Assembly (NCBI GenBank): GCA_947460235.1
Contig: CANHGK010000001.1
Location: forward strand, 124,001-188,000
Source: Paenibacillaceae bacterium
GTDB taxonomy: Bacteria; Bacillota; Bacilli; Paenibacillales; CANHGK01
Length of the DNA stretch: 64,000 bases
Reading direction: 5' to 3'
Shown: positions 1 to 64,000 of the stretch, piece after piece
How positions within the stretch are numbered: the first letter of the stretch is position 1
Layout: the number at the start of each line of letters is the position of its first letter
Program-made: the position numbers and the translations under genes
Notes under the pieces: model-generated
Databases searched by the model: none
Told to the model about the DNA's origin: nothing
Seen by the model: the letters and a program-made list of their open reading frames with translations, nothing else

Positions 1-73
1 AAATTACGAGAACTAATACGATTAATGATGCCATTGCATAAAAACCTTTTTTCGACATGAATGTCTTCAACAT
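1..73 (-). CDS. N-terminus of a secreted or membrane protein (partial)
   Basis: Only the first 24 codons are inside the window; the gene runs leftwards off the edge. The start is an ATG at 73-71 preceded on the minus strand by AAAGGTGA, six bases away. The residues read MLKTFMSKKGFYAMASLIVL and continue hydrophobic, that is a short basic stretch followed by a hydrophobic core, as in a signal peptide or signal anchor. Nothing can be said about its function. Confidence 0.6.
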   Translation of the reverse strand, partial: MLKTFMSKKGFYAMASLIVLVLVI

Positions 74-847
74 AATTGTTCACCTTTTCTCATTTTATAG
101 TTTTTAATAACTTACGGATAAGCTCAAACCATGAACCGACGGACAACATTTTCTTCTCCTGTTTGTTCAAATTTTCAAAAAATAAACATTTCCCACAGGT
201 TTGTTTCAGATGGTAATACCATGGGTGAAAAAATAAAATCGTCAATCTACACGAGTTCGCAACCAATATAAGCTGCGTTACGTGTCATTGTCGAAATTCA
301 CTTTTGCACAACGAAAGGAACTCACAAAAAAACAATGAGAATGATTAGCTATTCTTATCATGACGTCGCTCCTTTCTAGAAAGTTATTAATTATTCAATT
401 TTAAATAGTCAACTTAAACTTCAATCTCGAAAAATATCAATTCAAATTTAAATTTCGTGCTTAATTCACCGAAATTCGAATAGACTGATAATTTTCAATG
501 TAATGGTATTTTTTTCTTTTACTTTTGAATTTGCATAGAACTATGTATCTGAAAATAAAGATAGCTTACTCAAGATTATTAATTCAAACTATTTATCGGA
601 TTTCCTCTTTGTTTAGCACATTTTTTTCTTCACTTACTTACTAGCTAAAAAAAGATTGTCGAAATATAAATCCAAAAAACTTCAAAAAATCCTTCCAATA
701 ATTCCCGTTACTTTCTCTCAATCTCGAATTAAAGGTCGTTCATTGTAACATTCAATATAAATATATGTATCAGTAATTAATATATGTATCTTAGATTACT
801 ATAGAATAACAAAAAAGTAGTTGCAATGTGATTTAATGTTGTTTAGC
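74..847. other. AT-rich intergenic region without a recognisable gene
   Basis: About 770 bases with a strong A/T bias and stops in all frames. A 12-base direct repeat, AATATATGTATC, occurs at 760-771 and 779-790, just beyond the 3' end of the dioxygenase gene. No tRNA-like fold or riboswitch core was recognised. The region probably holds the promoter and leader of the leftward gene that starts at 73. Confidence 0.4.
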
Positions 848-1612
848 TCAAAATTCCAAACTAATCAAACTTAATGTCCCAAATTCATAACTACGATGCC
901 ATACTTTGGTTGTACTTGATTTTCCCGCTCCCATTGCAATGTAAAACGGAACAAAATGTTCTGCGCGGGGAACCGCCAATCGAGCATGTGGCGCCAACGT
1001 TTCATACTCAAATAGTTTCTCATAATCTTTATGCGCTGCGCCCTCTAGCAACCAATCATCGAAGGCAACGGTCCAAGGTTCTGGTTCAATTTGTCCCCAT
1101 TTAATATTGCGTAAATTGTGCGATGTACCCCCGCTACCAATGACCATAATCTCTTGATTACCGAGATCTCGAAGCGCTGCACCAATCTCAAACTGTTCTC
1201 GTGGGGATAGATACGGATTCACTGACACTTGAACTACCGGAATCGAGGCATCAGGAAAGATTTTACGGAGTACTACCCATGCCCCATGATCCAATCCGCG
1301 CACTGCATCTCTGTTTGTTCGAATTCCCGCCGCTTCCAATCGTTGTTCAACGAGTTCCGCGACAACGGGTAATCCGCGTGCAGGATAGTTGATTCGATAA
1401 AGTTCTGGATCAAAACCACCAAAGTCATACATCGTTTCATAGATACCTTCGACAAACGAGATCGTCGTTACCGAACTCTCCCAATGCGCGGTGAAAATCA
1501 CAATGGCTTTGGGCTGAAATTGACGTCCAATCTCAGCAAGCGACGCCGTGTAAGGCGTATGTTGAATCGCCATCATTGGCGAACCATGACAAATAAATAA
1601 CGAAGGCATCAT
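848..1612 (-). CDS. LigB/DODA-type extradiol dioxygenase family protein
   Basis: A 254-residue protein of the class III extradiol dioxygenase (LigB, DODA/YgiD) family, which uses non-haem iron or zinc bound by histidines. Visible ligand and catalytic candidates are His9 in CHGSP, His43 in TAHWE, His109 in LDHGAW, His165 in SGGTSHN and His219 in EHFVPF, all in family order; length is normal. Two ATGs are adjacent; the first has GGTG seven bases upstream. It lies 10 bases after a small membrane protein gene, probably one transcript. Family members cleave catecholic rings such as DOPA, but the bacterial substrate is usually unknown, so no substrate is assigned. Confidence 0.85.
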   Translation of the reverse strand: MMPSLFICHGSPMMAIQHTPYTASLAEIGRQFQPKAIVIFTAHWESSVTTISFVEGIYETMYDFGGFDPELYRINYPARGLPVVAELVEQRLEAAGIRTNRDAVRGLDHGAWVVLRKIFPDASIPVVQVSVNPYLSPREQFEIGAALRDLGNQEIMVIGSGGTSHNLRNIKWGQIEPEPWTVAFDDWLLEGAAHKDYEKLFEYETLAPHARLAVPRAEHFVPFYIAMGAGKSSTTKVWHRSYEFGTLSLISLEF

Positions 1613-1622
1613 CTCTACTCAC

Positions 1623-1988
1623 CTACACCCAATACCAGAATAACAACAACATCACGAAATAGTGAATTACTTCGTATGAAGCGTCCACACCAAACACAAT
1701 CCAATTCTTAAATTGCCATACCATCTTACCAACCGTAAATGGCAATGTAACACCTGCCATCAATAACATCGTAAAACAACATGCGTTCACAAAGCTTTTG
1801 CCATCGTAACCAAATGCATCGCCCGACACTTGAAATAACTTTAAAGCAACGGCATATGCAATTGACGTTACAAATGAAACGATAATATACATAGAAAACG
1901 AAACGATCATTACTTTTGCAGGTGGCGGCGCTTGATTAACATTTGTTACACCATACATATGTTTACGATACGGGTGTTTCCAAATCAC
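1623..1988 (-). CDS. Small integral membrane protein, possibly DUF1761-like
   Basis: About 121 residues with three hydrophobic segments (roughly residues 26-48, 65-88 and 100-120), so probably a three-helix membrane protein. I do not recognise it firmly; its size and pattern resemble the DUF1761 group. The start is chosen as GTG at 1988 because GAGGAGG sits six bases upstream; the ATG at 1994 directly abuts the ribosome binding site. It is followed after 10 bases by the dioxygenase gene, suggesting co-transcription. Confidence 0.6.
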   Translation of the reverse strand: MIWKHPYRKHMYGVTNVNQAPPPAKVMIVSFSMYIIVSFVTSIAYAVALKLFQVSGDAFGYDGKSFVNACCFTMLLMAGVTLPFTVGKMVWQFKNWIVFGVDASYEVIHYFVMLLLFWYWV

Positions 1989-2099
1989 GGACATCCTCCT
2001 CAACAATTGTTATACCTGAAGTATGCCATTCTCATTTTCATATGGTCAACGAAAAATTCTTTTGCCGCATGCAAGAATTCCTAATTTTCCGTCGAATTA

Positions 2100-2108
2100 T
2101 GCTATAAT
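2100..2108 (+). promoter_or_regulatory. Extended -10 promoter for the PilZ gene
   Basis: TGCTATAAT is a perfect -10 hexamer with the TGn extension, about 30 bases upstream of the start codon at 2140. No good -35 is seen, which is usual for extended -10 promoters. The region also separates this gene from the divergent membrane protein gene. Confidence 0.5.
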
Positions 2109-2139
2109 CATTGTTATATCCCCAAAAGGAGCTGCCGCC

Positions 2140-2544
2140 ATGACTCGTTCAAGAATGTATTCACGTGAAATCGTAAACGAAGTTCAATTGGTTTATTTGA
2201 ATGTATACAATTTCCCCGTCCGTCAAGGAAAGTTAACATTAGAAAATGCTACAAAACGTGCTGGTACGATTTTGGATTACAGTCTAGCTGGAATGAAAAT
2301 TAAAACATCCGCGTTGTTGTTTCCAGGACAGCGTGTTGACATTGAACTTCAAGGCAAACAAAAACTAATTATTCACGCTGAAATCGTCGGATTGCGTAGA
2401 CGTTCAGGCCGTCAATTCGAATACGGCACGAAGTTCATCATGGATCAGAATTCATTTTTCGAAAAAACGAAGTTTAACTTACATCCAATTCGCCAATTCC
2501 ATTCCTACCGCGAACGCAGTCTATATGGTGCACAACTAAATTAA
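2140..2544 (+). CDS. PilZ domain protein (probable c-di-GMP receptor)
   Basis: A 134-residue stand-alone PilZ protein. Both c-di-GMP binding motifs are visible: RxxxR at residues 5-9 (R-M-Y-S-R) and DxSxxG (D-Y-S-L-A-G) about 40 residues later. The predicted beta-barrel continues through the AEIVGLRRRSG and FEYGTKF strands, with a helical tail. The start is ATG at 2140, preceded by AAAAGGAG; the frame extends further upstream without a ribosome binding site. It is monocistronic, with its own extended -10 promoter and a terminator. A partner protein cannot be inferred from the surroundings. Confidence 0.85.
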   Translation: MTRSRMYSREIVNEVQLVYLNVYNFPVRQGKLTLENATKRAGTILDYSLAGMKIKTSALLFPGQRVDIELQGKQKLIIHAEIVGLRRRSGRQFEYGTKFIMDQNSFFEKTKFNLHPIRQFHSYRERSLYGAQLN

Positions 2545-2548
2545 ACGC

Positions 2549-2590
2549 AACGACCTTCCGGCGTAACGCTTTGGGAGGTCGTTTTATTTT
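2549..2590 (+). terminator. Rho-independent terminator of the PilZ gene
   Basis: AACGACCT at 2549-2556 pairs with AGGTCGTT at 2576-2583 and is followed by a T-rich run to 2590, five bases after the PilZ stop codon. Confidence 0.8.
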
Positions 2591-2646
2591 TAAAATTTAA
2601 AAGAAGTCGCCAATTGCGGATTATTCTCTCCGCAATCGAGCGACTT
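2590..2646 (-). terminator. Terminator of the giant cadherin-repeat gene
   Basis: A two-part hairpin: AAGTCGC (2604-2610) pairs with GCGACTT (2640-2646), and inside it TTGCGGA (2614-2620) pairs with TCCGCAA (2629-2635). On the minus strand a T-rich tract follows, 20 bases after the stop codon of the giant gene. Confidence 0.8.
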
Positions 2647-2665
2647 CCAGATACAACTCACATTC

Positions 2666-5600
2666 CTATGGCGTAACGGTGATGACAAATGCTTTGTCAA
2701 AAAATAGTCCTTTTGAATCCGTTCCACGAATACGAATTTCATATGAACTCTTACTGTTCATATTTGGCTTATTTCTGATCCTCAACAAATTTCCGTTGAT
2801 AATAATCGCCCCATTATCTACCGATCCACTACCCCCAATTACTCGATACGAGAACGTATCCAATGCATCTGGATCGACCGCAGTGATTAACCCAATATTT
2901 GTAAGCGCGATTGAATAATTTTTGATTGTAATAGCACTCAAGGTCAGATTAGTTGGCGCTTCATTCACATCTTTGATCTTAATCAAATACACTTTTTCTA
3001 CGCTATACCCAGCAGAATCTGTGGATTTCAATCGGATCGAATAGGTCTTCTTCGCTTCATAATTCAAAGCGGCAAATGTACGTATTTGATTTGTAAATAC
3101 ACTAAACGAGCCATTGTCTGAAGAACCTGTGCCGCTAGATAACGAATACGTAAATGTTTCATTTTTATCTGGATCAACCGTCGAAAGCAATCCTACGACA
3201 GTCGACACAGCCGCATTTTCTTCCACTTCCACATCACTAAGCGTCATTCCGCTCGGCGCCTCATTTACATCCGTTACGTAAATCATTAATACTTTATCGA
3301 CGTATAATTTCCCAGCATCCATCACCCGTACTCGAATTGAATAATTTGCTCGAACCTCATAGTTGAAATTAATTCTTGATTTTAAGGTAGCACCAGTTAA
3401 CGAAAATTGTGCATTGTCTCCTGATCCGACACCGGCAATGAGACTGTATACAAATGAAGTATCTGTTGTATCTTCATCGAGACCACTAATTGTTCCAATC
3501 GTTGCACCAGCACCACTATTTTCATCAATCGAAGCATTCGATATTAAGGCATTATACGGCGCCTCATTGATGTTATTCACATTGATTGCAATGACTTTCT
3601 CGAAACTTAATCCGCTACGATCCATCGTCCGTACGCGTATCGAATGTGTATCCGCTACTTCAAAATTCATCTTCGCATTGGTTTTCAATACATTGCCGGA
3701 GATGCTGAAGTTTCCATTATCAACGGAACCCGCGCCGGAAATCAATGAATAAACAAATGTGTCTTTACGATCCTCATCAGTGGAACTTAAATTCCCAACA
3801 ATCTTTGCAAGTGATACATTTTCATTCACAACCACGCTACTAAGCGAAAGATCCGTTGGTATTTCATTCACATCACTCACTGAAATTGCAAAAATCTTAT
3901 CATAGAATAATCCTTTTGCATCGGTAGTTCGAATTCGGAGTGAATAGGTCGGTTTCAACTCATAGTTCACGTTAACAGCTGTTTTTAACACATTCCCCGA
4001 AATCACAAACGACGAATTATCAGTTGAGCCATTTCCACCTACAAGTGAATATACAAGTGTTTCACTTACATCCTGATCAATCGTTGTCAATGTTCCTACC
4101 GATGAACCTAGTGCTGAATTTTCTGCAATTACTGATTTAGAGAGGATCAGCTCGCTTGGCGCTTCATTCACATCAATAACATTGATTGTAAAAATATTCT
4201 CGATGGTTAGTCCGCCTGAATCCGCACTGCGAATGCGAATCGTATAAACAGACTTCATTTCATAGTTAAATGAAACTTTCGCTTTCAATACATTTCCGGC
4301 AAATAAGAACGATGCATTATCCGCATTTCCGAGTCCCGCAACTAATGAATAGGTCATCATTTGTCCTCGGTCTTGGTCAACCGTATTAAATGCACCTACA
4401 ATACTATTCACTGCTACGTTTTCTGCAATCGTATTGGTACTTAGCGTCAATGAAGTTGGTCCTTCATTCACATCAGTGATTTTGATCTCGAATACTTTTT
4501 CGAAATAAAGACCACCAAAATCTGTTGTGCGTACACGTACGGAATAGCTCGCTTTGGATTCGTAATCAATTGCAGATTTGGTTTTTAATACATTACCTAC
4601 AATTAAAAACTCGTTATTGTCATTTCCGCCGATTCCCTCGGCAAAACCATACACGAATGTATCTCCTGAATCGATATCTGTTGTCGACAACATTCCAATA
4701 TTGGTACCCGAAATGACATTCTCAGCGATACTATTGTTTGATAATGTTAATGCCGATGGTTGCTCATTGGTATTCGTAACACTTAATACAAATACTTTCT
4801 CCAATTTTAGACCACCTGCATCCATTACATTCATCCGAATCGAATACGATGTTTGTTTTTCGTAATCAAATACCGTGTTTGTTTTTAGCACATTTCCAGC
4901 TATCGTGAATGAACTATTTCCTGTGTTGCTTGCTCCAGAAATCAACGCATACGTAAATGATTCATCCGCATCAGGGTCCACTGTGCTTAGATTGCCCATC
5001 GATGTTCCTGCGGATAGATTTTCTGAAATCACCGTCGAGGTCAAGTTAATTTCAACTGGCCGTTCATTCTGATTCAAAATAGTAATCTCATACGTTTTTT
5101 CTGTTGCCAAACCACCGGCATCCGTTGCGCGTATTCTCACATTATAGGTCGTTTTCGTTTCATAATTGAATACAGCCGTTGTCATCAATTGCGTACCGCT
5201 AATCGCAAAACTACCATTATCCGTGCCGCCAACTCCTGAGACTAATGAGTATTGGAATGTGTCAACAATATCTGGATCTGTTGTGCTCAACTTACCCACC
5301 ACTGTGATTGCAGACGAATTTTCATACACATTCGTACCGCTTATTGATATGTCGGTCGGTTGTTCGTTAACATTTGTGACAAGAATGACAACCACTTTTT
5401 CGAAATACAACTCTCCACTATCTGTTGTGCGCAATCGAATCGAATACGTGTTTTTCGACTCAAAGTTCAAATCATCTGCAGTCTGTAATTGATCATCCGT
5501 AATGCTAAATGTCGCATTATCACTGCTTCCTAATCCGCTAACGAGCGTGTATGTGAATGCATCACTATCATCTGCATCTACCGTACTTAAACTCGCAACA

Positions 5601-8600
5601 AGCGTACCTTGAGAAACATTTTCAGCAACGAATGTTTTACTAATTAGAATATTCGTCGGATACTCATTCACATTATTCACAGTAATCAACATGATTTTGT
5701 CAAACGTCAATCCACCACGGTCGGTCGTCCGAACACGTATGGAGTAACTCGTCTGCAATTCGTAGTTAAATACGGTTTTTGTAATCAATTGATTTCCACT
5801 CATTAAAAATGAAGCATTTCCCGTTGCACCCGATCCGCTCACGAGAGAATACGAGAATGCGTCACCTTGATCGATATCCGTAGTCGAAAAGCTTCCAATG
5901 GCAGTTCCGGCAACTGTGTTTTCATTAATGCTGTTCGCGCTAATACTAATATCACTAGGAACTTCGTTGACATTCAAAACACTTAAATTCAACACTTCTT
6001 CCCAGTACAATTCACTGGAGTCCGTCGTACGAATACGAATTGAATAAGCATCTTGCACCTCGTAATCCATTGCTTCATTCGTACGCAATTCACTTCCCAC
6101 AATCAAAAAAGCACTGTTATCGGTGTCACCCGAACCCGCTACAAAAGAATACGTAAATGAGTCTCCAAAATCTTCATCTGTTGTCGAAAAAACACCAAAA
6201 ACAGAACCGATTGATACATTTTCCTGAATACTAGATTTACTAAGTGATACATCCGTTGGTGTTTCATTTAGATTACTCACGGTGATCGTGAATATTTCTT
6301 CGGAAAACAATCCACCGATATCAGTCACGCGAACACGAACACTTAATGATGGGTCTGTCTCATAATTGATTGGTAATTTGGTTTTAATTTGGTTGGCAAC
6401 AATGACGAACATATTATTGTCATCGGAACCAAGTCCATCCACTAACTTGTACGTTATTTCATCACTTGGATCTGGATCAACGGCCGAGAATGTACCAACT
6501 AAGGTGTTACTAGGAACATTTTCATCGATGGTTGAATCATCAAGTATTAAGTTATCCGGTTTTTCATTTACATTTAATATGGTAATCGTGAATACTTGTT
6601 CATAACCGAGTCCCGCCGCATCTTCTGTTCGAATGCGAATACTGTGCGTACTTTGTTTCTCATAATCCAAAATAACGGACGTCCGTAGTTCAGAACCGGC
6701 AATAATAAAGTTTCCGTTATCGTCCGCACCCTCACCTTCAACCAAGTGATATGAGAAATAATCCCCGATATCTGGGTCGGTCGTCGAAAGCATCCCTACC
6801 ACAGTTCCAGCTACCAGTTTTTCCTGCAATGTATCTGCCGTTAATCCGAGTGCAGTAGGTGTTTCATTTAAGTTATTTACGTTAATGAAAAATCTACGAC
6901 TTAAGGTTAATCCGTCAGAATCGGCAACTTGTACGCGAACGGTATACGTTGTTTTCGTTTCAAAATTAAACGCGTGATTCGCGAGCAATTTATTATCTGT
7001 AATTGAGAACAGCGCATTGTCATCATCACCGACTCCACTGACTAGTGAATACGTAAAAGGAGCGATCGAATCTGGATCTTCGGAACGGAATTCACCAACG
7101 ATCGCATCGTCTGCTGCATTTTCATCAATAGACTCATCACTCATCGTGAGTGATGTCGGCGCCTCGTTCACATTAACAATATAAATGACGAAAGCTTGCT
7201 CCAAAAACATTCCGCCAGCATCTGTGGTACGAACACGGATTTCATAATTCGTTTTGTTTTCATAATCGAACGAACAACTAGCACGCAAACTTGTCCCAGA
7301 TATGGTGAAGCAACTGTTGTCAATCCCACCCTCACCTTGAACAAGGGTATACGTAAATGGATCGGAACTATCTGGATCTGTCGTAGAAAAATGACCAATA
7401 ACCGAATCCAACTGAACGTTCTCATTCACATGATTCGCATCGAGTTCAATTCCTGATGGCTCTTCGTTAATGTTCGTTACACTTATGCTTAGCGTTTTTT
7501 CGAAAAACAATCCCGCAGCATCCGTTGCTCGGATGCGCACTTTATATTGCGATTGCATTTCGTAATCAAACATAATTTTGGAACGCAATTCATTATCGAT
7601 CAATTGGAATGAATCATTTCCATCCGAATCGACACCATCCACCAATGTGTATTGGAACGTATCCCCTTCATCTGGGTCTGTCGAGCTGACGGTTCCAATG
7701 ACCGTTCCTAATGGTTTATTTTCCGAAATAATTAAACTTGAAAGTGACAAGTCCGTTGGTGCTTCATTGAGATTGGATACCGAAATCGTAAACATTTCGA
7801 CTCTTGATAACCCACCCGAATCCGTGACTTGTACACGAATACTAAAACTTGAATTGGTTTCATAATTAAAGGAAGCATTTGTAGTTAGTACATTCCCGGT
7901 AATTTGGAATTGACTATTTTCGCCATCTCCTGTCCCATTCACAAATGAATACGAAAATGAGTCCCCTTCGTCTGCATCAATTGCCGAGAACGCACCAATG
8001 TTTGTGCCAATCCCTGCATTTTCAGCAACGACTGTGTTACTGATCGACATATCAGACGGCGCCTCATTCTCGTTCTGCACTTCGATCACAAATACTTTCT
8101 CTGTGTACAATCCGCCTGAATCGGAGGTCCGAACACGAATACTGTACGTATCATTTGCTTCATAATCAAATCCAGCAGCTGATTGCAAATTCGATCCGTC
8201 GATTGTAAATGACGCATTATCCGTGGAACCTTGCCCATCAACTAATGTGTATGTGAACGGACTTGTACTGTCCACATCATACGTTGAAAAGGTACCGATT
8301 ACCGTTCCAGATGATTCGTTTTCAGTAATCATATTATTATTAAGTGTTATGGACGTCGGCGCTTCGTTTAGATTATTCACTGTAATTGTAATGATCTTTT
8401 CAAAATAAAGATTGCCTGCGTCCGTAGCACGCACTCGAATACTCAGCGTAGGCTTGCTTTCATAGTCGATCGGTGCGATCACGCGTAAATCAGAACCAGA
8501 AATCGCAAATTTCGTATTATCTGAACTTCCGTTTCCATTTACTAGCTCATAAGTTACTGTGCCAGCACCATCGGGATCAACCGCACTAAACGAACCGACC

Positions 8601-9250
8601 AACGTACCCGTTGAAACATTTTCATCAATTGCTGATGTGTTCAAACTAATATCCGTCGGCGTTTCATTTACATTTGTGACGGTGATCACAAGCATTTTTT
8701 CAAAATACAATCCACCAGTATCCGTCGCACGAATACGAATCGAGTACGCTGCTTTTGTTTCATAATCTGGAATGACCGCTAGTTTTAACTTGTTTGTACT
8801 TATAACAAAAGATGCATTATCCGCCGATCCAGTACCGGTAACAAGCGAATAGGTAAATGTGTCACCAAAATCAGGATCAGCACCTGTAATTGTGCCTAGC
8901 GTTGAGGCCAACGCTGAACCTTCAACGACACTCGTGGACGATAAGTTAATATCTGTTGGTGTTTCGTTCACATTTAATGTGTTGATCACAAACGTCGCTT
9001 GATAAGTCAAATTATCGCTGTCTTTTACTTGAAGTCGAATATAAAATGTTGCTTGCGTTTCGAAATCGATCGCAGATACCGTCTTCAGATTCGTTCCAAC
9101 AACCGTAAACTTCGCATTGTCCGTGTCCCCGTTACCGCTAACAAGCGAGTATGTTGCTGTATCTCCTGCATCAGGATCCGTAGATTGAATCGTTCCTACG
9201 GTTGTTCCTACCGCTACATTCTCGGACACAGAAGTGCTTGATAACGTTAG
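2666..9250 (-). repeat. 22 tandem 300-bp coding repeats (cadherin-like)
   Basis: The C-terminal two thirds of the giant gene consist of 22 consecutive units of about 297-300 bp, each encoding one cadherin-like repeat. The linker motif NxNExP occurs 21 times. Units are clearly diverged from each other in DNA, so the array is old, not a recent expansion, and there is no frame break inside it. Confidence 0.9.
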
Positions 9251-11665
9251 TGATAAGGGTGGACTTTTGGTGTATGCCCAAGCCGTATTCGACGTCCCTG
9301 CAGATGCACCGCCAGTAACAAGCAACCGAAAATCATAGCCTGTCGACGCGTTCAATCCAGAAATCGTTGCGGTAGTAGCCGTTGTACTAATCGCATCTGT
9401 ATCCGCTACGCTCCAGGATCCCAAGCTTTCCGGCGATTGCTGAACGATAATCGACGTTGCGCCGGTAATTGCCCCCCAGCTTACAACAACGGATGAATCT
9501 GATTTTGATGTGACAACAAATGACGTAATCGCTGTATACATGGATACACTAACTGCATTCGAAATCCCAGATTTTGTACCACCAACCGCATACAAACGGA
9601 ATTGATAGCTTGTCCCGAGTTTTAAGCCTGTAACCGTACCAGTAGTCGAAGACGCCGAGAGCGCAGATGACGTCGTTGATGCCGTCCAAGTTGCCCCGCC
9701 GTCTTCGGATTGCTCAATCGTCACAGCGGTTGCACTCGTTGCTGCTACCCATGAAAATGACGCCGAATAAGGGTTTGAAGATGTGTTTTTCGTTGTCATT
9801 GCAAAATTCGCAACCGGTGACGATGCAGCTGTCGTTAACCGTACAATCGCAGATGATCCTTCCAAAGAACCACCTACAATAACTAGACGGAATAAATACG
9901 TACTACTTGGACTAAGTCCAGTTACTTTAGCAGCCGATGAAGTTGCAGACAACGCACTCGATGTTGTTGCGTCGCTCCACGATGTTCCATTGTTTGAGGA
10001 TTGTTGAATTTTTACGCTTGTTGCACCGGTTGGTGCTGCAAATGTAAACGATGCCGCGTTCCCAGTCGTTTGTGTAGAAGTTGCCGCAAATAAATATGCT
10101 TGTTGAATGCTTGACGATTTTGCTGAACTTAAATCAAATTCGAAGTTCGACGTAATATTCGGATCTTTCGCATCGGTAAATGCAGTGGAAGGTGAAATCC
10201 CCCATGTCCACTCAGAACCAACGGTTTCGTTAACCATCATCACAACCATTTGCAATGATTTCGGATTTCCGATGCTTGCCCGTGGAATTTTGAATTCAAC
10301 GAACGTGCCGCTTTTACTAACCGAACCCGACCACGTCGTTGATGACCACGTTGAACCATTCCATGATTGGATATCCGTATATGAACCGTTTGTTTTCCAA
10401 CGCAAATGATATTGAGCGGCAAAAGACATTGCGGGTTGCTGTGTCACATAGGTTTGTCCATTTGTCGTTCCAGCAGAACCGCCAAAATACATTTGTACCC
10501 ACTTACTCGCGCTGTTAGCATTTACATCTGTTCCCGAATAACCAACATACACATAGGTTGAATCCCACGTGACATAGGCGTTATATCCGGATGAGGAGGA
10601 ACTGAAATTTTCGGCACTCGTTCCAGATGCATTAAAATCATTCGTACCATCGATCGTAATCGCGTGGGTATAAGCCGTTGTCGGTGAGGCGGTCGTTGTA
10701 AATTGAACAATCGTTGATGTGCCTTCATTGGATCCGCCGCTCACAGTTAATCGAAATGCATACGCTGTCAAACTGGTTAATCCGGTTACCGTCGCCGACG
10801 TTGACGATGCCGATAGCGCACTCGATAATGTGGCACTTGACCATGTTGCACCTTGATCGGTTGATACATCGACTCCGACCGAAGACGCCCCCGCTGCCGC
10901 GGCAAAGGAGAAACTTGCGGTATTATATGAGTAAGAGGAATATGCAAAATTCGAAGACGCTTGACGAGTACTCGCGGAATCCGCACCTAAATCAAATGCA
11001 TAAAACTTACTAAATGTGGGAGCAGTCGAATACGCATCCGTAAATGCATTACCAGGCAAAACAGACCATGTCCATTCCGATCCAGCCTTCTCATTCATCA
11101 TCAATGCGTTTAATTGTAAAATGTTCGGGCTACCAATATCAGATCGAGGAATTTTGAACTCTACAAATGTCCCTGATTTCGAAACGGTTCCACTCCACGT
11201 TGATGTCGCCCATGTAGAACCATTCCACGTTTGCATATTGGTATATGTTCCGTTTGATTTCCACCGCAAATGGTATTTCGCATTAAATGGAAGTGCCGGT
11301 TTTTGGTGATTATATGACAAGCCATTCGTAGTACCGCCAGTACCACCAAAATAAAATTGCACCCATTTATAGCCTGCATCCGTCGAGGAATTCACCTCGG
11401 TTCCGGTCACACCAATATAGACATTTGTCGAATCCCAACTTACAGACATTGAATAACCTGAAGTTGACGTCGTAAATGACTCGTTCGTTGTGCCGCTCGA
11501 GTTAAAATCATTGGTTCCATCGATCGAGATCGTATGGCTATATGCCGCAAACGCCATCATTGGCGCCAACAGAATTTGTTGAAAAATTAACACACTGATC
11601 AACATCCACTTGATCACCGCATGCTTCTTACTTCTATTAAATGAGAACAATCCTTTGTATCTCAT
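2666..11665 (-). CDS. Giant secreted cadherin-repeat protein with carbohydrate-binding-like and FN3 domains
   Basis: About 2999 residues. A signal peptide (basic NRSKKH stretch, hydrophobic core, AFAAY cleavage region near residue 40) is followed by two copies of a 190-residue CBM9/DOMON-like beta domain beginning HTISIDGTNDF and HAITIDGTNDF (about 42-230 and 335-525), fibronectin III-like domains (one between the copies, three after), then from about residue 805 to the end 22 cadherin-like repeats of about 99 residues. Repeats carry calcium-type motifs: ENxxxGT, DPDxGD, DYE, TDxGGL and the NVNEAPT linker. Start ATG 11665 has GGGAAG eight bases upstream. No SLH, LPXTG or other anchor is visible at the C-terminus, which ends KAFVITVTP. 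A role in carbohydrate adhesion or as a surface fibre is inference. Monocistronic. Confidence 0.85.
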   Translation of the reverse strand: MRYKGLFSFNRSKKHAVIKWMLISVLIFQQILLAPMMAFAAYSHTISIDGTNDFNSSGTTNESFTTSTSGYSMSVSWDSTNVYIGVTGTEVNSSTDAGYKWVQFYFGGTGGTTNGLSYNHQKPALPFNAKYHLRWKSNGTYTNMQTWNGSTWATSTWSGTVSKSGTFVEFKIPRSDIGSPNILQLNALMMNEKAGSEWTWSVLPGNAFTDAYSTAPTFSKFYAFDLGADSASTRQASSNFAYSSYSYNTASFSFAAAAGASSVGVDVSTDQGATWSSATLSSALSASSTSATVTGLTSLTAYAFRLTVSGGSNEGTSTIVQFTTTASPTTAYTHAITIDGTNDFNASGTSAENFSSSSSGYNAYVTWDSTYVYVGYSGTDVNANSASKWVQMYFGGSAGTTNGQTYVTQQPAMSFAAQYHLRWKTNGSYTDIQSWNGSTWSSTTWSGSVSKSGTFVEFKIPRASIGNPKSLQMVVMMVNETVGSEWTWGISPSTAFTDAKDPNITSNFEFDLSSAKSSSIQQAYLFAATSTQTTGNAASFTFAAPTGATSVKIQQSSNNGTSWSDATTSSALSATSSAAKVTGLSPSSTYLFRLVIVGGSLEGSSAIVRLTTAASSPVANFAMTTKNTSSNPYSASFSWVAATSATAVTIEQSEDGGATWTASTTSSALSASSTTGTVTGLKLGTSYQFRLYAVGGTKSGISNAVSVSMYTAITSFVVTSKSDSSVVVSWGAITGATSIIVQQSPESLGSWSVADTDAISTTATTATISGLNASTGYDFRLLVTGGASAGTSNTAWAYTKSPPLSLTLSSTSVSENVAVGTTVGTIQSTDPDAGDTATYSLVSGNGDTDNAKFTVVGTNLKTVSAIDFETQATFYIRLQVKDSDNLTYQATFVINTLNVNETPTDINLSSTSVVEGSALASTLGTITGADPDFGDTFTYSLVTGTGSADNASFVISTNKLKLAVIPDYETKAAYSIRIRATDTGGLYFEKMLVITVTNVNETPTDISLNTSAIDENVSTGTLVGSFSAVDPDGAGTVTYELVNGNGSSDNTKFAISGSDLRVIAPIDYESKPTLSIRVRATDAGNLYFEKIITITVNNLNEAPTSITLNNNMITENESSGTVIGTFSTYDVDSTSPFTYTLVDGQGSTDNASFTIDGSNLQSAAGFDYEANDTYSIRVRTSDSGGLYTEKVFVIEVQNENEAPSDMSISNTVVAENAGIGTNIGAFSAIDADEGDSFSYSFVNGTGDGENSQFQITGNVLTTNASFNYETNSSFSIRVQVTDSGGLSRVEMFTISVSNLNEAPTDLSLSSLIISENKPLGTVIGTVSSTDPDEGDTFQYTLVDGVDSDGNDSFQLIDNELRSKIMFDYEMQSQYKVRIRATDAAGLFFEKTLSISVTNINEEPSGIELDANHVNENVQLDSVIGHFSTTDPDSSDPFTYTLVQGEGGIDNSCFTISGTSLRASCSFDYENKTNYEIRVRTTDAGGMFLEQAFVIYIVNVNEAPTSLTMSDESIDENAADDAIVGEFRSEDPDSIAPFTYSLVSGVGDDDNALFSITDNKLLANHAFNFETKTTYTVRVQVADSDGLTLSRRFFINVNNLNETPTALGLTADTLQEKLVAGTVVGMLSTTDPDIGDYFSYHLVEGEGADDNGNFIIAGSELRTSVILDYEKQSTHSIRIRTEDAAGLGYEQVFTITILNVNEKPDNLILDDSTIDENVPSNTLVGTFSAVDPDPSDEITYKLVDGLGSDDNNMFVIVANQIKTKLPINYETDPSLSVRVRVTDIGGLFSEEIFTITVSNLNETPTDVSLSKSSIQENVSIGSVFGVFSTTDEDFGDSFTYSFVAGSGDTDNSAFLIVGSELRTNEAMDYEVQDAYSIRIRTTDSSELYWEEVLNLSVLNVNEVPSDISISANSINENTVAGTAIGSFSTTDIDQGDAFSYSLVSGSGATGNASFLMSGNQLITKTVFNYELQTSYSIRVRTTDRGGLTFDKIMLITVNNVNEYPTNILISKTFVAENVSQGTLVASLSTVDADDSDAFTYTLVSGLGSSDNATFSITDDQLQTADDLNFESKNTYSIRLRTTDSGELYFEKVVVILVTNVNEQPTDISISGTNVYENSSAITVVGKLSTTDPDIVDTFQYSLVSGVGGTDNGSFAISGTQLMTTAVFNYETKTTYNVRIRATDAGGLATEKTYEITILNQNERPVEINLTSTVISENLSAGTSMGNLSTVDPDADESFTYALISGASNTGNSSFTIAGNVLKTNTVFDYEKQTSYSIRMNVMDAGGLKLEKVFVLSVTNTNEQPSALTLSNNSIAENVISGTNIGMLSTTDIDSGDTFVYGFAEGIGGNDNNEFLIVGNVLKTKSAIDYESKASYSVRVRTTDFGGLYFEKVFEIKITDVNEGPTSLTLSTNTIAENVAVNSIVGAFNTVDQDRGQMMTYSLVAGLGNADNASFLFAGNVLKAKVSFNYEMKSVYTIRIRSADSGGLTIENIFTINVIDVNEAPSELILSKSVIAENSALGSSVGTLTTIDQDVSETLVYSLVGGNGSTDNSSFVISGNVLKTAVNVNYELKPTYSLRIRTTDAKGLFYDKIFAISVSDVNEIPTDLSLSSVVVNENVSLAKIVGNLSSTDEDRKDTFVYSLISGAGSVDNGNFSISGNVLKTNAKMNFEVADTHSIRVRTMDRSGLSFEKVIAINVNNINEAPYNALISNASIDENSGAGATIGTISGLDEDTTDTSFVYSLIAGVGSGDNAQFSLTGATLKSRINFNYEVRANYSIRVRVMDAGKLYVDKVLMIYVTDVNEAPSGMTLSDVEVEENAAVSTVVGLLSTVDPDKNETFTYSLSSGTGSSDNGSFSVFTNQIRTFAALNYEAKKTYSIRLKSTDSAGYSVEKVYLIKIKDVNEAPTNLTLSAITIKNYSIALTNIGLITAVDPDALDTFSYRVIGGSGSVDNGAIIINGNLLRIRNKPNMNSKSSYEIRIRGTDSKGLFFDKAFVITVTP

Positions 11666-12064
11666 TTCGATCACTTCCCTTCAAAATCAATGCACCAACG
11701 GTATCGACACTACTTTATATTTATCGGAATATTTCGCCTAAAAGCGTTTACATTTATATACCACTATAATAACTTCTTTTCCTTTAATTTTCTGAACATT
11801 CATATAAATGTGCTACGTTGCTACACACGAACTTAAATTTAAATTTTGACTAAAATCGTAGATAATGAGACAAATTATGAAGATGCGTATAACCATAGAA
11901 AGAACGGGAAATTTTTCGAATTTTATGTAGCAAAATCGCGTATAAAATCGTAAAATGTAATTTGTAGTGTTTTTACGAATATCAAATTGTGCGACCATTT
12001 GCACAAGCTTTCCCATTTATTCGCAGTTTACATTTTATGTATTATTTTTGATGGAGGCGTCGTC
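11666..12064. other. Divergent intergenic region between giant protein and GH13 genes
   Basis: About 400 AT-rich bases carrying the promoters of two divergently read genes. A cre-like site lies at 11739-11752. Minus-strand TATATAAAT-type sequences next to it could be a -10 region but I cannot single one out. No RNA gene was recognised. Confidence 0.5.
11739..11752 (-). promoter_or_regulatory. cre-like CcpA operator upstream of the giant protein gene
   Basis: On the minus strand the sequence reads TGTAAACGCTTTTA, which fits the Bacillus cre consensus TGNAARCGNWWNCA at 13 of 14 positions. It lies about 75 bases before the start codon, so catabolite control of this gene is plausible. Confidence 0.5.
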
Positions 12065-14203
12065 GTGAAAAAGGCTAAGAGTAGCAGCAAGTTAACCACA
12101 CTAATGAAGCTATTGAAGAAAAAAGTACCCCAAGGAAAAAAAATCGCCGGTTACACCGTGCCTGATATGTGGAATTGTTTTGATTACTCCGGAAAAGAAT
12201 TGAAGATTGCCGCAGAAGGTTTGCTAGAGGTGAATCCATACCAGTTTTATCATGATGCAATTTCCGCGATCTTCGAAACGGAAGATTATAGCGAAGACAA
12301 CAATTACTCGCAATCCATAACAAAAACTCATGGTAACCTCGACCAGAACAACTGGGGTTATATGGGCGGTGACTGGATTAAGAAGGCGACCATGTATTCG
12401 ATGCATGTTCGTACATCCACTTCTTGGGATCATAACGGTAGCGGATCACTTGAAGATCAAAATGAACAAGGCTTCAAAGAAACCGGTACATTCCTAAAAT
12501 CGATCGCTCTCCTGCATTTATTGAAAAAAATGGGGATCACAACGGTATATTTGTTACCGCTTTCGAAATATAGTGATAACTTCAAAAAAGGTGAGATGGG
12601 TTCCCCCTACGCAGTAAAAAACTTCTTTGCACTGGATCCGAACTTGAAAGATCCAATGTCAGAAGATGCATTTACCGTTGAAGACGAGTTCGCAGCGTTT
12701 GTTGAGGCCGCTCATATTTTGAATATGCGCGTCATGATTGATATCATTCCTCGTACCGCATCACGCGACAATGAATTGATCGCTGAGCACCCGGATTGGT
12801 TCTACTGGATTCGAACTGCGGATCTAGAAAACTACAATCCTCCATTCGTTGACGGTGTTCCTCAAGCCGAGAAACCATCGTTTGATAACTTATGGAATAT
12901 TTATCATTCAGGTCAAGTCTGGGAACATATGCGCAAATTTGTTGCTTCCCCAGATCGTATGGATATCGGAAAATGGGAATGGCTCAAATCCCGTGTTCGC
13001 GAAAATCCAGAATTGGATTTATTCGAATTAATTCAACAGGAATATGGTATTACAACAGCACCAGCGTTCTCTGATGGTGTCAACGACCCACAACCACCAT
13101 GGACGGATGTAACGTTCTTGCGTTTATATTTGGATCATCCGGCGGCTGCAAAACATTACCTGAATACTGAAGTCGACAATATCCAACCATATATTTTATT
13201 TGATGTGATCAAATCAAATATTTTCAAAGGCGAACACCGTAACGAAGAACTATGGAACATGCTTTCGGGCGTCATTCCGTTCTATCAAGAACAATTCGGC
13301 ATTGACGGCGCGCGTATTGACATGGGTCATGCCTTGCCGGAGGAACTCGTTCATCTCATTCTTCAAAAACCGCGTGAAATCGATCCTGACTTCTCCTTTA
13401 TTGCGGAAGAAGTACTTGTTTGGTCGGGTGGCCATGCACGCTACACTGGTTATAACATGATCATCGGCGACGGTTATTATAACGAACCACGCTTGTTGGA
13501 AACAAAAACTCATCAGTTCTTTTACGAAGCACCTTGGTTCATGGCTCCCGTTTTCGCAACTGCGGAAACACCGGATACACCGCGCATTAGCGCACGTCCC
13601 GGTGGTCGTCAATTGGCTCGTTTTGTAACTGCACTAAATCATTTTATGCCGAACGGGGTTCCATTTATTAACTCCGGTATGGAATTATATGAAACACAAC
13701 CAATGAACACTGGATTGGATTGTGCACCGGATGAGCGTTTCCGCTTATTCCCTGACGATCCGTACTACGGAAAATTAGCTTTCTTCGAAAAATTCCAATT
13801 CCATTGGACGCTTCCTGAGCGTTGGGAAATGGCCGAATACATTTCTGTACTCGGAAGCCTAAGAAGCCGCTTCATTGGCACACTTGGCAATATCGGCAAT
13901 TATACTCGAATCAATACAGGGGATTGGACGACACCAGCCATCGCTTTTGGTTATGTGATGGATAACCGCCGCTGGCACCATCACGATAATTTGCTGATCA
14001 TCGTTGCGAATACCGATTTGGCGCACAGCCAATCCTTCACACTTGATCTCGGCCAGGCACGTCATGAGTCCGGCAATCTTTCGCGCAAAGCATGGGTCGA
14101 GTTCTCCAACTACGGTTGGCAAGCAGATCTGTGGGATTTCGACGATAAGTGGAATCTACATGTAAACATGAATCCAGGCGAAGTTCGTGTAATCATTCTA
14201 TAA
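12065..14203 (+). CDS. GH13 alpha-amylase family protein (cytoplasmic)
   Basis: About 712 residues with no signal peptide, so intracellular. A GH13 TIM barrel is visible: region I DIIPRTASRD (about 224-233), nucleophile Asp in DGARIDMGH (about 419), acid/base Glu in FIAEEV (about 448), and a third Asp in AETPDTPR (about 504), where GlgE-like relatives have His before the Asp. The FINSGMELYE segment also resembles the GlgE/maltosyltransferase side of GH13. Hydrolysis or transfer on alpha-glucans is expected; the exact reaction is not assigned. GTG at 12065 is chosen as start because GGAGG lies seven bases upstream; the open frame begins earlier without such a site. Single gene ending at a bidirectional terminator. 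Confidence 0.8.
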   Translation: MKKAKSSSKLTTLMKLLKKKVPQGKKIAGYTVPDMWNCFDYSGKELKIAAEGLLEVNPYQFYHDAISAIFETEDYSEDNNYSQSITKTHGNLDQNNWGYMGGDWIKKATMYSMHVRTSTSWDHNGSGSLEDQNEQGFKETGTFLKSIALLHLLKKMGITTVYLLPLSKYSDNFKKGEMGSPYAVKNFFALDPNLKDPMSEDAFTVEDEFAAFVEAAHILNMRVMIDIIPRTASRDNELIAEHPDWFYWIRTADLENYNPPFVDGVPQAEKPSFDNLWNIYHSGQVWEHMRKFVASPDRMDIGKWEWLKSRVRENPELDLFELIQQEYGITTAPAFSDGVNDPQPPWTDVTFLRLYLDHPAAAKHYLNTEVDNIQPYILFDVIKSNIFKGEHRNEELWNMLSGVIPFYQEQFGIDGARIDMGHALPEELVHLILQKPREIDPDFSFIAEEVLVWSGGHARYTGYNMIIGDGYYNEPRLLETKTHQFFYEAPWFMAPVFATAETPDTPRISARPGGRQLARFVTALNHFMPNGVPFINSGMELYETQPMNTGLDCAPDERFRLFPDDPYYGKLAFFEKFQFHWTLPERWEMAEYISVLGSLRSRFIGTLGNIGNYTRINTGDWTTPAIAFGYVMDNRRWHHHDNLLIIVANTDLAHSQSFTLDLGQARHESGNLSRKAWVEFSNYGWQADLWDFDDKWNLHVNMNPGEVRVIIL

Positions 14204-14214
14204 TTTAAGTAAAC

Positions 14215-14250
14215 AAAACCCCCTTATCATTTTGACGATAAGGGGGTTTT
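14215..14250. terminator. Bidirectional terminator
   Basis: AAAACCCCCTTATC pairs with GATAAGGGGGTTTT around an eight-base loop. The flanking A and T runs let it work in both directions, for the GH13 gene (+) and the pirin gene (-). Confidence 0.85.
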
Positions 14251-14267
14251 GTTATTCAACTGATAAT

Positions 14268-14978
14268 TTATGGTAAATCAATCAACAATACGTGCGCGTC
14301 TTTTTCTGCGAAAAGTTCTAATCGTTCGATACCAGTAATTCTCGCCGCGTCCCTTCTTCCAAGCTGCGTCGAACTATTCAACGTTATGTCACCTTCAAGA
14401 ACATAAACATATATGCGTTTCCCTGGTTCTTGAGAGAACGTACGAACAACTCCTTGGTCCATCTCTGTCATAAACAGTGAAACATCTTGATGAATCCGTA
14501 CTGCACCGCGCTCCAAATCCGCAGTGTTTGTCGAAATTAACGGAACGAATTCATCTTTCATTTTGGAAATTTCAAAAGCCTTCTGTTCATACTCTGGCGT
14601 CAACCCTCGTTCATTTGGAAAAAACCACAACTGCAAAAAGTTCACTTCTACAACGTCGGAAGGATTAAACTCCGAATGCACAATCCCCGTCCCCGCCGTC
14701 ATGCGCTGAACTTCACCTGGTCCGATGACTTCCGATCGCCCGGTATTGTCCTGATGTTTTAATTGCCCTTTTAGTACAATTGAAACAATCTCCATCTCTT
14801 TATGTGGATGAGCCCCAAAGCCGCGTCCAGCCGCTACAAAATCATCATTAAACACACGCAGTGGACCAAATTGTTGATTGTTTGGATCATAATAATCTGC
14901 AAATGAAAAATGGTGCCCCGAAACGAGCCAACCATGATTCGCCACAAAACGCTTAGCCGCAGGAAACAACTCAATCAT
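14268..14978 (-). CDS. Pirin family protein
   Basis: 236 residues, the usual length of bacterial pirins (YhhW/YxaG-like bicupins). The N-terminal cupin has the canonical metal ligands His57, His59, His101 and Glu103 in GAHPHKEME and GIVHSEF. Some family members oxidise quercetin, others are redox sensors; the substrate here is unknown. The ATG at 14978 has GGGGTG seven bases upstream and overlaps the end of the aldo/keto reductase gene by eight bases, so the two are translationally coupled. Confidence 0.85.
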   Translation of the reverse strand: MIELFPAAKRFVANHGWLVSGHHFSFADYYDPNNQQFGPLRVFNDDFVAAGRGFGAHPHKEMEIVSIVLKGQLKHQDNTGRSEVIGPGEVQRMTAGTGIVHSEFNPSDVVEVNFLQLWFFPNERGLTPEYEQKAFEISKMKDEFVPLISTNTADLERGAVRIHQDVSLFMTEMDQGVVRTFSQEPGKRIYVYVLEGDITLNSSTQLGRRDAARITGIERLELFAEKDAHVLLIDLP

Positions 14979-15972
14979 TTGCGATCACCCCTTTTCTGAG
15001 CACACGCAATGACATGACTGAAATCTGTTGAATTTCCTCTTCCGTCAATCGGAACGTCAGCGCTCCAACATTTTCTTCGACATGATGCAATTTGGAACCG
15101 CCAGGAATCGCAAATATCGTTTCTCCGTGCAAATAAATCAAAGCGTTTAACGCAACCTGACTTGTTGACACTTCGTATTTCAAAGCCAATTGTTCCAACA
15201 ATTCGATCAGCGGCAATGATTTGGCGAGTCCTGCAGGTTTGAAACCCGATTGCCATTTGCGCGGCGCACCGAGTGCCGCCGCTAATTCGGGCTTACGATG
15301 AAACTTGCCCGAGAGCAAACCTTGTTCGAGCGGCGAATACGCAATGATTGAAACGCCCAATTCTTGCGCCGTTTCAAGAATTCCATTTTGCTCGATCCGG
15401 CGGTCTAACAAGCTATATTTCACTTGATTCGACGCAAGTCGAATCCCAAAATCACCAAGCACTTTATCCGCTTCGCGCATCGCTTTCGCACTAAAATTAC
15501 TTACACCTACCGCTCGGATTGCACCGGCATGATACAACCGTGCCATTTCGACCATTTCACTTTTTACGGACGAAAATGAAAACGGTTGATGGATTTGATA
15601 CAAATCAATTGTGCGTCCATTCAAGCAGTTATAGCGATCTTGAATCGTCTTGGGAATATTCGATGCTCTGCGAAACATCGGCCACCATTTTGTTGCGATT
15701 TGTGCTTCTTCTTCACCTACACTTAACGTATCCAGCGCCTTTGCGAGCACCTTCTCTGACGCACCATGACCGTATATTTCTGCGGTATCAAACCAATTAA
15801 TTCCGCCTTCCAACGCGATACGCACCATCTCAACCACCACGTCATCTTCCAACGTCGGCCAATATTTGCCGACCATGCCAACCCCTTTACTAAACTGCCA
15901 ACAACCTAATCCAATCGGGGATAGCGCTAAATTTGTCGCACCTAGTTTTCTACGAATAATGGGTTTTGTCAT
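14971..15972 (-). CDS. Aldo/keto reductase
   Basis: About 333 residues, (beta/alpha)8 NADPH-dependent aldo/keto reductase. The tetrad is visible: Asp and Tyr in WFDTAEIYGHG, Lys in ATKWWP, His in LYQIHQP. The C-terminal IPGGSKLHHVEEN segment is the usual coenzyme-binding loop. The ATG at 15972 has AAGGAGC eight bases upstream; an earlier ATG in frame lacks one. First gene of a two-gene operon with pirin; both may belong to carbonyl or stress metabolism (inference). Substrate not predictable. Confidence 0.85.
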   Translation of the reverse strand: MTKPIIRRKLGATNLALSPIGLGCWQFSKGVGMVGKYWPTLEDDVVVEMVRIALEGGINWFDTAEIYGHGASEKVLAKALDTLSVGEEEAQIATKWWPMFRRASNIPKTIQDRYNCLNGRTIDLYQIHQPFSFSSVKSEMVEMARLYHAGAIRAVGVSNFSAKAMREADKVLGDFGIRLASNQVKYSLLDRRIEQNGILETAQELGVSIIAYSPLEQGLLSGKFHRKPELAAALGAPRKWQSGFKPAGLAKSLPLIELLEQLALKYEVSTSQVALNALIYLHGETIFAIPGGSKLHHVEENVGALTFRLTEEEIQQISVMSLRVLRKGVIAND

Positions 15973-16143
15973 CGAAATGCGCTCCTTTTTTTCATTCATT
16001 AGAAATATCATACCAAAATTTTGACTCACACAAAAAAACAGTTAAAATTATAGTGCAACACGAGCGGTTAAATCTGTTAAAATGGATTTCGTGCATGAAA
16101 CGTTATATATGTTATTGAATAGAAGTTGGAGGGTCATAACCGA

Positions 16144-17334
16144 ATGATTATCAAACCTAAAGTTCGCGGATTTATTTGTACTACAGCTCATCCTGCAGGT
16201 TGCCAGGAACAAGTAAATCAACAAATTGCTTATGTGAAAAAACAAGGAATAACAGCGGGTCCGAAAAATGTGCTCGTCATTGGCGCATCTACAGGCTACG
16301 GCTTGGCGTCACGCATCACCTCCGCTTTTGGTAGCGGTGCAAATACGATTGGTGTATTTTTCGAACGCGGCGCTTCCGCTGACCGTACAGGCACAGCGGG
16401 TTGGTACAACACGATCGCATTTCACGAAGCCGCAACAAAAGACGGCTTAATCAGCATCAACATCAACGGCGATGCATTTTCTAATGAGATCAAAGCGCAA
16501 ACAATTGACGCCATCAAGACACATTTCGGCAAAGTCGACTTGATCGTCTACAGTCTGGCATCACCGCGCAGAACACATCCGGAATCCGGTGAAACGTTCA
16601 CCTCTGTGATCAAACCGATCGGTCCTTCCTATACGAATAAAACAGTCAACTTCGCAAACGGTGTCGTTACAGATATTACAATCGAACCAGCGACAGACGT
16701 AGAAGTTGACAATACAGTTGCGGTCATGGGCGGCGACGACTGGCGTTTATGGATTGAACAACTCGAAATGGCAAGCGTCCTTGCAGACGGCGTCAAAACG
16801 GTTGCTTACTCCTATATTGGACCTGAAATTACACATGCCATTTACCGTGAAGGTACAATCGGCCGTGCAAAAGATGATCTCGAATCAACCGCAAAATCAT
16901 TGTCAGAGAAACTTGCCGTTATTGGCGGCGAAGCGATCGTTTCCGTCAACAAAGCATTGGTCACGCAATCTAGCTCAGCGATTCCTGTTGTACCGTTGTA
17001 CATTTCAATTTTGTTTAAGGTAATGAAAGAAAAAGGCTTGCACGAAGGTTGTATCGAACAAATTTACCGCCTATATAACGAATCCCTTTTCGCATCAGAT
17101 AAACGCTCGATCGACGAAAAAGGACGCATCCGCATTGATGATTGGGAAATGCGCGAAGATGTACAACATGAAGTCGCTGCCTTCTGGCGTGACATTACCA
17201 CGGAAAACATCGACCAAGTGAGTGACATTGCCGGGTATCGCAATGATTTTATGAAATTATTTGGCTTTGAAGCGACAGGTGTCGACTACGAAGCAGATAT
17301 CGACCTTGAAGCTTGGGATGCTAAGATACAATAA
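16144..17334 (+). CDS. fabV: FabV-type trans-2-enoyl-ACP/CoA reductase
   Basis: About 396 residues, matching the FabV/TER family, which reduces trans-2-enoyl thioesters with NADH. The N-terminus IIKPKVRGFICTTAHP is diagnostic, the nucleotide motif IGASTGYGLASR is at about 47-58, and the Y-x8-K active-site pair is present in IYREGTIGRAK. FabV is the triclosan-resistant alternative to FabI and last step of fatty acid elongation; some relatives act on crotonyl-CoA instead. ATG 16144 follows TTGGAGG; an earlier in-frame ATG at 16126 overlaps that site. Monocistronic, divergent from the aldo/keto reductase. FabV is much less usual in Bacilli than FabI. Confidence 0.88.
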   Translation: MIIKPKVRGFICTTAHPAGCQEQVNQQIAYVKKQGITAGPKNVLVIGASTGYGLASRITSAFGSGANTIGVFFERGASADRTGTAGWYNTIAFHEAATKDGLISININGDAFSNEIKAQTIDAIKTHFGKVDLIVYSLASPRRTHPESGETFTSVIKPIGPSYTNKTVNFANGVVTDITIEPATDVEVDNTVAVMGGDDWRLWIEQLEMASVLADGVKTVAYSYIGPEITHAIYREGTIGRAKDDLESTAKSLSEKLAVIGGEAIVSVNKALVTQSSSAIPVVPLYISILFKVMKEKGLHEGCIEQIYRLYNESLFASDKRSIDEKGRIRIDDWEMREDVQHEVAAFWRDITTENIDQVSDIAGYRNDFMKLFGFEATGVDYEADIDLEAWDAKIQ

Positions 17335-17342
17335 AATATCGT

Positions 17343-17398
17343 AAAACCGCCATCGTATCAGTAGATTGAATCCTACGAATACTGTGGCGGTTTTTTTT
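17343..17398 (+). terminator. Terminator after fabV, overlapping the 3' end of ogt
   Basis: AAAACCGCCA (17343-17352) pairs with TGGCGG (17385-17390) followed by eight Ts. The convergent ogt gene ends at 17373 inside the hairpin. Confidence 0.75.
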
Positions 17399-17891
17399 CT
17401 AAACGCAACAACATCTCTTTCATTGCAAGTCCTGCCCTAAATCCAGTCAATGCACCGTTTTTTCCGATTACGCGATGACACGGATTAATAATCAATATTG
17501 GATTCGCACCAATTGCTGCAGCTACTGCACGAACAGCACTAGCGCGTCCAATCTCTTTAGCAATATCAGAGTAGGTACTTGTTTGACCAAATGGTATTGT
17601 ACGAAGCGCTGTCCAAACACGCCGTTGAAACTCCGTCCCGATCGGATCAATATTCGTTCGAAAGACGCTAAGTTCCCCGCGCATATATGCGATGATTTCG
17701 AACGCAAACAATTCAAATGGTTTATCATCATATTCGATCAACACATTTGATATTTTTTGATTCAACCACTGATACATGACATCCTCAGATTGATTGGGTG
17801 AACCGATGTAACAAAGTCCTAGGTCAGTCGAAGCGATCCAATGTCTGGCCTCGTGAATCTCACAATAAGAAACGCGCACACGTCGGCGCAT
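17373..17891 (-). CDS. ogt: Methylated-DNA--protein-cysteine methyltransferase
   Basis: About 172 residues. The suicide-acceptor motif PCHRVIG is present, preceded by the DNA-binding helix region SAVRAVAAAIGANP; together these define Ogt/AGT, which removes alkyl groups from O6 of guanine onto the Cys. ATG 17891 has GGGGAG six bases upstream; an upstream in-frame ATG at 17933 lacks one. Its last codons are inside the fabV terminator hairpin. Divergent from a TetR-type gene. Confidence 0.9.
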   Translation of the reverse strand: MRRRVRVSYCEIHEARHWIASTDLGLCYIGSPNQSEDVMYQWLNQKISNVLIEYDDKPFELFAFEIIAYMRGELSVFRTNIDPIGTEFQRRVWTALRTIPFGQTSTYSDIAKEIGRASAVRAVAAAIGANPILIINPCHRVIGKNGALTGFRAGLAMKEMLLRLEKKPPQYS

Positions 17892-17979
17892 AAAATTCTC
17901 CCCATCCAAGTAAGTATTTACTTTACACCTCACACGTTAACAGATAAAATATGCTTATCATTCTACAGGAGGCCATCCA

Positions 17980-18645
17980 ATGCAACCAGACTTGCTCGAC
18001 ATTTTAAATTTTTCGACCCTCGCATTACTCGAGCAATACAACCAAAAGTCCGATACTCAAAAGAAAATTATTTTAGCTGCGATGGAAGCCTTCTCCGATA
18101 AAGGCTTCGCTGGTACTACCACTGCATCGCTCGCAAAATTGGCGAATGTGACCGAAAAAACGATGTTTAAGCATTTTCGCAGTAAAGATCACCTCTATTA
18201 TGAAGTAACGATTTATGCGATTTTAAATCTAATTAATCCCGATTCTTTAAAGAGGCTAACCTCTCTACCTGCAACCGGAATCGAAGATTCAGCGGATTCA
18301 TTAAAACGATTTTTTCGTTTCATTGTCAAAGAAGGCAATCAGAAAAAAGCGATTTTTAAATTCGTATGCCAAGAGTTACTGCTCAACGAAACATTTCGCA
18401 CGATTTTATACAATCAATTGTATGCAACGATGGTGCAACCAGCTTTTGAACAATTTATAACACGCGCACAGGCTCACGAACAGATCAGTAGACAATCCCC
18501 AGATAAAATTACGCGCCATATTCTGATGACGCTGATCGGCTTTCTAATGACACGGAACATTTTGATCAAAGACCATGACTTTGATGATGAAGACGAAATC
18601 GAGTATTTAACAGATGTTTTGTTTTATGGATTCGGAAATGTATAG
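17980..18645 (+). CDS. TetR/AcrR family transcriptional regulator
   Basis: 221 residues. The N-terminal helix-turn-helix is clear: KKIILAAMEAFSDKGFAGTT followed by SLAKLANVTEKTMFKHFRSKD (residues about 25-75). The C-terminal ligand domain is unassigned. The ATG has AGGAGG seven bases upstream. It is divergent from ogt and convergent with csp, so its target is not obvious from neighbours; autoregulation in the 17892-17979 gap is possible. Confidence 0.88.
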   Translation: MQPDLLDILNFSTLALLEQYNQKSDTQKKIILAAMEAFSDKGFAGTTTASLAKLANVTEKTMFKHFRSKDHLYYEVTIYAILNLINPDSLKRLTSLPATGIEDSADSLKRFFRFIVKEGNQKKAIFKFVCQELLLNETFRTILYNQLYATMVQPAFEQFITRAQAHEQISRQSPDKITRHILMTLIGFLMTRNILIKDHDFDDEDEIEYLTDVLFYGFGNV

Positions 18646-18658
18646 TCATATATTCGCA

Positions 18659-18690
18659 CAAAAAAGACCTGTTCCCGAAGGAGCAGGTCT
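18659..18690 (-). terminator. Terminator of the cold-shock gene
   Basis: AGACCTG (18665-18671) pairs with CAGGTCT (18684-18690); on the minus strand a run of six Ts follows, 17 bases after the csp stop codon. It also faces the TetR gene. Confidence 0.8.
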
Positions 18691-18706
18691 CTATGTGTAA
18701 TATGAA

Positions 18707-18907
18707 TTACAGTTTAACTACGTTTTCAGCTTGTGGTCCACGGTTGCCTTGAACAACGTTGAACTCAACAGCTTGGCCTTCTTCAAGTGTTTTGAAGCCT
18801 TCGCCAACGATAGCTGAGAAGTGAACGAATACATCGTTTCCGCCTGGAACTTCGATGAAACCGAAACCTTTCTCTGCGTTAAACCATTTCACTGTACCTT
18901 TTTGCAT
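18707..18907 (-). CDS. Cold-shock protein (CspA/CspB family)
   Basis: 66 residues, one OB-fold cold-shock domain. Both RNA-binding motifs are intact: KGFGFIEV (RNP1) and VFVHFSAI (RNP2). It binds single-stranded RNA and DNA as a chaperone. The ATG has GGAGG closely upstream. A long leader of more than 100 bases with a strong hairpin precedes it, typical of post-transcriptionally controlled csp genes. Confidence 0.95.
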
Positions 18908-18963
18908 TGTAATACCTCCAAGAGTTTTGTTTGCATGTTTTTTATTCCTTAATAAAATAAAAA

Positions 18964-19019
18964 TTCACACATTGTAAAAGGTTCGATTATTACCATTCGA
19001 ACTCTTTACAACACGTGAA
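18964..19019 (-). promoter_or_regulatory. Hairpin in the csp 5' leader
   Basis: TTGTAAAAGGTTCGA (18972-18986) pairs with TCGAACTCTTTACAA (18997-19011) around a 10-base loop, extended outside by TTCAC/GTGAA. Read on the minus strand it is followed by a T-rich tract and then the csp ribosome binding site, so it could act as an attenuator or temperature-sensitive leader. The function is inferred. Confidence 0.45.
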
Positions 19020-19147
19020 TACTGTGTGAGTTGAACTTCTTGAACAATTGAATCGTACCATGAACTTTAGAAAATTGGAAGAGGTTTTTTCAAAATAGTT
19101 TAAAGTTTTTTTCACATCGAATGCCGTTGCTCATTTCAATCGCAATA

Positions 19148-19156
19148 CATATCGTA
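19148..19156 (+). promoter_or_regulatory. Possible sigma-K-type -10 element
   Basis: CATATCGTA fits the mother-cell sigma-K -10 consensus CATANNNTA and lies 36 bases before the first gene of the cysteine-rich cluster. No convincing AC-type -35 was found, so this is tentative. Confidence 0.25.
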
Positions 19157-19191
19157 TTGGGAGTCTAAAATAAGAAAGAGGTTGATGGATT

Positions 19192-19719
19192 GTGGATATC
19201 AAAGAAGTAGAATGCGAAAAAACGTGTCTACCTTGCCCCATTAATACGTTAAAAGAAGGAAAAACGTTCTTTATACAAATTCCTAATTTGCCAACATTAT
19301 GTACTGCTGTATTTGATGATTGGAAAGACAATTTGGTGAATTGTACACAAGGGATCACCGTCACGAAGGGCAATTGTGAACAAGCAGTTGAAGTGAAACT
19401 TTGCGAAGGCACTCCTTCCGAACAAACACTTACTTGTTGCTTGGCTCTTGATTACTTGAAATTAACTGGATCGATTGAAATTTGGTTTAATATTGAAGGA
19501 TCTTGTATTTCTGATTGTGTTCAAGAACCAGTGCCTTACTTCTTCCACGCCATCACAACGGTAGACATCGATGAATTGTGCTATTACTGCGATGGCACTG
19601 CACCTGATATTTCTCAATCTGATCTTTGCTTACTATTCGATATCAAAGTTATTAACGTCGATGCAAACGGCGTGATTGAGTATACCGTTCAATTTATCGA
19701 TTGCCCACCTGTAGTTTGA
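19192..19719 (+). CDS. Cysteine-rich protein of unknown family (paralogue A)
   Basis: 175 residues with 15 cysteines and no signal peptide or membrane segment. I do not recognise the family. Its body shares a clear block with the C-terminal half of the protein at 20351-21232: TPSEQTLTC, then a hydrophobic strand DYLKLTG, then VDIDELCYYC and TAPD, ending in a strand plus DC. The start is GTG at 19192 with AGAGG about ten bases upstream. It heads a four-gene run with a DUF1360 gene and a possible sigma-K -10, so a disulfide-linked spore-coat component is a reasonable inference, not shown. Confidence 0.75.
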   Translation: MDIKEVECEKTCLPCPINTLKEGKTFFIQIPNLPTLCTAVFDDWKDNLVNCTQGITVTKGNCEQAVEVKLCEGTPSEQTLTCCLALDYLKLTGSIEIWFNIEGSCISDCVQEPVPYFFHAITTVDIDELCYYCDGTAPDISQSDLCLLFDIKVINVDANGVIEYTVQFIDCPPVV

Positions 19720-19735
19720 AGCGAGGAGTGATTGA

Positions 19736-19987
19736 ATGAGCGACTCTGAAAAAATTCAAGATCATTCCCTAATTGCACAGCCAATTTTACGGAAAAAATG
19801 CAATTGCGGACAGCGAGCAAAAGTCGTTTCTGAAAAACCGAAAGCGATCGAAGCTGAGCCCCCTGAACGAACTGAACAAAAAAACGCAGAAGTTGTATCT
19901 GATTCACCGAGTGAACCATTCATCTCCAAAACGGCATGGTCTACTCGAATGAAGCAATTCATTTCACGCAAAAAACCAAAAGAATGA
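19736..19987 (+). CDS. Small hypothetical protein with CNCGQ motif
   Basis: 83 residues, hydrophilic. A CNCGQRAK motif lies near residues 22-29, a low-complexity Glu/Pro/Lys stretch in the middle, and a basic tail ending FISRKKPKE. No family recognised. The ATG has GAGGAG upstream, and its stop overlaps the ATG of the next gene (ATGA), implying coupling with the DUF1360 protein. It lies 16 bases after paralogue A. Confidence 0.65.
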   Translation: MSDSEKIQDHSLIAQPILRKKCNCGQRAKVVSEKPKAIEAEPPERTEQKNAEVVSDSPSEPFISKTAWSTRMKQFISRKKPKE

Positions 19988-20340
19988 ATGCATTTCCACA
20001 CATTACTGCAATGGATTGGATTGTCCTTTCACTCGCTACGTTTCGTTTGGTGAGACTGATTGTTTATGACGAAATCTTCGCTTGGTTTAGAAACCTATTT
20101 CATAAAACCGTTTCGTCACGTGACGATCATCAAAATCTTGTGGAACACATCATAATTAAAGGTTCCGGCCTGCGTTATGCGGTCGGTTATCTTCTTACTT
20201 GTCATTGGTGTACTGGAATTTGGATATCGGGATTTGTAGTAACCATTTATATAGTATTACCGAATACTTTTCCAATTCTCTTGGGACTTTCGATTGCTGG
20301 AATGTCTTCCATATTACAATCCTTCATTAACGAAGAGTAG
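19984..20340 (+). CDS. DUF1360 membrane protein (YjcA/YngL-like)
   Basis: 118 residues. The N-terminal DWIVLSLATFRLVRLIVYD and the LTCHWCTGIW motif followed by a hydrophobic segment are hallmarks of DUF1360; in Bacillus subtilis members include the sporulation-linked YjcA. Two to three membrane segments are expected (about 10-30, 65-90 and 95-112). The start ATG at 19984 overlaps the stop of the previous gene; MDW at 20011 is an alternative. Its place between two cysteine-rich paralogues is the main hint for their role. Confidence 0.8.
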   Translation: MNAFPHITAMDWIVLSLATFRLVRLIVYDEIFAWFRNLFHKTVSSRDDHQNLVEHIIIKGSGLRYAVGYLLTCHWCTGIWISGFVVTIYIVLPNTFPILLGLSIAGMSSILQSFINEE

Positions 20341-20350
20341 GGGTGTCAAA

Positions 20351-21232
20351 ATGCCGGAACCAATCGAATTCTCTGTCCAATTTAACGGCGTCACGCCTGT
20401 TGCACTAGGATATGAATGGTCCTATACCATCACGAAAATAGGAGCCGAACACGATTTGGATCAATTCATTTTGCAACTAAAAGATTGCGATTCGATCCAT
20501 GGTACACTCCCTTGTTCCGATGGAAAATGTGAAATTGCCATGGCAGAATGTCACGATGACGAAAGCGACTGTGAACATTTTAAAGGCGTTAAATTCGAAC
20601 ACTTGCCAACTGGTCAAACAAGCGTCAATGTCACATTTATTTTGCCGAATGTAACAGGGATCTCAAAAGGCTGTTACCACCTGAAATATGGTTCAAAAAA
20701 GCTGTGCGGTAACGTTGAGGTGCCTGATTGCAAAAATGAAAATCAATGCCCTTCCTGTCCTGAACACTCTTTACGCATCAAACAACGCTTCACGGATTGC
20801 ATTCAAATTCCAGAAAGTGCTTGCTTGGATTTGAAAAACCAAGAAGAAAATCACTATCTTTGCCTCGACAAAATCAGAATGATTGAAGATCAGTGCGAAC
20901 AACCGATCGAAGTCATAACGTGTGCAAATACGCCATCTGAACAAACGCTCACGTGTGCAATCCCTGTTGATTTCTTACAGTTAAAGGGTAAACTCGAAGT
21001 TGTTTGGCAGTTCTTCTGTGAATTGAATTCTGTTTGTTCCATTGATCAGGTACCGTTATCGTTTCTTGCCACGACCTGTGTGGATATCGATGAACTTTGT
21101 TATTTTTGTGCAGGCGAGATGCCCGACTTTGACCTCGAAGATGTTTGTCATTGGTTCAATGTCGAATTTGTAAATTTAAGTAAAGATGGAAAGTTAACAT
21201 ATACTGTAGAATTTACGGGTTGCAGTAAGTAA
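20351..21232 (+). CDS. Cysteine-rich two-domain protein of unknown family (paralogue B)
   Basis: About 293 residues with 23 cysteines, no signal peptide. The first 130 residues form a separate beta-rich-looking domain (PEPIEFSVQFNG through GNVEVPDC). After NQCPSCPEH the rest is homologous by eye to paralogue A: TPSEQTLTC, VDFLQLKG, VDIDELCYFC, GEMPDF, then an EFTGC end. ATG 20351 follows GTAGGGGTG. Last gene of the cluster, closed by a terminator. No function known; a cross-linked coat protein is the working idea. Confidence 0.75.
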   Translation: MPEPIEFSVQFNGVTPVALGYEWSYTITKIGAEHDLDQFILQLKDCDSIHGTLPCSDGKCEIAMAECHDDESDCEHFKGVKFEHLPTGQTSVNVTFILPNVTGISKGCYHLKYGSKKLCGNVEVPDCKNENQCPSCPEHSLRIKQRFTDCIQIPESACLDLKNQEENHYLCLDKIRMIEDQCEQPIEVITCANTPSEQTLTCAIPVDFLQLKGKLEVVWQFFCELNSVCSIDQVPLSFLATTCVDIDELCYFCAGEMPDFDLEDVCHWFNVEFVNLSKDGKLTYTVEFTGCSK

Positions 21233-21250
21233 ATCACGCACTTCAACGTT

Positions 21251-21278
21251 ACCAGTGCCTTCGGGCGCTGGTTTTTTT
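21251..21278 (+). terminator. Terminator of the cysteine-rich cluster
   Basis: ACCAGTGCC pairs with GGCGCTGGT around a short loop and is followed by a run of seven Ts. Confidence 0.85.
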
Positions 21279-21354
21279 GTAAGATTCCACGTATTCATCA
21301 CAAAAATTGTGCAACACAAACTAACCTACCTTGGAATAGACTTAAAATCGTCAT

Positions 21355-21408
21355 TTGGTTTTCGGACAATTCTTGTGTTATTATTATTTGGAATAACGTT
21401 TGCGCAAA
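21355..21408 (+). promoter_or_regulatory. Promoter and LacI-type operator of the amylase gene
   Basis: TTGGTT (21355-21360) and TATTAT (21379-21384) are 18 bases apart. Directly downstream, 21387-21408 is an imperfect palindrome centred on AACGTT (TTTG...AACGTTTGCGCAAA), the layout of a LacI-family operator such as those of MalR or CcpA. Its place just after the -10 fits repression. Confidence 0.5.
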
Positions 21409-21435
21409 ACTCCATTTCCCCGAAAGAGGTGCTCC

Positions 21436-24400
21436 ATGCACTCCCCCAAAGTATTACATCACCCGATCATGACAACATTTCTTTTTCTCGTTATTTTTTT
21501 ACTTGCATGCACAAGTAGCGTCAATGCCGCGCCGAACACAGCGCAGAATGCGGCTTGGAATGTCAATATGAGTTCCGATGGCACAAATCCCGCCGGTTAT
21601 TACGGCAATTGGACTGGACACGCGTATTATCCTTCGCCGAATGATTGGCGTACTGTATCCATTTATCAATTTATAACCGACCGTTTCCGCGACGGTGATC
21701 CAACGAATAACGAAGGCAAGTATGGCGGTTACAATTTATACCGTGCCGATATGCGCCATGGCGGAGATTTTAAAGGAATCTCAGATTCCATCGACTATAT
21801 AAAAACCCTCGGATACAATGCCATTTGGATTTCCCCAATATTTCAGAATCGCACGAATAATTACCATGGATACGCTCAAACCGATTTCACGCTTCTCGAT
21901 GACCGATTTGGCACATTAAGTGATTTTCGAGACATGGTAAACGTAGCTCACAGCAAAGGTGTATACGTCATCGTCGATATCGTCGTCAATCATATGGACA
22001 ACTTGCTTTACTTTGATGGATATCAAAATGCCAGTGCACCGTTCAAAATGCATGCTGGAGAATATAAACTTTATTATCGTAATTCTAATGAGCTGTACGC
22101 TGATTTTTGGGTCAACAATAATTTTTATAGCGCTGGACTTTATACTGATGTATATAATTGGGACGGCACGAAGGTCACTGACTCAAATCTCGGAACCGGT
22201 TCATTCTGGGACAGCGATTTCCACCATAATGGCGATCTCGGCGACTACGGAAACCCCTGGCAAAATCATCTCGGCAAAATTTACGGCGTCATGGATGACC
22301 TTCGTACGTCCCATCCGCGCGTACAAGATAAAATTATCGCGATGACAAAATCCTTGATTGGATCAACAGATATTGACGGGATTCGAATGGATACGCCGAT
22401 GCAAGTTCCACTCGGCTTCTTTAAGCGCTGGATTCCCGCGGTAAAAACATACGCAAAAACGCTTGGGAAAAATAATTTCTTTATCTACGGCGAATTTTAT
22501 TGCGATCGTAAACGCGGTGCAACGATGGTTGGGCGCGGAAAAGATGCAACGATGTACAACAATCAGAATGCATTTATTGATAATACATTTGCGATGGATG
22601 GCGGAATCAATTACGCGCTCTATTTCAGCTTTTTCCAAGATGCGATTAAAAATCAATCGCCATTCAAATTAACGCAAATCAAAACGCAATATGACGAAGA
22701 CCTCAAATCGTATGATTGGTGGAATCCATCCGCAAACGAAATGCGCTATGAAATGGTGAATTTTTTTAATAATCACGATCAATGGCGGATGAGTTATGCG
22801 ACCGACGGTCAAGCCAAAACGAACCTTTCTAGCGCAATTATTGCCTTTTGGCCTGGTATTCCGCTGTATTATTACGGAGACGAGCAAGGGTTTAACTCCG
22901 AAGGCACCGCACTGGATGGTTGGTCACGCGAAGATTTTATGACAAGTCTCGCTTGGTACAACGTAAAAACAAAAACGGGCGCAATCAACCCAGCGATTCA
23001 AGATAATTTTAATATGACCAACCCGATCTATCTTTGGGTTCAAAAAATCATGAACGTCCGCAGGCAATATCCTGCATTACAAACGGCAGATTCTATCATT
23101 GATCGTTGGCAACAAGCAAGTGCGAATCCAGGAATATATGCATATACGCGTATTTATGGCACGCAAAAAGAATGGGCTTTCGTCGCATTTAATACGTGGT
23201 CCGGTCCGTTAGAAGCTGGCGGATCACTCGGGACGTTAACCACAGGGTTTAATGCTGGAGACGTCATTGTAAATGTGCTAAATCCTTCGGAAAAATATAC
23301 CCTTGGAACTGGCGGTAAGATCAATTCATTAGTGGTCGAGCCTTATTCGATCAAAGTATTTATCCGCGCTGATAATGTAAAGGTACTCGATCCAGTTGTC
23401 ACCAATGTTACCCCATCACACGACACTCGTATTACGACGTCAGCAACGCAAATTAACATCACGTTTAGCGAAACGATGGATGAAACGTCGGTTAAAAACG
23501 CGTTCAATTATGATGGCAAAAGCGTGGACCCTGCATTGCTAAATTATCAACCATCCACAAAAACACTAACATATAGCCCACTTTCCATCGAGGACGGCAT
23601 TCATAAAATTACTATTTTAGATACTGCGACTAGCCAAGTTGGAAAAAAAATGAACGGTTCTTTTATTTCTCGTTTTCGTAAAGGTTCAGAGATGAATCCG
23701 ATCGCGAATGCTCAATTAAGTTGGATTCGAAACAATAACTTAATTAACAATGGCGCAATCACATCATCAGGAATGAATGTCAAACTATATCATGATGCAG
23801 CTGGGGCAACAAAATTCCGTGTCTCCAATGACGGCGGATCAACATGGAGTTCGTGGCAACCGTACCAACCTGTGACGGATTGGACGATGTCTTACACAGG
23901 GCTCAATCAATTAGTTGTTGTTCAATATTGGGCAGACGGTAGCGCAGCCTATTTCACAGATGATGTCATCAACGTAGGAGAGATTCCCGCGCAAAATTAC
24001 AGTTTAACACTTTATTACAAAGCACTTTGGACAACGAATGCATCCTTTTTCCATTATCGTCCCGTAGGTGGTGCGTGGTCTGTTGCACCTGGCAAACCAA
24101 TGAGTTCCTCAGCTTTTCCTGGGTATTGGACAATCACCGTCGACCTTGGTTCCAATAATGGGATTGCCGAATCAGCCTTTAATAATGGTGCAGGCATTTG
24201 GGACAATAATAATTCATTAAATTACTCTTTCACTCCGGGCATATTTACCTTAAATGGCAATACAATTACACCTGGAACTCCGGAAATCGATACGATTGCG
24301 CCTTCAATCCCAACGAATGTTACCTCAACTGGCGTATCGGCCACATCCGTATCTTTGTCATGGACGGTTTCCACAGACAATGTCGGTGTGAGTAGTTATG

Positions 24401-26013
24401 ACATTTATCGAAACGGCAACAAAATCGGCTCATCCCTTACCAATTCATACACGGATCCGACAGTATCGGCATCAACTAACTATATTTATACAATAAAAGC
24501 GAATGATGTGTCTGGAAACAGTTCGACTGAATCCGTTGCTTGTTCAATTACAACACCAAGTGTTCCTGTAGTGACATCGAATAAAATCACCATTTACTAC
24601 AAACCAAGTTGGACGGGTACGAATACTTATATACACTTTGCACCAACTGGCGGTAGTTGGACCGTTGCACCAGGAAAGGTAATGAGCCTATCAACGTACA
24701 GTGGATACTATACAATTACACTTGACATCGGCTCCGCGACCGGAATTACTGCAGCATTCACCAACGGAAGTACTTGGGAAAATAACAATTCCAAAAATTA
24801 CTCGATTGCAGTTGGAACATTTACAATTTCAACCGGAATCGTGACAATAGGCACACCAACGTTGGATACGATTGCTCCAACGACTGCGACGAATGTCACA
24901 ACATCAGCACTCACTTCATCAAGTCTTAATTTATCTTGGTCTGCTGCGACCGATAATATGGCGGTAACCGGTTATGATGTATATCGAAATGGTGTGAAAA
25001 TTGGATCGACACCTGGCCTCACATTTAGTGATGCAAGTTTAGCAGCATCAACGAATTATACGTATACGATCAAAGCGTTTGACGCTGCAGGAAATTACTC
25101 CGTGGATTCAAGTTTGTTAAACATAACGACATTAGCAGCACCTATCACGATTTCAAATAAAATTACGATATACTACAAATCTGCGTGGACAGGTAATATA
25201 ACGAATATTCATTATGCCCCTCTTGGCGGTAGTTGGACCGTTGCACCTGGCAAATCAATGAGCGCTTCTTCCTTCAGTGGTTATTACACCATCACGCTTG
25301 ATATCGGTTCAGCAACCGGGATTACCGCAGCATTTAATAACGGAAACACATGGGAAAATAACAATTCAAAAAATTATTCAATTTCTGTTGGTACCTTCAC
25401 GATCGCTCCAGGTGTGGTCACATCAGGCACCCCAGTTCTCGATACGAATGCTCCTTCTGTACCGAATAACTTGGCATCAACTTCACTCACTTCATCGAGT
25501 GTGGGCATAACATGGACTGCGTCGACCGACAATGTGGCAATTGCGGGATATGACGTTTATCGGAACGGTGTCAAAGTTGGTTCGACAATAAGTACATCAT
25601 TTAACGACACCGCACTCACTGCAACGACGAATTATACGTATACGATCAAAGCGTTTGACATTGCAGGAAATTACTCTGCCGATTCGGTCGCGCTCACCAT
25701 CAAAACATTGACTACACCAATTGTCGGTTCGAATAAGCTCACGATTTATTACAAACCTACGTGGACTGGTAGTGTCACAAATATTCATTATGCCCCTCTT
25801 GGCGGTTCATGGACAACTGCACCAGGCAAAGCGATGAGCATCTCTTCTTTTGCGGGGTATTTCACCATCACCCTTGATATCGGTTCGTCAACAGGTATTA
25901 CCGCGACATTCAATAACGGAAACACATGGGACAACAACAATTCCAAAAACTTTTCCATTTCAGCTGGTACCGTTTCAATTAGTAGTGGAGTCATCAAAAC
26001 AGGAACTCCTTAA
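21436..26013 (+). CDS. Secreted alpha-amylase with four CBM25-like and three FN3 domains
   Basis: About 1525 residues. A signal peptide (hydrophobic core FLFLVIFLLACTSS, cleavage near VNAAPN) precedes a GH13 catalytic domain (about 60-650) with all regions intact: DIVVNH, nucleophile Asp319 in GIRMDTP, acid/base Glu353 in YGEFYCD, and Asp448 in NNHDQWR. Then come an SbsA-type Ig-like domain, a WSSWQPY-type beta domain, and four CBM25-like starch-binding modules (SLTLYYK or KITIYYK through WENNNSKNYS) alternating with three FN3 domains (DNVGVSSYDIYRNG type). ATG 21436 has AGAGGTG upstream. It degrades extracellular starch; no cell-wall anchor is visible. Single gene with its own promoter, operator and terminator. 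Confidence 0.92.
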   Translation: MHSPKVLHHPIMTTFLFLVIFLLACTSSVNAAPNTAQNAAWNVNMSSDGTNPAGYYGNWTGHAYYPSPNDWRTVSIYQFITDRFRDGDPTNNEGKYGGYNLYRADMRHGGDFKGISDSIDYIKTLGYNAIWISPIFQNRTNNYHGYAQTDFTLLDDRFGTLSDFRDMVNVAHSKGVYVIVDIVVNHMDNLLYFDGYQNASAPFKMHAGEYKLYYRNSNELYADFWVNNNFYSAGLYTDVYNWDGTKVTDSNLGTGSFWDSDFHHNGDLGDYGNPWQNHLGKIYGVMDDLRTSHPRVQDKIIAMTKSLIGSTDIDGIRMDTPMQVPLGFFKRWIPAVKTYAKTLGKNNFFIYGEFYCDRKRGATMVGRGKDATMYNNQNAFIDNTFAMDGGINYALYFSFFQDAIKNQSPFKLTQIKTQYDEDLKSYDWWNPSANEMRYEMVNFFNNHDQWRMSYATDGQAKTNLSSAIIAFWPGIPLYYYGDEQGFNSEGTALDGWSREDFMTSLAWYNVKTKTGAINPAIQDNFNMTNPIYLWVQKIMNVRRQYPALQTADSIIDRWQQASANPGIYAYTRIYGTQKEWAFVAFNTWSGPLEAGGSLGTLTTGFNAGDVIVNVLNPSEKYTLGTGGKINSLVVEPYSIKVFIRADNVKVLDPVVTNVTPSHDTRITTSATQINITFSETMDETSVKNAFNYDGKSVDPALLNYQPSTKTLTYSPLSIEDGIHKITILDTATSQVGKKMNGSFISRFRKGSEMNPIANAQLSWIRNNNLINNGAITSSGMNVKLYHDAAGATKFRVSNDGGSTWSSWQPYQPVTDWTMSYTGLNQLVVVQYWADGSAAYFTDDVINVGEIPAQNYSLTLYYKALWTTNASFFHYRPVGGAWSVAPGKPMSSSAFPGYWTITVDLGSNNGIAESAFNNGAGIWDNNNSLNYSFTPGIFTLNGNTITPGTPEIDTIAPSIPTNVTSTGVSATSVSLSWTVSTDNVGVSSYDIYRNGNKIGSSLTNSYTDPTVSASTNYIYTIKANDVSGNSSTESVACSITTPSVPVVTSNKITIYYKPSWTGTNTYIHFAPTGGSWTVAPGKVMSLSTYSGYYTITLDIGSATGITAAFTNGSTWENNNSKNYSIAVGTFTISTGIVTIGTPTLDTIAPTTATNVTTSALTSSSLNLSWSAATDNMAVTGYDVYRNGVKIGSTPGLTFSDASLAASTNYTYTIKAFDAAGNYSVDSSLLNITTLAAPITISNKITIYYKSAWTGNITNIHYAPLGGSWTVAPGKSMSASSFSGYYTITLDIGSATGITAAFNNGNTWENNNSKNYSISVGTFTIAPGVVTSGTPVLDTNAPSVPNNLASTSLTSSSVGITWTASTDNVAIAGYDVYRNGVKVGSTISTSFNDTALTATTNYTYTIKAFDIAGNYSADSVALTIKTLTTPIVGSNKLTIYYKPTWTGSVTNIHYAPLGGSWTTAPGKAMSISSFAGYFTITLDIGSSTGITATFNNGNTWDNNNSKNFSISAGTVSISSGVIKTGTP
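24580..26013 (+). repeat. Three similar CBM25 coding segments spaced about 580 bp
   Basis: The segments near 24580-24850, 25150-25440 and 25730-26010 encode closely similar CBM25 modules and share long identical stretches in DNA, for example around GGCGGTAGTTGGAC. They are far more alike than the first module at 24000, which points to recent internal duplication. Confidence 0.8.
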
Positions 26014-26042
26014 ACGTAACGTTAAATGACAACATCGCACTT

Positions 26043-26079
26043 CCCTTTTTCCCGAGCAATCTGGAAAAAGGGATTTTTT
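26043..26079 (+). terminator. Terminator of the amylase gene
   Basis: CCCTTTTTCC pairs with GGAAAAAGGG across a 10-base loop and is followed by ATTTTTT, 30 bases after the amylase stop. Confidence 0.85.
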
Positions 26080-26222
26080 CTATTGGATCAATCGGAACCT
26101 TTTCTAGCGGTGAACGGTTATGCTGGACTCGCCTATGGATTAATGTTTGTTGACATACTGAACATGCTTCATATATTAACTGGAAATATAATCTACGAAG
26201 AATATATCGTTTGATTATATGA

Positions 26223-26424
26223 AAATTTAGCACGCCTCCATCTTCCGAACCGGATGAGCAAATGCAGCATATGGATGATTCCTCTATTCTGATTCGAGGA
26301 CACGGGGTTCATACCTATGAACATTTACGAGCGATCATCCTCGCAGCTTATGCGAACTCGAATGTTATCAAACGAACGAAATTCCAATCAAGTAACCGAT
26401 TATTTCATCCCCGCGATCGATGAT
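26223..26424 (+). pseudogene. Possible decayed class II aldolase fragment
   Basis: A short open frame without a convincing start or ribosome binding site reads MDDSSILIRGHGVHTY. The LIRGHG stretch resembles the C-terminal metal-site strand of class II aldolase/adducin proteins (for example MtnB-like dehydratases). The resemblance is short and could be chance. It lies in a 640-base stretch without normal genes between the amylase terminator and the tmRNA gene. Confidence 0.2.
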
Positions 26425-26507
26425 TCTGCTTCCGCTTGATCCCATGTATATTCCAAATCGACTACACGAGATGATGCGTCTGCTAATTTCCCAACATTCA
26501 CGAGATT

Positions 26508-26735
26508 TATGGAGACGAGGGGAGTATGCGCTAACTTGATTAAATTTTGTAACGCTCCTTAGTCTCATGTTTTGGATCGTTACAATCATGCAGCGGATAT
26601 TAGCGCATGAGGCACTTCTTTATTTGTGGTGCCTGCCCGAACCTAAGGGTTCGCCCCACCTCTCGATCTACGGTTTAACAAAAAAAGACACCCACATGGG
26701 GTGCCTTTTTTGTTAACTATGGAGACGAGGGGAGT
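26508..26735. repeat. 18-bp direct repeat of the tmRNA 3' end (att-like)
   Basis: TATGGAGACGAGGGGAGT occurs at 26508-26525 and again at 26718-26735, where it is the 3' end of the tmRNA gene including its CCA. Duplication of a tmRNA 3' end is the usual footprint of a site-specific integrase. Only 192 bases separate the copies, so any element has been lost. Confidence 0.6.
26680..26711 (-). terminator. Terminator of the tmRNA gene
   Basis: CACCC and GGGTG form the stem core with an ACAT loop, flanked by A and T runs, directly beyond the 3' end of the tmRNA on the minus strand. Confidence 0.8.
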
Positions 26736-27080
26736 CGAACCCCTGTCCGAAGATTACGCCACAACTGCTTCTACGGGTGTAGTGACAAATTTGATGTCAC
26801 CCGAGCAACGCCCTGTCACCGGCTTTGCGTTGGGTCAGCCTGATTATCTTCTTCAGCTAGCCCCAGGCGGAGACTAGACAGCGTATTCCACTAGAGTGAG
26901 CCCCTATCCCGGCACATGGACGATGCAGAGTAGAAGCACGCTAACTGTTTCTTAGGCAGCTAAAGCGTAGTTTGTGTTTGTTTTGCCAGTTAAACTGGTT
27001 TCCGCGTTGTTAACATGGACGCGACCCCATGACCCGCTACAGTTGCTCGTACAACCCCCGTCGAATCCAAAAACGTCCCC
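26720..27080 (-). ncRNA. ssrA: tmRNA (transfer-messenger RNA)
   Basis: The minus strand begins GGGGACGTTTTTGGATTCGA (5' end at 27080) and ends with a T-arm GGGGTTCGACTCCCC and acceptor GTCTCCA (3' end 26720), the standard tmRNA termini, with CCA encoded. Length is about 361 nt. The tag reading frame is at 26952-26987 and encodes GKTNTNYALAA before a TAA stop, ending in the ALAA degradation signal. It rescues stalled ribosomes together with SmpB, whose gene lies nearby. A terminator follows and an 18-bp copy of its 3' end lies 210 bases further left. Confidence 0.97.
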
Positions 27081-27210
27081 AGATCGAAAGTGGTACCCTT
27101 GATTATATGCAGATTTTACTTTTTTAGCAACAATTAACGAAAAATTTCTGATGACAAAATAATGGAATAGCGAATACAATTAATGTATTGTTTTCACTCG
27201 GGAGGCTGCT

Positions 27211-27663
27211 ATGTTTCGTAAAAATGAATTTTTGAACATTGATTGCACAGACGAAGTGCCAATGCACTGGGTACGCGCAAATCAATCAGGGATTTTGGTA
27301 AGTATTATTGTATCGGTACTTACCGCTTCACCTTGGGTGCTGACAATTCCGTTATTCGTTCAATTGTGTGGCCGGTTTTTCGGCGTAAGAAAAAATGCAT
27401 TCGTGCGCTTGATCGCCCCAATGTTACCGCCAAGCCTCAAAACGGAAAGCCGTGTATTACTACGATTCAATAATTTATTGGCAATTATTTTTTTGGTTTG
27501 TATTTTGGGATCATATTCACTCGGAATGATAATATCCGCATATGTTTTCACTGCAATGTTAACAACAGCTGTTGTTCTTGCGTTAAGTGGGTTCTGTCTA
27601 GGATGTTTCATGTATTTTCAGTGGAAACAATTTCGCGCGCGTCAACGTGCCGCAGAGTTATAA
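27211..27663 (+). CDS. DUF4395 family membrane protein
   Basis: 150 residues. The segment VRANQSGILVSIIVSVLT followed by a G-R-F-F-G loop and a late helix pair fits DUF4395, a family of small membrane proteins with a WVxANQ-like start; some members sit near thioredoxin-like genes. About four membrane segments. The ATG has GGGAGG five bases upstream. Monocistronic with its own terminator. Function unknown. Confidence 0.65.
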   Translation: MFRKNEFLNIDCTDEVPMHWVRANQSGILVSIIVSVLTASPWVLTIPLFVQLCGRFFGVRKNAFVRLIAPMLPPSLKTESRVLLRFNNLLAIIFLVCILGSYSLGMIISAYVFTAMLTTAVVLALSGFCLGCFMYFQWKQFRARQRAAEL

Positions 27664-27672
27664 AAGCTTTCA

Positions 27673-27700
27673 GAGCGAACGATTTTGTTCGCTCTTTTTT
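27673..27700 (+). terminator. Terminator of the DUF4395 gene
   Basis: GAGCGAAC pairs with GTTCGCTC and is followed by six Ts. Confidence 0.85.
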
Positions 27701-27776
27701 ATTGCCAAATTTGATTCTAATATTCGTTAACGATATTATAGACTGCAAATAGTACTAGAATAATGGAGGAGATCCG

Positions 27777-28127
27777 ATGGATTCGTTATCAACAATCGAC
27801 TATGTAAAAATTTTTGGAGTGATGTGTGGGTTCCCTTTAAGTTTGATCACATTATATTGTCTACTTTTTCTATTCTTGCGTAACAAGTTCATTACACGTC
27901 CATCACAAGTTAAAATCCGTAAGATTATTTTCATTGTTCTTGCGCCAATCGGTTTGTTAATTTATGCACCGTTTGTATATGGTGCTTACATGGGATATTC
28001 CTTATCCGAAATGCTTACGTCCAGTCAGCTTGACTTATTCGCTGGTTCTGCGGCAGTCACTACATTAATTGTATTTGTTTTATGGATTCAATCGATGTTT
28101 ATCAAATCAAAAGCGATCGCATCCTAA
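27777..28127 (+). CDS. Hypothetical three-helix membrane protein
   Basis: 116 residues with three hydrophobic segments (about 12-35, 49-70 and 87-108) and a basic loop NKFITRPSQVKIRK between the first two. No family recognised. A strong site, GGAGGAG, precedes the ATG. It stands alone between two terminators, so its role cannot be inferred from neighbours. Confidence 0.65.
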   Translation: MDSLSTIDYVKIFGVMCGFPLSLITLYCLLFLFLRNKFITRPSQVKIRKIIFIVLAPIGLLIYAPFVYGAYMGYSLSEMLTSSQLDLFAGSAAVTTLIVFVLWIQSMFIKSKAIAS

Positions 28128-28133
28128 TCGTAA

Positions 28134-28173
28134 AAAACCCCAATCGAAGTTAAACGCTTCGGTTGGGGTTTTT
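28134..28173. terminator. Bidirectional terminator between membrane protein and smpB
   Basis: ACCCCAATCGAAG pairs with CTTCGGTTGGGGT, flanked by A and T runs; it serves both convergent genes. Confidence 0.85.
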
Positions 28174-28189
28174 GTTTGAATTGTGAAGA

Positions 28190-28669
28190 TTATCCTTTTT
28201 GCTTTTCGCGCAGTGCCCTCGCAATTTCGCGGTCGGAATCGCGTTTGGCCATCGTGTCACGTTTGTCGTGCAATTTTTTACCCTTTCCAATTCCGAGCAA
28301 CAATTTTGCATAGCCATTTCGGATATAAGATTTTAAGGGAATAATCGAGTATCCGTCACGCTTAACGACCCCAAGTAAATAATGAATTTGCTTTTTGTGC
28401 AATAGCAGTTTGCGCGCGCGCGTCGGGTCTTCTGGATTGTGCCGATTGCCTTGTTCGAACGGGCTTATATGCATATTGTGCAAAAACGCCTCACCGTTAC
28501 GGATCGTGGCAAAACTTTCGCCGAGATTTCCACGCCCTTTACGTAAGGACTTAATTTCTGTGCCAAACAAGACGAGACCGGCTTCAATTGTCTCTTCAAT
28601 AAAATAATTAAAACCGGCTTTTTTATTTTGTGCGAGGACATTATCTTGTGTGTTTTTATCTTTAACCAA
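28190..28669 (-). CDS. smpB: SsrA-binding protein SmpB
   Basis: 159 residues, the usual length. Typical SmpB blocks are present: [34 protein letters not shown], and the C-terminal [19 protein letters not shown] tail that enters the ribosomal A site. It binds tmRNA and delivers it to stalled ribosomes. The start is TTG at 28669, with GAGGTG eight bases upstream. It lies 20 bases after rnr, whose product also acts in tmRNA-linked decay. Confidence 0.96.
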
Positions 28670-28689
28670 TGAAATTCACCTCATTGACG

Positions 28690-31602
28690 TTACTTCTTTT
28701 TACGTTTCATCGATGGGGCAACAAATTTGCGTTTGCCCGCACCACCTGATTTTGGACTGTCAGATTTCGGACCACCTGATCTAGGACCGCCTGATTTCGA
28801 GCCGCCACCACCAGAACCACCGTTACCCGGACCACCTTTGCGATGACCGTCACGTTTTGGCTTACTTGGTACATTCGTCCACACTTCACCGTAATGGGAT
28901 TGACGCTCACTTGGGTCTCTTCCCGTTTCAGACGCTGTTGCGGGTTTACTTTCTTGCGGACGTTCGCTAGAAGATGCGTTATGATCATTGCGGTTTGATC
29001 CCCAGTTCGGTTTACCGCTACCTTTGCCACCTCTAGATCCACTACCAAACCCTTGACCACCGGCACTACTCCCAGATCGACCAAACGGCTTTTTATCGCG
29101 GTCACCACTTGGACGTGAGTCCCCTGAACGCGAACCACCGGAACGTGCACCGCCTCGACCTCCGCCATCATTTTGACGGCCACCTGGACGACGTTGTGAT
29201 TCTGTAGAAGGAACCCAGTTTGGATCATCGCGATTTTCACCACGGGCAAATTTACGCGCTTCACCGCCTTCGTCGTCATACAGTTTGAGCAACGCAAAAT
29301 CAATTTGACCTTCTTCAACATTGACTTTTGCCACCCGAATGAGCACTTCTTGACCAAGTTTAATTGTCGTTCCCGAACGTTCTCCAACAAGCATCAAATG
29401 CTCTTCTTGGAAATGATAATAATCATCATTCATATCGGCCAGACGTACTAATCCTTCAATCGTATTCGGCAACTCAACAAAAAATCCAAATCCAGTAATG
29501 CTGCTTACGACACCTTTGAAATTTTCACCAATACGCTCTTGCATATATTGCGCTTTTTTCATTGATTCAACTGCACGTTCTGCTTCTACCGCTAACCGTT
29601 CGCGTTCCGAAGATTGTCTCGCCACATCTGGCATCGCATCTTGCCACTGCGTCTGAAGGGACGGTTCAAGCACATTGCCACTTAAATACAAGGCGCGAAG
29701 CACGCGGTGCACAATTAAGTCTGGGTAACGACGAATTGGCGAAGTAAAATGCGTGTAGAACTCGGCCGCCAAGCCAAAATGACCTTCGTTAGTTGAGCTA
29801 TATTTTGCCTGTTTCATTGAACGAAGCAGAACCTTACTAATAATTTGTTCTTCTTTCGTTCCCTCAATATCTTTGAGCAACGTTTGAAGCGCTCGCGGAT
29901 GAATTCTATCGCCTTTGCCGCCCCGCATGGTGTAGCCAAGATTGTTCGCGAACGTTGCAAAATGAAGTAGCTTTTCTGAATCCGGATCTTCATGAATCCG
30001 GTATATTGACGGCACATTCAAATAACTAATATGCGCGGCCACCGTTTCATTTGCGGCTAACATAAATTCTTCAATGATTTTTTCAGCGATTGAACGCTCC
30101 CGAAGTTTAATATCTACCGGACGACCTTCGCCATCGACGATAATTTTTGCTTCATCAAAATCAAAATCAATTGCTCCGCGGTTCATCCGTTTCCGTCGTA
30201 AAATGAGCGCCAACTCACGCATTAATTCAAATTCTGAAAGCATGTGTGAATATCGCTCCAACAGCGATTGATACTTCGACAAATCCTCCGTGTAGGATAA
30301 TGATGCATCCAAATCTTCCGCTCCTGCTTCTGGTTCCACCGGAGGTTCGAGGATTCGGCGAACATTTGAATAGGTCATCCGCTCAATCGTTTTAATGACA
30401 CTAGGAAAAATTTCGTATTTAATCGCATCACCTGTTGCGTCGATTTCCATGACGCAACTAAGTGTTAACCGTTCGACATTCGGATTCAAACTGCAAATCC
30501 CGTTGGACAATCGTTTAGGAAGCATCGGTATGACTCGATCCGTCAAATAAACACTCGTTCCACGGCGATACGCTTCTTGATCAAGTGCGCTCATTTCCGT
30601 GACGTAATAACTCACGTCTGCAATATGCACACCGAGTTCCCAGTTGCCATTATCGAGACGTATGACATGGACCGCATCGTCCAAATCTTTCGCATCTTCA
30701 CCATCGATCGTAATGATCTTGTAATTCCGCAAATCACGTCGTCCTGCCCATGCAGCAGCTCCTAATGGATCAGACGGATCTGCAGGTACTTGATCAGGAA
30801 CCGATTCGGCCATTTGAGTCACATCATCTGGAAATGCTTCTGGCAACCCAAAGCGTCGAATGATTGATAGGACATCAACTCCTGGTGCATCTGCATCTCC
30901 AAGAATTTCAATGATTTTACCTTCGAGCACACCGCGACCGCGAGATACCGACTTACTGTCTGGATATTTAGTAATTTCGACGACGACTTTCATTCCTTCT
31001 TTTGCGTTTGCACGCATCCCTTCCGGGATCCACACTTCACTTGCAATCCGTTTGTCATCAGGCGCCACGACCATCGTCGTACCATACTCACTGACACGAC
31101 CTACCACTTGTGTCATGCCGCGTGTAATGACGCGCATGACGACGCCTTCAGGTCGATCTGAACCTGAGGACTGTTGCTGACGACCACCTGTAGCAGGTTT
31201 CGCAGATGCCGGAGGTGGATATGTGCCTTTAATTACGCGGGCGATTACGACGTCACCATGAAGACCACCATTCAATTCGCCTTCACCAATAAACAAATCA
31301 TCAAGCCCAGGCGTTTCGCTGATCAAAAAAGCAAACCCACGAGGATGAACCGACAATTTACCACGGAACATGTGCATATGCTCAGGCAAGCCATACCGAT
31401 CTTGTTTGGACCTGGCAATTTGACCGATTTCTTCAAGTGCATTTAATTGCTTACAAAATAATTTATAAACATTGGAATCGCTGATTGTATCAAAATGCTC
31501 AGCCAATTCCTGATACGTTAATGGACGATATGAAGGATCGCGCATCAACGTCAAAATATCCTCTGCCCACTTTTTTGGGCCCGCGGGTTTCGTATCACTC
31601 AT
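28690..31602 (-). CDS. rnr: Ribonuclease R
   Basis: About 970 residues. Order: N-terminal helix-turn-helix (about 10-75), cold-shock domains, RNB catalytic domain with DGEDAKDLDDAV holding the metal-binding Asp residues, an S1 domain (FKGVVSSITGFGFFVELPN), then a tail of about 180 residues very rich in Gly, Ser, Arg and Lys. It is a 3'-5' exoribonuclease that degrades structured RNA. The tail makes it longer than Bacillus subtilis RNase R (779 residues). ATG 31602 has AGGAGGG eight bases upstream. Transcribed with secG upstream and smpB downstream. Confidence 0.95.
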   Translation of the reverse strand: MSDTKPAGPKKWAEDILTLMRDPSYRPLTYQELAEHFDTISDSNVYKLFCKQLNALEEIGQIARSKQDRYGLPEHMHMFRGKLSVHPRGFAFLISETPGLDDLFIGEGELNGGLHGDVVIARVIKGTYPPPASAKPATGGRQQQSSGSDRPEGVVMRVITRGMTQVVGRVSEYGTTMVVAPDDKRIASEVWIPEGMRANAKEGMKVVVEITKYPDSKSVSRGRGVLEGKIIEILGDADAPGVDVLSIIRRFGLPEAFPDDVTQMAESVPDQVPADPSDPLGAAAWAGRRDLRNYKIITIDGEDAKDLDDAVHVIRLDNGNWELGVHIADVSYYVTEMSALDQEAYRRGTSVYLTDRVIPMLPKRLSNGICSLNPNVERLTLSCVMEIDATGDAIKYEIFPSVIKTIERMTYSNVRRILEPPVEPEAGAEDLDASLSYTEDLSKYQSLLERYSHMLSEFELMRELALILRRKRMNRGAIDFDFDEAKIIVDGEGRPVDIKLRERSIAEKIIEEFMLAANETVAAHISYLNVPSIYRIHEDPDSEKLLHFATFANNLGYTMRGGKGDRIHPRALQTLLKDIEGTKEEQIISKVLLRSMKQAKYSSTNEGHFGLAAEFYTHFTSPIRRYPDLIVHRVLRALYLSGNVLEPSLQTQWQDAMPDVARQSSERERLAVEAERAVESMKKAQYMQERIGENFKGVVSSITGFGFFVELPNTIEGLVRLADMNDDYYHFQEEHLMLVGERSGTTIKLGQEVLIRVAKVNVEEGQIDFALLKLYDDEGGEARKFARGENRDDPNWVPSTESQRRPGGRQNDGGGRGGARSGGSRSGDSRPSGDRDKKPFGRSGSSAGGQGFGSGSRGGKGSGKPNWGSNRNDHNASSSERPQESKPATASETGRDPSERQSHYGEVWTNVPSKPKRDGHRKGGPGNGGSGGGGSKSGGPRSGGPKSDSPKSGGAGKRKFVAPSMKRKKK

Positions 31603-31649
31603 GCCCAATCCCTCCTGACGGTCGAATGAATAACAGAAATACTGACAAA

Positions 31650-31676
31650 GAAAGCAGGAGCATCGCCCCTGCTTTC
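31650..31676 (-). terminator. Hairpin between secG and rnr
   Basis: GAAAGCAGG pairs with CCTGCTTTC around a nine-base loop, just after the secG stop. The T run behind it is poor, so it may be an attenuator or processing hairpin more than a full stop. Confidence 0.5.
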
Positions 31677-31687
31677 GGTCTTATTAT

Positions 31688-31927
31688 TTATTGTGCGTTA
31701 ACAAAATATCCAACGGTAATGGCTAAAACCATAAAAAGGATTGCTAAAGCTAATGTTAAACGTTGCAACACGAGTTCCAAACCACGTGCTTTTGTTCGTC
31801 CGAACAAGTGCTCAGCACCGCCTGTGATTGCGCCAGAAAGCCCCGCGCTTTTCCCTTTTTGTAACAACACGATTAAAATCAATCCAATACTTACTACTAA
31901 CAAAGCAATTTCAAATGCTTGTTTCAT
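31688..31927 (-). CDS. secG: Preprotein translocase subunit SecG
   Basis: About 79 residues with two membrane helices ([18 protein letters not shown] and [17 protein letters not shown]) separated by a loop with [19 protein letters not shown], diagnostic of SecG. It is part of the SecYEG channel. Two ATGs are adjacent; the second (31927) is six bases from GGAGG. Its place between eno and rnr is conserved in Bacilli. Confidence 0.95.
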
Positions 31928-32012
31928 CATTATCCTCCTCTATGATCATCCGTAAGGTTTTTGCCGCTCAAAAGAACGACTAAATTTTAACACGGATTCC
32001 CACAGAACTCAA

Positions 32013-34860
<2,848 letters not shown>

Positions 34861-34863
34861 GGC

Positions 34864-35634
<771 letters not shown>

Positions 35635-36816
35635 TTATTTATCGAGCAGGGCCACGACTCCTGGCAATGCTTTACCTTCCATGAACTCCAAGGAAGCGCC
35701 GCCGCCAGTTGAAATGTGATCCATTGCATCTTTCATTTTGAATTTCTCTACCGCAGCAGCCGAATCACCGCCGCCGATAACTGTATAACCTTCCGTGTCA
35801 GCTACCGCTTGAGCAACTGCACGTGTGCCGCCGGAAAACTCATCGACTTCGAATACGCCCATCGGACCATTCCATACAACAAGCGCTGAGTTTTTGATCA
35901 CGTCTGCATACAATTCGCGCGTTTTTGGACCGATGTCCACGCCTTCCCATTTATCAGGGATATTGCCAAGATCCATCGTGTAATGGTTTGCACCCGCACG
36001 GAAATCATCAGCAACAACCAAATCGACTGGAAGATAAAGATTTTTGCCAAGTTCTTTGGCTTTTTCAATAAACCCTTGAACGACATCGATTTTGGAATTA
36101 TCACAAAGGGACATTCCGATTTCGTATCCTTGGGATTTGAAGAAGGTATACGATAATCCTCCGCCAATAATCACGTTGTCCGCAATGTTGAGCAAATTCT
36201 CGATCACGCTGATTTTATCTTTTACTTTTGCACCGCCCACGATTGCTGTAAATGGACGATCTGGGTTAAGCAATGCTTTCCCAAGAACATCAAGTTCTTT
36301 CTCCATCAACAACCCGCTAACTGCCGGGATCTGATGCGCAATTCCTTCTGTTGAGGCATGTGCACGGTGAGCCGCGCCAAATGCGTCATTGACGAAAAGA
36401 TCAGCAAGTGCTGCAAATTCTTTCGCTAATTCTGGATCATTACTTTCTTCGCCAGCGTGAAAACGCACGTTTTCAAGCAACAATACGTCGCCATCTTGCA
36501 TGTCTGCAATGAGCGCTTGAACATTTTCACCGATTGATTCATCGGATTTGCGAACTTCTTTACCAAGTAATGCGGACAATTTCGCTTGAACTGGTGTTAA
36601 ACGCAATTCTTCAACGACTTGACCTTTCGGACGACCAAGGTGGCTCGCAAGAATAACTTTCGCGCCGCGCTCTGCCAAATATTTAATTGTCGGTACCGTT
36701 TCAACTACACGAGTATCGTCGGTAATGACACCATTTTCTAAAGGTACGTTAAAATCAACACGCACAAATACGCGTTTTCCTTGAACTTCTACGTCACGAA
36801 CACTCTTCTTGTTCAT
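35635..36816 (-). CDS. pgk: Phosphoglycerate kinase
   Basis: 393 residues. Signature [11 protein letters not shown] at the N-terminus, ASHLGRPKG for substrate binding, [10 protein letters not shown] and the C-terminal [13 protein letters not shown] nucleotide site. It makes ATP from 1,3-bisphosphoglycerate. It follows gapA after a gap of about 77 bases that holds a strong hairpin. Confidence 0.98.
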
Positions 36817-36841
36817 TACCGTTCCCCCTTATTTGAAATTT

Positions 36842-36883
36842 CAAAGGGAAAAAGGCCGCCGATGGCATGCCTTCTTCCCTTTG
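36842..36883 (-). promoter_or_regulatory. Intercistronic hairpin between gapA and pgk
   Basis: CAAAGGGAAAAAGGC (36842-36856) pairs almost perfectly with GCCTTCTTCCCTTTG (36869-36883). No T run follows on the minus strand, so it is more likely an mRNA stabiliser or processing element that adjusts gapA against downstream expression than a terminator. Confidence 0.6.
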
Positions 36884-36893
36884 CTTTGATATA

Positions 36894-37943
<1,050 letters not shown>

Positions 37944-37990
37944 TTATAGTCAAGACGGTCATGCCGTCATGATCACTTCTTCGCTCTTAC

Positions 37991-39010
37991 TCATAAATTT
38001 AACAACAATTTTGCTGCAGCCTCGTCCGTTACAAGCACATGACTATGTCCAAATCTGAGCACAGCCGCAATCGCGCCTGCCTTACTCGATCCTCCAGCAA
38101 CAGCAACAACTTGTTCCGCCTTCTGCCAGTCCGGCATACTTAATCCGACGGTCGGCGTCTCGTGAACAACCTTACCTTGACGATCAAAATAATACCCGAG
38201 TGCCTCGGCAAGTGCGCCATCATTAAGCAATGCTTCAAGTTGGTCGCCTGCCATATTGCGGCGTTCCGCCATTCGAACAGCATCACCAATCCCATGAACA
38301 ACAATACGCGAACTGCGAATTGCTTGAACAACTTCATAGACCGATGGTTCTTGCATGAGTGATTGATGTGCCTCTTCACTTAAGTGATCCGGCACGTGCA
38401 ATAATCGATGTTGTGCACCCGTGCGCTTTGCCATTGTGGAAGCAATCGTGTTAGCCTGCAATGAAACATCTTCACCAAGTCCGCCGCGAGTCGGCACAAA
38501 CCAGTTCTGTTTCAATGCGGGTTGCGATGCAATCTGCTCCGCCGCTTCCGCAAGTGTGGATCCGCCAGTTACTGCAATTACATCACCGGGGTTAATCACT
38601 GCTCGCAAATACTCTCCTGCCGCCCGGCCAATTTCCCGCCGGACCCAATCTGATTGCTCAGAGTCACCACGAACGACAATGGATTTCTTCAAAGAAAAAC
38701 GATTGCTCAATTCCAATTCAAGTTTGTCTAACCCAAGCCACTCATTCATCGAAGGCTCAAGCTTCTCAACTAATTCTCTTCCCCAGTCGGTGATCCGAAC
38801 ACCAGAAGATTCAACATGTACCAAGCCATGTTCCTTCAAAAACTCGATATCCGTGCGCAACATCCGCTCAGAAAATCCAAGCGCCTGAACCATTGAACGT
38901 CGGCCAGTTTGTCCGCTAACCAACAAGTGGTGAAGTATCATATATCGTTTGCGTAGGTCCGCCATCCCTTCAGGGATTAACAGTCGCTGCATTTCCCATA
39001 GGTTATGCAT
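37991..39010 (-). CDS. cggR: Central glycolytic genes regulator CggR
   Basis: About 339 residues, SorC/DeoR-type repressor. The N-terminal winged helix (GRRSMVQALGFSERMLRTDIEFL) and the sugar-binding domain with VTGGSTLAEAAE fit CggR, which responds to fructose 1,6-bisphosphate. The start is set at ATG 39010, where the protein aligns with other CggR N-termini (HNLWEMQRLLIP); the longer open frame would run through the operator. First gene of the cggR-gapA-pgk-tpiA-gpmI-eno operon. Confidence 0.93.
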   Translation of the reverse strand: MHNLWEMQRLLIPEGMADLRKRYMILHHLLVSGQTGRRSMVQALGFSERMLRTDIEFLKEHGLVHVESSGVRITDWGRELVEKLEPSMNEWLGLDKLELELSNRFSLKKSIVVRGDSEQSDWVRREIGRAAGEYLRAVINPGDVIAVTGGSTLAEAAEQIASQPALKQNWFVPTRGGLGEDVSLQANTIASTMAKRTGAQHRLLHVPDHLSEEAHQSLMQEPSVYEVVQAIRSSRIVVHGIGDAVRMAERRNMAGDQLEALLNDGALAEALGYYFDRQGKVVHETPTVGLSMPDWQKAEQVVAVAGGSSKAGAIAAVLRFGHSHVLVTDEAAAKLLLNL

Positions 39011-39043
39011 ATTGCGTATGGTCCCCCGATCAATCCGATCTCG

Positions 39044-39082
39044 CGGGTCTGTAACCGACCCGACCAATCCATTTTTGACCCA
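39044..39082 (-). promoter_or_regulatory. Candidate CggR operator
   Basis: On the minus strand GGGTC occurs twice, exactly 20 bases apart (TGGGTC at the upstream copy, CGGGTC at the downstream one), the same period as the tandem CGGGAC boxes of the Bacillus subtilis CggR operator. The second copy is also part of GGGTC-N7-GACCC. It lies about 35 bases upstream of the cggR start. Confidence 0.55.
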
Positions 39083-39231
39083 CCAAGACTAAAACTTACT
39101 AAGCTATTGTAAACAATTTCGATACACTTCGCAACCGAACACATTTGTTCGTAATCTAGCAGATTCGCATGCATTTCCCTTCTTGCAATTTGCAAATTCG
39201 GGCGTTATAATTCTCTTTGCTGCGTAATTGT

Positions 39232-39303
39232 GCGCTCGTGGTCCAATGGATATGACGTAGGCCTCCGGAGCCTGAGATCAAGGTTCGATTCCTTGCGAGC
39301 GCG
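39232..39303 (+). tRNA. tRNA-Arg (anticodon CCG)
   Basis: A 72-base cloverleaf: acceptor GCGCTCG/CGAGCGC, anticodon loop CTCCGGA with anticodon CCG (reads CGG), and a T-arm containing GGTTCGATTCC. CCA is not encoded. A terminator follows about 10 bases downstream. Confidence 0.93.
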
Positions 39304-39312
39304 GAGAAACAA

Positions 39313-39357
39313 ACAACCCACACCCTATCAACTAGGGAGTGGGTTGTTTTGTTTTGG
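39313..39357 (+). terminator. Terminator of the tRNA-Arg gene
   Basis: ACAACCCAC and GTGGGTTGT form the outer stem with an inner CCCTA/TAGGG stem, followed by TTTTGTTTT. Confidence 0.85.
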
Positions 39358-39406
39358 TTAACTCCGTAAAAATAAGCTGATCTTTCTTCTGAAACGAATA
39401 ACCGGT

Positions 39407-40345
39407 TTATGCCGTCACATCTCGTTTATTAAACACAATCCACGACGCCGCGATAAACATTACAAAATACACAACAATCACACCAACTGAGAAATCCCGC
39501 GTCATCCCGTCAATCATCGGCGAATTCGTCAAATATACCGTGAGATCCGTATTCTCAAACAAGTAATATTTTGCCCACCAATATTGGCGTGATGAGAAAA
39601 ATGCCGCGATCGCTGCGCCGCCAAACGTGAGTCCAACAGACGTTGCAATTGCGATGGAAATACTGCGGAATACCGTCGAAATCATAAACGCCATCGTCAC
39701 AAGCAATACCATTTCCACGCATTTGTATCCATACGTGCTCATCGCGTAGGTGAACATATTCGATTCATGCACGACCAAATCTGGCGTAGCGTACAAATAC
39801 GGTAAACCCACCTGATCGAACCCTTCTAAGATTCCAGAAGTAACAAACGCGGTGCCGAATAATGCCGTAAGCATGAGTAAAGCAAATACTAGCGTCGTAA
39901 TATATTTAGATAGTAAAATTTTCGAGCGCGATGCGCGGCCAATTAACAACAACTTGATCGTCCCACTGCTAAATTCTCCAGCAACACTTTCACCTGCAAT
40001 AATGACAGTTAACATTGTAATTGCAACAAGTAAGTTTGCGCTCGTCAAAACACCGCCCCAAAGTGACAATTCAGTTGGTGGCATATTATTTTTTAATCGA
40101 TATTGATCAACCGCTAATCGTTGTTGCATTTCTGCTTTTCGGTCCGCTGGAATATCCGGTCGGCTAAGTCGTTGTTGATCTCTTGTAATTTGTTTCGTAA
40201 GATCCACTTTCCAGTCGCCTTTCGTCAAATCATTGTGCACAACAATTAACAATGTGACGGTTCCCGCGATCAAGACCATGAACATTAACCACGTCCGTAG
40301 ACGACGATAGATTTTCATGTGTTCATTCATTAGCAAATTAAACAA
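39407..40345 (-). CDS. ABC-2 type transporter permease
   Basis: About 312 residues, with an early membrane helix (LRTWLMFMVLIAGTVTLLIV), a large extracytoplasmic loop, and five more helices from about residue 95 on; EFSSGTIKLLLIGRASR is the typical ABC-2 motif. It is the membrane half of an exporter with the ATPase directly upstream. The start is TTG 40345 with GGGGTGG five bases away; GTG at 40354 is an alternative. Overlaps the ATPase gene. Substrate unknown, peptide antibiotics being common for this class. Confidence 0.8.
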   Translation of the reverse strand: MFNLLMNEHMKIYRRLRTWLMFMVLIAGTVTLLIVVHNDLTKGDWKVDLTKQITRDQQRLSRPDIPADRKAEMQQRLAVDQYRLKNNMPPTELSLWGGVLTSANLLVAITMLTVIIAGESVAGEFSSGTIKLLLIGRASRSKILLSKYITTLVFALLMLTALFGTAFVTSGILEGFDQVGLPYLYATPDLVVHESNMFTYAMSTYGYKCVEMVLLVTMAFMISTVFRSISIAIATSVGLTFGGAAIAAFFSSRQYWWAKYYLFENTDLTVYLTNSPMIDGMTRDFSVGVIVVYFVMFIAASWIVFNKRDVTA

Positions 40346-41258
40346 TTTGACCACCCCTTGTCATTTCTAGGAATTTATCTTCCAGGGAAGTTGCGATTTT
40401 CTTAATTCCATATAGTTTTACCCCACCGCGTACCAATCGTTCGGTCACATCGGCAATACCGTCACGATTCAGTACAATTTCTAGTCCATCATCGATCAAA
40501 TTAAATGCAATTGCAGGCTCAGCGCTCAATAGCATGCTTGCAACTTCCTTATCTCCAACCTCGAATAGGACTTTGAACGAATCCCCAGTATCCGTAAATT
40601 CTTTCATCGATTTTACATCAACAAGTTTCCCATTTTGAATAATTCCGACACGATCACACATCAATTCCATTTCAGAGAGCAAATGACTTGAAACCAATAC
40701 CGAAATATTTTCTTCACGTGTCAATTTGCGCAGATAATCACGCAATTCGCGAATGCCCGCAGGATCGAGGCCATTCGTCGGTTCATCCAAAATAAGCAAT
40801 TGTGGTTTGCGAAGTAATGCCTGTGCCAATCCAAGGCGTTGACGCATTCCGAGTGAATACGTGCTCACGCGATCGTGAATCCGATTTTCCATTGCCACCA
40901 ATTTGATTACTTCTTGAATCCGTTCTTTCGATATGCCTGGAACCATTCGCGCAAAATGTGTTAAATTCTGAAAACCCGTCAAGTACTTATACATTTCTGG
41001 ATTTTCAACAATCGCACCCACTTTGATAATCGCCTGCTCAAAATGTCTCGAAATGCTTTTCCCGTCGATCAAAATATCCCCTTCGGTCATGCGCATCAAA
41101 CCAACCATCATCCGAATCGTCGTCGTTTTCCCGGCACCATTTGGCCCTAAAAATCCAAAAATCTCTCCCCGAGGCACTTCAAAATTGAGCCGATCAATAA
41201 TCTTTTTGCCGCCAATGATTTTTGTCACATTCTTCAATTGCAAAATCGGTGTTGACAT
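40338..41258 (-). CDS. ABC transporter ATP-binding protein (BcrA-like)
   Basis: About 306 residues. Walker A GPNGAGKTT, signature SLGMRQRLGLAQ, Walker B LLILDEP and the SSHLLSEM switch His are intact. Similar to BcrA/BceA-type exporters used for antimicrobial peptide resistance. ATG 41258 has GGAG nine bases upstream. Third gene of the kinase-regulator-ATPase-permease operon. Confidence 0.9.
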   Translation of the reverse strand: MSTPILQLKNVTKIIGGKKIIDRLNFEVPRGEIFGFLGPNGAGKTTTIRMMVGLMRMTEGDILIDGKSISRHFEQAIIKVGAIVENPEMYKYLTGFQNLTHFARMVPGISKERIQEVIKLVAMENRIHDRVSTYSLGMRQRLGLAQALLRKPQLLILDEPTNGLDPAGIRELRDYLRKLTREENISVLVSSHLLSEMELMCDRVGIIQNGKLVDVKSMKEFTDTGDSFKVLFEVGDKEVASMLLSAEPAIAFNLIDDGLEIVLNRDGIADVTERLVRGGVKLYGIKKIATSLEDKFLEMTRGGQIV

Positions 41259-41340
41259 CCCCAATCACTCCTTGTGTTTTCGAATGTATTCAGAAATTCT
41301 CGTAAAACCAAATAACTCATCTTCCCAATTACCTCAACAT

Positions 41341-42036
41341 TTATCCGCGCAACCTGTATCCAACGCCCCATACGGTCTCGAGCAAGGTAGGTTTCGATGG
41401 GTTTTCCTCGATTTTTTCACGAAGTCGGCGTACATGAACCGTCACCGTCGCCACATCTCCGCTCGAATCCATTCCCCAAACACGTTCAAATAAATGTTCT
41501 TTCGTAAACACCTTATTTGGATGTGTCATAAATAGCGCTAACAAATCAAATTCTTTTAAGCTTAATGCAATGTCAATTTCATCGATAAATACGCGCCGTG
41601 ATTCTCGCTCAAGTGACACCCCGCGCACATGAATCCAATCGCCATTCGACGCCGCCGTTTTGCCAGTCAATCGTTCGTGCCTTGAAATGTGTGCCTTCAC
41701 GCGTGCGACAAGTTCACCTGGACTAAAAGGTTTCGTGATATAGTCATCCGCGCCGTATCCAAGCCCTTTGATTTTATCCATCTCATCTGTTTTGGCAGAC
41801 ACCATGATAATTGGGATGTTCTGTTTCTCACGAATTCGCTGACAAATGGCGAACCCATCGGTTTGTCCAGGCAACATCACATCTAAGACGACTGCGTCAT
41901 ACACACACTCTTTTATTTTCGCAAATGCATCGGTTGCGTTTTGCACCCAATCAACGAGATATCCACCATAATTCAGATATACCTGCTCCAACTCTGCGAT
42001 ACTCGCATCATCTTCGACAATCAGAATTCGCGCCAT
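41341..42036 (-). CDS. OmpR-family response regulator
   Basis: 231 residues. The receiver domain has the phosphorylated Asp52 in VVLDVMLPG and Lys in VSAKTDE; the C-terminal winged helix has TVTVHVRRLREKIEENP. The ATG follows the kinase stop directly. It probably controls its own operon, including the ABC transporter (inference from linkage). Confidence 0.93.
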   Translation of the reverse strand: MARILIVEDDASIAELEQVYLNYGGYLVDWVQNATDAFAKIKECVYDAVVLDVMLPGQTDGFAICQRIREKQNIPIIMVSAKTDEMDKIKGLGYGADDYITKPFSPGELVARVKAHISRHERLTGKTAASNGDWIHVRGVSLERESRRVFIDEIDIALSLKEFDLLALFMTHPNKVFTKEHLFERVWGMDSSGDVATVTVHVRRLREKIEENPSKPTLLETVWGVGYRLRG

Positions 42037-43539
42037 TTACACGTGCCCCCCTTCCATCCCTTGCTCATTCCAAATCGGGAGTCCGAGTGAAATTAGCGTC
42101 CCTCCGTTTGGAGACGATTTCGCTTCGATCACCCCGCCATGCGCAAGTGCAATTTGTCTTGCGATCGCAAGTCCAAGCCCAGCACCGCCATCACTGCGCG
42201 ACGAATCCCCTCGGGTAAAACGTTCAAACACATTCGGCAATAACTCTGGAGGAATACCCGAACCATTATCTTCAACATGAATAAAGGCAAGTTTCGATTC
42301 CCCCAACAAACGAATCACAATTTCACCTTCTGCACGCTTCATATATTTCACTGCATTATCAAGCACATTCATCACGACGCGCTGCAATTCCGCACGGTCC
42401 GCTCGTACTAAGATGATCGGACGCACATGTTCCGTTCGTTCAAAAAACAACCGAATCCCTTTACTTTGAAAATCATCGGCCATTTCATCTACGCAGTCTT
42501 TCAAAAATCCAACCAAATCAACCGCTTCAAACGAAAATTGTTTGCGCCCCAAGTCCAACAAGGACAACTCAAACAATTCTTGAATCAGGTGCTGCACGTG
42601 ATGTGTTTTGTTCACGATATTTTGAGCGTATCTCCGATCCATTTCCTCGTTCTGCGTCAATCCGTCGACCATCGCTTCTGCGTATCCTCGAATGGCCGTT
42701 ACCGGCGTTCGCAAATCATGTGAAATATTCGCAAGCAATTCTTTGCGATTGTTTTCATAATGTTGTTGTACATCGGCCGCATCTTTCAGTTGACTTCGCA
42801 TTTGATTAAATGAATTCGCAAGAATTCCGATTTCATCCGTTCGCTTCAACCCAAATTCAAATGCCAAATCTCCCGCTCGAATTCGTTCGGTCGCATTCGT
42901 CAACTCACGAAGTGGTTTTACCACGGAGTGCGATACCCACCACGTTAACAAGCCCATCGTCATCAAAAAAACGGCGATCAATCCAAACATAAACCACCGA
43001 AACGATTCCCTTACAAACCGCCCGAATATCCCAATATCCGACACAATCCACACGCGCCCACCAGATTGATCCATATAATGAACATCCCACGTTTTCAAAA
43101 TAAGTCCACGTGTGTGAGGCAACGCATCTTCATTAGCCTCATCGTTCGTCCCTAAATTTTGCTCCGCGTCGAATTGTTTCGCTAAATCCAATGCATTAAT
43201 TCGTGATAACGAAGGCGATTGATGAACCAGGCGATTTCCCTGCCATACGATGACCCCAACATTCCAATCCGCTACAGACATTTCCCATTCCTTCATATTC
43301 TGAGCGCGAAGCAAATCATTTGGATGTTTGTTGATCATTTCATCTATCGTCGCATACGCACGAACTTGCTCATCCCAAAGTGCTACGAGAGGATTTGGCG
43401 CTTTGGTAATGGCTTCATCAAAAATCGGCAACCGTCCAATAAGGGCGATCATGATTCCGATCAAACCCGCCAAGCCAATGATTAGCGGAACCAAAAACAT
43501 CACCGCATACGAAATCGCCATGCGCCATTTCATACTCAT
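42037..43539 (-). CDS. Two-component sensor histidine kinase
   Basis: About 500 residues. Two membrane segments flank an extracytoplasmic domain (about 30-165), then HAMP (SHSVVKPLRELTNA), H-box LLANISHDLRTP, N-box VLDNAVKYM, and G boxes DNGSGIPPE and GAGLGLAI. Start ATG 43539 has GGAGG eight bases upstream. First gene of its operon and divergent from clpP; it phosphorylates the adjoining regulator. The signal is unknown. Confidence 0.93.
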   Translation of the reverse strand: MSMKWRMAISYAVMFLVPLIIGLAGLIGIMIALIGRLPIFDEAITKAPNPLVALWDEQVRAYATIDEMINKHPNDLLRAQNMKEWEMSVADWNVGVIVWQGNRLVHQSPSLSRINALDLAKQFDAEQNLGTNDEANEDALPHTRGLILKTWDVHYMDQSGGRVWIVSDIGIFGRFVRESFRWFMFGLIAVFLMTMGLLTWWVSHSVVKPLRELTNATERIRAGDLAFEFGLKRTDEIGILANSFNQMRSQLKDAADVQQHYENNRKELLANISHDLRTPVTAIRGYAEAMVDGLTQNEEMDRRYAQNIVNKTHHVQHLIQELFELSLLDLGRKQFSFEAVDLVGFLKDCVDEMADDFQSKGIRLFFERTEHVRPIILVRADRAELQRVVMNVLDNAVKYMKRAEGEIVIRLLGESKLAFIHVEDNGSGIPPELLPNVFERFTRGDSSRSDGGAGLGLAIARQIALAHGGVIEAKSSPNGGTLISLGLPIWNEQGMEGGHV

Positions 43540-43645
43540 TTTGGCATCCTCCATTCCGGTTCAAATCGATTCTTATCGTATCATAGTCTAAAAAAATTAC
43601 AGCAAGCATATACATTTATTAAATTTTTCTAAACAGATTTCCGTC

Positions 43646-43675
43646 TTGCAATGTTATCCCAGAATGCGCTATACT
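43646..43675 (+). promoter_or_regulatory. Sigma-A promoter of clpP
   Basis: TTGCAA (43646-43651) and TATACT (43670-43675) are 18 bases apart, upstream of the CtsR box. Confidence 0.7.
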
Positions 43676-43682
43676 TCTTATA

Positions 43683-43699
43683 GGTCAAAGATAGTCAAA
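43683..43699 (+). promoter_or_regulatory. CtsR operator upstream of clpP
   Basis: GGTCAAAGATAGTCAAA is a full match to the CtsR heptad repeat (A/GGTCAAA-NAN-A/GGTCAAA). It starts eight bases after the -10 and lies before the ribosome binding site, so CtsR would repress clpP until heat or stress. Confidence 0.95.
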
Positions 43700-43725
43700 C
43701 AATCGCTCGAGCAGGAGGAATTGGC

Positions 43726-44310
43726 ATGAGTTATGTACCTATGGTCATCGAAACAACGAATCGCGGTGAACGCGCTTATGATTTGTATTCCCGTTTGTTG
43801 AAGGACCGCATTATTTTCCTTGGCTCCCCGATCAACGATATGGTAGCGAATTCAATAATCGCTCAATTGTTGTTCTTAGCTGCGGAAGATTCAGACAAAG
43901 ATATTTCCATTTATATTAACAGTCCTGGCGGTTCGATCACGTCTGGCATGGCGATTTATGACACGATGCAATACATCAAACCAGATGTTAGCACGATCTG
44001 CGTTGGGATGGCTGCATCGATGGGCGCTTTCTTACTTGCAGCTGGCGCAAAAGGCAAACGCTTCGCGTTGCCGAACAGTGAAGTAATGATTCACCAACCG
44101 CTCGGCGGAGCCGAAGGTCAAGCGAGCGATATTCAGATTCGCGCCAACCGCATTTTGCGCATGCGTGATTCATTGAACGGCATTTTGGCAGAACGCACAG
44201 GGCAACCAATTGAGCGTATCGAGAAGGATACTGATCGAGATAACTTTATGACTGCAGCCGACGCCAAAACCTATGGTTTGATTGACCAAGTCATTGAACG
44301 CGTGAAATAA
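43726..44310 (+). CDS. clpP: ATP-dependent Clp protease proteolytic subunit
   Basis: 194 residues. The Ser-His-Asp triad is visible: Ser in GMAASMGAF, His in VMIHQPLGG, Asp in DRDNFM. ClpP forms the double-ring chamber that degrades proteins passed on by ClpC or ClpX. ATG has GGAGGA upstream. Under a sigma-A promoter and a CtsR box. Confidence 0.98.
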
Positions 44311-44323
44311 TTGTTATTTATAT

Positions 44324-44368
44324 AAAAAGAGTTTCTTCCCGCTATTTGTCGGAAAGAAACTCTTTTTA
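44324..44368. terminator. Bidirectional terminator between clpP and agrB
   Basis: AAAAAGAGTTTCTTCC pairs with GGAAAGAAACTCTTTTT. It serves both clpP (+) and the agr-like operon (-). Confidence 0.88.
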
Positions 44369-44992
44369 TTTGATTTTTTCTTTTTCAACCCACAAAATGA
44401 ACCTACGTACGAACGAAAGATTGAACCCATACGCAATCCACGCACCAATTACAGCCGCACTTAGAAAAGCTGCACATTGGGATTCATTCACATGTAACAA
44501 TCCTATTGCGACCCATGTGAAGAGCGTAATCATGAGCCACCCGTAAGATAACCCCTTACTCATCTCAATACGTCTCGATGTATACTTTCTTTTCCCCCAC
44601 CGAATTGGAACATGAAAAAATGTGATCCAACACCCCATTATACCCACAGACAGCATTACCAAGATTCCAATTACACCAAAGCGCTCCACCGGGATGAGTA
44701 TTCTTGTGATTCCCAATCCGAGAAGCATTGTTCCCGTCGACCACACCACACAACGCACAAAAGTCTGTGCGTGAACGCCTCCGGTTATTGCCCGCGTGAT
44801 CGCATAACCAAGCATAACACCACCAAGTACTGACAATGCATTGAAGATCAATGCCAGCCCCAACCAGATCGCACCTTTAATGCATGATTGAAGAAAAATA
44901 TGCAGCCCAAATTGTAACACATCCACATGAAATTGCTTGTCAGCCTTTTCTGCAATATACTTTGCGCCACGATTTGACCACTCAGCCAGCAT
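44366..44992 (-). CDS. AgrB-like autoinducer processing membrane protease
   Basis: About 208 residues, an AgrB-family integral membrane cysteine endopeptidase that trims AgrD and closes the peptide ring. The catalytic pair is present: His74 in GGVHAQ and Cys81 in FVRC, spaced seven residues as in staphylococcal AgrB (His77, Cys84). Around five to six membrane segments. The start is set at ATG 44992, inside the last codons of the upstream kinase gene (coupling); 45010 is the alternative. Last gene of the agr-like operon; the only AgrB here, so it should act on the intact agrD product. Confidence 0.85.
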   Translation of the reverse strand: MLAEWSNRGAKYIAEKADKQFHVDVLQFGLHIFLQSCIKGAIWLGLALIFNALSVLGGVMLGYAITRAITGGVHAQTFVRCVVWSTGTMLLGLGITRILIPVERFGVIGILVMLSVGIMGCWITFFHVPIRWGKRKYTSRRIEMSKGLSYGWLMITLFTWVAIGLLHVNESQCAAFLSAAVIGAWIAYGFNLSFVRRFILWVEKEKIK

Positions 44993-46418
44993 ATTGCAGC
45001 TCGCCTTCATCCACCTGATTGGTTTGATTTGAGATCGGATTTGTCACCGGTAAATCAAAAATAAACTCCGTACCATTTTCGAGATTACTTGTCACATGAA
45101 GTTCTCCGCCGATCCGACTAAGAATTTGCGTGACAGAAGCCAATCCGACACCTTGATTACCAGACTTCGTTGTAAATCCTAGATTCAAAATTTGTTCCAT
45201 TCGATCCTGTGGAATCGGAGCAGCGTTATTCCCAATTACTAATTTAACTCTCCCTGCGTCTAATTTATTCGTACGCATCCAAATACGCTTTTCAACAACC
45301 CGATCCGATTCCTCGTTTTGATCAAAGGCCTCAATTGCATTGTTGATGATATTACCGATGATTACGCTCATTTCTGTGACCTTCCATGCGACTCCATTCA
45401 AATTGTCGACCAGTTGAAGATCCATTAAAATGTTTTTCTTGTCGGCCTCTGTAATCTTTACAAGGAGCAATGCACTTAAAAACGGATTACCCTTAACAAC
45501 TACGGCGTTCAATTGTTTAATTTCCATACTTACTTGACCGATGTATTCCATTGCTTGATTACCACGATTACTCTGAATTAAACCTTGTACCACCTGTACA
45601 TGATTCACGAAATCATGACGTTCCGCACGAAGTTGTGTGAATAAATATTCAATACTTTTCGATTGTTGAATCATTAAGTTCAATTGTTCATCTTTATATT
45701 CGAGCATTTCCTGCTTAAAAAGCATATTTTGCTTAGACTCCATTTGTTTTTGAATGCTAAATACTAACGCATAAATACTTATTGCCACAACAAAATAGAG
45801 AATAAAATCCATCATTTCTTTTGCACCAAAGCGGAACAATTCAAGTAAACAATATATACCCGTTGTCCAAACAAATATCATGAGCACATTGACTAAGCGT
45901 GTAAATCTGATGGAGACTTGATCGAGTTGCGCGTGAAACGTTGTTGCATTCGCTGGATTTTTATAAAAAGTGATCTTCCATCGATCAAGAACCCAAAAGA
46001 TCAACAGTTTTGAAACATACAAAAATGCAATTCCTGTCAAAAAAACATCCTTACGCATCCCGAGTTCTTGAATATCCATTCCTTTTACAAACACAAAATA
46101 CATTGCAACAATTATTTCTAATAATACTTCAAAAACCTTTAAAAACATTACACCTGCGAGCGCACGCCAAAATTTATCCGAGATGAGAATCCATGAAAGT
46201 AAAATCATACAAACAATTTGAATATATGTACGATTCTCGTTAAGCGGAAAATATGTACTTCCGATCGCATCAAAAATTGAAATCGCTAAGACCTGAAAAC
46301 CAAACGTGTATTTCTTTACCTTTGGACTCACATTCAATACCTTATAAATAATTAAATATCCTAAAATATTATCAATGAGCGCAGTTAATAAATATTCAGG
46401 CAAACTTAACAATGGCAT
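44982..46418 (-). CDS. AgrC-like GHKL sensor histidine kinase (kinase 2)
   Basis: About 478 residues. The N-terminal half has six or so membrane helices; the C-terminal half carries the phospho-acceptor segment RAERHDFVNHVQV, N-box GNIINNAIEAF, and a G-box GNQGVGLASV, of the HPK10/AgrC type. A coiled linker lies between. ATG 46418 has GGGAGG seven bases upstream. Downstream of agrD and overlapping agrB. It is paralogous to kinase 1, nearly the same in the catalytic half but different in the membrane half, as expected if the peptide ligands differ. No AgrA-type regulator is adjacent. Confidence 0.88.
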   Translation of the reverse strand: MPLLSLPEYLLTALIDNILGYLIIYKVLNVSPKVKKYTFGFQVLAISIFDAIGSTYFPLNENRTYIQIVCMILLSWILISDKFWRALAGVMFLKVFEVLLEIIVAMYFVFVKGMDIQELGMRKDVFLTGIAFLYVSKLLIFWVLDRWKITFYKNPANATTFHAQLDQVSIRFTRLVNVLMIFVWTTGIYCLLELFRFGAKEMMDFILYFVVAISIYALVFSIQKQMESKQNMLFKQEMLEYKDEQLNLMIQQSKSIEYLFTQLRAERHDFVNHVQVVQGLIQSNRGNQAMEYIGQVSMEIKQLNAVVVKGNPFLSALLLVKITEADKKNILMDLQLVDNLNGVAWKVTEMSVIIGNIINNAIEAFDQNEESDRVVEKRIWMRTNKLDAGRVKLVIGNNAAPIPQDRMEQILNLGFTTKSGNQGVGLASVTQILSRIGGELHVTSNLENGTEFIFDLPVTNPISNQTNQVDEGELQYAG

Positions 46419-46486
46419 ACATATGCCTCCCTCAATTGGATTGGGCACACCAAACGAGTGTTATGATGTGCCCGAAGAACGTTTAC

Positions 46487-46615
46487 TTATTCTGAATCCT
46501 TAACTAACACATCTGGAATCTCTGGTTCATGCAACCAAAATGATGTATTAATCCCAACACCAGACACCGCTAGTAAAGATAAGGCATTCCCCACAAACGT
46601 CATTACCTTTTTCAT
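46487..46615 (-). CDS. AgrD-like cyclic autoinducer pro-peptide
   Basis: 42 residues. An N-terminal amphipathic helix (MKKVMTFVGNALSLLAVSGV), a core INTSFWLH, and the conserved acidic C-terminal recognition tail EPEIPDVLVKDSE, parallel to EVEVPKEL in staphylococcal AgrD. The expected ring runs from Ser25 to His29, with AgrB cutting before Glu30; a serine would give a lactone, not a thiolactone. ATG 46615 has GGGTG five bases upstream; a longer frame from 46696 lacks homology. It lies between kinase 1 and kinase 2. Confidence 0.8.
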   Translation of the reverse strand: MKKVMTFVGNALSLLAVSGVGINTSFWLHEPEIPDVLVKDSE

Positions 46616-46708
46616 GTAATCACCCACACCCTTATCACGATTGGCAATTCGTGGAGGTTCATTGCTCAAGTGATTCATTCGAGATTTATTTGCCATTTTC
46701 CTTTGCCC

Positions 46709-48136
46709 TTATCCAGCATGATCTGCATCCCGTGCACGTAACGCTCCAGAACTAACTTGTCCCACGCTACTGTGCGTCGGCAATACAAACCTGAAGTTCG
46801 TACCCTCTTGATCAGAACTCGTGATGTCCATCGTTGCACCGATTCGATCGATAATCTGTTTGATCGATGCCAACCCTACGCCTTGGTGCCCCACTTTTGT
46901 TGAAAATCCATCATTCAAAATTTGTTGTAACACCTCATGCTGAATGGGCGCTGCATTATTGCCAATGACCAACTCGATTCGGTCATGATCAAGCAGTTTA
47001 CTCGAAATCCAAATGGTACTTTGATTTGTTTTTCCAATACCTCGTTTTTCTGCATTGAACGCTTCGATGGCGTTGTTGATCACATTCCCGATAACGACAC
47101 TCAGCTCTAACGGCTTCCAATTCACGCTTTGTAAATTATTACCTAATTTGACGTCAACATGAATTCCTTTTCGGTCAGACTCCGCAATTTTGACCAATAA
47201 AAGTGCACTTAAGAATGGATTTTCTTTAACAACAATGAAATTCAACTGTCTAACTTCAGCACTGATTTGCATCACAAATTCGATCGCCCGATCAAATAAC
47301 TTGCTTTGAATTAACCCTTGCAGCACTTGCACATGATTCACAAAATCATGACGTTCCGCACGAAGTTGTGTAAATAATTGTTCTACATTGCGCGATTGTT
47401 CAATCATGATGTCTAACTGTTCTTGTTTTTGTTTCACCAACTCGGCCTGAAGCATCATTTGATACTTTGTTTCCGAATTTTTATAGATCGTAAAGACAAG
47501 TACGATTGAAACGACTTCAACAATCATCAAAGCGAGTAATGCGAGGTGGTTTTTAGATAATGCCTCTTCATATTGAAGTATCATAAATATTCCAATCACA
47601 TTGACAACAACAAACAGTACGATAATCATTCTTAAATTTGATTTATACCTTGATTTCGATTGTTCATTGTCAATCAATCGTTTATTTAGCACAATATTCT
47701 TCGACTTGCACACATAGAAGATCAATAACATGACAATGATCATTAATGCACCAAAACTAGCAAATATGATCGGATTACCTACTACATCATCTTGTGTATA
47801 TCCGAAGAAGTACACGAGTGTTAAAAAACCAAAGATTTCTCCAATCATTTCCGTCAACTTCACAATGATCACTCCAAGTAGTGCAAACCATCTGACCGTT
47901 GGAAAAATGAAATATACCAAGGTCATTTGAACCGCAGGCCAAAGTATAACAGTAATTCCGTTCTCAGGTAAAAATGTAACTCCAATGAGATCACATGCCA
48001 TCATTGTTATCACTTGCAACCAGAATGCAACCTTATTCTTTGCATATGTTAACCCGAGTAGTTGAAATAATATCAAGAAAGCAATGAATTCATCGATAAT
48101 AATGATACTACTTTTGACTAACGTTAAGGTAATCAT
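46709..48136 (-). CDS. AgrC-like GHKL sensor histidine kinase (kinase 1)
   Basis: 475 residues, six or so membrane helices in the first 210 residues, coiled linker, then RAERHDFVNHVQVLQG (phospho-acceptor His), GNVINNAIEAF (N-box), and GHQGVGLASI (G-box). ATG has GGAGG seven bases upstream. It follows the decayed agrD and precedes the intact one, so it is the first intact gene of the operon. With kinase 2 it forms a pair that shares the catalytic half but not the sensor half. The peptide it senses is not certain. Confidence 0.88.
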   Translation of the reverse strand: MITLTLVKSSIIIIDEFIAFLILFQLLGLTYAKNKVAFWLQVITMMACDLIGVTFLPENGITVILWPAVQMTLVYFIFPTVRWFALLGVIIVKLTEMIGEIFGFLTLVYFFGYTQDDVVGNPIIFASFGALMIIVMLLIFYVCKSKNIVLNKRLIDNEQSKSRYKSNLRMIIVLFVVVNVIGIFMILQYEEALSKNHLALLALMIVEVVSIVLVFTIYKNSETKYQMMLQAELVKQKQEQLDIMIEQSRNVEQLFTQLRAERHDFVNHVQVLQGLIQSKLFDRAIEFVMQISAEVRQLNFIVVKENPFLSALLLVKIAESDRKGIHVDVKLGNNLQSVNWKPLELSVVIGNVINNAIEAFNAEKRGIGKTNQSTIWISSKLLDHDRIELVIGNNAAPIQHEVLQQILNDGFSTKVGHQGVGLASIKQIIDRIGATMDITSSDQEGTNFRFVLPTHSSVGQVSSGALRARDADHAG

Positions 48137-48200
48137 TCAAATTCCTCCAATTATGTATGGACCCTTTCTTGGTTGCGAGACCAAGCGAAGATCCGATTCA

Positions 48201-48300
48201 TTATTTTTCTTTTAATAACGCATCTGGAATTTCCGGTTCAACCGAAATAACCGAGTGTTCGGCTTACACGTAACAATGATAGAAAATACACCTTTTACAA
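48201..48300 (-). pseudogene. Decayed agrD-like gene upstream of kinase 1
   Basis: The minus strand ends with the AgrD recognition tail EPEIPDALLKEK and TAA, matching EPEIPDVLVKDSE in the intact agrD. Upstream, another frame reads KVYFLSLLRVS, matching KVMTFVGNALSLLAVS. The two halves are out of frame, the second codon AAA appears as TAA, and the start ATG as TTG. In the tail frame the residues before it read HSVISV, again with Ser five residues before the cut. So an agrD once stood here and was broken by substitutions and deletions. Confidence 0.6.
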
Positions 48301-48321
48301 TGACAAGTTATCCCAACTATT

Positions 48322-48350
48322 ATAGTAAGGTTCCAACGCAAAACCTGCAA
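48322..48350 (-). promoter_or_regulatory. Candidate promoter of the agr-like operon
   Basis: On the minus strand TTGCAG and TACTAT are 17 bases apart, with TATAAT overlapping three bases further on. It lies just upstream of the decayed agrD and is the only promoter-like sequence seen for the operon. Confidence 0.4.
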
Positions 48351-48617
48351 TATAAAACTCCTTTAAAATAGCAAAAAAGCCGCTCTACAAGCGCTTTTGC
48401 GCACTTAAATCTCGCGCATCTTAATATAATTACCTTAATTGTATTTTATTGTTTTATGTTTGTTGGAAAGTATCAACCACACGCTTTACCTCATCAAAGT
48501 AAACGAAGTTCCTTCCCAGCTATTTTTTAGTACACGTTCCGTCTTCAGACGTCTACTGCCCGGGTGCGAACGAGTTTACTCGTTTAACGTATCTCCTGCA
48601 CTACCCGTGCAAATCGC

Positions 48618-48664
48618 AAAAAGACCTGCACACCCCAAGGTTACTTGGGGCGATGCAGGTCTTT
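48618..48664 (-). terminator. Terminator of the chemoreceptor gene
   Basis: AAAGACCTGCA pairs with TGCAGGTCTTT and an inner CCCCAAG/CTTGGGG stem extends it; on the minus strand Ts follow. Confidence 0.85.
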
Positions 48665-48670
48665 GAATGA

Positions 48671-51196
48671 TCAATCTGTTTTGAATCGGGACAATGATTC
48701 GCGCAATCCGCGTGATAAGTTTTCCAAACTTTGTGAAATTTCAACCATGCCATCGGTGTATACCAACTGCGATTGCGTGAGTGATGCAACCTCTTCTGCG
48801 GTTGCAGATGACTCTTCGGAAATCGCGGACACGCTGCTGACCGCGTCGGCAAGGACGGTTTGAGCGCCTGCCAAGGTTTCGATCGATGCTGTGGAACTTT
48901 CAATTTGGTCAATAAACAAATCCATTTTGGATTGTACGTCTTTAAAGATTTCGTCAACCTCTTTAACGAATAGGATTTGTTCTTGGAACATCGGATACGC
49001 ATCTTTCAAGACGACAACGGTTTCTTCAACCTCTTGTTGAATCAAGTGCGTCACGCCTTCAACGAGTTTAATTGATTCTTTGGATTGGTCAGCGAGTTTA
49101 CGAACCTCATTCGCAACGACCAAGAACCCTTTACCGTGTACCCCTGCGCGCGCTGCCTCAATACCGGCATTGATCGCGAGGATATTCGTTTGTTTCGTAA
49201 TATTGGTGAGCAAGGACAAGATTTTTTGGATGGAGTCGGTTGATTCTTTCAATTTATCAACCTTCGCAATCATGCTCGTTGTAATTTTTTCAATTTGGTT
49301 CGTTTTGAAGGTTAGAACTTCCATCTGATCTACCCCGCGTTGCGAAGCGTCTTGTACTTCGCCCGCTGTGCCGGCCAATTCGTTATTGACGTTCGTAACG
49401 GACTGAATTTGATCGGATAAGTTCTGTGTTAATTGACCTACTTTTTCTGCCTCAACCGCTAAGTCTAACGCACCATGTGAAATGTGTTCTGTTGATGTCG
49501 AAATCTCTCGGACGGAAGACGCTGTTTGACGCGACGCATCAGATAAGTCATACGATTTATCTAATACCGATTGTGCCGAAATATTCGTCTTATCTACGAG
49601 TGAAGAGATCTCCTTCATCATCGAGTTAAAGGATTGACCCACCTGACCAATCTCGTCTTGCGTATCGAAATTCGTCTGGATACTCAGTACCCCTTGTTCC
49701 CCTTGTTTCATCAAGTTACGCAATTCTTGAAGCGGACGTCCAATCATCCGCGCAATGATAAATCCAAGAGCAATAGCAATCGCAATGGCAATTAAAATCA
49801 TCACGACCGTGATTACAGCAATTTTGTTGGCGTCTTTGACGAGTTCCGCTACCGGGAAATATCCGAGGACACGCCAAGGTGCACGTTTCAAATTCGAATA
49901 TACGACCAACACTTGTTGTCCATCCGGACCCTTCGTCAAATAGTTGCCGCTTGGTTCTTTATTGTTCATATTAAATGCAATCGGAGATGCTTTACCTAAC
50001 TTTGCTTTATCAGGATCATACATGAGTGAATTGTCTGCATCCGCAACGAAGGTATATCCACCTTTTCCCAAGTCCACTTTTTCAAGCGCTTTTTCGAATA
50101 ATTTCGTGCTGATGTCCATGGTCAATATCATTTCCGCTTTTGGATTTTGACCATTTTTGAGAACACGAGCCAATAAAAATGTTGGTTGGTAATATATATC
50201 CATGATGCCTTTTGGTCTACTTGGGAACCAAACGACATCCCCATTTGCATTGTGTGCGCGATTCAACCAATCCTCAAAATATTGAGAACTTAGGTTAATA
50301 TCTCCACCGTCATTGACACTTTTGAACATGACGGTATCGGATGCGCCAGAGTCTGCTGCATTTCGATATCCAAAGCGTTGGAACAAATCCACTTGATAAA
50401 TATTTCGATCTGCCGCTGCATACGCATTTAGCAAATCGATCCCATTTACCAACGTTTGGCGTTTTTTCACAAATCCCTGAACACCATGAATTCCTGTTAA
50501 TTCTTCACATAATCTTTTTAGTGTTTGATTTAGCAACATTTGTGTTGACAATGACTCGAACACACCGAGTTGATTATCAATTTTTTCTGCGGCCTGAATG
50601 ATCGTCTGTGTCGAGGAGAACGTTACTTTCTGTTTAATGATATCGCGCGCCGTTGTAAAGGAGAACAAACCGACAACAGATACGATTAAGAAAATACTTG
50701 TGAAGAAGAATAAAAACAATTTCATCCCTACGGACTTAGAAGGATTTAACTTTCCAATGAGTTCGTAAATATTAATTTTTTGTTTTTCTTCTTGTTTTTG
50801 TTTGGAACCCGGACGCTGGGCACGGCCTTTTCCAGCAGTACCTGAAGCTCCGCCGCCAGATGTCGCACCTCTAGCTGCCGCTCCGCCTGCTTTTGATCCA
50901 GCTCCCGCCGCAGATGTCGATGGCGCACCGCTCGTACTACTTTGATTTGTTGGTTGCGGATCATCATCTAACCGCTCTTCTTTGATGACAAGTGAAGATT
51001 TCCGCACTTTGGACTCGCCAGGTTTTTTCTCTGGCTGTTTAGACTGGGTAATACCGCCACCAAATGTGGTCCGACCTTTTGCATCTTTTCCGCCGTTTGT
51101 TGCCGACTTTTGGTTGGGCTTCTGATTGGGCTTAAATTGCTGTGAGTTCAGCAACGAATCTAACATCTTCTGAATAAAACTCTTATTGTCGGCCAA
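48671..51196 (-). CDS. Methyl-accepting chemotaxis protein with long disordered N-terminus
   Basis: About 841 residues. Before the first membrane helix (about 158-180) lies an unusual 155-residue hydrophilic stretch rich in Gly, Ser, Ala, Lys and Gln. After it come an extracellular dCache-like sensor (about 182-455), a second helix (about 457-480), HAMP ([16 protein letters not shown]), and a signalling domain with the highly conserved hairpin containing [23 protein letters not shown]. No C-terminal methyltransferase-tether pentapeptide is seen. The start is probably TTG 51196, seven bases from GGTG; GTG 51205 is an alternative. Single gene; no other chemotaxis genes nearby. Confidence 0.9.
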
Positions 51197-51312
51197 AGAT
51201 CTCACACCTTCCAGAAAAGTTCAATACTAGGGAAAGAAGGCTTACATATCAATATCGCAAAAAATCGCGAAAATTCGATGTAAATCCCATTTATTGGGTG
51301 TTACAAGAAAAG

Positions 51313-51342
51313 AAAAAACATGCGAGTGAATACCCGCATGTT
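51313..51342 (-). terminator. Terminator after crh
   Basis: AACATGCG (51317-51324) pairs with CGCATGTT (51335-51342); on the minus strand a T run follows. It closes the glcK-rapZ-yvcK-whiA-crh operon. Confidence 0.8.
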
Positions 51343-51381
51343 ATTGTTCGCGATTCCCTTAGCGAATTCCTTCTAAGAAAA

Positions 51382-51648
51382 TCAAATATCCAATTCTTCT
51401 TTACTAACAAATGCAACGAGTGCTTGAACTGCCATTTCCGCATCAGAACCATCTGCAGCAATGTGAATCTGCGTACCGGAGCTGATCGCCAAACTCATAA
51501 TTCCCATAATACTTTTCGCGTTCACGCGTTTGTCGTTTTTTTCAACGTAGATTTCAGAAGAAAACTTATTCGCTTCTTGCACGAACAAGGCAGCTGGTCT
51601 CGCGTGCAGTCCTGTTTTCAACTTCACTACAACAGGCATTCTTGCCAT
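51382..51648 (-). CDS. crh: HPr-family phosphocarrier (Crh position, with His15)
   Basis: 88 residues, HPr fold. The sequence follows Bacillus Crh (LKTGLxARPAALFVQEAN, VNAKSIMG) and it lies after whiA, the Crh location. But residue 15 is His, the PTS phosphorylation site, where Crh of Bacillus subtilis has Gln; regulatory Ser46 is also present. So it could both carry phosphate for the PTS and act with CcpA. Start ATG 51648 has GGAGG seven bases upstream. Confidence 0.9.
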   Translation of the reverse strand: MARMPVVVKLKTGLHARPAALFVQEANKFSSEIYVEKNDKRVNAKSIMGIMSLAISSGTQIHIAADGSDAEMAVQALVAFVSKEELDI

Positions 51649-51706
51649 TGGATACCCTCCAGTCGTCACGTCAAGCCTTTGACGTATTATATCATGTTAA
51701 TTTGAA

Positions 51707-52645
51707 CTATTCTAGTTCGCTTCTTAATTTCTCTGCCATTTCATCCAATTTTCTCAAGCGATGGTTCACACCAGACTTGCTCACTTTACCGCCTAGCATC
51801 TCACCAATTTCTTTTAGGTTGATGTCCGGATTCTGCAGACGAATCTCAGCAACTTCCCTGAGTTTCGGTGGAAGTTGATCGAGCCCCATATTGTCGCTCA
51901 AAAAGCGGATGTTTTCCATCTGACGTAATGAGGCACCAATTGTTTTGTTTAAATTGGCCGTCTCGCAGTTCACAAGTCGGTTCACCGAATTACGCATATC
52001 CTTCATGATCCGTACATCTTCAAAACGAAACAACGCCTGATGTGCACCAATCAAGTTTAAGAAATGAATAATTCGCTCCCCTTCTTTGATATAAAAAACA
52101 TACCCTTTTTTCCGTTCAATCACTCGTGAGTTTAAGTCGAATACGTTCGCCAAATCGCTCAGCGCTCGGGAATGTCCTTCGTACATCGACAAAATTTCCA
52201 GATGATACGAATTTCCTTCCGGATTGTTCACTGAACCACCAGCCATAAACGCACCGCGCAAGTATGTTTTTTTGCAACAAAGTTTTTTCAATATGCTTTC
52301 ATCAATTGCATCTTCAAAAATATATCCTTCTTGCACAATGCACAATTCCTTGAGCATTTCCTGCACTTTAAATGGAATACGTACGATATACACATTGTTT
52401 TTCTTTAGGCGCATTTTTTTGCGAACAAGTAGTTCAATGTGTAGCGCAGGATACAACGATTTAAGCAACGAATAAATCCTGCGTGCAATCGCCGCGTTTT
52501 CCGTTGAGATATCAAGACCTACTTTGCCGCCATTCAGTTGCAACGACCCATTCATACGGATCAACGCAGATAATTCTGCACGCGTGCAACATGGCTCCAA
52601 CTCAATCAAGGTTAATTCTTTCTTGGTTTGCGCGGCAAACGACAT
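51707..52645 (-). CDS. whiA: WhiA-type DNA-binding protein
   Basis: 312 residues. An N-terminal LAGLIDADG-like domain (about 1-190, with [18 protein letters not shown]) and a C-terminal helix-turn-helix ([20 protein letters not shown]) match WhiA, a regulator of cell division and sporulation in Gram-positives. ATG has GGAGG seven bases upstream. Part of glcK-rapZ-yvcK-whiA-crh. Confidence 0.95.
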
Positions 52646-52666
52646 GCGCCAACCTCCACCTTTCCA

Positions 52667-53656
52667 CTACACCTCTTTGCAGATGATGCGGCGGATCCAC
52701 TCACTTAACCGACCCGAATCGTGCCGCAAGTATTGTTCCATATGCACCAAAGCATCCAAGATTAATTTTGCACCGGTTTGTGTAATTTCCTGTTCATCTA
52801 CATGAACCGGCCACGCACCTTTTGCTGCATATTGTTCCATTACCGCAGTTGAAACCGGACCGTTATTTGCCAATACCACATCAAATGTAAGCTCTGGCAA
52901 GTGCCTTGCAATCGCATTGAGATGCCCCGACACGGTATAACCATCTGTCTCACCAGGCTGGGTCATCACATTACAAATAAATAATTTTATCGCACTGCTA
53001 TTGCGAATTTCTTGTGCAATTCCCGGCACGAGCAAATTCGGAATAATACTGGTATATAAACTTCCAGGTCCAATGACAATCGCGTCCGCTTCTCGAAGTG
53101 CTTCCACCGCTTCTTCAAGCGCTGGTACGTCTGCTGGAATGATGCTTACACGGCGAATCGCCGTTTTTCTTTCCAGCGTAATACCCGGAATCTTGGATTC
53201 ACCGATCACGATCAAACCATCCATTAATTCCGCGCTTAGCACAATTGACTGCCTTGCCGCCGGCAAAACACGACCTCGAATTGCCAAAACTCGGCTCAAT
53301 TCTTTGACCGCTCGCACGAAATCTCCGGTAATTTCGGTAAGTGCCGCTAAAATCAAATTTCCCAAACTATGTCCTGCCAGCCCACTTCCCTGCTGAAACC
53401 GATGTTGTAGTACCAGTTTGAGCAGCGGTTCTGAATTCGCCAATGCTACCATCACATTGCGCAAATCCCCTGGCGGAGGAATGTCCATTTCATTTCGCAA
53501 AATCCCTGAACTTCCACCATCATCTGCGACCGTTACGATCGCGGTAATATCGAGTGGTTGCCTTTTAAGCCCTCGCAACATCACGGACAAGCCGGTACCT
53601 CCGCCAATGACGACCACACGCGGAAGTTGCGATTGCATTTGTTCTAACGGATCCAT
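52667..53656 (-). CDS. yvcK: Gluconeogenesis/cell-wall factor YvcK
   Basis: 329 residues, UPF0052/CofD-like family. Signatures: VVIGGGTGLSVMLRGLK, TVADDGGSSGILR, PPGDLRN, and IGPGSLYTS. It binds UDP-sugars and is needed for growth on gluconeogenic sources and for cell shape in Bacillus. ATG has GAGGTG five bases upstream. In its usual place between rapZ and whiA. Confidence 0.94.
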   Translation of the reverse strand: MDPLEQMQSQLPRVVVIGGGTGLSVMLRGLKRQPLDITAIVTVADDGGSSGILRNEMDIPPPGDLRNVMVALANSEPLLKLVLQHRFQQGSGLAGHSLGNLILAALTEITGDFVRAVKELSRVLAIRGRVLPAARQSIVLSAELMDGLIVIGESKIPGITLERKTAIRRVSIIPADVPALEEAVEALREADAIVIGPGSLYTSIIPNLLVPGIAQEIRNSSAIKLFICNVMTQPGETDGYTVSGHLNAIARHLPELTFDVVLANNGPVSTAVMEQYAAKGAWPVHVDEQEITQTGAKLILDALVHMEQYLRHDSGRLSEWIRRIICKEV

Positions 53657-53673
53657 CCGATCACCTCAGGGCG

Positions 53674-54564
53674 CTAGGCGCGGTCTTTGTCCTTATCTCG
53701 ATGTCCAATTCGCAGTTGTTCGGTCTCGGAATTACTGAATGTTTTGAACATGTATTCTGCAACTGCAACCGAGCGATGTTTACCGCCCGTGCATCCGATC
53801 CCGACGATCAATTGGCTTTTGCCTTCTTTCTTGTACTGCGGAATGAGAAAATTCAGCATATCCTGAAATTTGGCTAAAAACTGTTGCGTCTCCGACCATT
53901 TCATTACATATTCATAAACGTCGGGATGCTGACCTGTTTGCGGTTTCAACTCTGGTATATAATGCGGGTTCGGTAAAAAACGTACATCAAACATTAAATC
54001 CGCATCAATCGGAACCCCATATTTAAATCCGAAGGACACAAAATGAATTGCAAGCGACGTTTCATCGCTACCGGTCACAACACTTGCAAGCCGTTCTTTT
54101 AACTGGAGCGGCTTCATCTGACTCGTATCGATAACGACGTCTGACATTCTGCGCAAATCTTCAAGCACTAAGCGCTCCGCTTGAATCCCATCAACTAACG
54201 ATCCGTCTTTGGCCAATGGATGTTTGCGACGTGTTTCTTTATAGCGCTGAACGAGCACATTGTCGTTCGCATCCAAAAATAAAATCTCATATGGGATCGT
54301 AAACTGTTCACGCAATGATTTCATCGATTCTTCGAGCGTCGCAAAAAACTCGCGACCGCGCATATCAATAACCAATGCGACTTTATTAATCCGACCTTGT
54401 GACTGCTGAATTAGTTCCGCAAATTTCGGGATTAGTATCGGCGGTAAGTTGTCCACGCAAAAAAAACCGAGATCTTCTAAATGTTGAACTGCAACGGTTT
54501 TGCCAGCGCCAGACATCCCGGTCACGATGACCACACGTGCCGATGGGCTTATGACTGCATCCAT
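53674..54564 (-). CDS. rapZ: RNase adapter / nucleotide-binding protein RapZ (YvcJ)
   Basis: About 296 residues. Walker A TGMSGAGKT near the N-terminus, ERLVLEDLRRMSDVVIDTS in the middle, and the C-terminal VGIGCTGGKHRSV loop identify RapZ/YvcJ. It binds nucleotides and, in Enterobacteria, controls amino-sugar synthesis through small RNAs; the Bacillus role is less certain. ATG 54564 begins two bases after the glcK stop. Part of the conserved rapZ-yvcK-whiA-crh block. Confidence 0.94.
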   Translation of the reverse strand: MDAVISPSARVVIVTGMSGAGKTVAVQHLEDLGFFCVDNLPPILIPKFAELIQQSQGRINKVALVIDMRGREFFATLEESMKSLREQFTIPYEILFLDANDNVLVQRYKETRRKHPLAKDGSLVDGIQAERLVLEDLRRMSDVVIDTSQMKPLQLKERLASVVTGSDETSLAIHFVSFGFKYGVPIDADLMFDVRFLPNPHYIPELKPQTGQHPDVYEYVMKWSETQQFLAKFQDMLNFLIPQYKKEGKSQLIVGIGCTGGKHRSVAVAEYMFKTFSNSETEQLRIGHRDKDKDRA

Positions 54565-54568
54565 TATG

Positions 54569-55519
54569 TCAGCCCCCAATCATCAATCCTGCTGCACCAA
54601 TCACTCCAGCATCATTTCCGAGCGCCGCAGGAACGATTTGAACGCTCTCACGCAATGCCGCAACCGTATATTTCGCATATGCTTCTCGAATTGGTGAAAA
54701 TAAAATTTCACCCGCTGCGGAAACACCGCCGCCAACAACAAATCGCTCCGCGTCCAAAACAACGGTTAACGTTGCCATTGCACGTCCAAGATGATGACCT
54801 GCATCACGCACGATGCGCATTGCTACTGCATCGCCTGATTTGGCAGCATCAAATACAACTTTTGCAGAATCAATCGGACCATTCGACATGCTCGTTGCTT
54901 GGCCATCCTCCACCGCTTCAATTGCAGAACGGATAATCCCCGTTGCAGAAGCGATCGTTTCCAAACATCCGTTCAACCCACAGCCGCATGTGCGACCCGT
55001 TCCATCAATAATGGATGGCAAATGACCGATCTCTCCGGCCATTCCATGAAATCCTGTATATATTTTGTAATCCACAATTATTCCGCCGCCAACGCCAGTT
55101 CCAAGTGTAAAACAAACGACGTTCGCCAAGCCTGCACCTGCACCGCTCCACGCTTCCCCAAGCGCAGCAACGTTTGCGTCATTATCAATGCCTACCGGTT
55201 TACCGAGTTCATCTTGCAACATTTGACGAATCGGAACATTCGTCCAACCCAAATTCGCCGCCAATTTGACGACTCCTGACTTCAAATCCATCATTCCTGC
55301 AATACCAGCTCCAACACCGGCGACTTGATCCCAAGTGAAGGACGCTTCTGCAACTGCTGCGCGTACATAATTTGCAATATCACGCACAACTTCATCCGCA
55401 GGTGCTTTCGCACGTGTAGGCCCTTCATATTTATGCAAAAGTTGGCCGCTCTCATTACAAACGCCAATCTTTACACTCGTTCCTCCTAGATCAATTCCCA
55501 CATAGACCGATTGCGACAT
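54569..55519 (-). CDS. glcK: ROK-family glucokinase
   Basis: About 316 residues. N-terminal GIDLGGTSVKIG phosphate-binding loop, DNDANVAALGE, catalytic region GVGGGIIVDYKIYTGFHGMAGEIGH, and the zinc motif CGCGLNGCLE mark a ROK kinase of the GlcK type, phosphorylating glucose with ATP. ATG 55519 has GAGGTG six bases upstream. First gene of the operon from the promoter at 55564-55592. Confidence 0.93.
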   Translation of the reverse strand: MSQSVYVGIDLGGTSVKIGVCNESGQLLHKYEGPTRAKAPADEVVRDIANYVRAAVAEASFTWDQVAGVGAGIAGMMDLKSGVVKLAANLGWTNVPIRQMLQDELGKPVGIDNDANVAALGEAWSGAGAGLANVVCFTLGTGVGGGIIVDYKIYTGFHGMAGEIGHLPSIIDGTGRTCGCGLNGCLETIASATGIIRSAIEAVEDGQATSMSNGPIDSAKVVFDAAKSGDAVAMRIVRDAGHHLGRAMATLTVVLDAERFVVGGGVSAAGEILFSPIREAYAKYTVAALRESVQIVPAALGNDAGVIGAAGLMIGG

Positions 55520-55563
55520 CCTCTTCACCTCAAGCGATTTTTCGGTAGGCTAACCCAAACTTA

Positions 55564-55592
55564 ACTATAGTAGAATGCGCAAATATGGTCAA
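55564..55592 (-). promoter_or_regulatory. Sigma-A promoter of the glcK-rapZ-yvcK-whiA-crh operon
   Basis: On the minus strand TTGACC (55587-55592) and TATAGT (55564-55569) are 17 bases apart, 45 bases before the glcK start. Confidence 0.8.
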
Positions 55593-55599
55593 TTAAAAT

Positions 55600-55636
55600 A
55601 CAAAAACTGCCCCTTCTAAGGCGAAAGGGCAGTTAC
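55600..55636 (-). terminator. Terminator of trxB
   Basis: AACTGCCC (55605-55612) pairs with GGGCAGTT (55627-55634); on the minus strand Ts follow. It separates trxB from the glcK operon. Confidence 0.85.
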
Positions 55637-55647
55637 TTTTTTCCAAA

Positions 55648-56577
55648 TTAGTGAATTCCATTCGATTCTAGGAAGCGTTCGGCGTCCAAAGCTGCCATAC
55701 AACCTGATCCTGCCGCTGTAATCGCTTGACGATAACGGTGATCTTGAACGTCTCCGCACGCAAAAACTCCCGGAATTGACGTTTCGCTCGTACCTGGTTT
55801 CACGATGAGGTATCCGGTTTCGTCGGTTTCCAATTGACCATTCAAGAAAGAAGTGTTCGGATTGTGACCAATTGCAACGAAAATCCCGTCAGTTTTAATG
55901 ACTTCTTCCTGACCGGTTGTGTTGTTCATGACTTTCAGGCCAGTAACACCCATACCCGTTGCTTCTACTTCAAGTGGTGTGCAGTTGAGTGACCACGTGA
56001 TTTTTTCATTTGCACGTGCGCGGTCTTGCATAATCTTGGAGGCGCGCATATCGTTACGACGATGGACCAAGCGCACTTCGCTAGCAAATTTCGTCAAGAA
56101 GTTTGCTTCTTCCATCGCTGAATCCCCACCGCCAACGACAATGATTTTTTTTCCGCGGAAGAAAAATCCATCGCACGTCGCACACGTACTTACGCCTTTA
56201 CCTACATTTTCTTTTTCGCCCGGAATGCCGATCCACTTTGCGGATGCGCCTGTCGAAATGATTAATGTTTTGGTGAGCACTTCACCAATGCCATCCACTT
56301 GCAACTTGATTGGTTGGCTATTCAAATCGACACTCGTTACCCAACCACGTTTGAACTCCGCGCCAAAACGAGTCGCTTGTTTGCGCATATTATCCATTAA
56401 TTCTGGCCCCATAATTCCTTCTGGGAAACCAGGGAAATTCTCTACTTCTGTCGTTAATGTCAATTGACCGCCCGGTTCTGGCCCCTCAATCACTACAGGA
56501 TTCAAATTGGCACGTGCCAAGTAAATCGCTGCTGTTAATCCTGCTGGTCCTGTTCCTAAAACAACTACGTTATGCAT
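55648..56577 (-). CDS. trxB: Thioredoxin reductase
   Basis: 309 residues. FAD motif LGTGPAGLTAAIYLARA, redox-active CATC in STCATCDGFFF, NADPH motif VVGGGDSAMEEA, and the C-terminal FACGDVQDHRYRQ. It reduces thioredoxin with NADPH. It lies 34 bases after yvcD, as in Bacillus subtilis, and ends at its own terminator. Confidence 0.97.
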   Translation of the reverse strand: MHNVVVLGTGPAGLTAAIYLARANLNPVVIEGPEPGGQLTLTTEVENFPGFPEGIMGPELMDNMRKQATRFGAEFKRGWVTSVDLNSQPIKLQVDGIGEVLTKTLIISTGASAKWIGIPGEKENVGKGVSTCATCDGFFFRGKKIIVVGGGDSAMEEANFLTKFASEVRLVHRRNDMRASKIMQDRARANEKITWSLNCTPLEVEATGMGVTGLKVMNNTTGQEEVIKTDGIFVAIGHNPNTSFLNGQLETDETGYLIVKPGTSETSIPGVFACGDVQDHRYRQAITAAGSGCMAALDAERFLESNGIH

Positions 56578-56611
56578 GTTCGTCCTCCCAAATCGTATCT
56601 GTATCGTTCAT

Positions 56612-58327
56612 TTATTTATTCGCGCCGGGTTCTGTTAAGTCGCACGCGGATTGAATGACTTTCACATATCTACGAATTGTCCCCGTGGACACATCATATC
56701 TCGAAGCCAATTCTTCATATGTGACAGACCGGCCGTGAATTTTATAGTTTACATATTCAAGCGCCGCCGCCCATCCGCCAAGTTTATAAAAGCGCGGAAT
56801 ATTAGGATATTCTTTACTTAAATATTCAAACCAGATTAACTGGATTTCATGCAATTCCAGCGCGCTAAATGAATCGCGCATTTGTTTGATTGCCATCTCC
56901 AAAATATCTTGCCAGGTCGGATCTTCCAATCCTTTTTTTGATTCGGGCAAGACGGTATGAATCGTTGTTAATTTTCCTCGCAAAAAAAGTTGGAATGGTT
57001 CCGCCGCTCCAATTGACTGAAGCACGAACAACGCCACTTTCTTCAAATCATCGTTTTCTTCCGTCCGCAGCATAAATTCGCGTAACGCCGCTTCCACTTC
57101 GTGGTCACCAATTAAGCGAAATGCTTGCAAAACTTGCAACTTCGTTTGTAGGTCTCCATAACGAAGTGCCCAGAAAAACGAAGATCGTACGAGCGGATCC
57201 TTGCGAAGTCGATCCGGAAAATTCTGCTCGGTAATATCATTCAATCGGAATTGCTCTTCGAAGGGCAAATGATAATGATAGCTTACTGCAACTTTCGAGC
57301 GTGATTCACGATATCTCACCAAAACATTCAAATAATATTCTGCAACGCCGGACGTGGGGTCCATTTCGCGAACGACTTCCCACATTTTGGCCGCCTCATC
57401 AAGTCGTCCTGTATGAAATGCAGCCACCGCCGTGTAATGGTACAAACTTGCATCATCCATCAATTCGCCGCGCTTTTGGATGCGCCGAAAGAGTTGATAT
57501 GCTGTGTCGTGGTCGCCCAAGATCCCCATGGTCGTCGCCAACTTGAACGCATGATCTGGTTGAACCGGCATCATTTTGCGAAGTCCGTCCATCCATTCAT
57601 TCAGCGATTGCTGTTGCCCAAAATGCTGCATAAAAATTGCAAAATTACACATTCCATGCACGTTGTGCGGATCGCGTTCGAGCAAGTCTTGCACCATTTG
57701 CATCGCGCGTTCGAACTGTCCCACATAATAATACGCGAGCGCCAAATTATTTCGAGCCGGCATAAAATCCGGTTGTGTTTCAATCAATTTTTCTAGTGCT
57801 TCAATGGCCTCGCTGAACTTGCCTTCTTCTAGCAAAGTGCGCGCTCGGTCATGTTCAACATATCCGCTATGCTTGCGCAGTTCGCTAAGTGCGGTCGGAC
57901 GATCAAGTTCATAACAAATCCAATCGATCAATTCTTCAACATCTTCATCAAGCGGACCGGACGGGCGCATCGTCATAAAATCAATCAACCGCAGTTCGGC
58001 CATCTCAAATTCTTCCGAATTCGCGTGATTGTTCGCCATATAGAAATAACATTCCACAAGTTCGCGGTCTACTTCGGAAACGACATATTGAAGTAATGCC
58101 GTGGACTCACTATAACGTCCAAGTTCGGCAAGTACGCCAGCGAGATTGCACCAGTGACTAGGATTAAACGGATCTAATTCTGCAGCGCGCCGAAAATACT
58201 TCTCAGCTTTCACATAATGAAGGCGCTCCAGCGATTTCATCGCCTTTTCATGAAAAAGGGCTGCATCAAATGGAATCATAACATTCGATTTTCGGGAAGC
58301 AAGCCTTAAAATCGGGCGTTCATTCAT
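56612..58327 (-). CDS. TPR-repeat protein, YvcD-like
   Basis: About 571 residues. Several tetratricopeptide repeats (about 25-350, for example ALEKLIETQPDFMPARNNLA and FRRAAELDPFNPSHW), a helical middle part, and a C-terminal helix-turn-helix-like end with YEELASRYDVSTGTIRRYV. No signal peptide, so a cytoplasmic scaffold. Placed directly before trxB, matching YvcD of Bacillus subtilis; function not established. ATG 58327 has GGAGGTG six bases upstream. Confidence 0.85.
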   Translation of the reverse strand: MNERPILRLASRKSNVMIPFDAALFHEKAMKSLERLHYVKAEKYFRRAAELDPFNPSHWCNLAGVLAELGRYSESTALLQYVVSEVDRELVECYFYMANNHANSEEFEMAELRLIDFMTMRPSGPLDEDVEELIDWICYELDRPTALSELRKHSGYVEHDRARTLLEEGKFSEAIEALEKLIETQPDFMPARNNLALAYYYVGQFERAMQMVQDLLERDPHNVHGMCNFAIFMQHFGQQQSLNEWMDGLRKMMPVQPDHAFKLATTMGILGDHDTAYQLFRRIQKRGELMDDASLYHYTAVAAFHTGRLDEAAKMWEVVREMDPTSGVAEYYLNVLVRYRESRSKVAVSYHYHLPFEEQFRLNDITEQNFPDRLRKDPLVRSSFFWALRYGDLQTKLQVLQAFRLIGDHEVEAALREFMLRTEENDDLKKVALFVLQSIGAAEPFQLFLRGKLTTIHTVLPESKKGLEDPTWQDILEMAIKQMRDSFSALELHEIQLIWFEYLSKEYPNIPRFYKLGGWAAALEYVNYKIHGRSVTYEELASRYDVSTGTIRRYVKVIQSACDLTEPGANK

Positions 58328-58374
58328 CGCGGGCACCTCCTTAATTAGACCGAATTAGAACTATATTTATTTTT

Positions 58375-58383
58375 AGTATAGCA
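58375..58383 (-). promoter_or_regulatory. Extended -10 promoter of yvcD-trxB
   Basis: TGCTATACT on the minus strand, about 50 bases before the yvcD start. It indicates transcription of yvcD-trxB separate from the histidine operon. Confidence 0.5.
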
Positions 58384-58437
58384 CACGCACGATTTAATAA
58401 GTGTGAATTATCGATCACTTTGTGCTAATAATTCAGA

Positions 58438-59388
58438 CTACACACCACCGTATTTGAAGAGCGTGCTGATCGATCCGCCCTCTTCGATAATGCGGATTGC
58501 ATCCGCTAATAATGGAGCCATCGAAATCGTTTTGAACGTGAGCGGAACATCTTGAGGCAATGCAATCGTGTCGGTAATGATGACTTCTTTGATTGATGGA
58601 TGACTCAATTTTTGAATGGCTTCACCGGAGAACAGCGGATGCGTCGCACAGATGATCACGTCTTCCGCGCCGCGTTCTTTTAAACTTTCCACAACATTGA
58701 CAATTGTTGTTCCCGTATCGATCAAATCTTCGATAATGATTGGCGTTTGACCGCGTACATCACCGATGACGTGGGTAATGACGGATTCGTTGTGTTTCGG
58801 ACGTTTCTTAATCATAATCGCGAATGGCGAGTCGAGAATATTCGCCAATTTTTCTGCCGTAGACGCTCGTCCTGCATCTGGAGATACGACGACCGGATTT
58901 TTGATGTTTTTTGCTTTTAAATGATCGCTAATCAAGTCTAATGCCGTTAAATGATCGACAGGAATATTGAAGAATCCTTGAATTGCCGCAGCATGTAAGT
59001 CAATCGTAATCAATCGATTCGCGCCTGCAGTGGTCATCACATCTGCAACCAATCGCGCGGTAATCGGTTCGCGCGGAGCCGCTTTGCGCTCTTGGCGCGC
59101 ATACCCATAGTATGGCACAACCAGGTTTACGGTACGCGCAGATGCACGGCGTGCCGCGTCAATCATCACAAGCAATTCAACGAAATGATCGTTAATCGGA
59201 TGTGAAAATGCCTGAACGATAAACACATCACAGTTCCGTATCGGCTCTTCATAGTGCACATATACTTCGCCGGATTTGAAGCGAGATATTTTAATTTTAC
59301 CTAATTCTAGATTGAGTTCTTCACAAATTTTTTCAGCCAACGCTGGGTTTGATGACCCCGAGAAAATCTTGATTTTACTTGCGTTCAT
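58438..59388 (-). CDS. prs: Ribose-phosphate pyrophosphokinase (PRPP synthetase)
   Basis: 316 residues. Signatures: FSGSSNPALAEKI, flexible loop RQERKAAPREPITA, PRPP loop IIIEDLIDTGTTI, and VVSPDAGR. It makes PRPP, the sugar donor for histidine and nucleotides. Its start overlaps the hisJ stop by one base, so it is the last gene of the histidine operon. The housekeeping prs of Bacilli usually lies elsewhere (near glmU), so this is probably an additional copy serving HisG (inference). Confidence 0.93.
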   Translation of the reverse strand: MNASKIKIFSGSSNPALAEKICEELNLELGKIKISRFKSGEVYVHYEEPIRNCDVFIVQAFSHPINDHFVELLVMIDAARRASARTVNLVVPYYGYARQERKAAPREPITARLVADVMTTAGANRLITIDLHAAAIQGFFNIPVDHLTALDLISDHLKAKNIKNPVVVSPDAGRASTAEKLANILDSPFAIMIKKRPKHNESVITHVIGDVRGQTPIIIEDLIDTGTTIVNVVESLKERGAEDVIICATHPLFSGEAIQKLSHPSIKEVIITDTIALPQDVPLTFKTISMAPLLADAIRIIEEGGSISTLFKYGGV

Positions 59389-60203
59389 TACAATTCCTCC
59401 CCAATCGGTATCATCACACGCTTACGCTTATCAAAGGTAGCGAGTTGTGTGTAACCCGTTTTGTGCAATACTGCGTATGCTTTTTCTAAATGTTGACTCA
59501 AAAAGTCTGGGCGATGCGCGTCGGATCCGACCGTAACTGGAATGCCGAGTTCAAATGCTTTTTTGACCATCCGCTCAGATGGAAATAATTCTTCGCAGGG
59601 CATGCGATAACCCGATGCATTTAATTCGATGGCCATATTACTGTCACGTATAACTTGAAGTGTTTGATCTTCAAGATGCGTCACATCACAGTCTGGACGT
59701 CGTTTAAATCGCTTGATCACATCGATGTGGCCAAGATAATCATACAATCCACTGCGCGCCGCCTGTTGCACTGCCGCGTAATATTGTTCATATACAGAAT
59801 ATACATCTTTTCCATCCCAACCTGCCAGTTGGCGAGCGTCGCTAATGTCCCATCTCCCAAGAAAATGTACCGATCCGATCACATAATCCCACGGATATCC
59901 CGTCGTAATCTTCTCAATTGTTTCCTCATAACCCTCGATGTAGTCGCCCTCGAGTCCAACACGAATGTCGATCTGAGATTTGTATTTTTCTTTTAGTTCA
60001 AAGCATTCACTCACATACCGCGGCAACTCGTCCATCGGCATCGCCATCTCCGGCAAATAGGTTGCTGGATCCACATGTATGAGTGGCATATGGTCAGACA
60101 ATCCCAATTGTGATAACCCAATTTCAATTCCGCGTAGCACATACTCTTCGAGACTACCAATCGCATGGCCACAGCGTACATGGTGTGTATGATAATCAAT
60201 CAT
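59388..60203 (-). CDS. hisJ: Histidinol-phosphatase (PHP family)
   Basis: 271 residues. PHP metal motifs DYHTHHVRCGHA at the N-terminus, GLSDHMPL, GSVHFLG, YLGHID, and GSDAHRP near the C-terminus are all present. It removes phosphate from L-histidinol phosphate. It follows hisIE directly and overlaps prs, which fits the Bacillus-type HisJ and the monofunctional HisB in this operon. Confidence 0.95.
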   Translation of the reverse strand: MIDYHTHHVRCGHAIGSLEEYVLRGIEIGLSQLGLSDHMPLIHVDPATYLPEMAMPMDELPRYVSECFELKEKYKSQIDIRVGLEGDYIEGYEETIEKITTGYPWDYVIGSVHFLGRWDISDARQLAGWDGKDVYSVYEQYYAAVQQAARSGLYDYLGHIDVIKRFKRRPDCDVTHLEDQTLQVIRDSNMAIELNASGYRMPCEELFPSERMVKKAFELGIPVTVGSDAHRPDFLSQHLEKAYAVLHKTGYTQLATFDKRKRVMIPIGEEL

Positions 60204-60205
60204 GG

Positions 60206-60886
60206 TTACGCTTCTTTCGGCGCTTTTGGCACGTGACGGCGAGTCAATTCTGCCATGATGTCGTCAAGCGGAAGTTTTTGTTCACGCAATAAAACAAGCA
60301 AATGGAAAATTAAATCGCTCGCTTCATAGCGCAATTCTTCGTGACTCGCATTTTTTGCTGCGATGATCACTTCGCCTGCTTCTTCGCCGATTTTTTTCAA
60401 AATTTTATCGACGCCTTTTTCGAACAAATACGTTGTATAGGCGCCTTCCGGACGCTCGGCATCGCGCTGTGCGATCGTGCGTTCGAGTGTGTTCAATATT
60501 TCGAAACGATTCGCAGTCTCTGTTGTTTCCGATCCGCCATCGCTGCCTTGAACCGCAATTGGATGCGTGAAGCAGGAGTACGTACCCGTGTGACACGCTG
60601 GTCCAACTTGGTTTACTTGCACCAAAAGCGTATCACCATCACAGTCGTAGCTCATTGACGTTACTTTTTGCGTGTGACCAGATGTAGCACCTTTGTTCCA
60701 AAGTTCTCCGCGTGAACGGCTCCAAAACCAAGTACTCCCCGATTCCATCGTTTTGAGCAACGATTCTTCGTTCATATAGGCCATCATTAACACTTCTTTG
60801 CTTTGCGAATCTTGAACGATCGCTGGCACAAGTCCTTGCGCGTCCCATTTAATGCGACTCGCAATAGTTGCTGTTTCCATAGTCAT
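60206..60886 (-). CDS. hisIE: Bifunctional phosphoribosyl-AMP cyclohydrolase / phosphoribosyl-ATP pyrophosphatase
   Basis: 226 residues, both enzymes fused. The N-terminal HisI part (about 1-120) has [21 protein letters not shown] and the zinc Cys residues (YDCDGDT, GPACHTG); the C-terminal HisE part has [13 protein letters not shown] and the [13 protein letters not shown] helix. They catalyse steps 2 and 3 of histidine synthesis. The ATG overlaps the hisF stop (ATGA). Confidence 0.97.
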
Positions 60887-61641
60887 CGAATCGGAACTCC
60901 TTTCGCCCGCGCATCCGCCTTCACTTCGGCGATGCTAATTTCTTTATAGTGGAAAATGGTCGCGGCAAGTCCAGCGTCAGCGCCAGCTTGCGTAAACACA
61001 TCTGCAAAATGCTCTTTTTTGCCCGCGCCGCCGCTTGCGATCACCGGTATTCCAGTAACCTTACTCACTGCCGCAGTCATCGCAATGTCGAATCCATCTT
61101 TTGTGCCATCCGCGTCCATGCTCGTCAAAAGCAATTCGCCGGCACCCAATCGCTCAACTTCTTGTGCCCATTGAACGACGTGAATACCAGTAGGTGTTCG
61201 GCCCCCATGAGTATAAACTTCCCAATCATTCCACTGTGCATTCCATCTTCCATCGATTGCAACGACGATACACTGCGCGCCGAACCATCTTGATCCGTCC
61301 GCAACCAATTGCGGATTCACAACTGCTGCCGTATTGATCCCGATTTTATCAGCGCCCGCACGCAGCATGCGTTTCATATCTTCAACCGTTCGAATCCCGC
61401 CACCAACCGTAAACGGAATCGAAATTTCGCCGGCCGTTTTGCGTACCACATCGACCATTGTTTCGCGTCCTTCATGTGACGCGGAAATATCAAGGAATAC
61501 TAATTCGTCAGCGCCTTCACGATCATAAATTTCTGCGAGTTCAACCGGATCTCCGGCATCTCTCAAATTCACGAAATTCACGCCTTTGACGACGCGACCG
61601 TCTTTTACGTCCAAACAAGGAATAATTCGTTTTGCTAACAT
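60883..61641 (-). CDS. hisF: Imidazole glycerol phosphate synthase cyclase subunit
   Basis: 252 residues, (beta/alpha)8 barrel. [17 protein letters not shown] with the first catalytic Asp, FTVGGGIRT, and DGTKDGFD with the second Asp region are present. It joins HisH-derived ammonia to PRFAR, giving IGP and AICAR. Overlaps hisIE. Confidence 0.98.
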
Positions 61642-61679
61642 GTAGTTCTCCTTATCGGCAAATATAGCTTCGCCAGCTA

Positions 61680-62423
61680 CTACTTCAATTGATCGTCAAT
61701 TGCATCAAGCGCATCTTCCAAATCGACACGACCTAGATACAACGCTTTGCCCACAATTGCGCCGCTGACTCCATCGTTACGATGCTTAGATAAGGCGAGC
61801 AAATCGTCGATGCTGCTGACACCTCCGCTTGCGATCACAGAACGTTTACATGCTTTTGCCATCGCGACAATCGCCTCGACGTTCGGACCTTTCATCATGC
61901 CATCACGTGAAATGTCCGTGAAAATAAATGTACTGACGCCTTCGCTCGCCAATTTTACTGCAAGCTCTTCGGCTTTCACTTCGGATGTCTCTAACCAACC
62001 GCGCGTTGCCACCATCCCATTTCGCGCATCGATGCCCACCGCGACTTGATCCGCATAACGATCCAATATTGCACGAAGCACATCGGGCTGTTCAATCGCA
62101 GCGGTTCCGATAATTACTCGGGAAACGCCTGCGTCAATGAGCGCGTCCGCATCGTCGACGGTACGAATACCGCCGCCAACTTGAACTGGCATATTGGTTT
62201 TGCGCGTAATTTGTTTAATCACATCAAGGTTAAATGGCTTACCGATTTTTGCGCCGTCCAAGTCAACCACGTGCAACCACTCTGCACGTTGGTCACGCCA
62301 TGCTTTGGCAACTTCTACTGGGTTCATGCTGAAAACCGTTTCTTGATTATAATCGCCTTGTTGCAATCGAACGACTTGTCCGCCGCGCAAATCGATTGCC
62401 GGATATACAGTAAAGCGTGACAT
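61680..62423 (-). CDS. hisA: ProFAR isomerase
   Basis: 247 residues, (beta/alpha)8 barrel related to His[20 protein letters not shown] carries the catalytic Asp, [10 protein letters not shown] and [14 protein letters not shown] the second acidic site, VGGGIRTV the phosphate site. It isomerises ProFAR to PRFAR. Between hisH and hisF in the operon. Confidence 0.98.
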
Positions 62424-62444
62424 GGTTCCGCCTCGTTTCTATCT

Positions 62445-63077
62445 TTAAAATTTTATTTCTGCGCTTAATGCGACAAAACGTTCCAATAATTGTTTTCCTA
62501 GATCGCCGCTTTTTTCGGGATGAAATTGCATCCCGTACACAGTGCCGCGGCCAATCATCGCGGTTACCGGATGTCCATAATCACAGGTTGCGAGCACATC
62601 GGTTTGTTCAGTTGCAACAAAGTGGTAGGAGTGTACAAAATACACATGCCCTTCCTCGATGCCTTGAACTAACGGTTGCTGCGGATCCGCCCACACGAGC
62701 TCATTCCAGCCCATATGCGGAATTTTCAACTCATGTGTGAACCGGACCACTTTTCCTGGAATAATCCCAAGTCCAGCGTGATCGCCTTCCTCTGGCGTTG
62801 CATGCTCTTCGGAGGTATCTCCTAAAAGCTGCATCCCGAGGCAAATGCCGAGAAACGGTTTGCCGGAATTCGCCGCCGCCTTCAGCGGTTCAATCCATCC
62901 TTGCTCACGCAAATTGTTCATCGCATCGCCAAATGCACCAACGCCTGGTAACACAATTGCTGTCGCTTGCGCTAACAACGTAGGGTCGTCACTGACAACC
63001 GGTTCGGCGCCAATTTTTTTCAACGCCTGTGTCACACTATGCAAATTGCCCATTCCATAATCTACAACAACGATCAT
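62445..63077 (-). CDS. hisH: Imidazole glycerol phosphate synthase glutaminase subunit
   Basis: 210 residues, class I glutamine amidotransferase. Nucleophile Cys in GICLGMQLL, His and Glu in GMQFHPEKSG, and the N-terminal DYGMGNLHSV are intact. It supplies ammonia to HisF. It starts one base after the hisB stop. Confidence 0.98.
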   Translation of the reverse strand: MIVVVDYGMGNLHSVTQALKKIGAEPVVSDDPTLLAQATAIVLPGVGAFGDAMNNLREQGWIEPLKAAANSGKPFLGICLGMQLLGDTSEEHATPEEGDHAGLGIIPGKVVRFTHELKIPHMGWNELVWADPQQPLVQGIEEGHVYFVHSYHFVATEQTDVLATCDYGHPVTAMIGRGTVYGMQFHPEKSGDLGKQLLERFVALSAEIKF

Positions 63078-63677
63078 TTACAGCACTCCCTTGGTGGACG
63101 GCACACCCTCCACGCGAGGATCAATCAAAGTCGCTTCATCGAGCGCACGACCAAACGCTTTGAACACCGCTTCGATCATATGGTGCGTGTTGCGTCCATA
63201 ATGAACGATGACGTGCAATGTTACACGTGCTTCAAGCGCGAATTTCCAAAGAAACTCATGCACGAGCTCAACGTTAAAATTACCAACGATGTTCGACGGA
63301 TATTCTGCTCGGTATTCAAGGTGCGGACGATTGCTAATATCGATAATCACTTGAGCGAGCGCCTCGTCCATTGGTACGAATACACTTGCATAGCGCTTGA
63401 TGCCTTTTTTGTCGCCGAGCGCTTCGCGAAGTGCTTGACCGAGCACGATTCCGATGTCTTCGACCGTGTGGTGATCATCAATTTCAATGTCACCATTCGC
63501 TTGAAGTTTCAAATCGAACTTGCCGTGTTTCGTGAAAAGATCAAGCATATGATTTAAAAATGGAACATCGGTTTGCAGATCGGCTTGCCCTGTTCCATCG
63601 ACGGAAAATTGCAACGCGATGTCTGTTTCATTCGTCCTACGCGCAATGCGCGCGCTACGAACATTTTGTTCACTCAT
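63078..63677 (-). CDS. hisB: Imidazoleglycerol-phosphate dehydratase
   Basis: About 199 residues, the monofunctional dehydratase without the phosphatase domain. Manganese ligands appear in [30 protein letters not shown]-like ELVHEFLW, and [13 protein letters not shown]. The ATG at 63677 overlaps the hisD stop (ATGA); a longer in-frame start upstream is not needed. Confidence 0.97.
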
Positions 63678-64000
63678 TGACCGTTCCCCTCTTTCTCTAG
63701 ACGCACACGAACCGCTTCTGCGTGACCGTGCAATCCCTCGCACTGCGCGAGTGTGATAATTTGTTTGCCATTTTGTAATAGCGCCTCTTTGGAGTACATC
63801 AGCACGCTCGTTTTTTTGATAAAATCATCGACATTGAGCGACGACGAAAAGCGCGCCGTGCCATTCGTCGGCAAAACATGGTTCGGTCCAGCAAAATAAT
63901 CGCCCACCGGTTCCGGAGTATATGGACCAAGGAATACAGCGCCTGCATGCTTGATTTTGGTTAACGCATTCATCGGGTCTTTCACGAGCAACTCACAATG
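63674..64000 (-). CDS. hisD: Histidinol dehydrogenase, C-terminal part (partial)
   Basis: Only the last 108 residues are inside the window; the frame is open to the right edge. It begins [10 protein letters not shown] and has [31 protein letters not shown] (read in two parts: [13 protein letters not shown] and AGPNHVLPT), then [15 protein letters not shown], the zinc and substrate residues of HisD. It oxidises histidinol to histidine. Overlaps hisB by an ATGA. Confidence 0.97.

Follow-up and report, generated by a model that had tools for sequence, protein, structure and literature searches.

Two described systems lie closest to the locus analyzed here. Staphylococcal agrBDCA encodes the maturase AgrB (PF04647), the precursor peptide AgrD (TIGR04223), a multi-transmembrane receptor kinase, and AgrA, and the catalytic role of the His and Cys residues of AgrB is established. 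In Clostridium perfringens, agrBD occurs without AgrC or AgrA and is read by VirS (PMC7492741). Two reports describe an effect of Agr on sporulation in clostridia (PMC10602386, PMC8534292), and Paenibacillus has a membrane Spo0B (PMC12826061).

We analyzed a 64,000-nucleotide stretch from the genome of a spore-forming Paenibacillaceae bacterium (the window), which contains at 44.3–48.3 kb an operon that shares AgrB, AgrD, and a multi-transmembrane receptor kinase with the staphylococcal system but possesses two kinases, a different gene order, and no AgrA or other LytTR protein in operon or genome. The predicted ring residue of its AgrD is Thr/Ser, compared with Cys in staphylococci. As in C. 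perfringens, AgrA is absent from the operon and the output would lie outside it; the difference is that the C. perfringens receptor is itself unlinked and pairs with VirR, whereas in the present locus the receptors are encoded within the operon and it is the regulator that is unlinked. We lean toward reading the locus as an Agr-type peptide quorum-sensing operon with duplicated receptors whose inputs have diverged and whose common output is an unlinked regulator of non-LytTR type.

Organization of the operon

A first-pass annotation of the window had proposed the order decayed agrD, kinase 1, agrD, kinase 2, agrB, without a LytTR (AgrA) or other regulator, in an operon ending at clpP. The sequence confirms this gene order, strand, and gene content (Table 1), and the interval from the MCP gene to clpP contains neither a REC nor a LytTR gene. 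Transcription of the operon would indeed end where stated, at an intrinsic terminator facing clpP, but clpP itself is convergent on the plus strand and not part of the operon. Translation of agrB probably starts at ATG 44992, overlapping the end of the K2 gene.

Table 1. Features of the agr operon, in minus-strand order (window coordinates)
Feature	Position	Strand	Evidence
Decayed agrD remnant	48204..48290	−	Direct sequence reading; tblastn/blastn
Stem-loop between decayed agrD and K1	48139..48218	−	−18.5 kcal/mol, z = −2.55, 1/200 shuffles equally good
Kinase K1 (AgrC-like TM sensor, SPOB_a DHp, HATPase)	46709..48136	−	
Intact agrD, 42 aa: MKKVMTFVGNALSLLAVSGVGINTSFWLHEPEIPDVLVKDSE	46487..46615	−	TIGR04223, 32.2 bits (cut-off 19)
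Stem-loop between agrD and K2	46421..46490	−	−23.1 kcal/mol, z = −3.3, 1/200 shuffles equally good
Kinase K2 (AgrC-like TM sensor, SPOB_a DHp, HATPase)	44982..46418	−	
agrB maturase	44366..45010	−	PF04647, E = 1e-17
Intrinsic terminator	44326..44365	−	16-bp stem and T-run, −21.7 kcal/mol, z = −7.97

The hairpin after each agrD is what would be expected had an agrD-hairpin-kinase unit been duplicated as a block, and such hairpins might tune peptide versus receptor expression. Duplication of a whole agrD-kinase-agrB unit would have been revealed by an agrB remnant, but tblastn and blastn searches of the sequence preceding the decayed agrD and of that following K1 returned chance-level matches only. 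A promoter scan performed at chance level (14 found versus 14.7 expected), and a TATAAT at 48319–48324 is at most suggestive as a promoter element.

Elsewhere in the window, a 3002-aa secreted protein with many cadherin-like repeats (LSSTSVSENVAVGT...) is encoded at 2666–11674 on the minus strand, followed by alpha-amylase-type enzymes at 11987–14203 and 21400–26013, all named from their translations.

AgrD peptides and AgrB

The intact agrD encodes a recognizable precursor, with an amphipathic leader, a ring residue, and an xPxxP tail, that scores above the TIGR04223 cut-off. Its ring column is occupied by Thr (−6), with Ser at −5, in place of Cys. Ser or Cys stands at the ring-residue column in 42 of 62 collected AgrD peptides, and both AgrD peptides of this genome carry Thr there (TSFWLH in the window and TFVWGY at a second locus, L033); a threonine lactone is thus a possible signal for both. 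The decayed copy retains EPEIPDALLKEK followed by a stop at ~48204–48239 and matches AgrD by tblastn (1.4e-4, 534-base stretch), with its start codon absent and its frame broken just upstream, as read from the sequence. The AgrB encoded in the operon retains the H-x6-C pair of the catalytic residues within GGVHAQTFVRC, and GGVHAxTFVRC is conserved in both AgrB copies of the genome.

A separate type of AgrD-like peptide, found at loci L060, L061, L063, L084, L087, L091, L093, L096, L098, and L110, bears Lys one residue past the usual Cys/Ser ring position and has no Cys/Ser there (e.g., FVKGFKLFVFSPEVPKEL). Such peptides may form a lactam, stay linear, or follow other chemistry.

Two receptor kinases with diverged sensors

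Both K1 and K2 score above the Pfam cut-offs for SPOB_a (PF14689) and HATPase_c (PF02518). Unrelated catalytic domains would have spoken against the duplicated sensor pair that the first-pass annotation had suggested; instead, the kinases are homologous (40% identity over 467 aa, E = 1e-100) and are sister sequences with support of 100/98. The kinases are SPOB/DcuS-like rather than of the staphylococcal AgrC (HPK10) type. Their helical phosphoacceptor domain contains RHDxxN and belongs to SPOB_a, the Spo0B/DcuS-like kinase group; its DHp sequence (RAERHDFVNHVQV) differs from the xKFRHDYxNI of canonical AgrC proteins in the same taxonomic order (L092, L094, L105), which are linked to REC-LytTR regulators and form a separate branch of the tree. 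K1 and K2 thus combine an AgrC-like sensor with a SPOB_a DHp and fall outside the canonical AgrC branch, appearing AgrC-like at the input side and not AgrC-type at the output side.

A predicted model of K2 (mean pLDDT 75) displays seven membrane-spanning helices, as counted by us from its helix list, followed by a pair of DHp helices and a CA domain. Among solved proteins, the kinase half comes closest to the kinase module of S. aureus AgrC (6e52, E = 2.5e-22), and the phosphoacceptor helices of the DHp match solved Spo0B (1ixm, 1f51; E = 1e-4). Foldseek searches with the K2 model retrieved kinase halves only (TM normalized to query ~0.3) and no sensor matches. Neither kinase is Spo0B itself, as the Spo0B-like gene of the genome is separate, beside obgE, and K1 and K2 lack the rplU-rpmA-obg synteny.

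The genome (2.72 Mb, 42 contigs, 99.2% complete) holds two agrB genes, two AgrD peptides above the cut-off, and four kinases of one family (K1–K4). K3 adjoins agrB2-agrD2 between transposases on contig 18 (L033), and K4 is an orphan, alone on contig 34. The K1+K2 pair is joined first by K4 (99/93) and then by K3, giving a K1–K4 clade (100/99) that is sister to the f22 agr-linked kinases (89/90). Because K1–K4 form one clade with K1+K2 innermost, the expansion is lineage-specific among the genomes compared, and K1/K2 is its latest duplication. SPOB_a occurs in six proteins of the genome: K1–K4, one further kinase, and Spo0B.

K3 (L033:5102-6439) is interrupted by a TAG between TM5 and TM6, at a point that falls within a loop predicted with low confidence in the K2 model (residues 155–165), and its second half has an ATG and a GGAGAG ribosome site; it may be a split receptor or carry a nonsense mutation. 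A locus divided at the same loop was observed in another genome (L053:5972-8450, G002), with the order agrB, agrD, 168-aa half sensor, and 426-aa ComP-like kinase, no adjacent response regulator, and no LytTR in the genome.

Identity between K1 and K2 is 27% in the sensor halves and 58% in the kinase halves. Identical codons at identical residues are near chance over the whole gene (88 seen versus 76 expected). Within the phosphoacceptor helix that contains His263 of K1, 14 of 15 codons are identical (P ~0.004 for scanning windows of 15, 20, and 25; P = 0.2 for a window of 10), and this patch is absent from the K1/K4 and K2/K4 comparisons. The simplest reading is a local gene conversion that would keep the output surface common while the sensors diverge, although selection on the DNA sequence itself could also produce the patch. 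The case for a shared output of K1 and K2 depends on this patch of 20 codons, which was picked out by a window scan. Convergence on one regulator and recognition of different peptides had been posed as alternatives; they are compatible, and the sensor divergence and the codon-identical helix hint at both.

In the mechanism that we favor, AgrB would mature the single AgrD peptide, which would then be secreted, and K1 and K2 would act as tandem-duplicated AgrC-like receptor kinases. Their sensors, having drifted apart, probably read different peptides (the operon's own AgrD1, AgrD2 from the second locus, or a foreign peptide), while their phosphoacceptor domains, kept alike, would donate phosphate to a single common response regulator whose gene lies outside the operon, most likely the Spo0F-Spo0B-Spo0A relay or an orphan NarL/ComA-like regulator.

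Related loci in other Bacilli

A class-wide profile search, combined with inspection of gene neighborhoods, retrieved 12 loci with a SPOB-type AgrC-like kinase beside agrB and agrD. An AgrA (REC-LytTR) is present in only one of these operons (L184 in G266, kinase-agrB-agrD-agrA), and another locus (L191) has an OmpR-type response regulator nearby on the opposite strand; the other 10 show no response regulator within the flanks fetched. The sole LytTR protein of genomes G286, G309, and G255 is LytT beside LytS, and that of G297 has no REC.

An AgrA gene in the operon of close relatives, lost only here, would have spoken against the first-pass view; the one relative found to have it, G266, is class-level rather than close, and scans of genome contigs found no close relative of this genome. 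The absence of AgrA is real but not special to the locus, being usual for receptors of this subfamily in several Bacilli families. These comparisons suggest that the SPOB-type AgrC-like receptor subfamily commonly occurs without a LytTR partner, the window being one instance, and that the tandem duplication alone is local to this locus. The agrD-kinase-agrD-kinase-agrB order, for which a search of related genomes had been proposed, was found in 0 of 60 order-level loci and 0 of 12 class-level agrB-linked loci. No description of such a locus was found in the literature searched, which is not proof that none exists.

Seven operons lacking a response regulator (L180, L181, L182, L183, L185, L188, L189) encode receptors of the same or neighboring clades, with AgrA likewise missing; unlike the window, each has one kinase and one agrD in the order kinase-agrB-agrD. 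The multi-kinase loci of family f9 in the same taxonomic order (L067, L068, L071) resemble the window in placing several AgrC-like sensor kinases around one agrB-agrD, but their tandem kinases differ in DHp type and are accompanied by a linked REC-HTH regulator of 199 aa, and the SPOB-type kinase of these loci is divergent.

More than one receptor per agrB is a recurrent arrangement in this order, seen as tandem kinases in L067 and L068 and as rows of three to five kinase-less sensors around a single agrB-agrD in L055 (4294-9660), L057, L080 (2545-6076), and L086 (6522-10683). The commonest agr layout of the order, seen in 27 of 60 loci (L054, L056, L060, L061, L066, L084, L090, L095, L097, L109, and others), is itself kinase-less: an AgrC-like sensor alone (~220 aa), agrB, agrD, and a LytTR-only protein without REC, the LytTR being confirmed by Pfam in L066. 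By hhalign, these sensors and the sensor half of K1/K2 are homologous (98.1%, E = 8.5e-14), and the layout resembles the streptococcal LytTR Regulatory Systems (PMC6193735, where AgrB is unmentioned).

Candidate output regulators and alternative readings

As with AgrA in the operon, no LytTR domain was found in the whole genome (99.2% complete) by a search that detected the domain in 5 of 14 control genomes and, in a joint search with further genomes, in 18 of 20, the other blank being G002. Since the genome lacks LytTR, a regulator shared by the kinases of the operon cannot be of the AgrA/LytTR type. The earlier suggestion of a distant regulator is borne out as far as sequence can tell, with no response regulator beside the operon, and the signal would leave through a regulator encoded elsewhere in the genome. 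Among its 64 REC matches, candidate partners are Spo0F/Spo0A and two orphan NarL/ComA-like REC-HTH proteins without an adjacent kinase (C16:41426, 219 aa; ComA-like C1:17331, 212 aa). The Spo0 relay genes are complete, comprising Spo0F (C2, a 122-aa REC protein identified from sequence), Spo0B (C12, beside obgE), and Spo0A (C26).

A kinase and REC-HTH pair on C25 that resembles the f9 regulator was set aside as a partner, as its adjacent kinase has a different DHp type, and no inference was drawn from it. The phosphoacceptor helix was likewise not discriminating as a guide to partner choice: RHDFxNHxQV is common to the AgrA-linked G266 kinase and to kinases without a linked regulator. Tandem REC-REC proteins were also observed clustered beside a 900-aa REC-containing kinase (L122, contig 33, 4000-19987).

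In a sharper form of the favored explanation, compatible with it, K1 and K2 would act directly on Spo0F or Spo0A, adding or removing phosphate, and Agr would thereby convey cell density to the sporulation phosphorelay. The complete relay, the Spo0B-type DHp with its matches to 1ixm and 1f51, the reported effect of Agr on clostridial sporulation, and the recurrence of the regulator-less layout in other Bacilli all point this way; the proposal is nevertheless doubtful, given that SPOB_a also occurs in DcuS/CitA-type kinases with unrelated partners and that no partner-specific residues were identified.

It is unlikely that the locus is instead a partial relic, in which the K1 unit has lost its agrD and is decaying while agrD-K2-agrB works alone as a plain single-receptor locus without a response regulator. 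The first agrD does lack a start and an unbroken frame, and the K1 sensor is the more diverged one (K2/K4 32%, K1/K2 27%, K1/K4 23%); with its upstream agrD dead, K1 may have been left without the ligand it first recognized and may be heading for loss. Yet K1 appears to be kept under selection, because after an old duplication (synonymous sites are saturated) it is still a full-length ORF that retains every catalytic motif and is preceded by a good ribosome site. Recent loss of AgrA from an ordinary agrBDCA operon, leaving a non-functional locus, is quite improbable: G266 does retain AgrA, but most relatives with a SPOB-type receptor lack it, and four receptors and two agrBD pairs are retained in a small genome with intact ORFs.

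Implications

The favored reading, that of duplicated receptors with one unlinked output, may tentatively be extended to a widespread Agr class in Bacilli with SPOB-type kinases whose output is an unlinked regulator, possibly the sporulation relay. In this lineage such a class would have multiplied to a network of four receptors and two peptides, with gene conversion in the phosphoacceptor helix holding tandem receptors of different input to one output. The locus offers a clean case of an Agr-type receptor that cannot use AgrA, and since the cell has no LytTR protein, the real output should be findable by a limited phosphotransfer screen. Diverged sensors joined to a homogenized phosphoacceptor helix would provide a natural example of duplicated receptors changing their input while keeping one output. 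Should Spo0F or Spo0A prove to be the partner, density sensing by cyclic peptides would feed directly into sporulation across much of the Bacilli.
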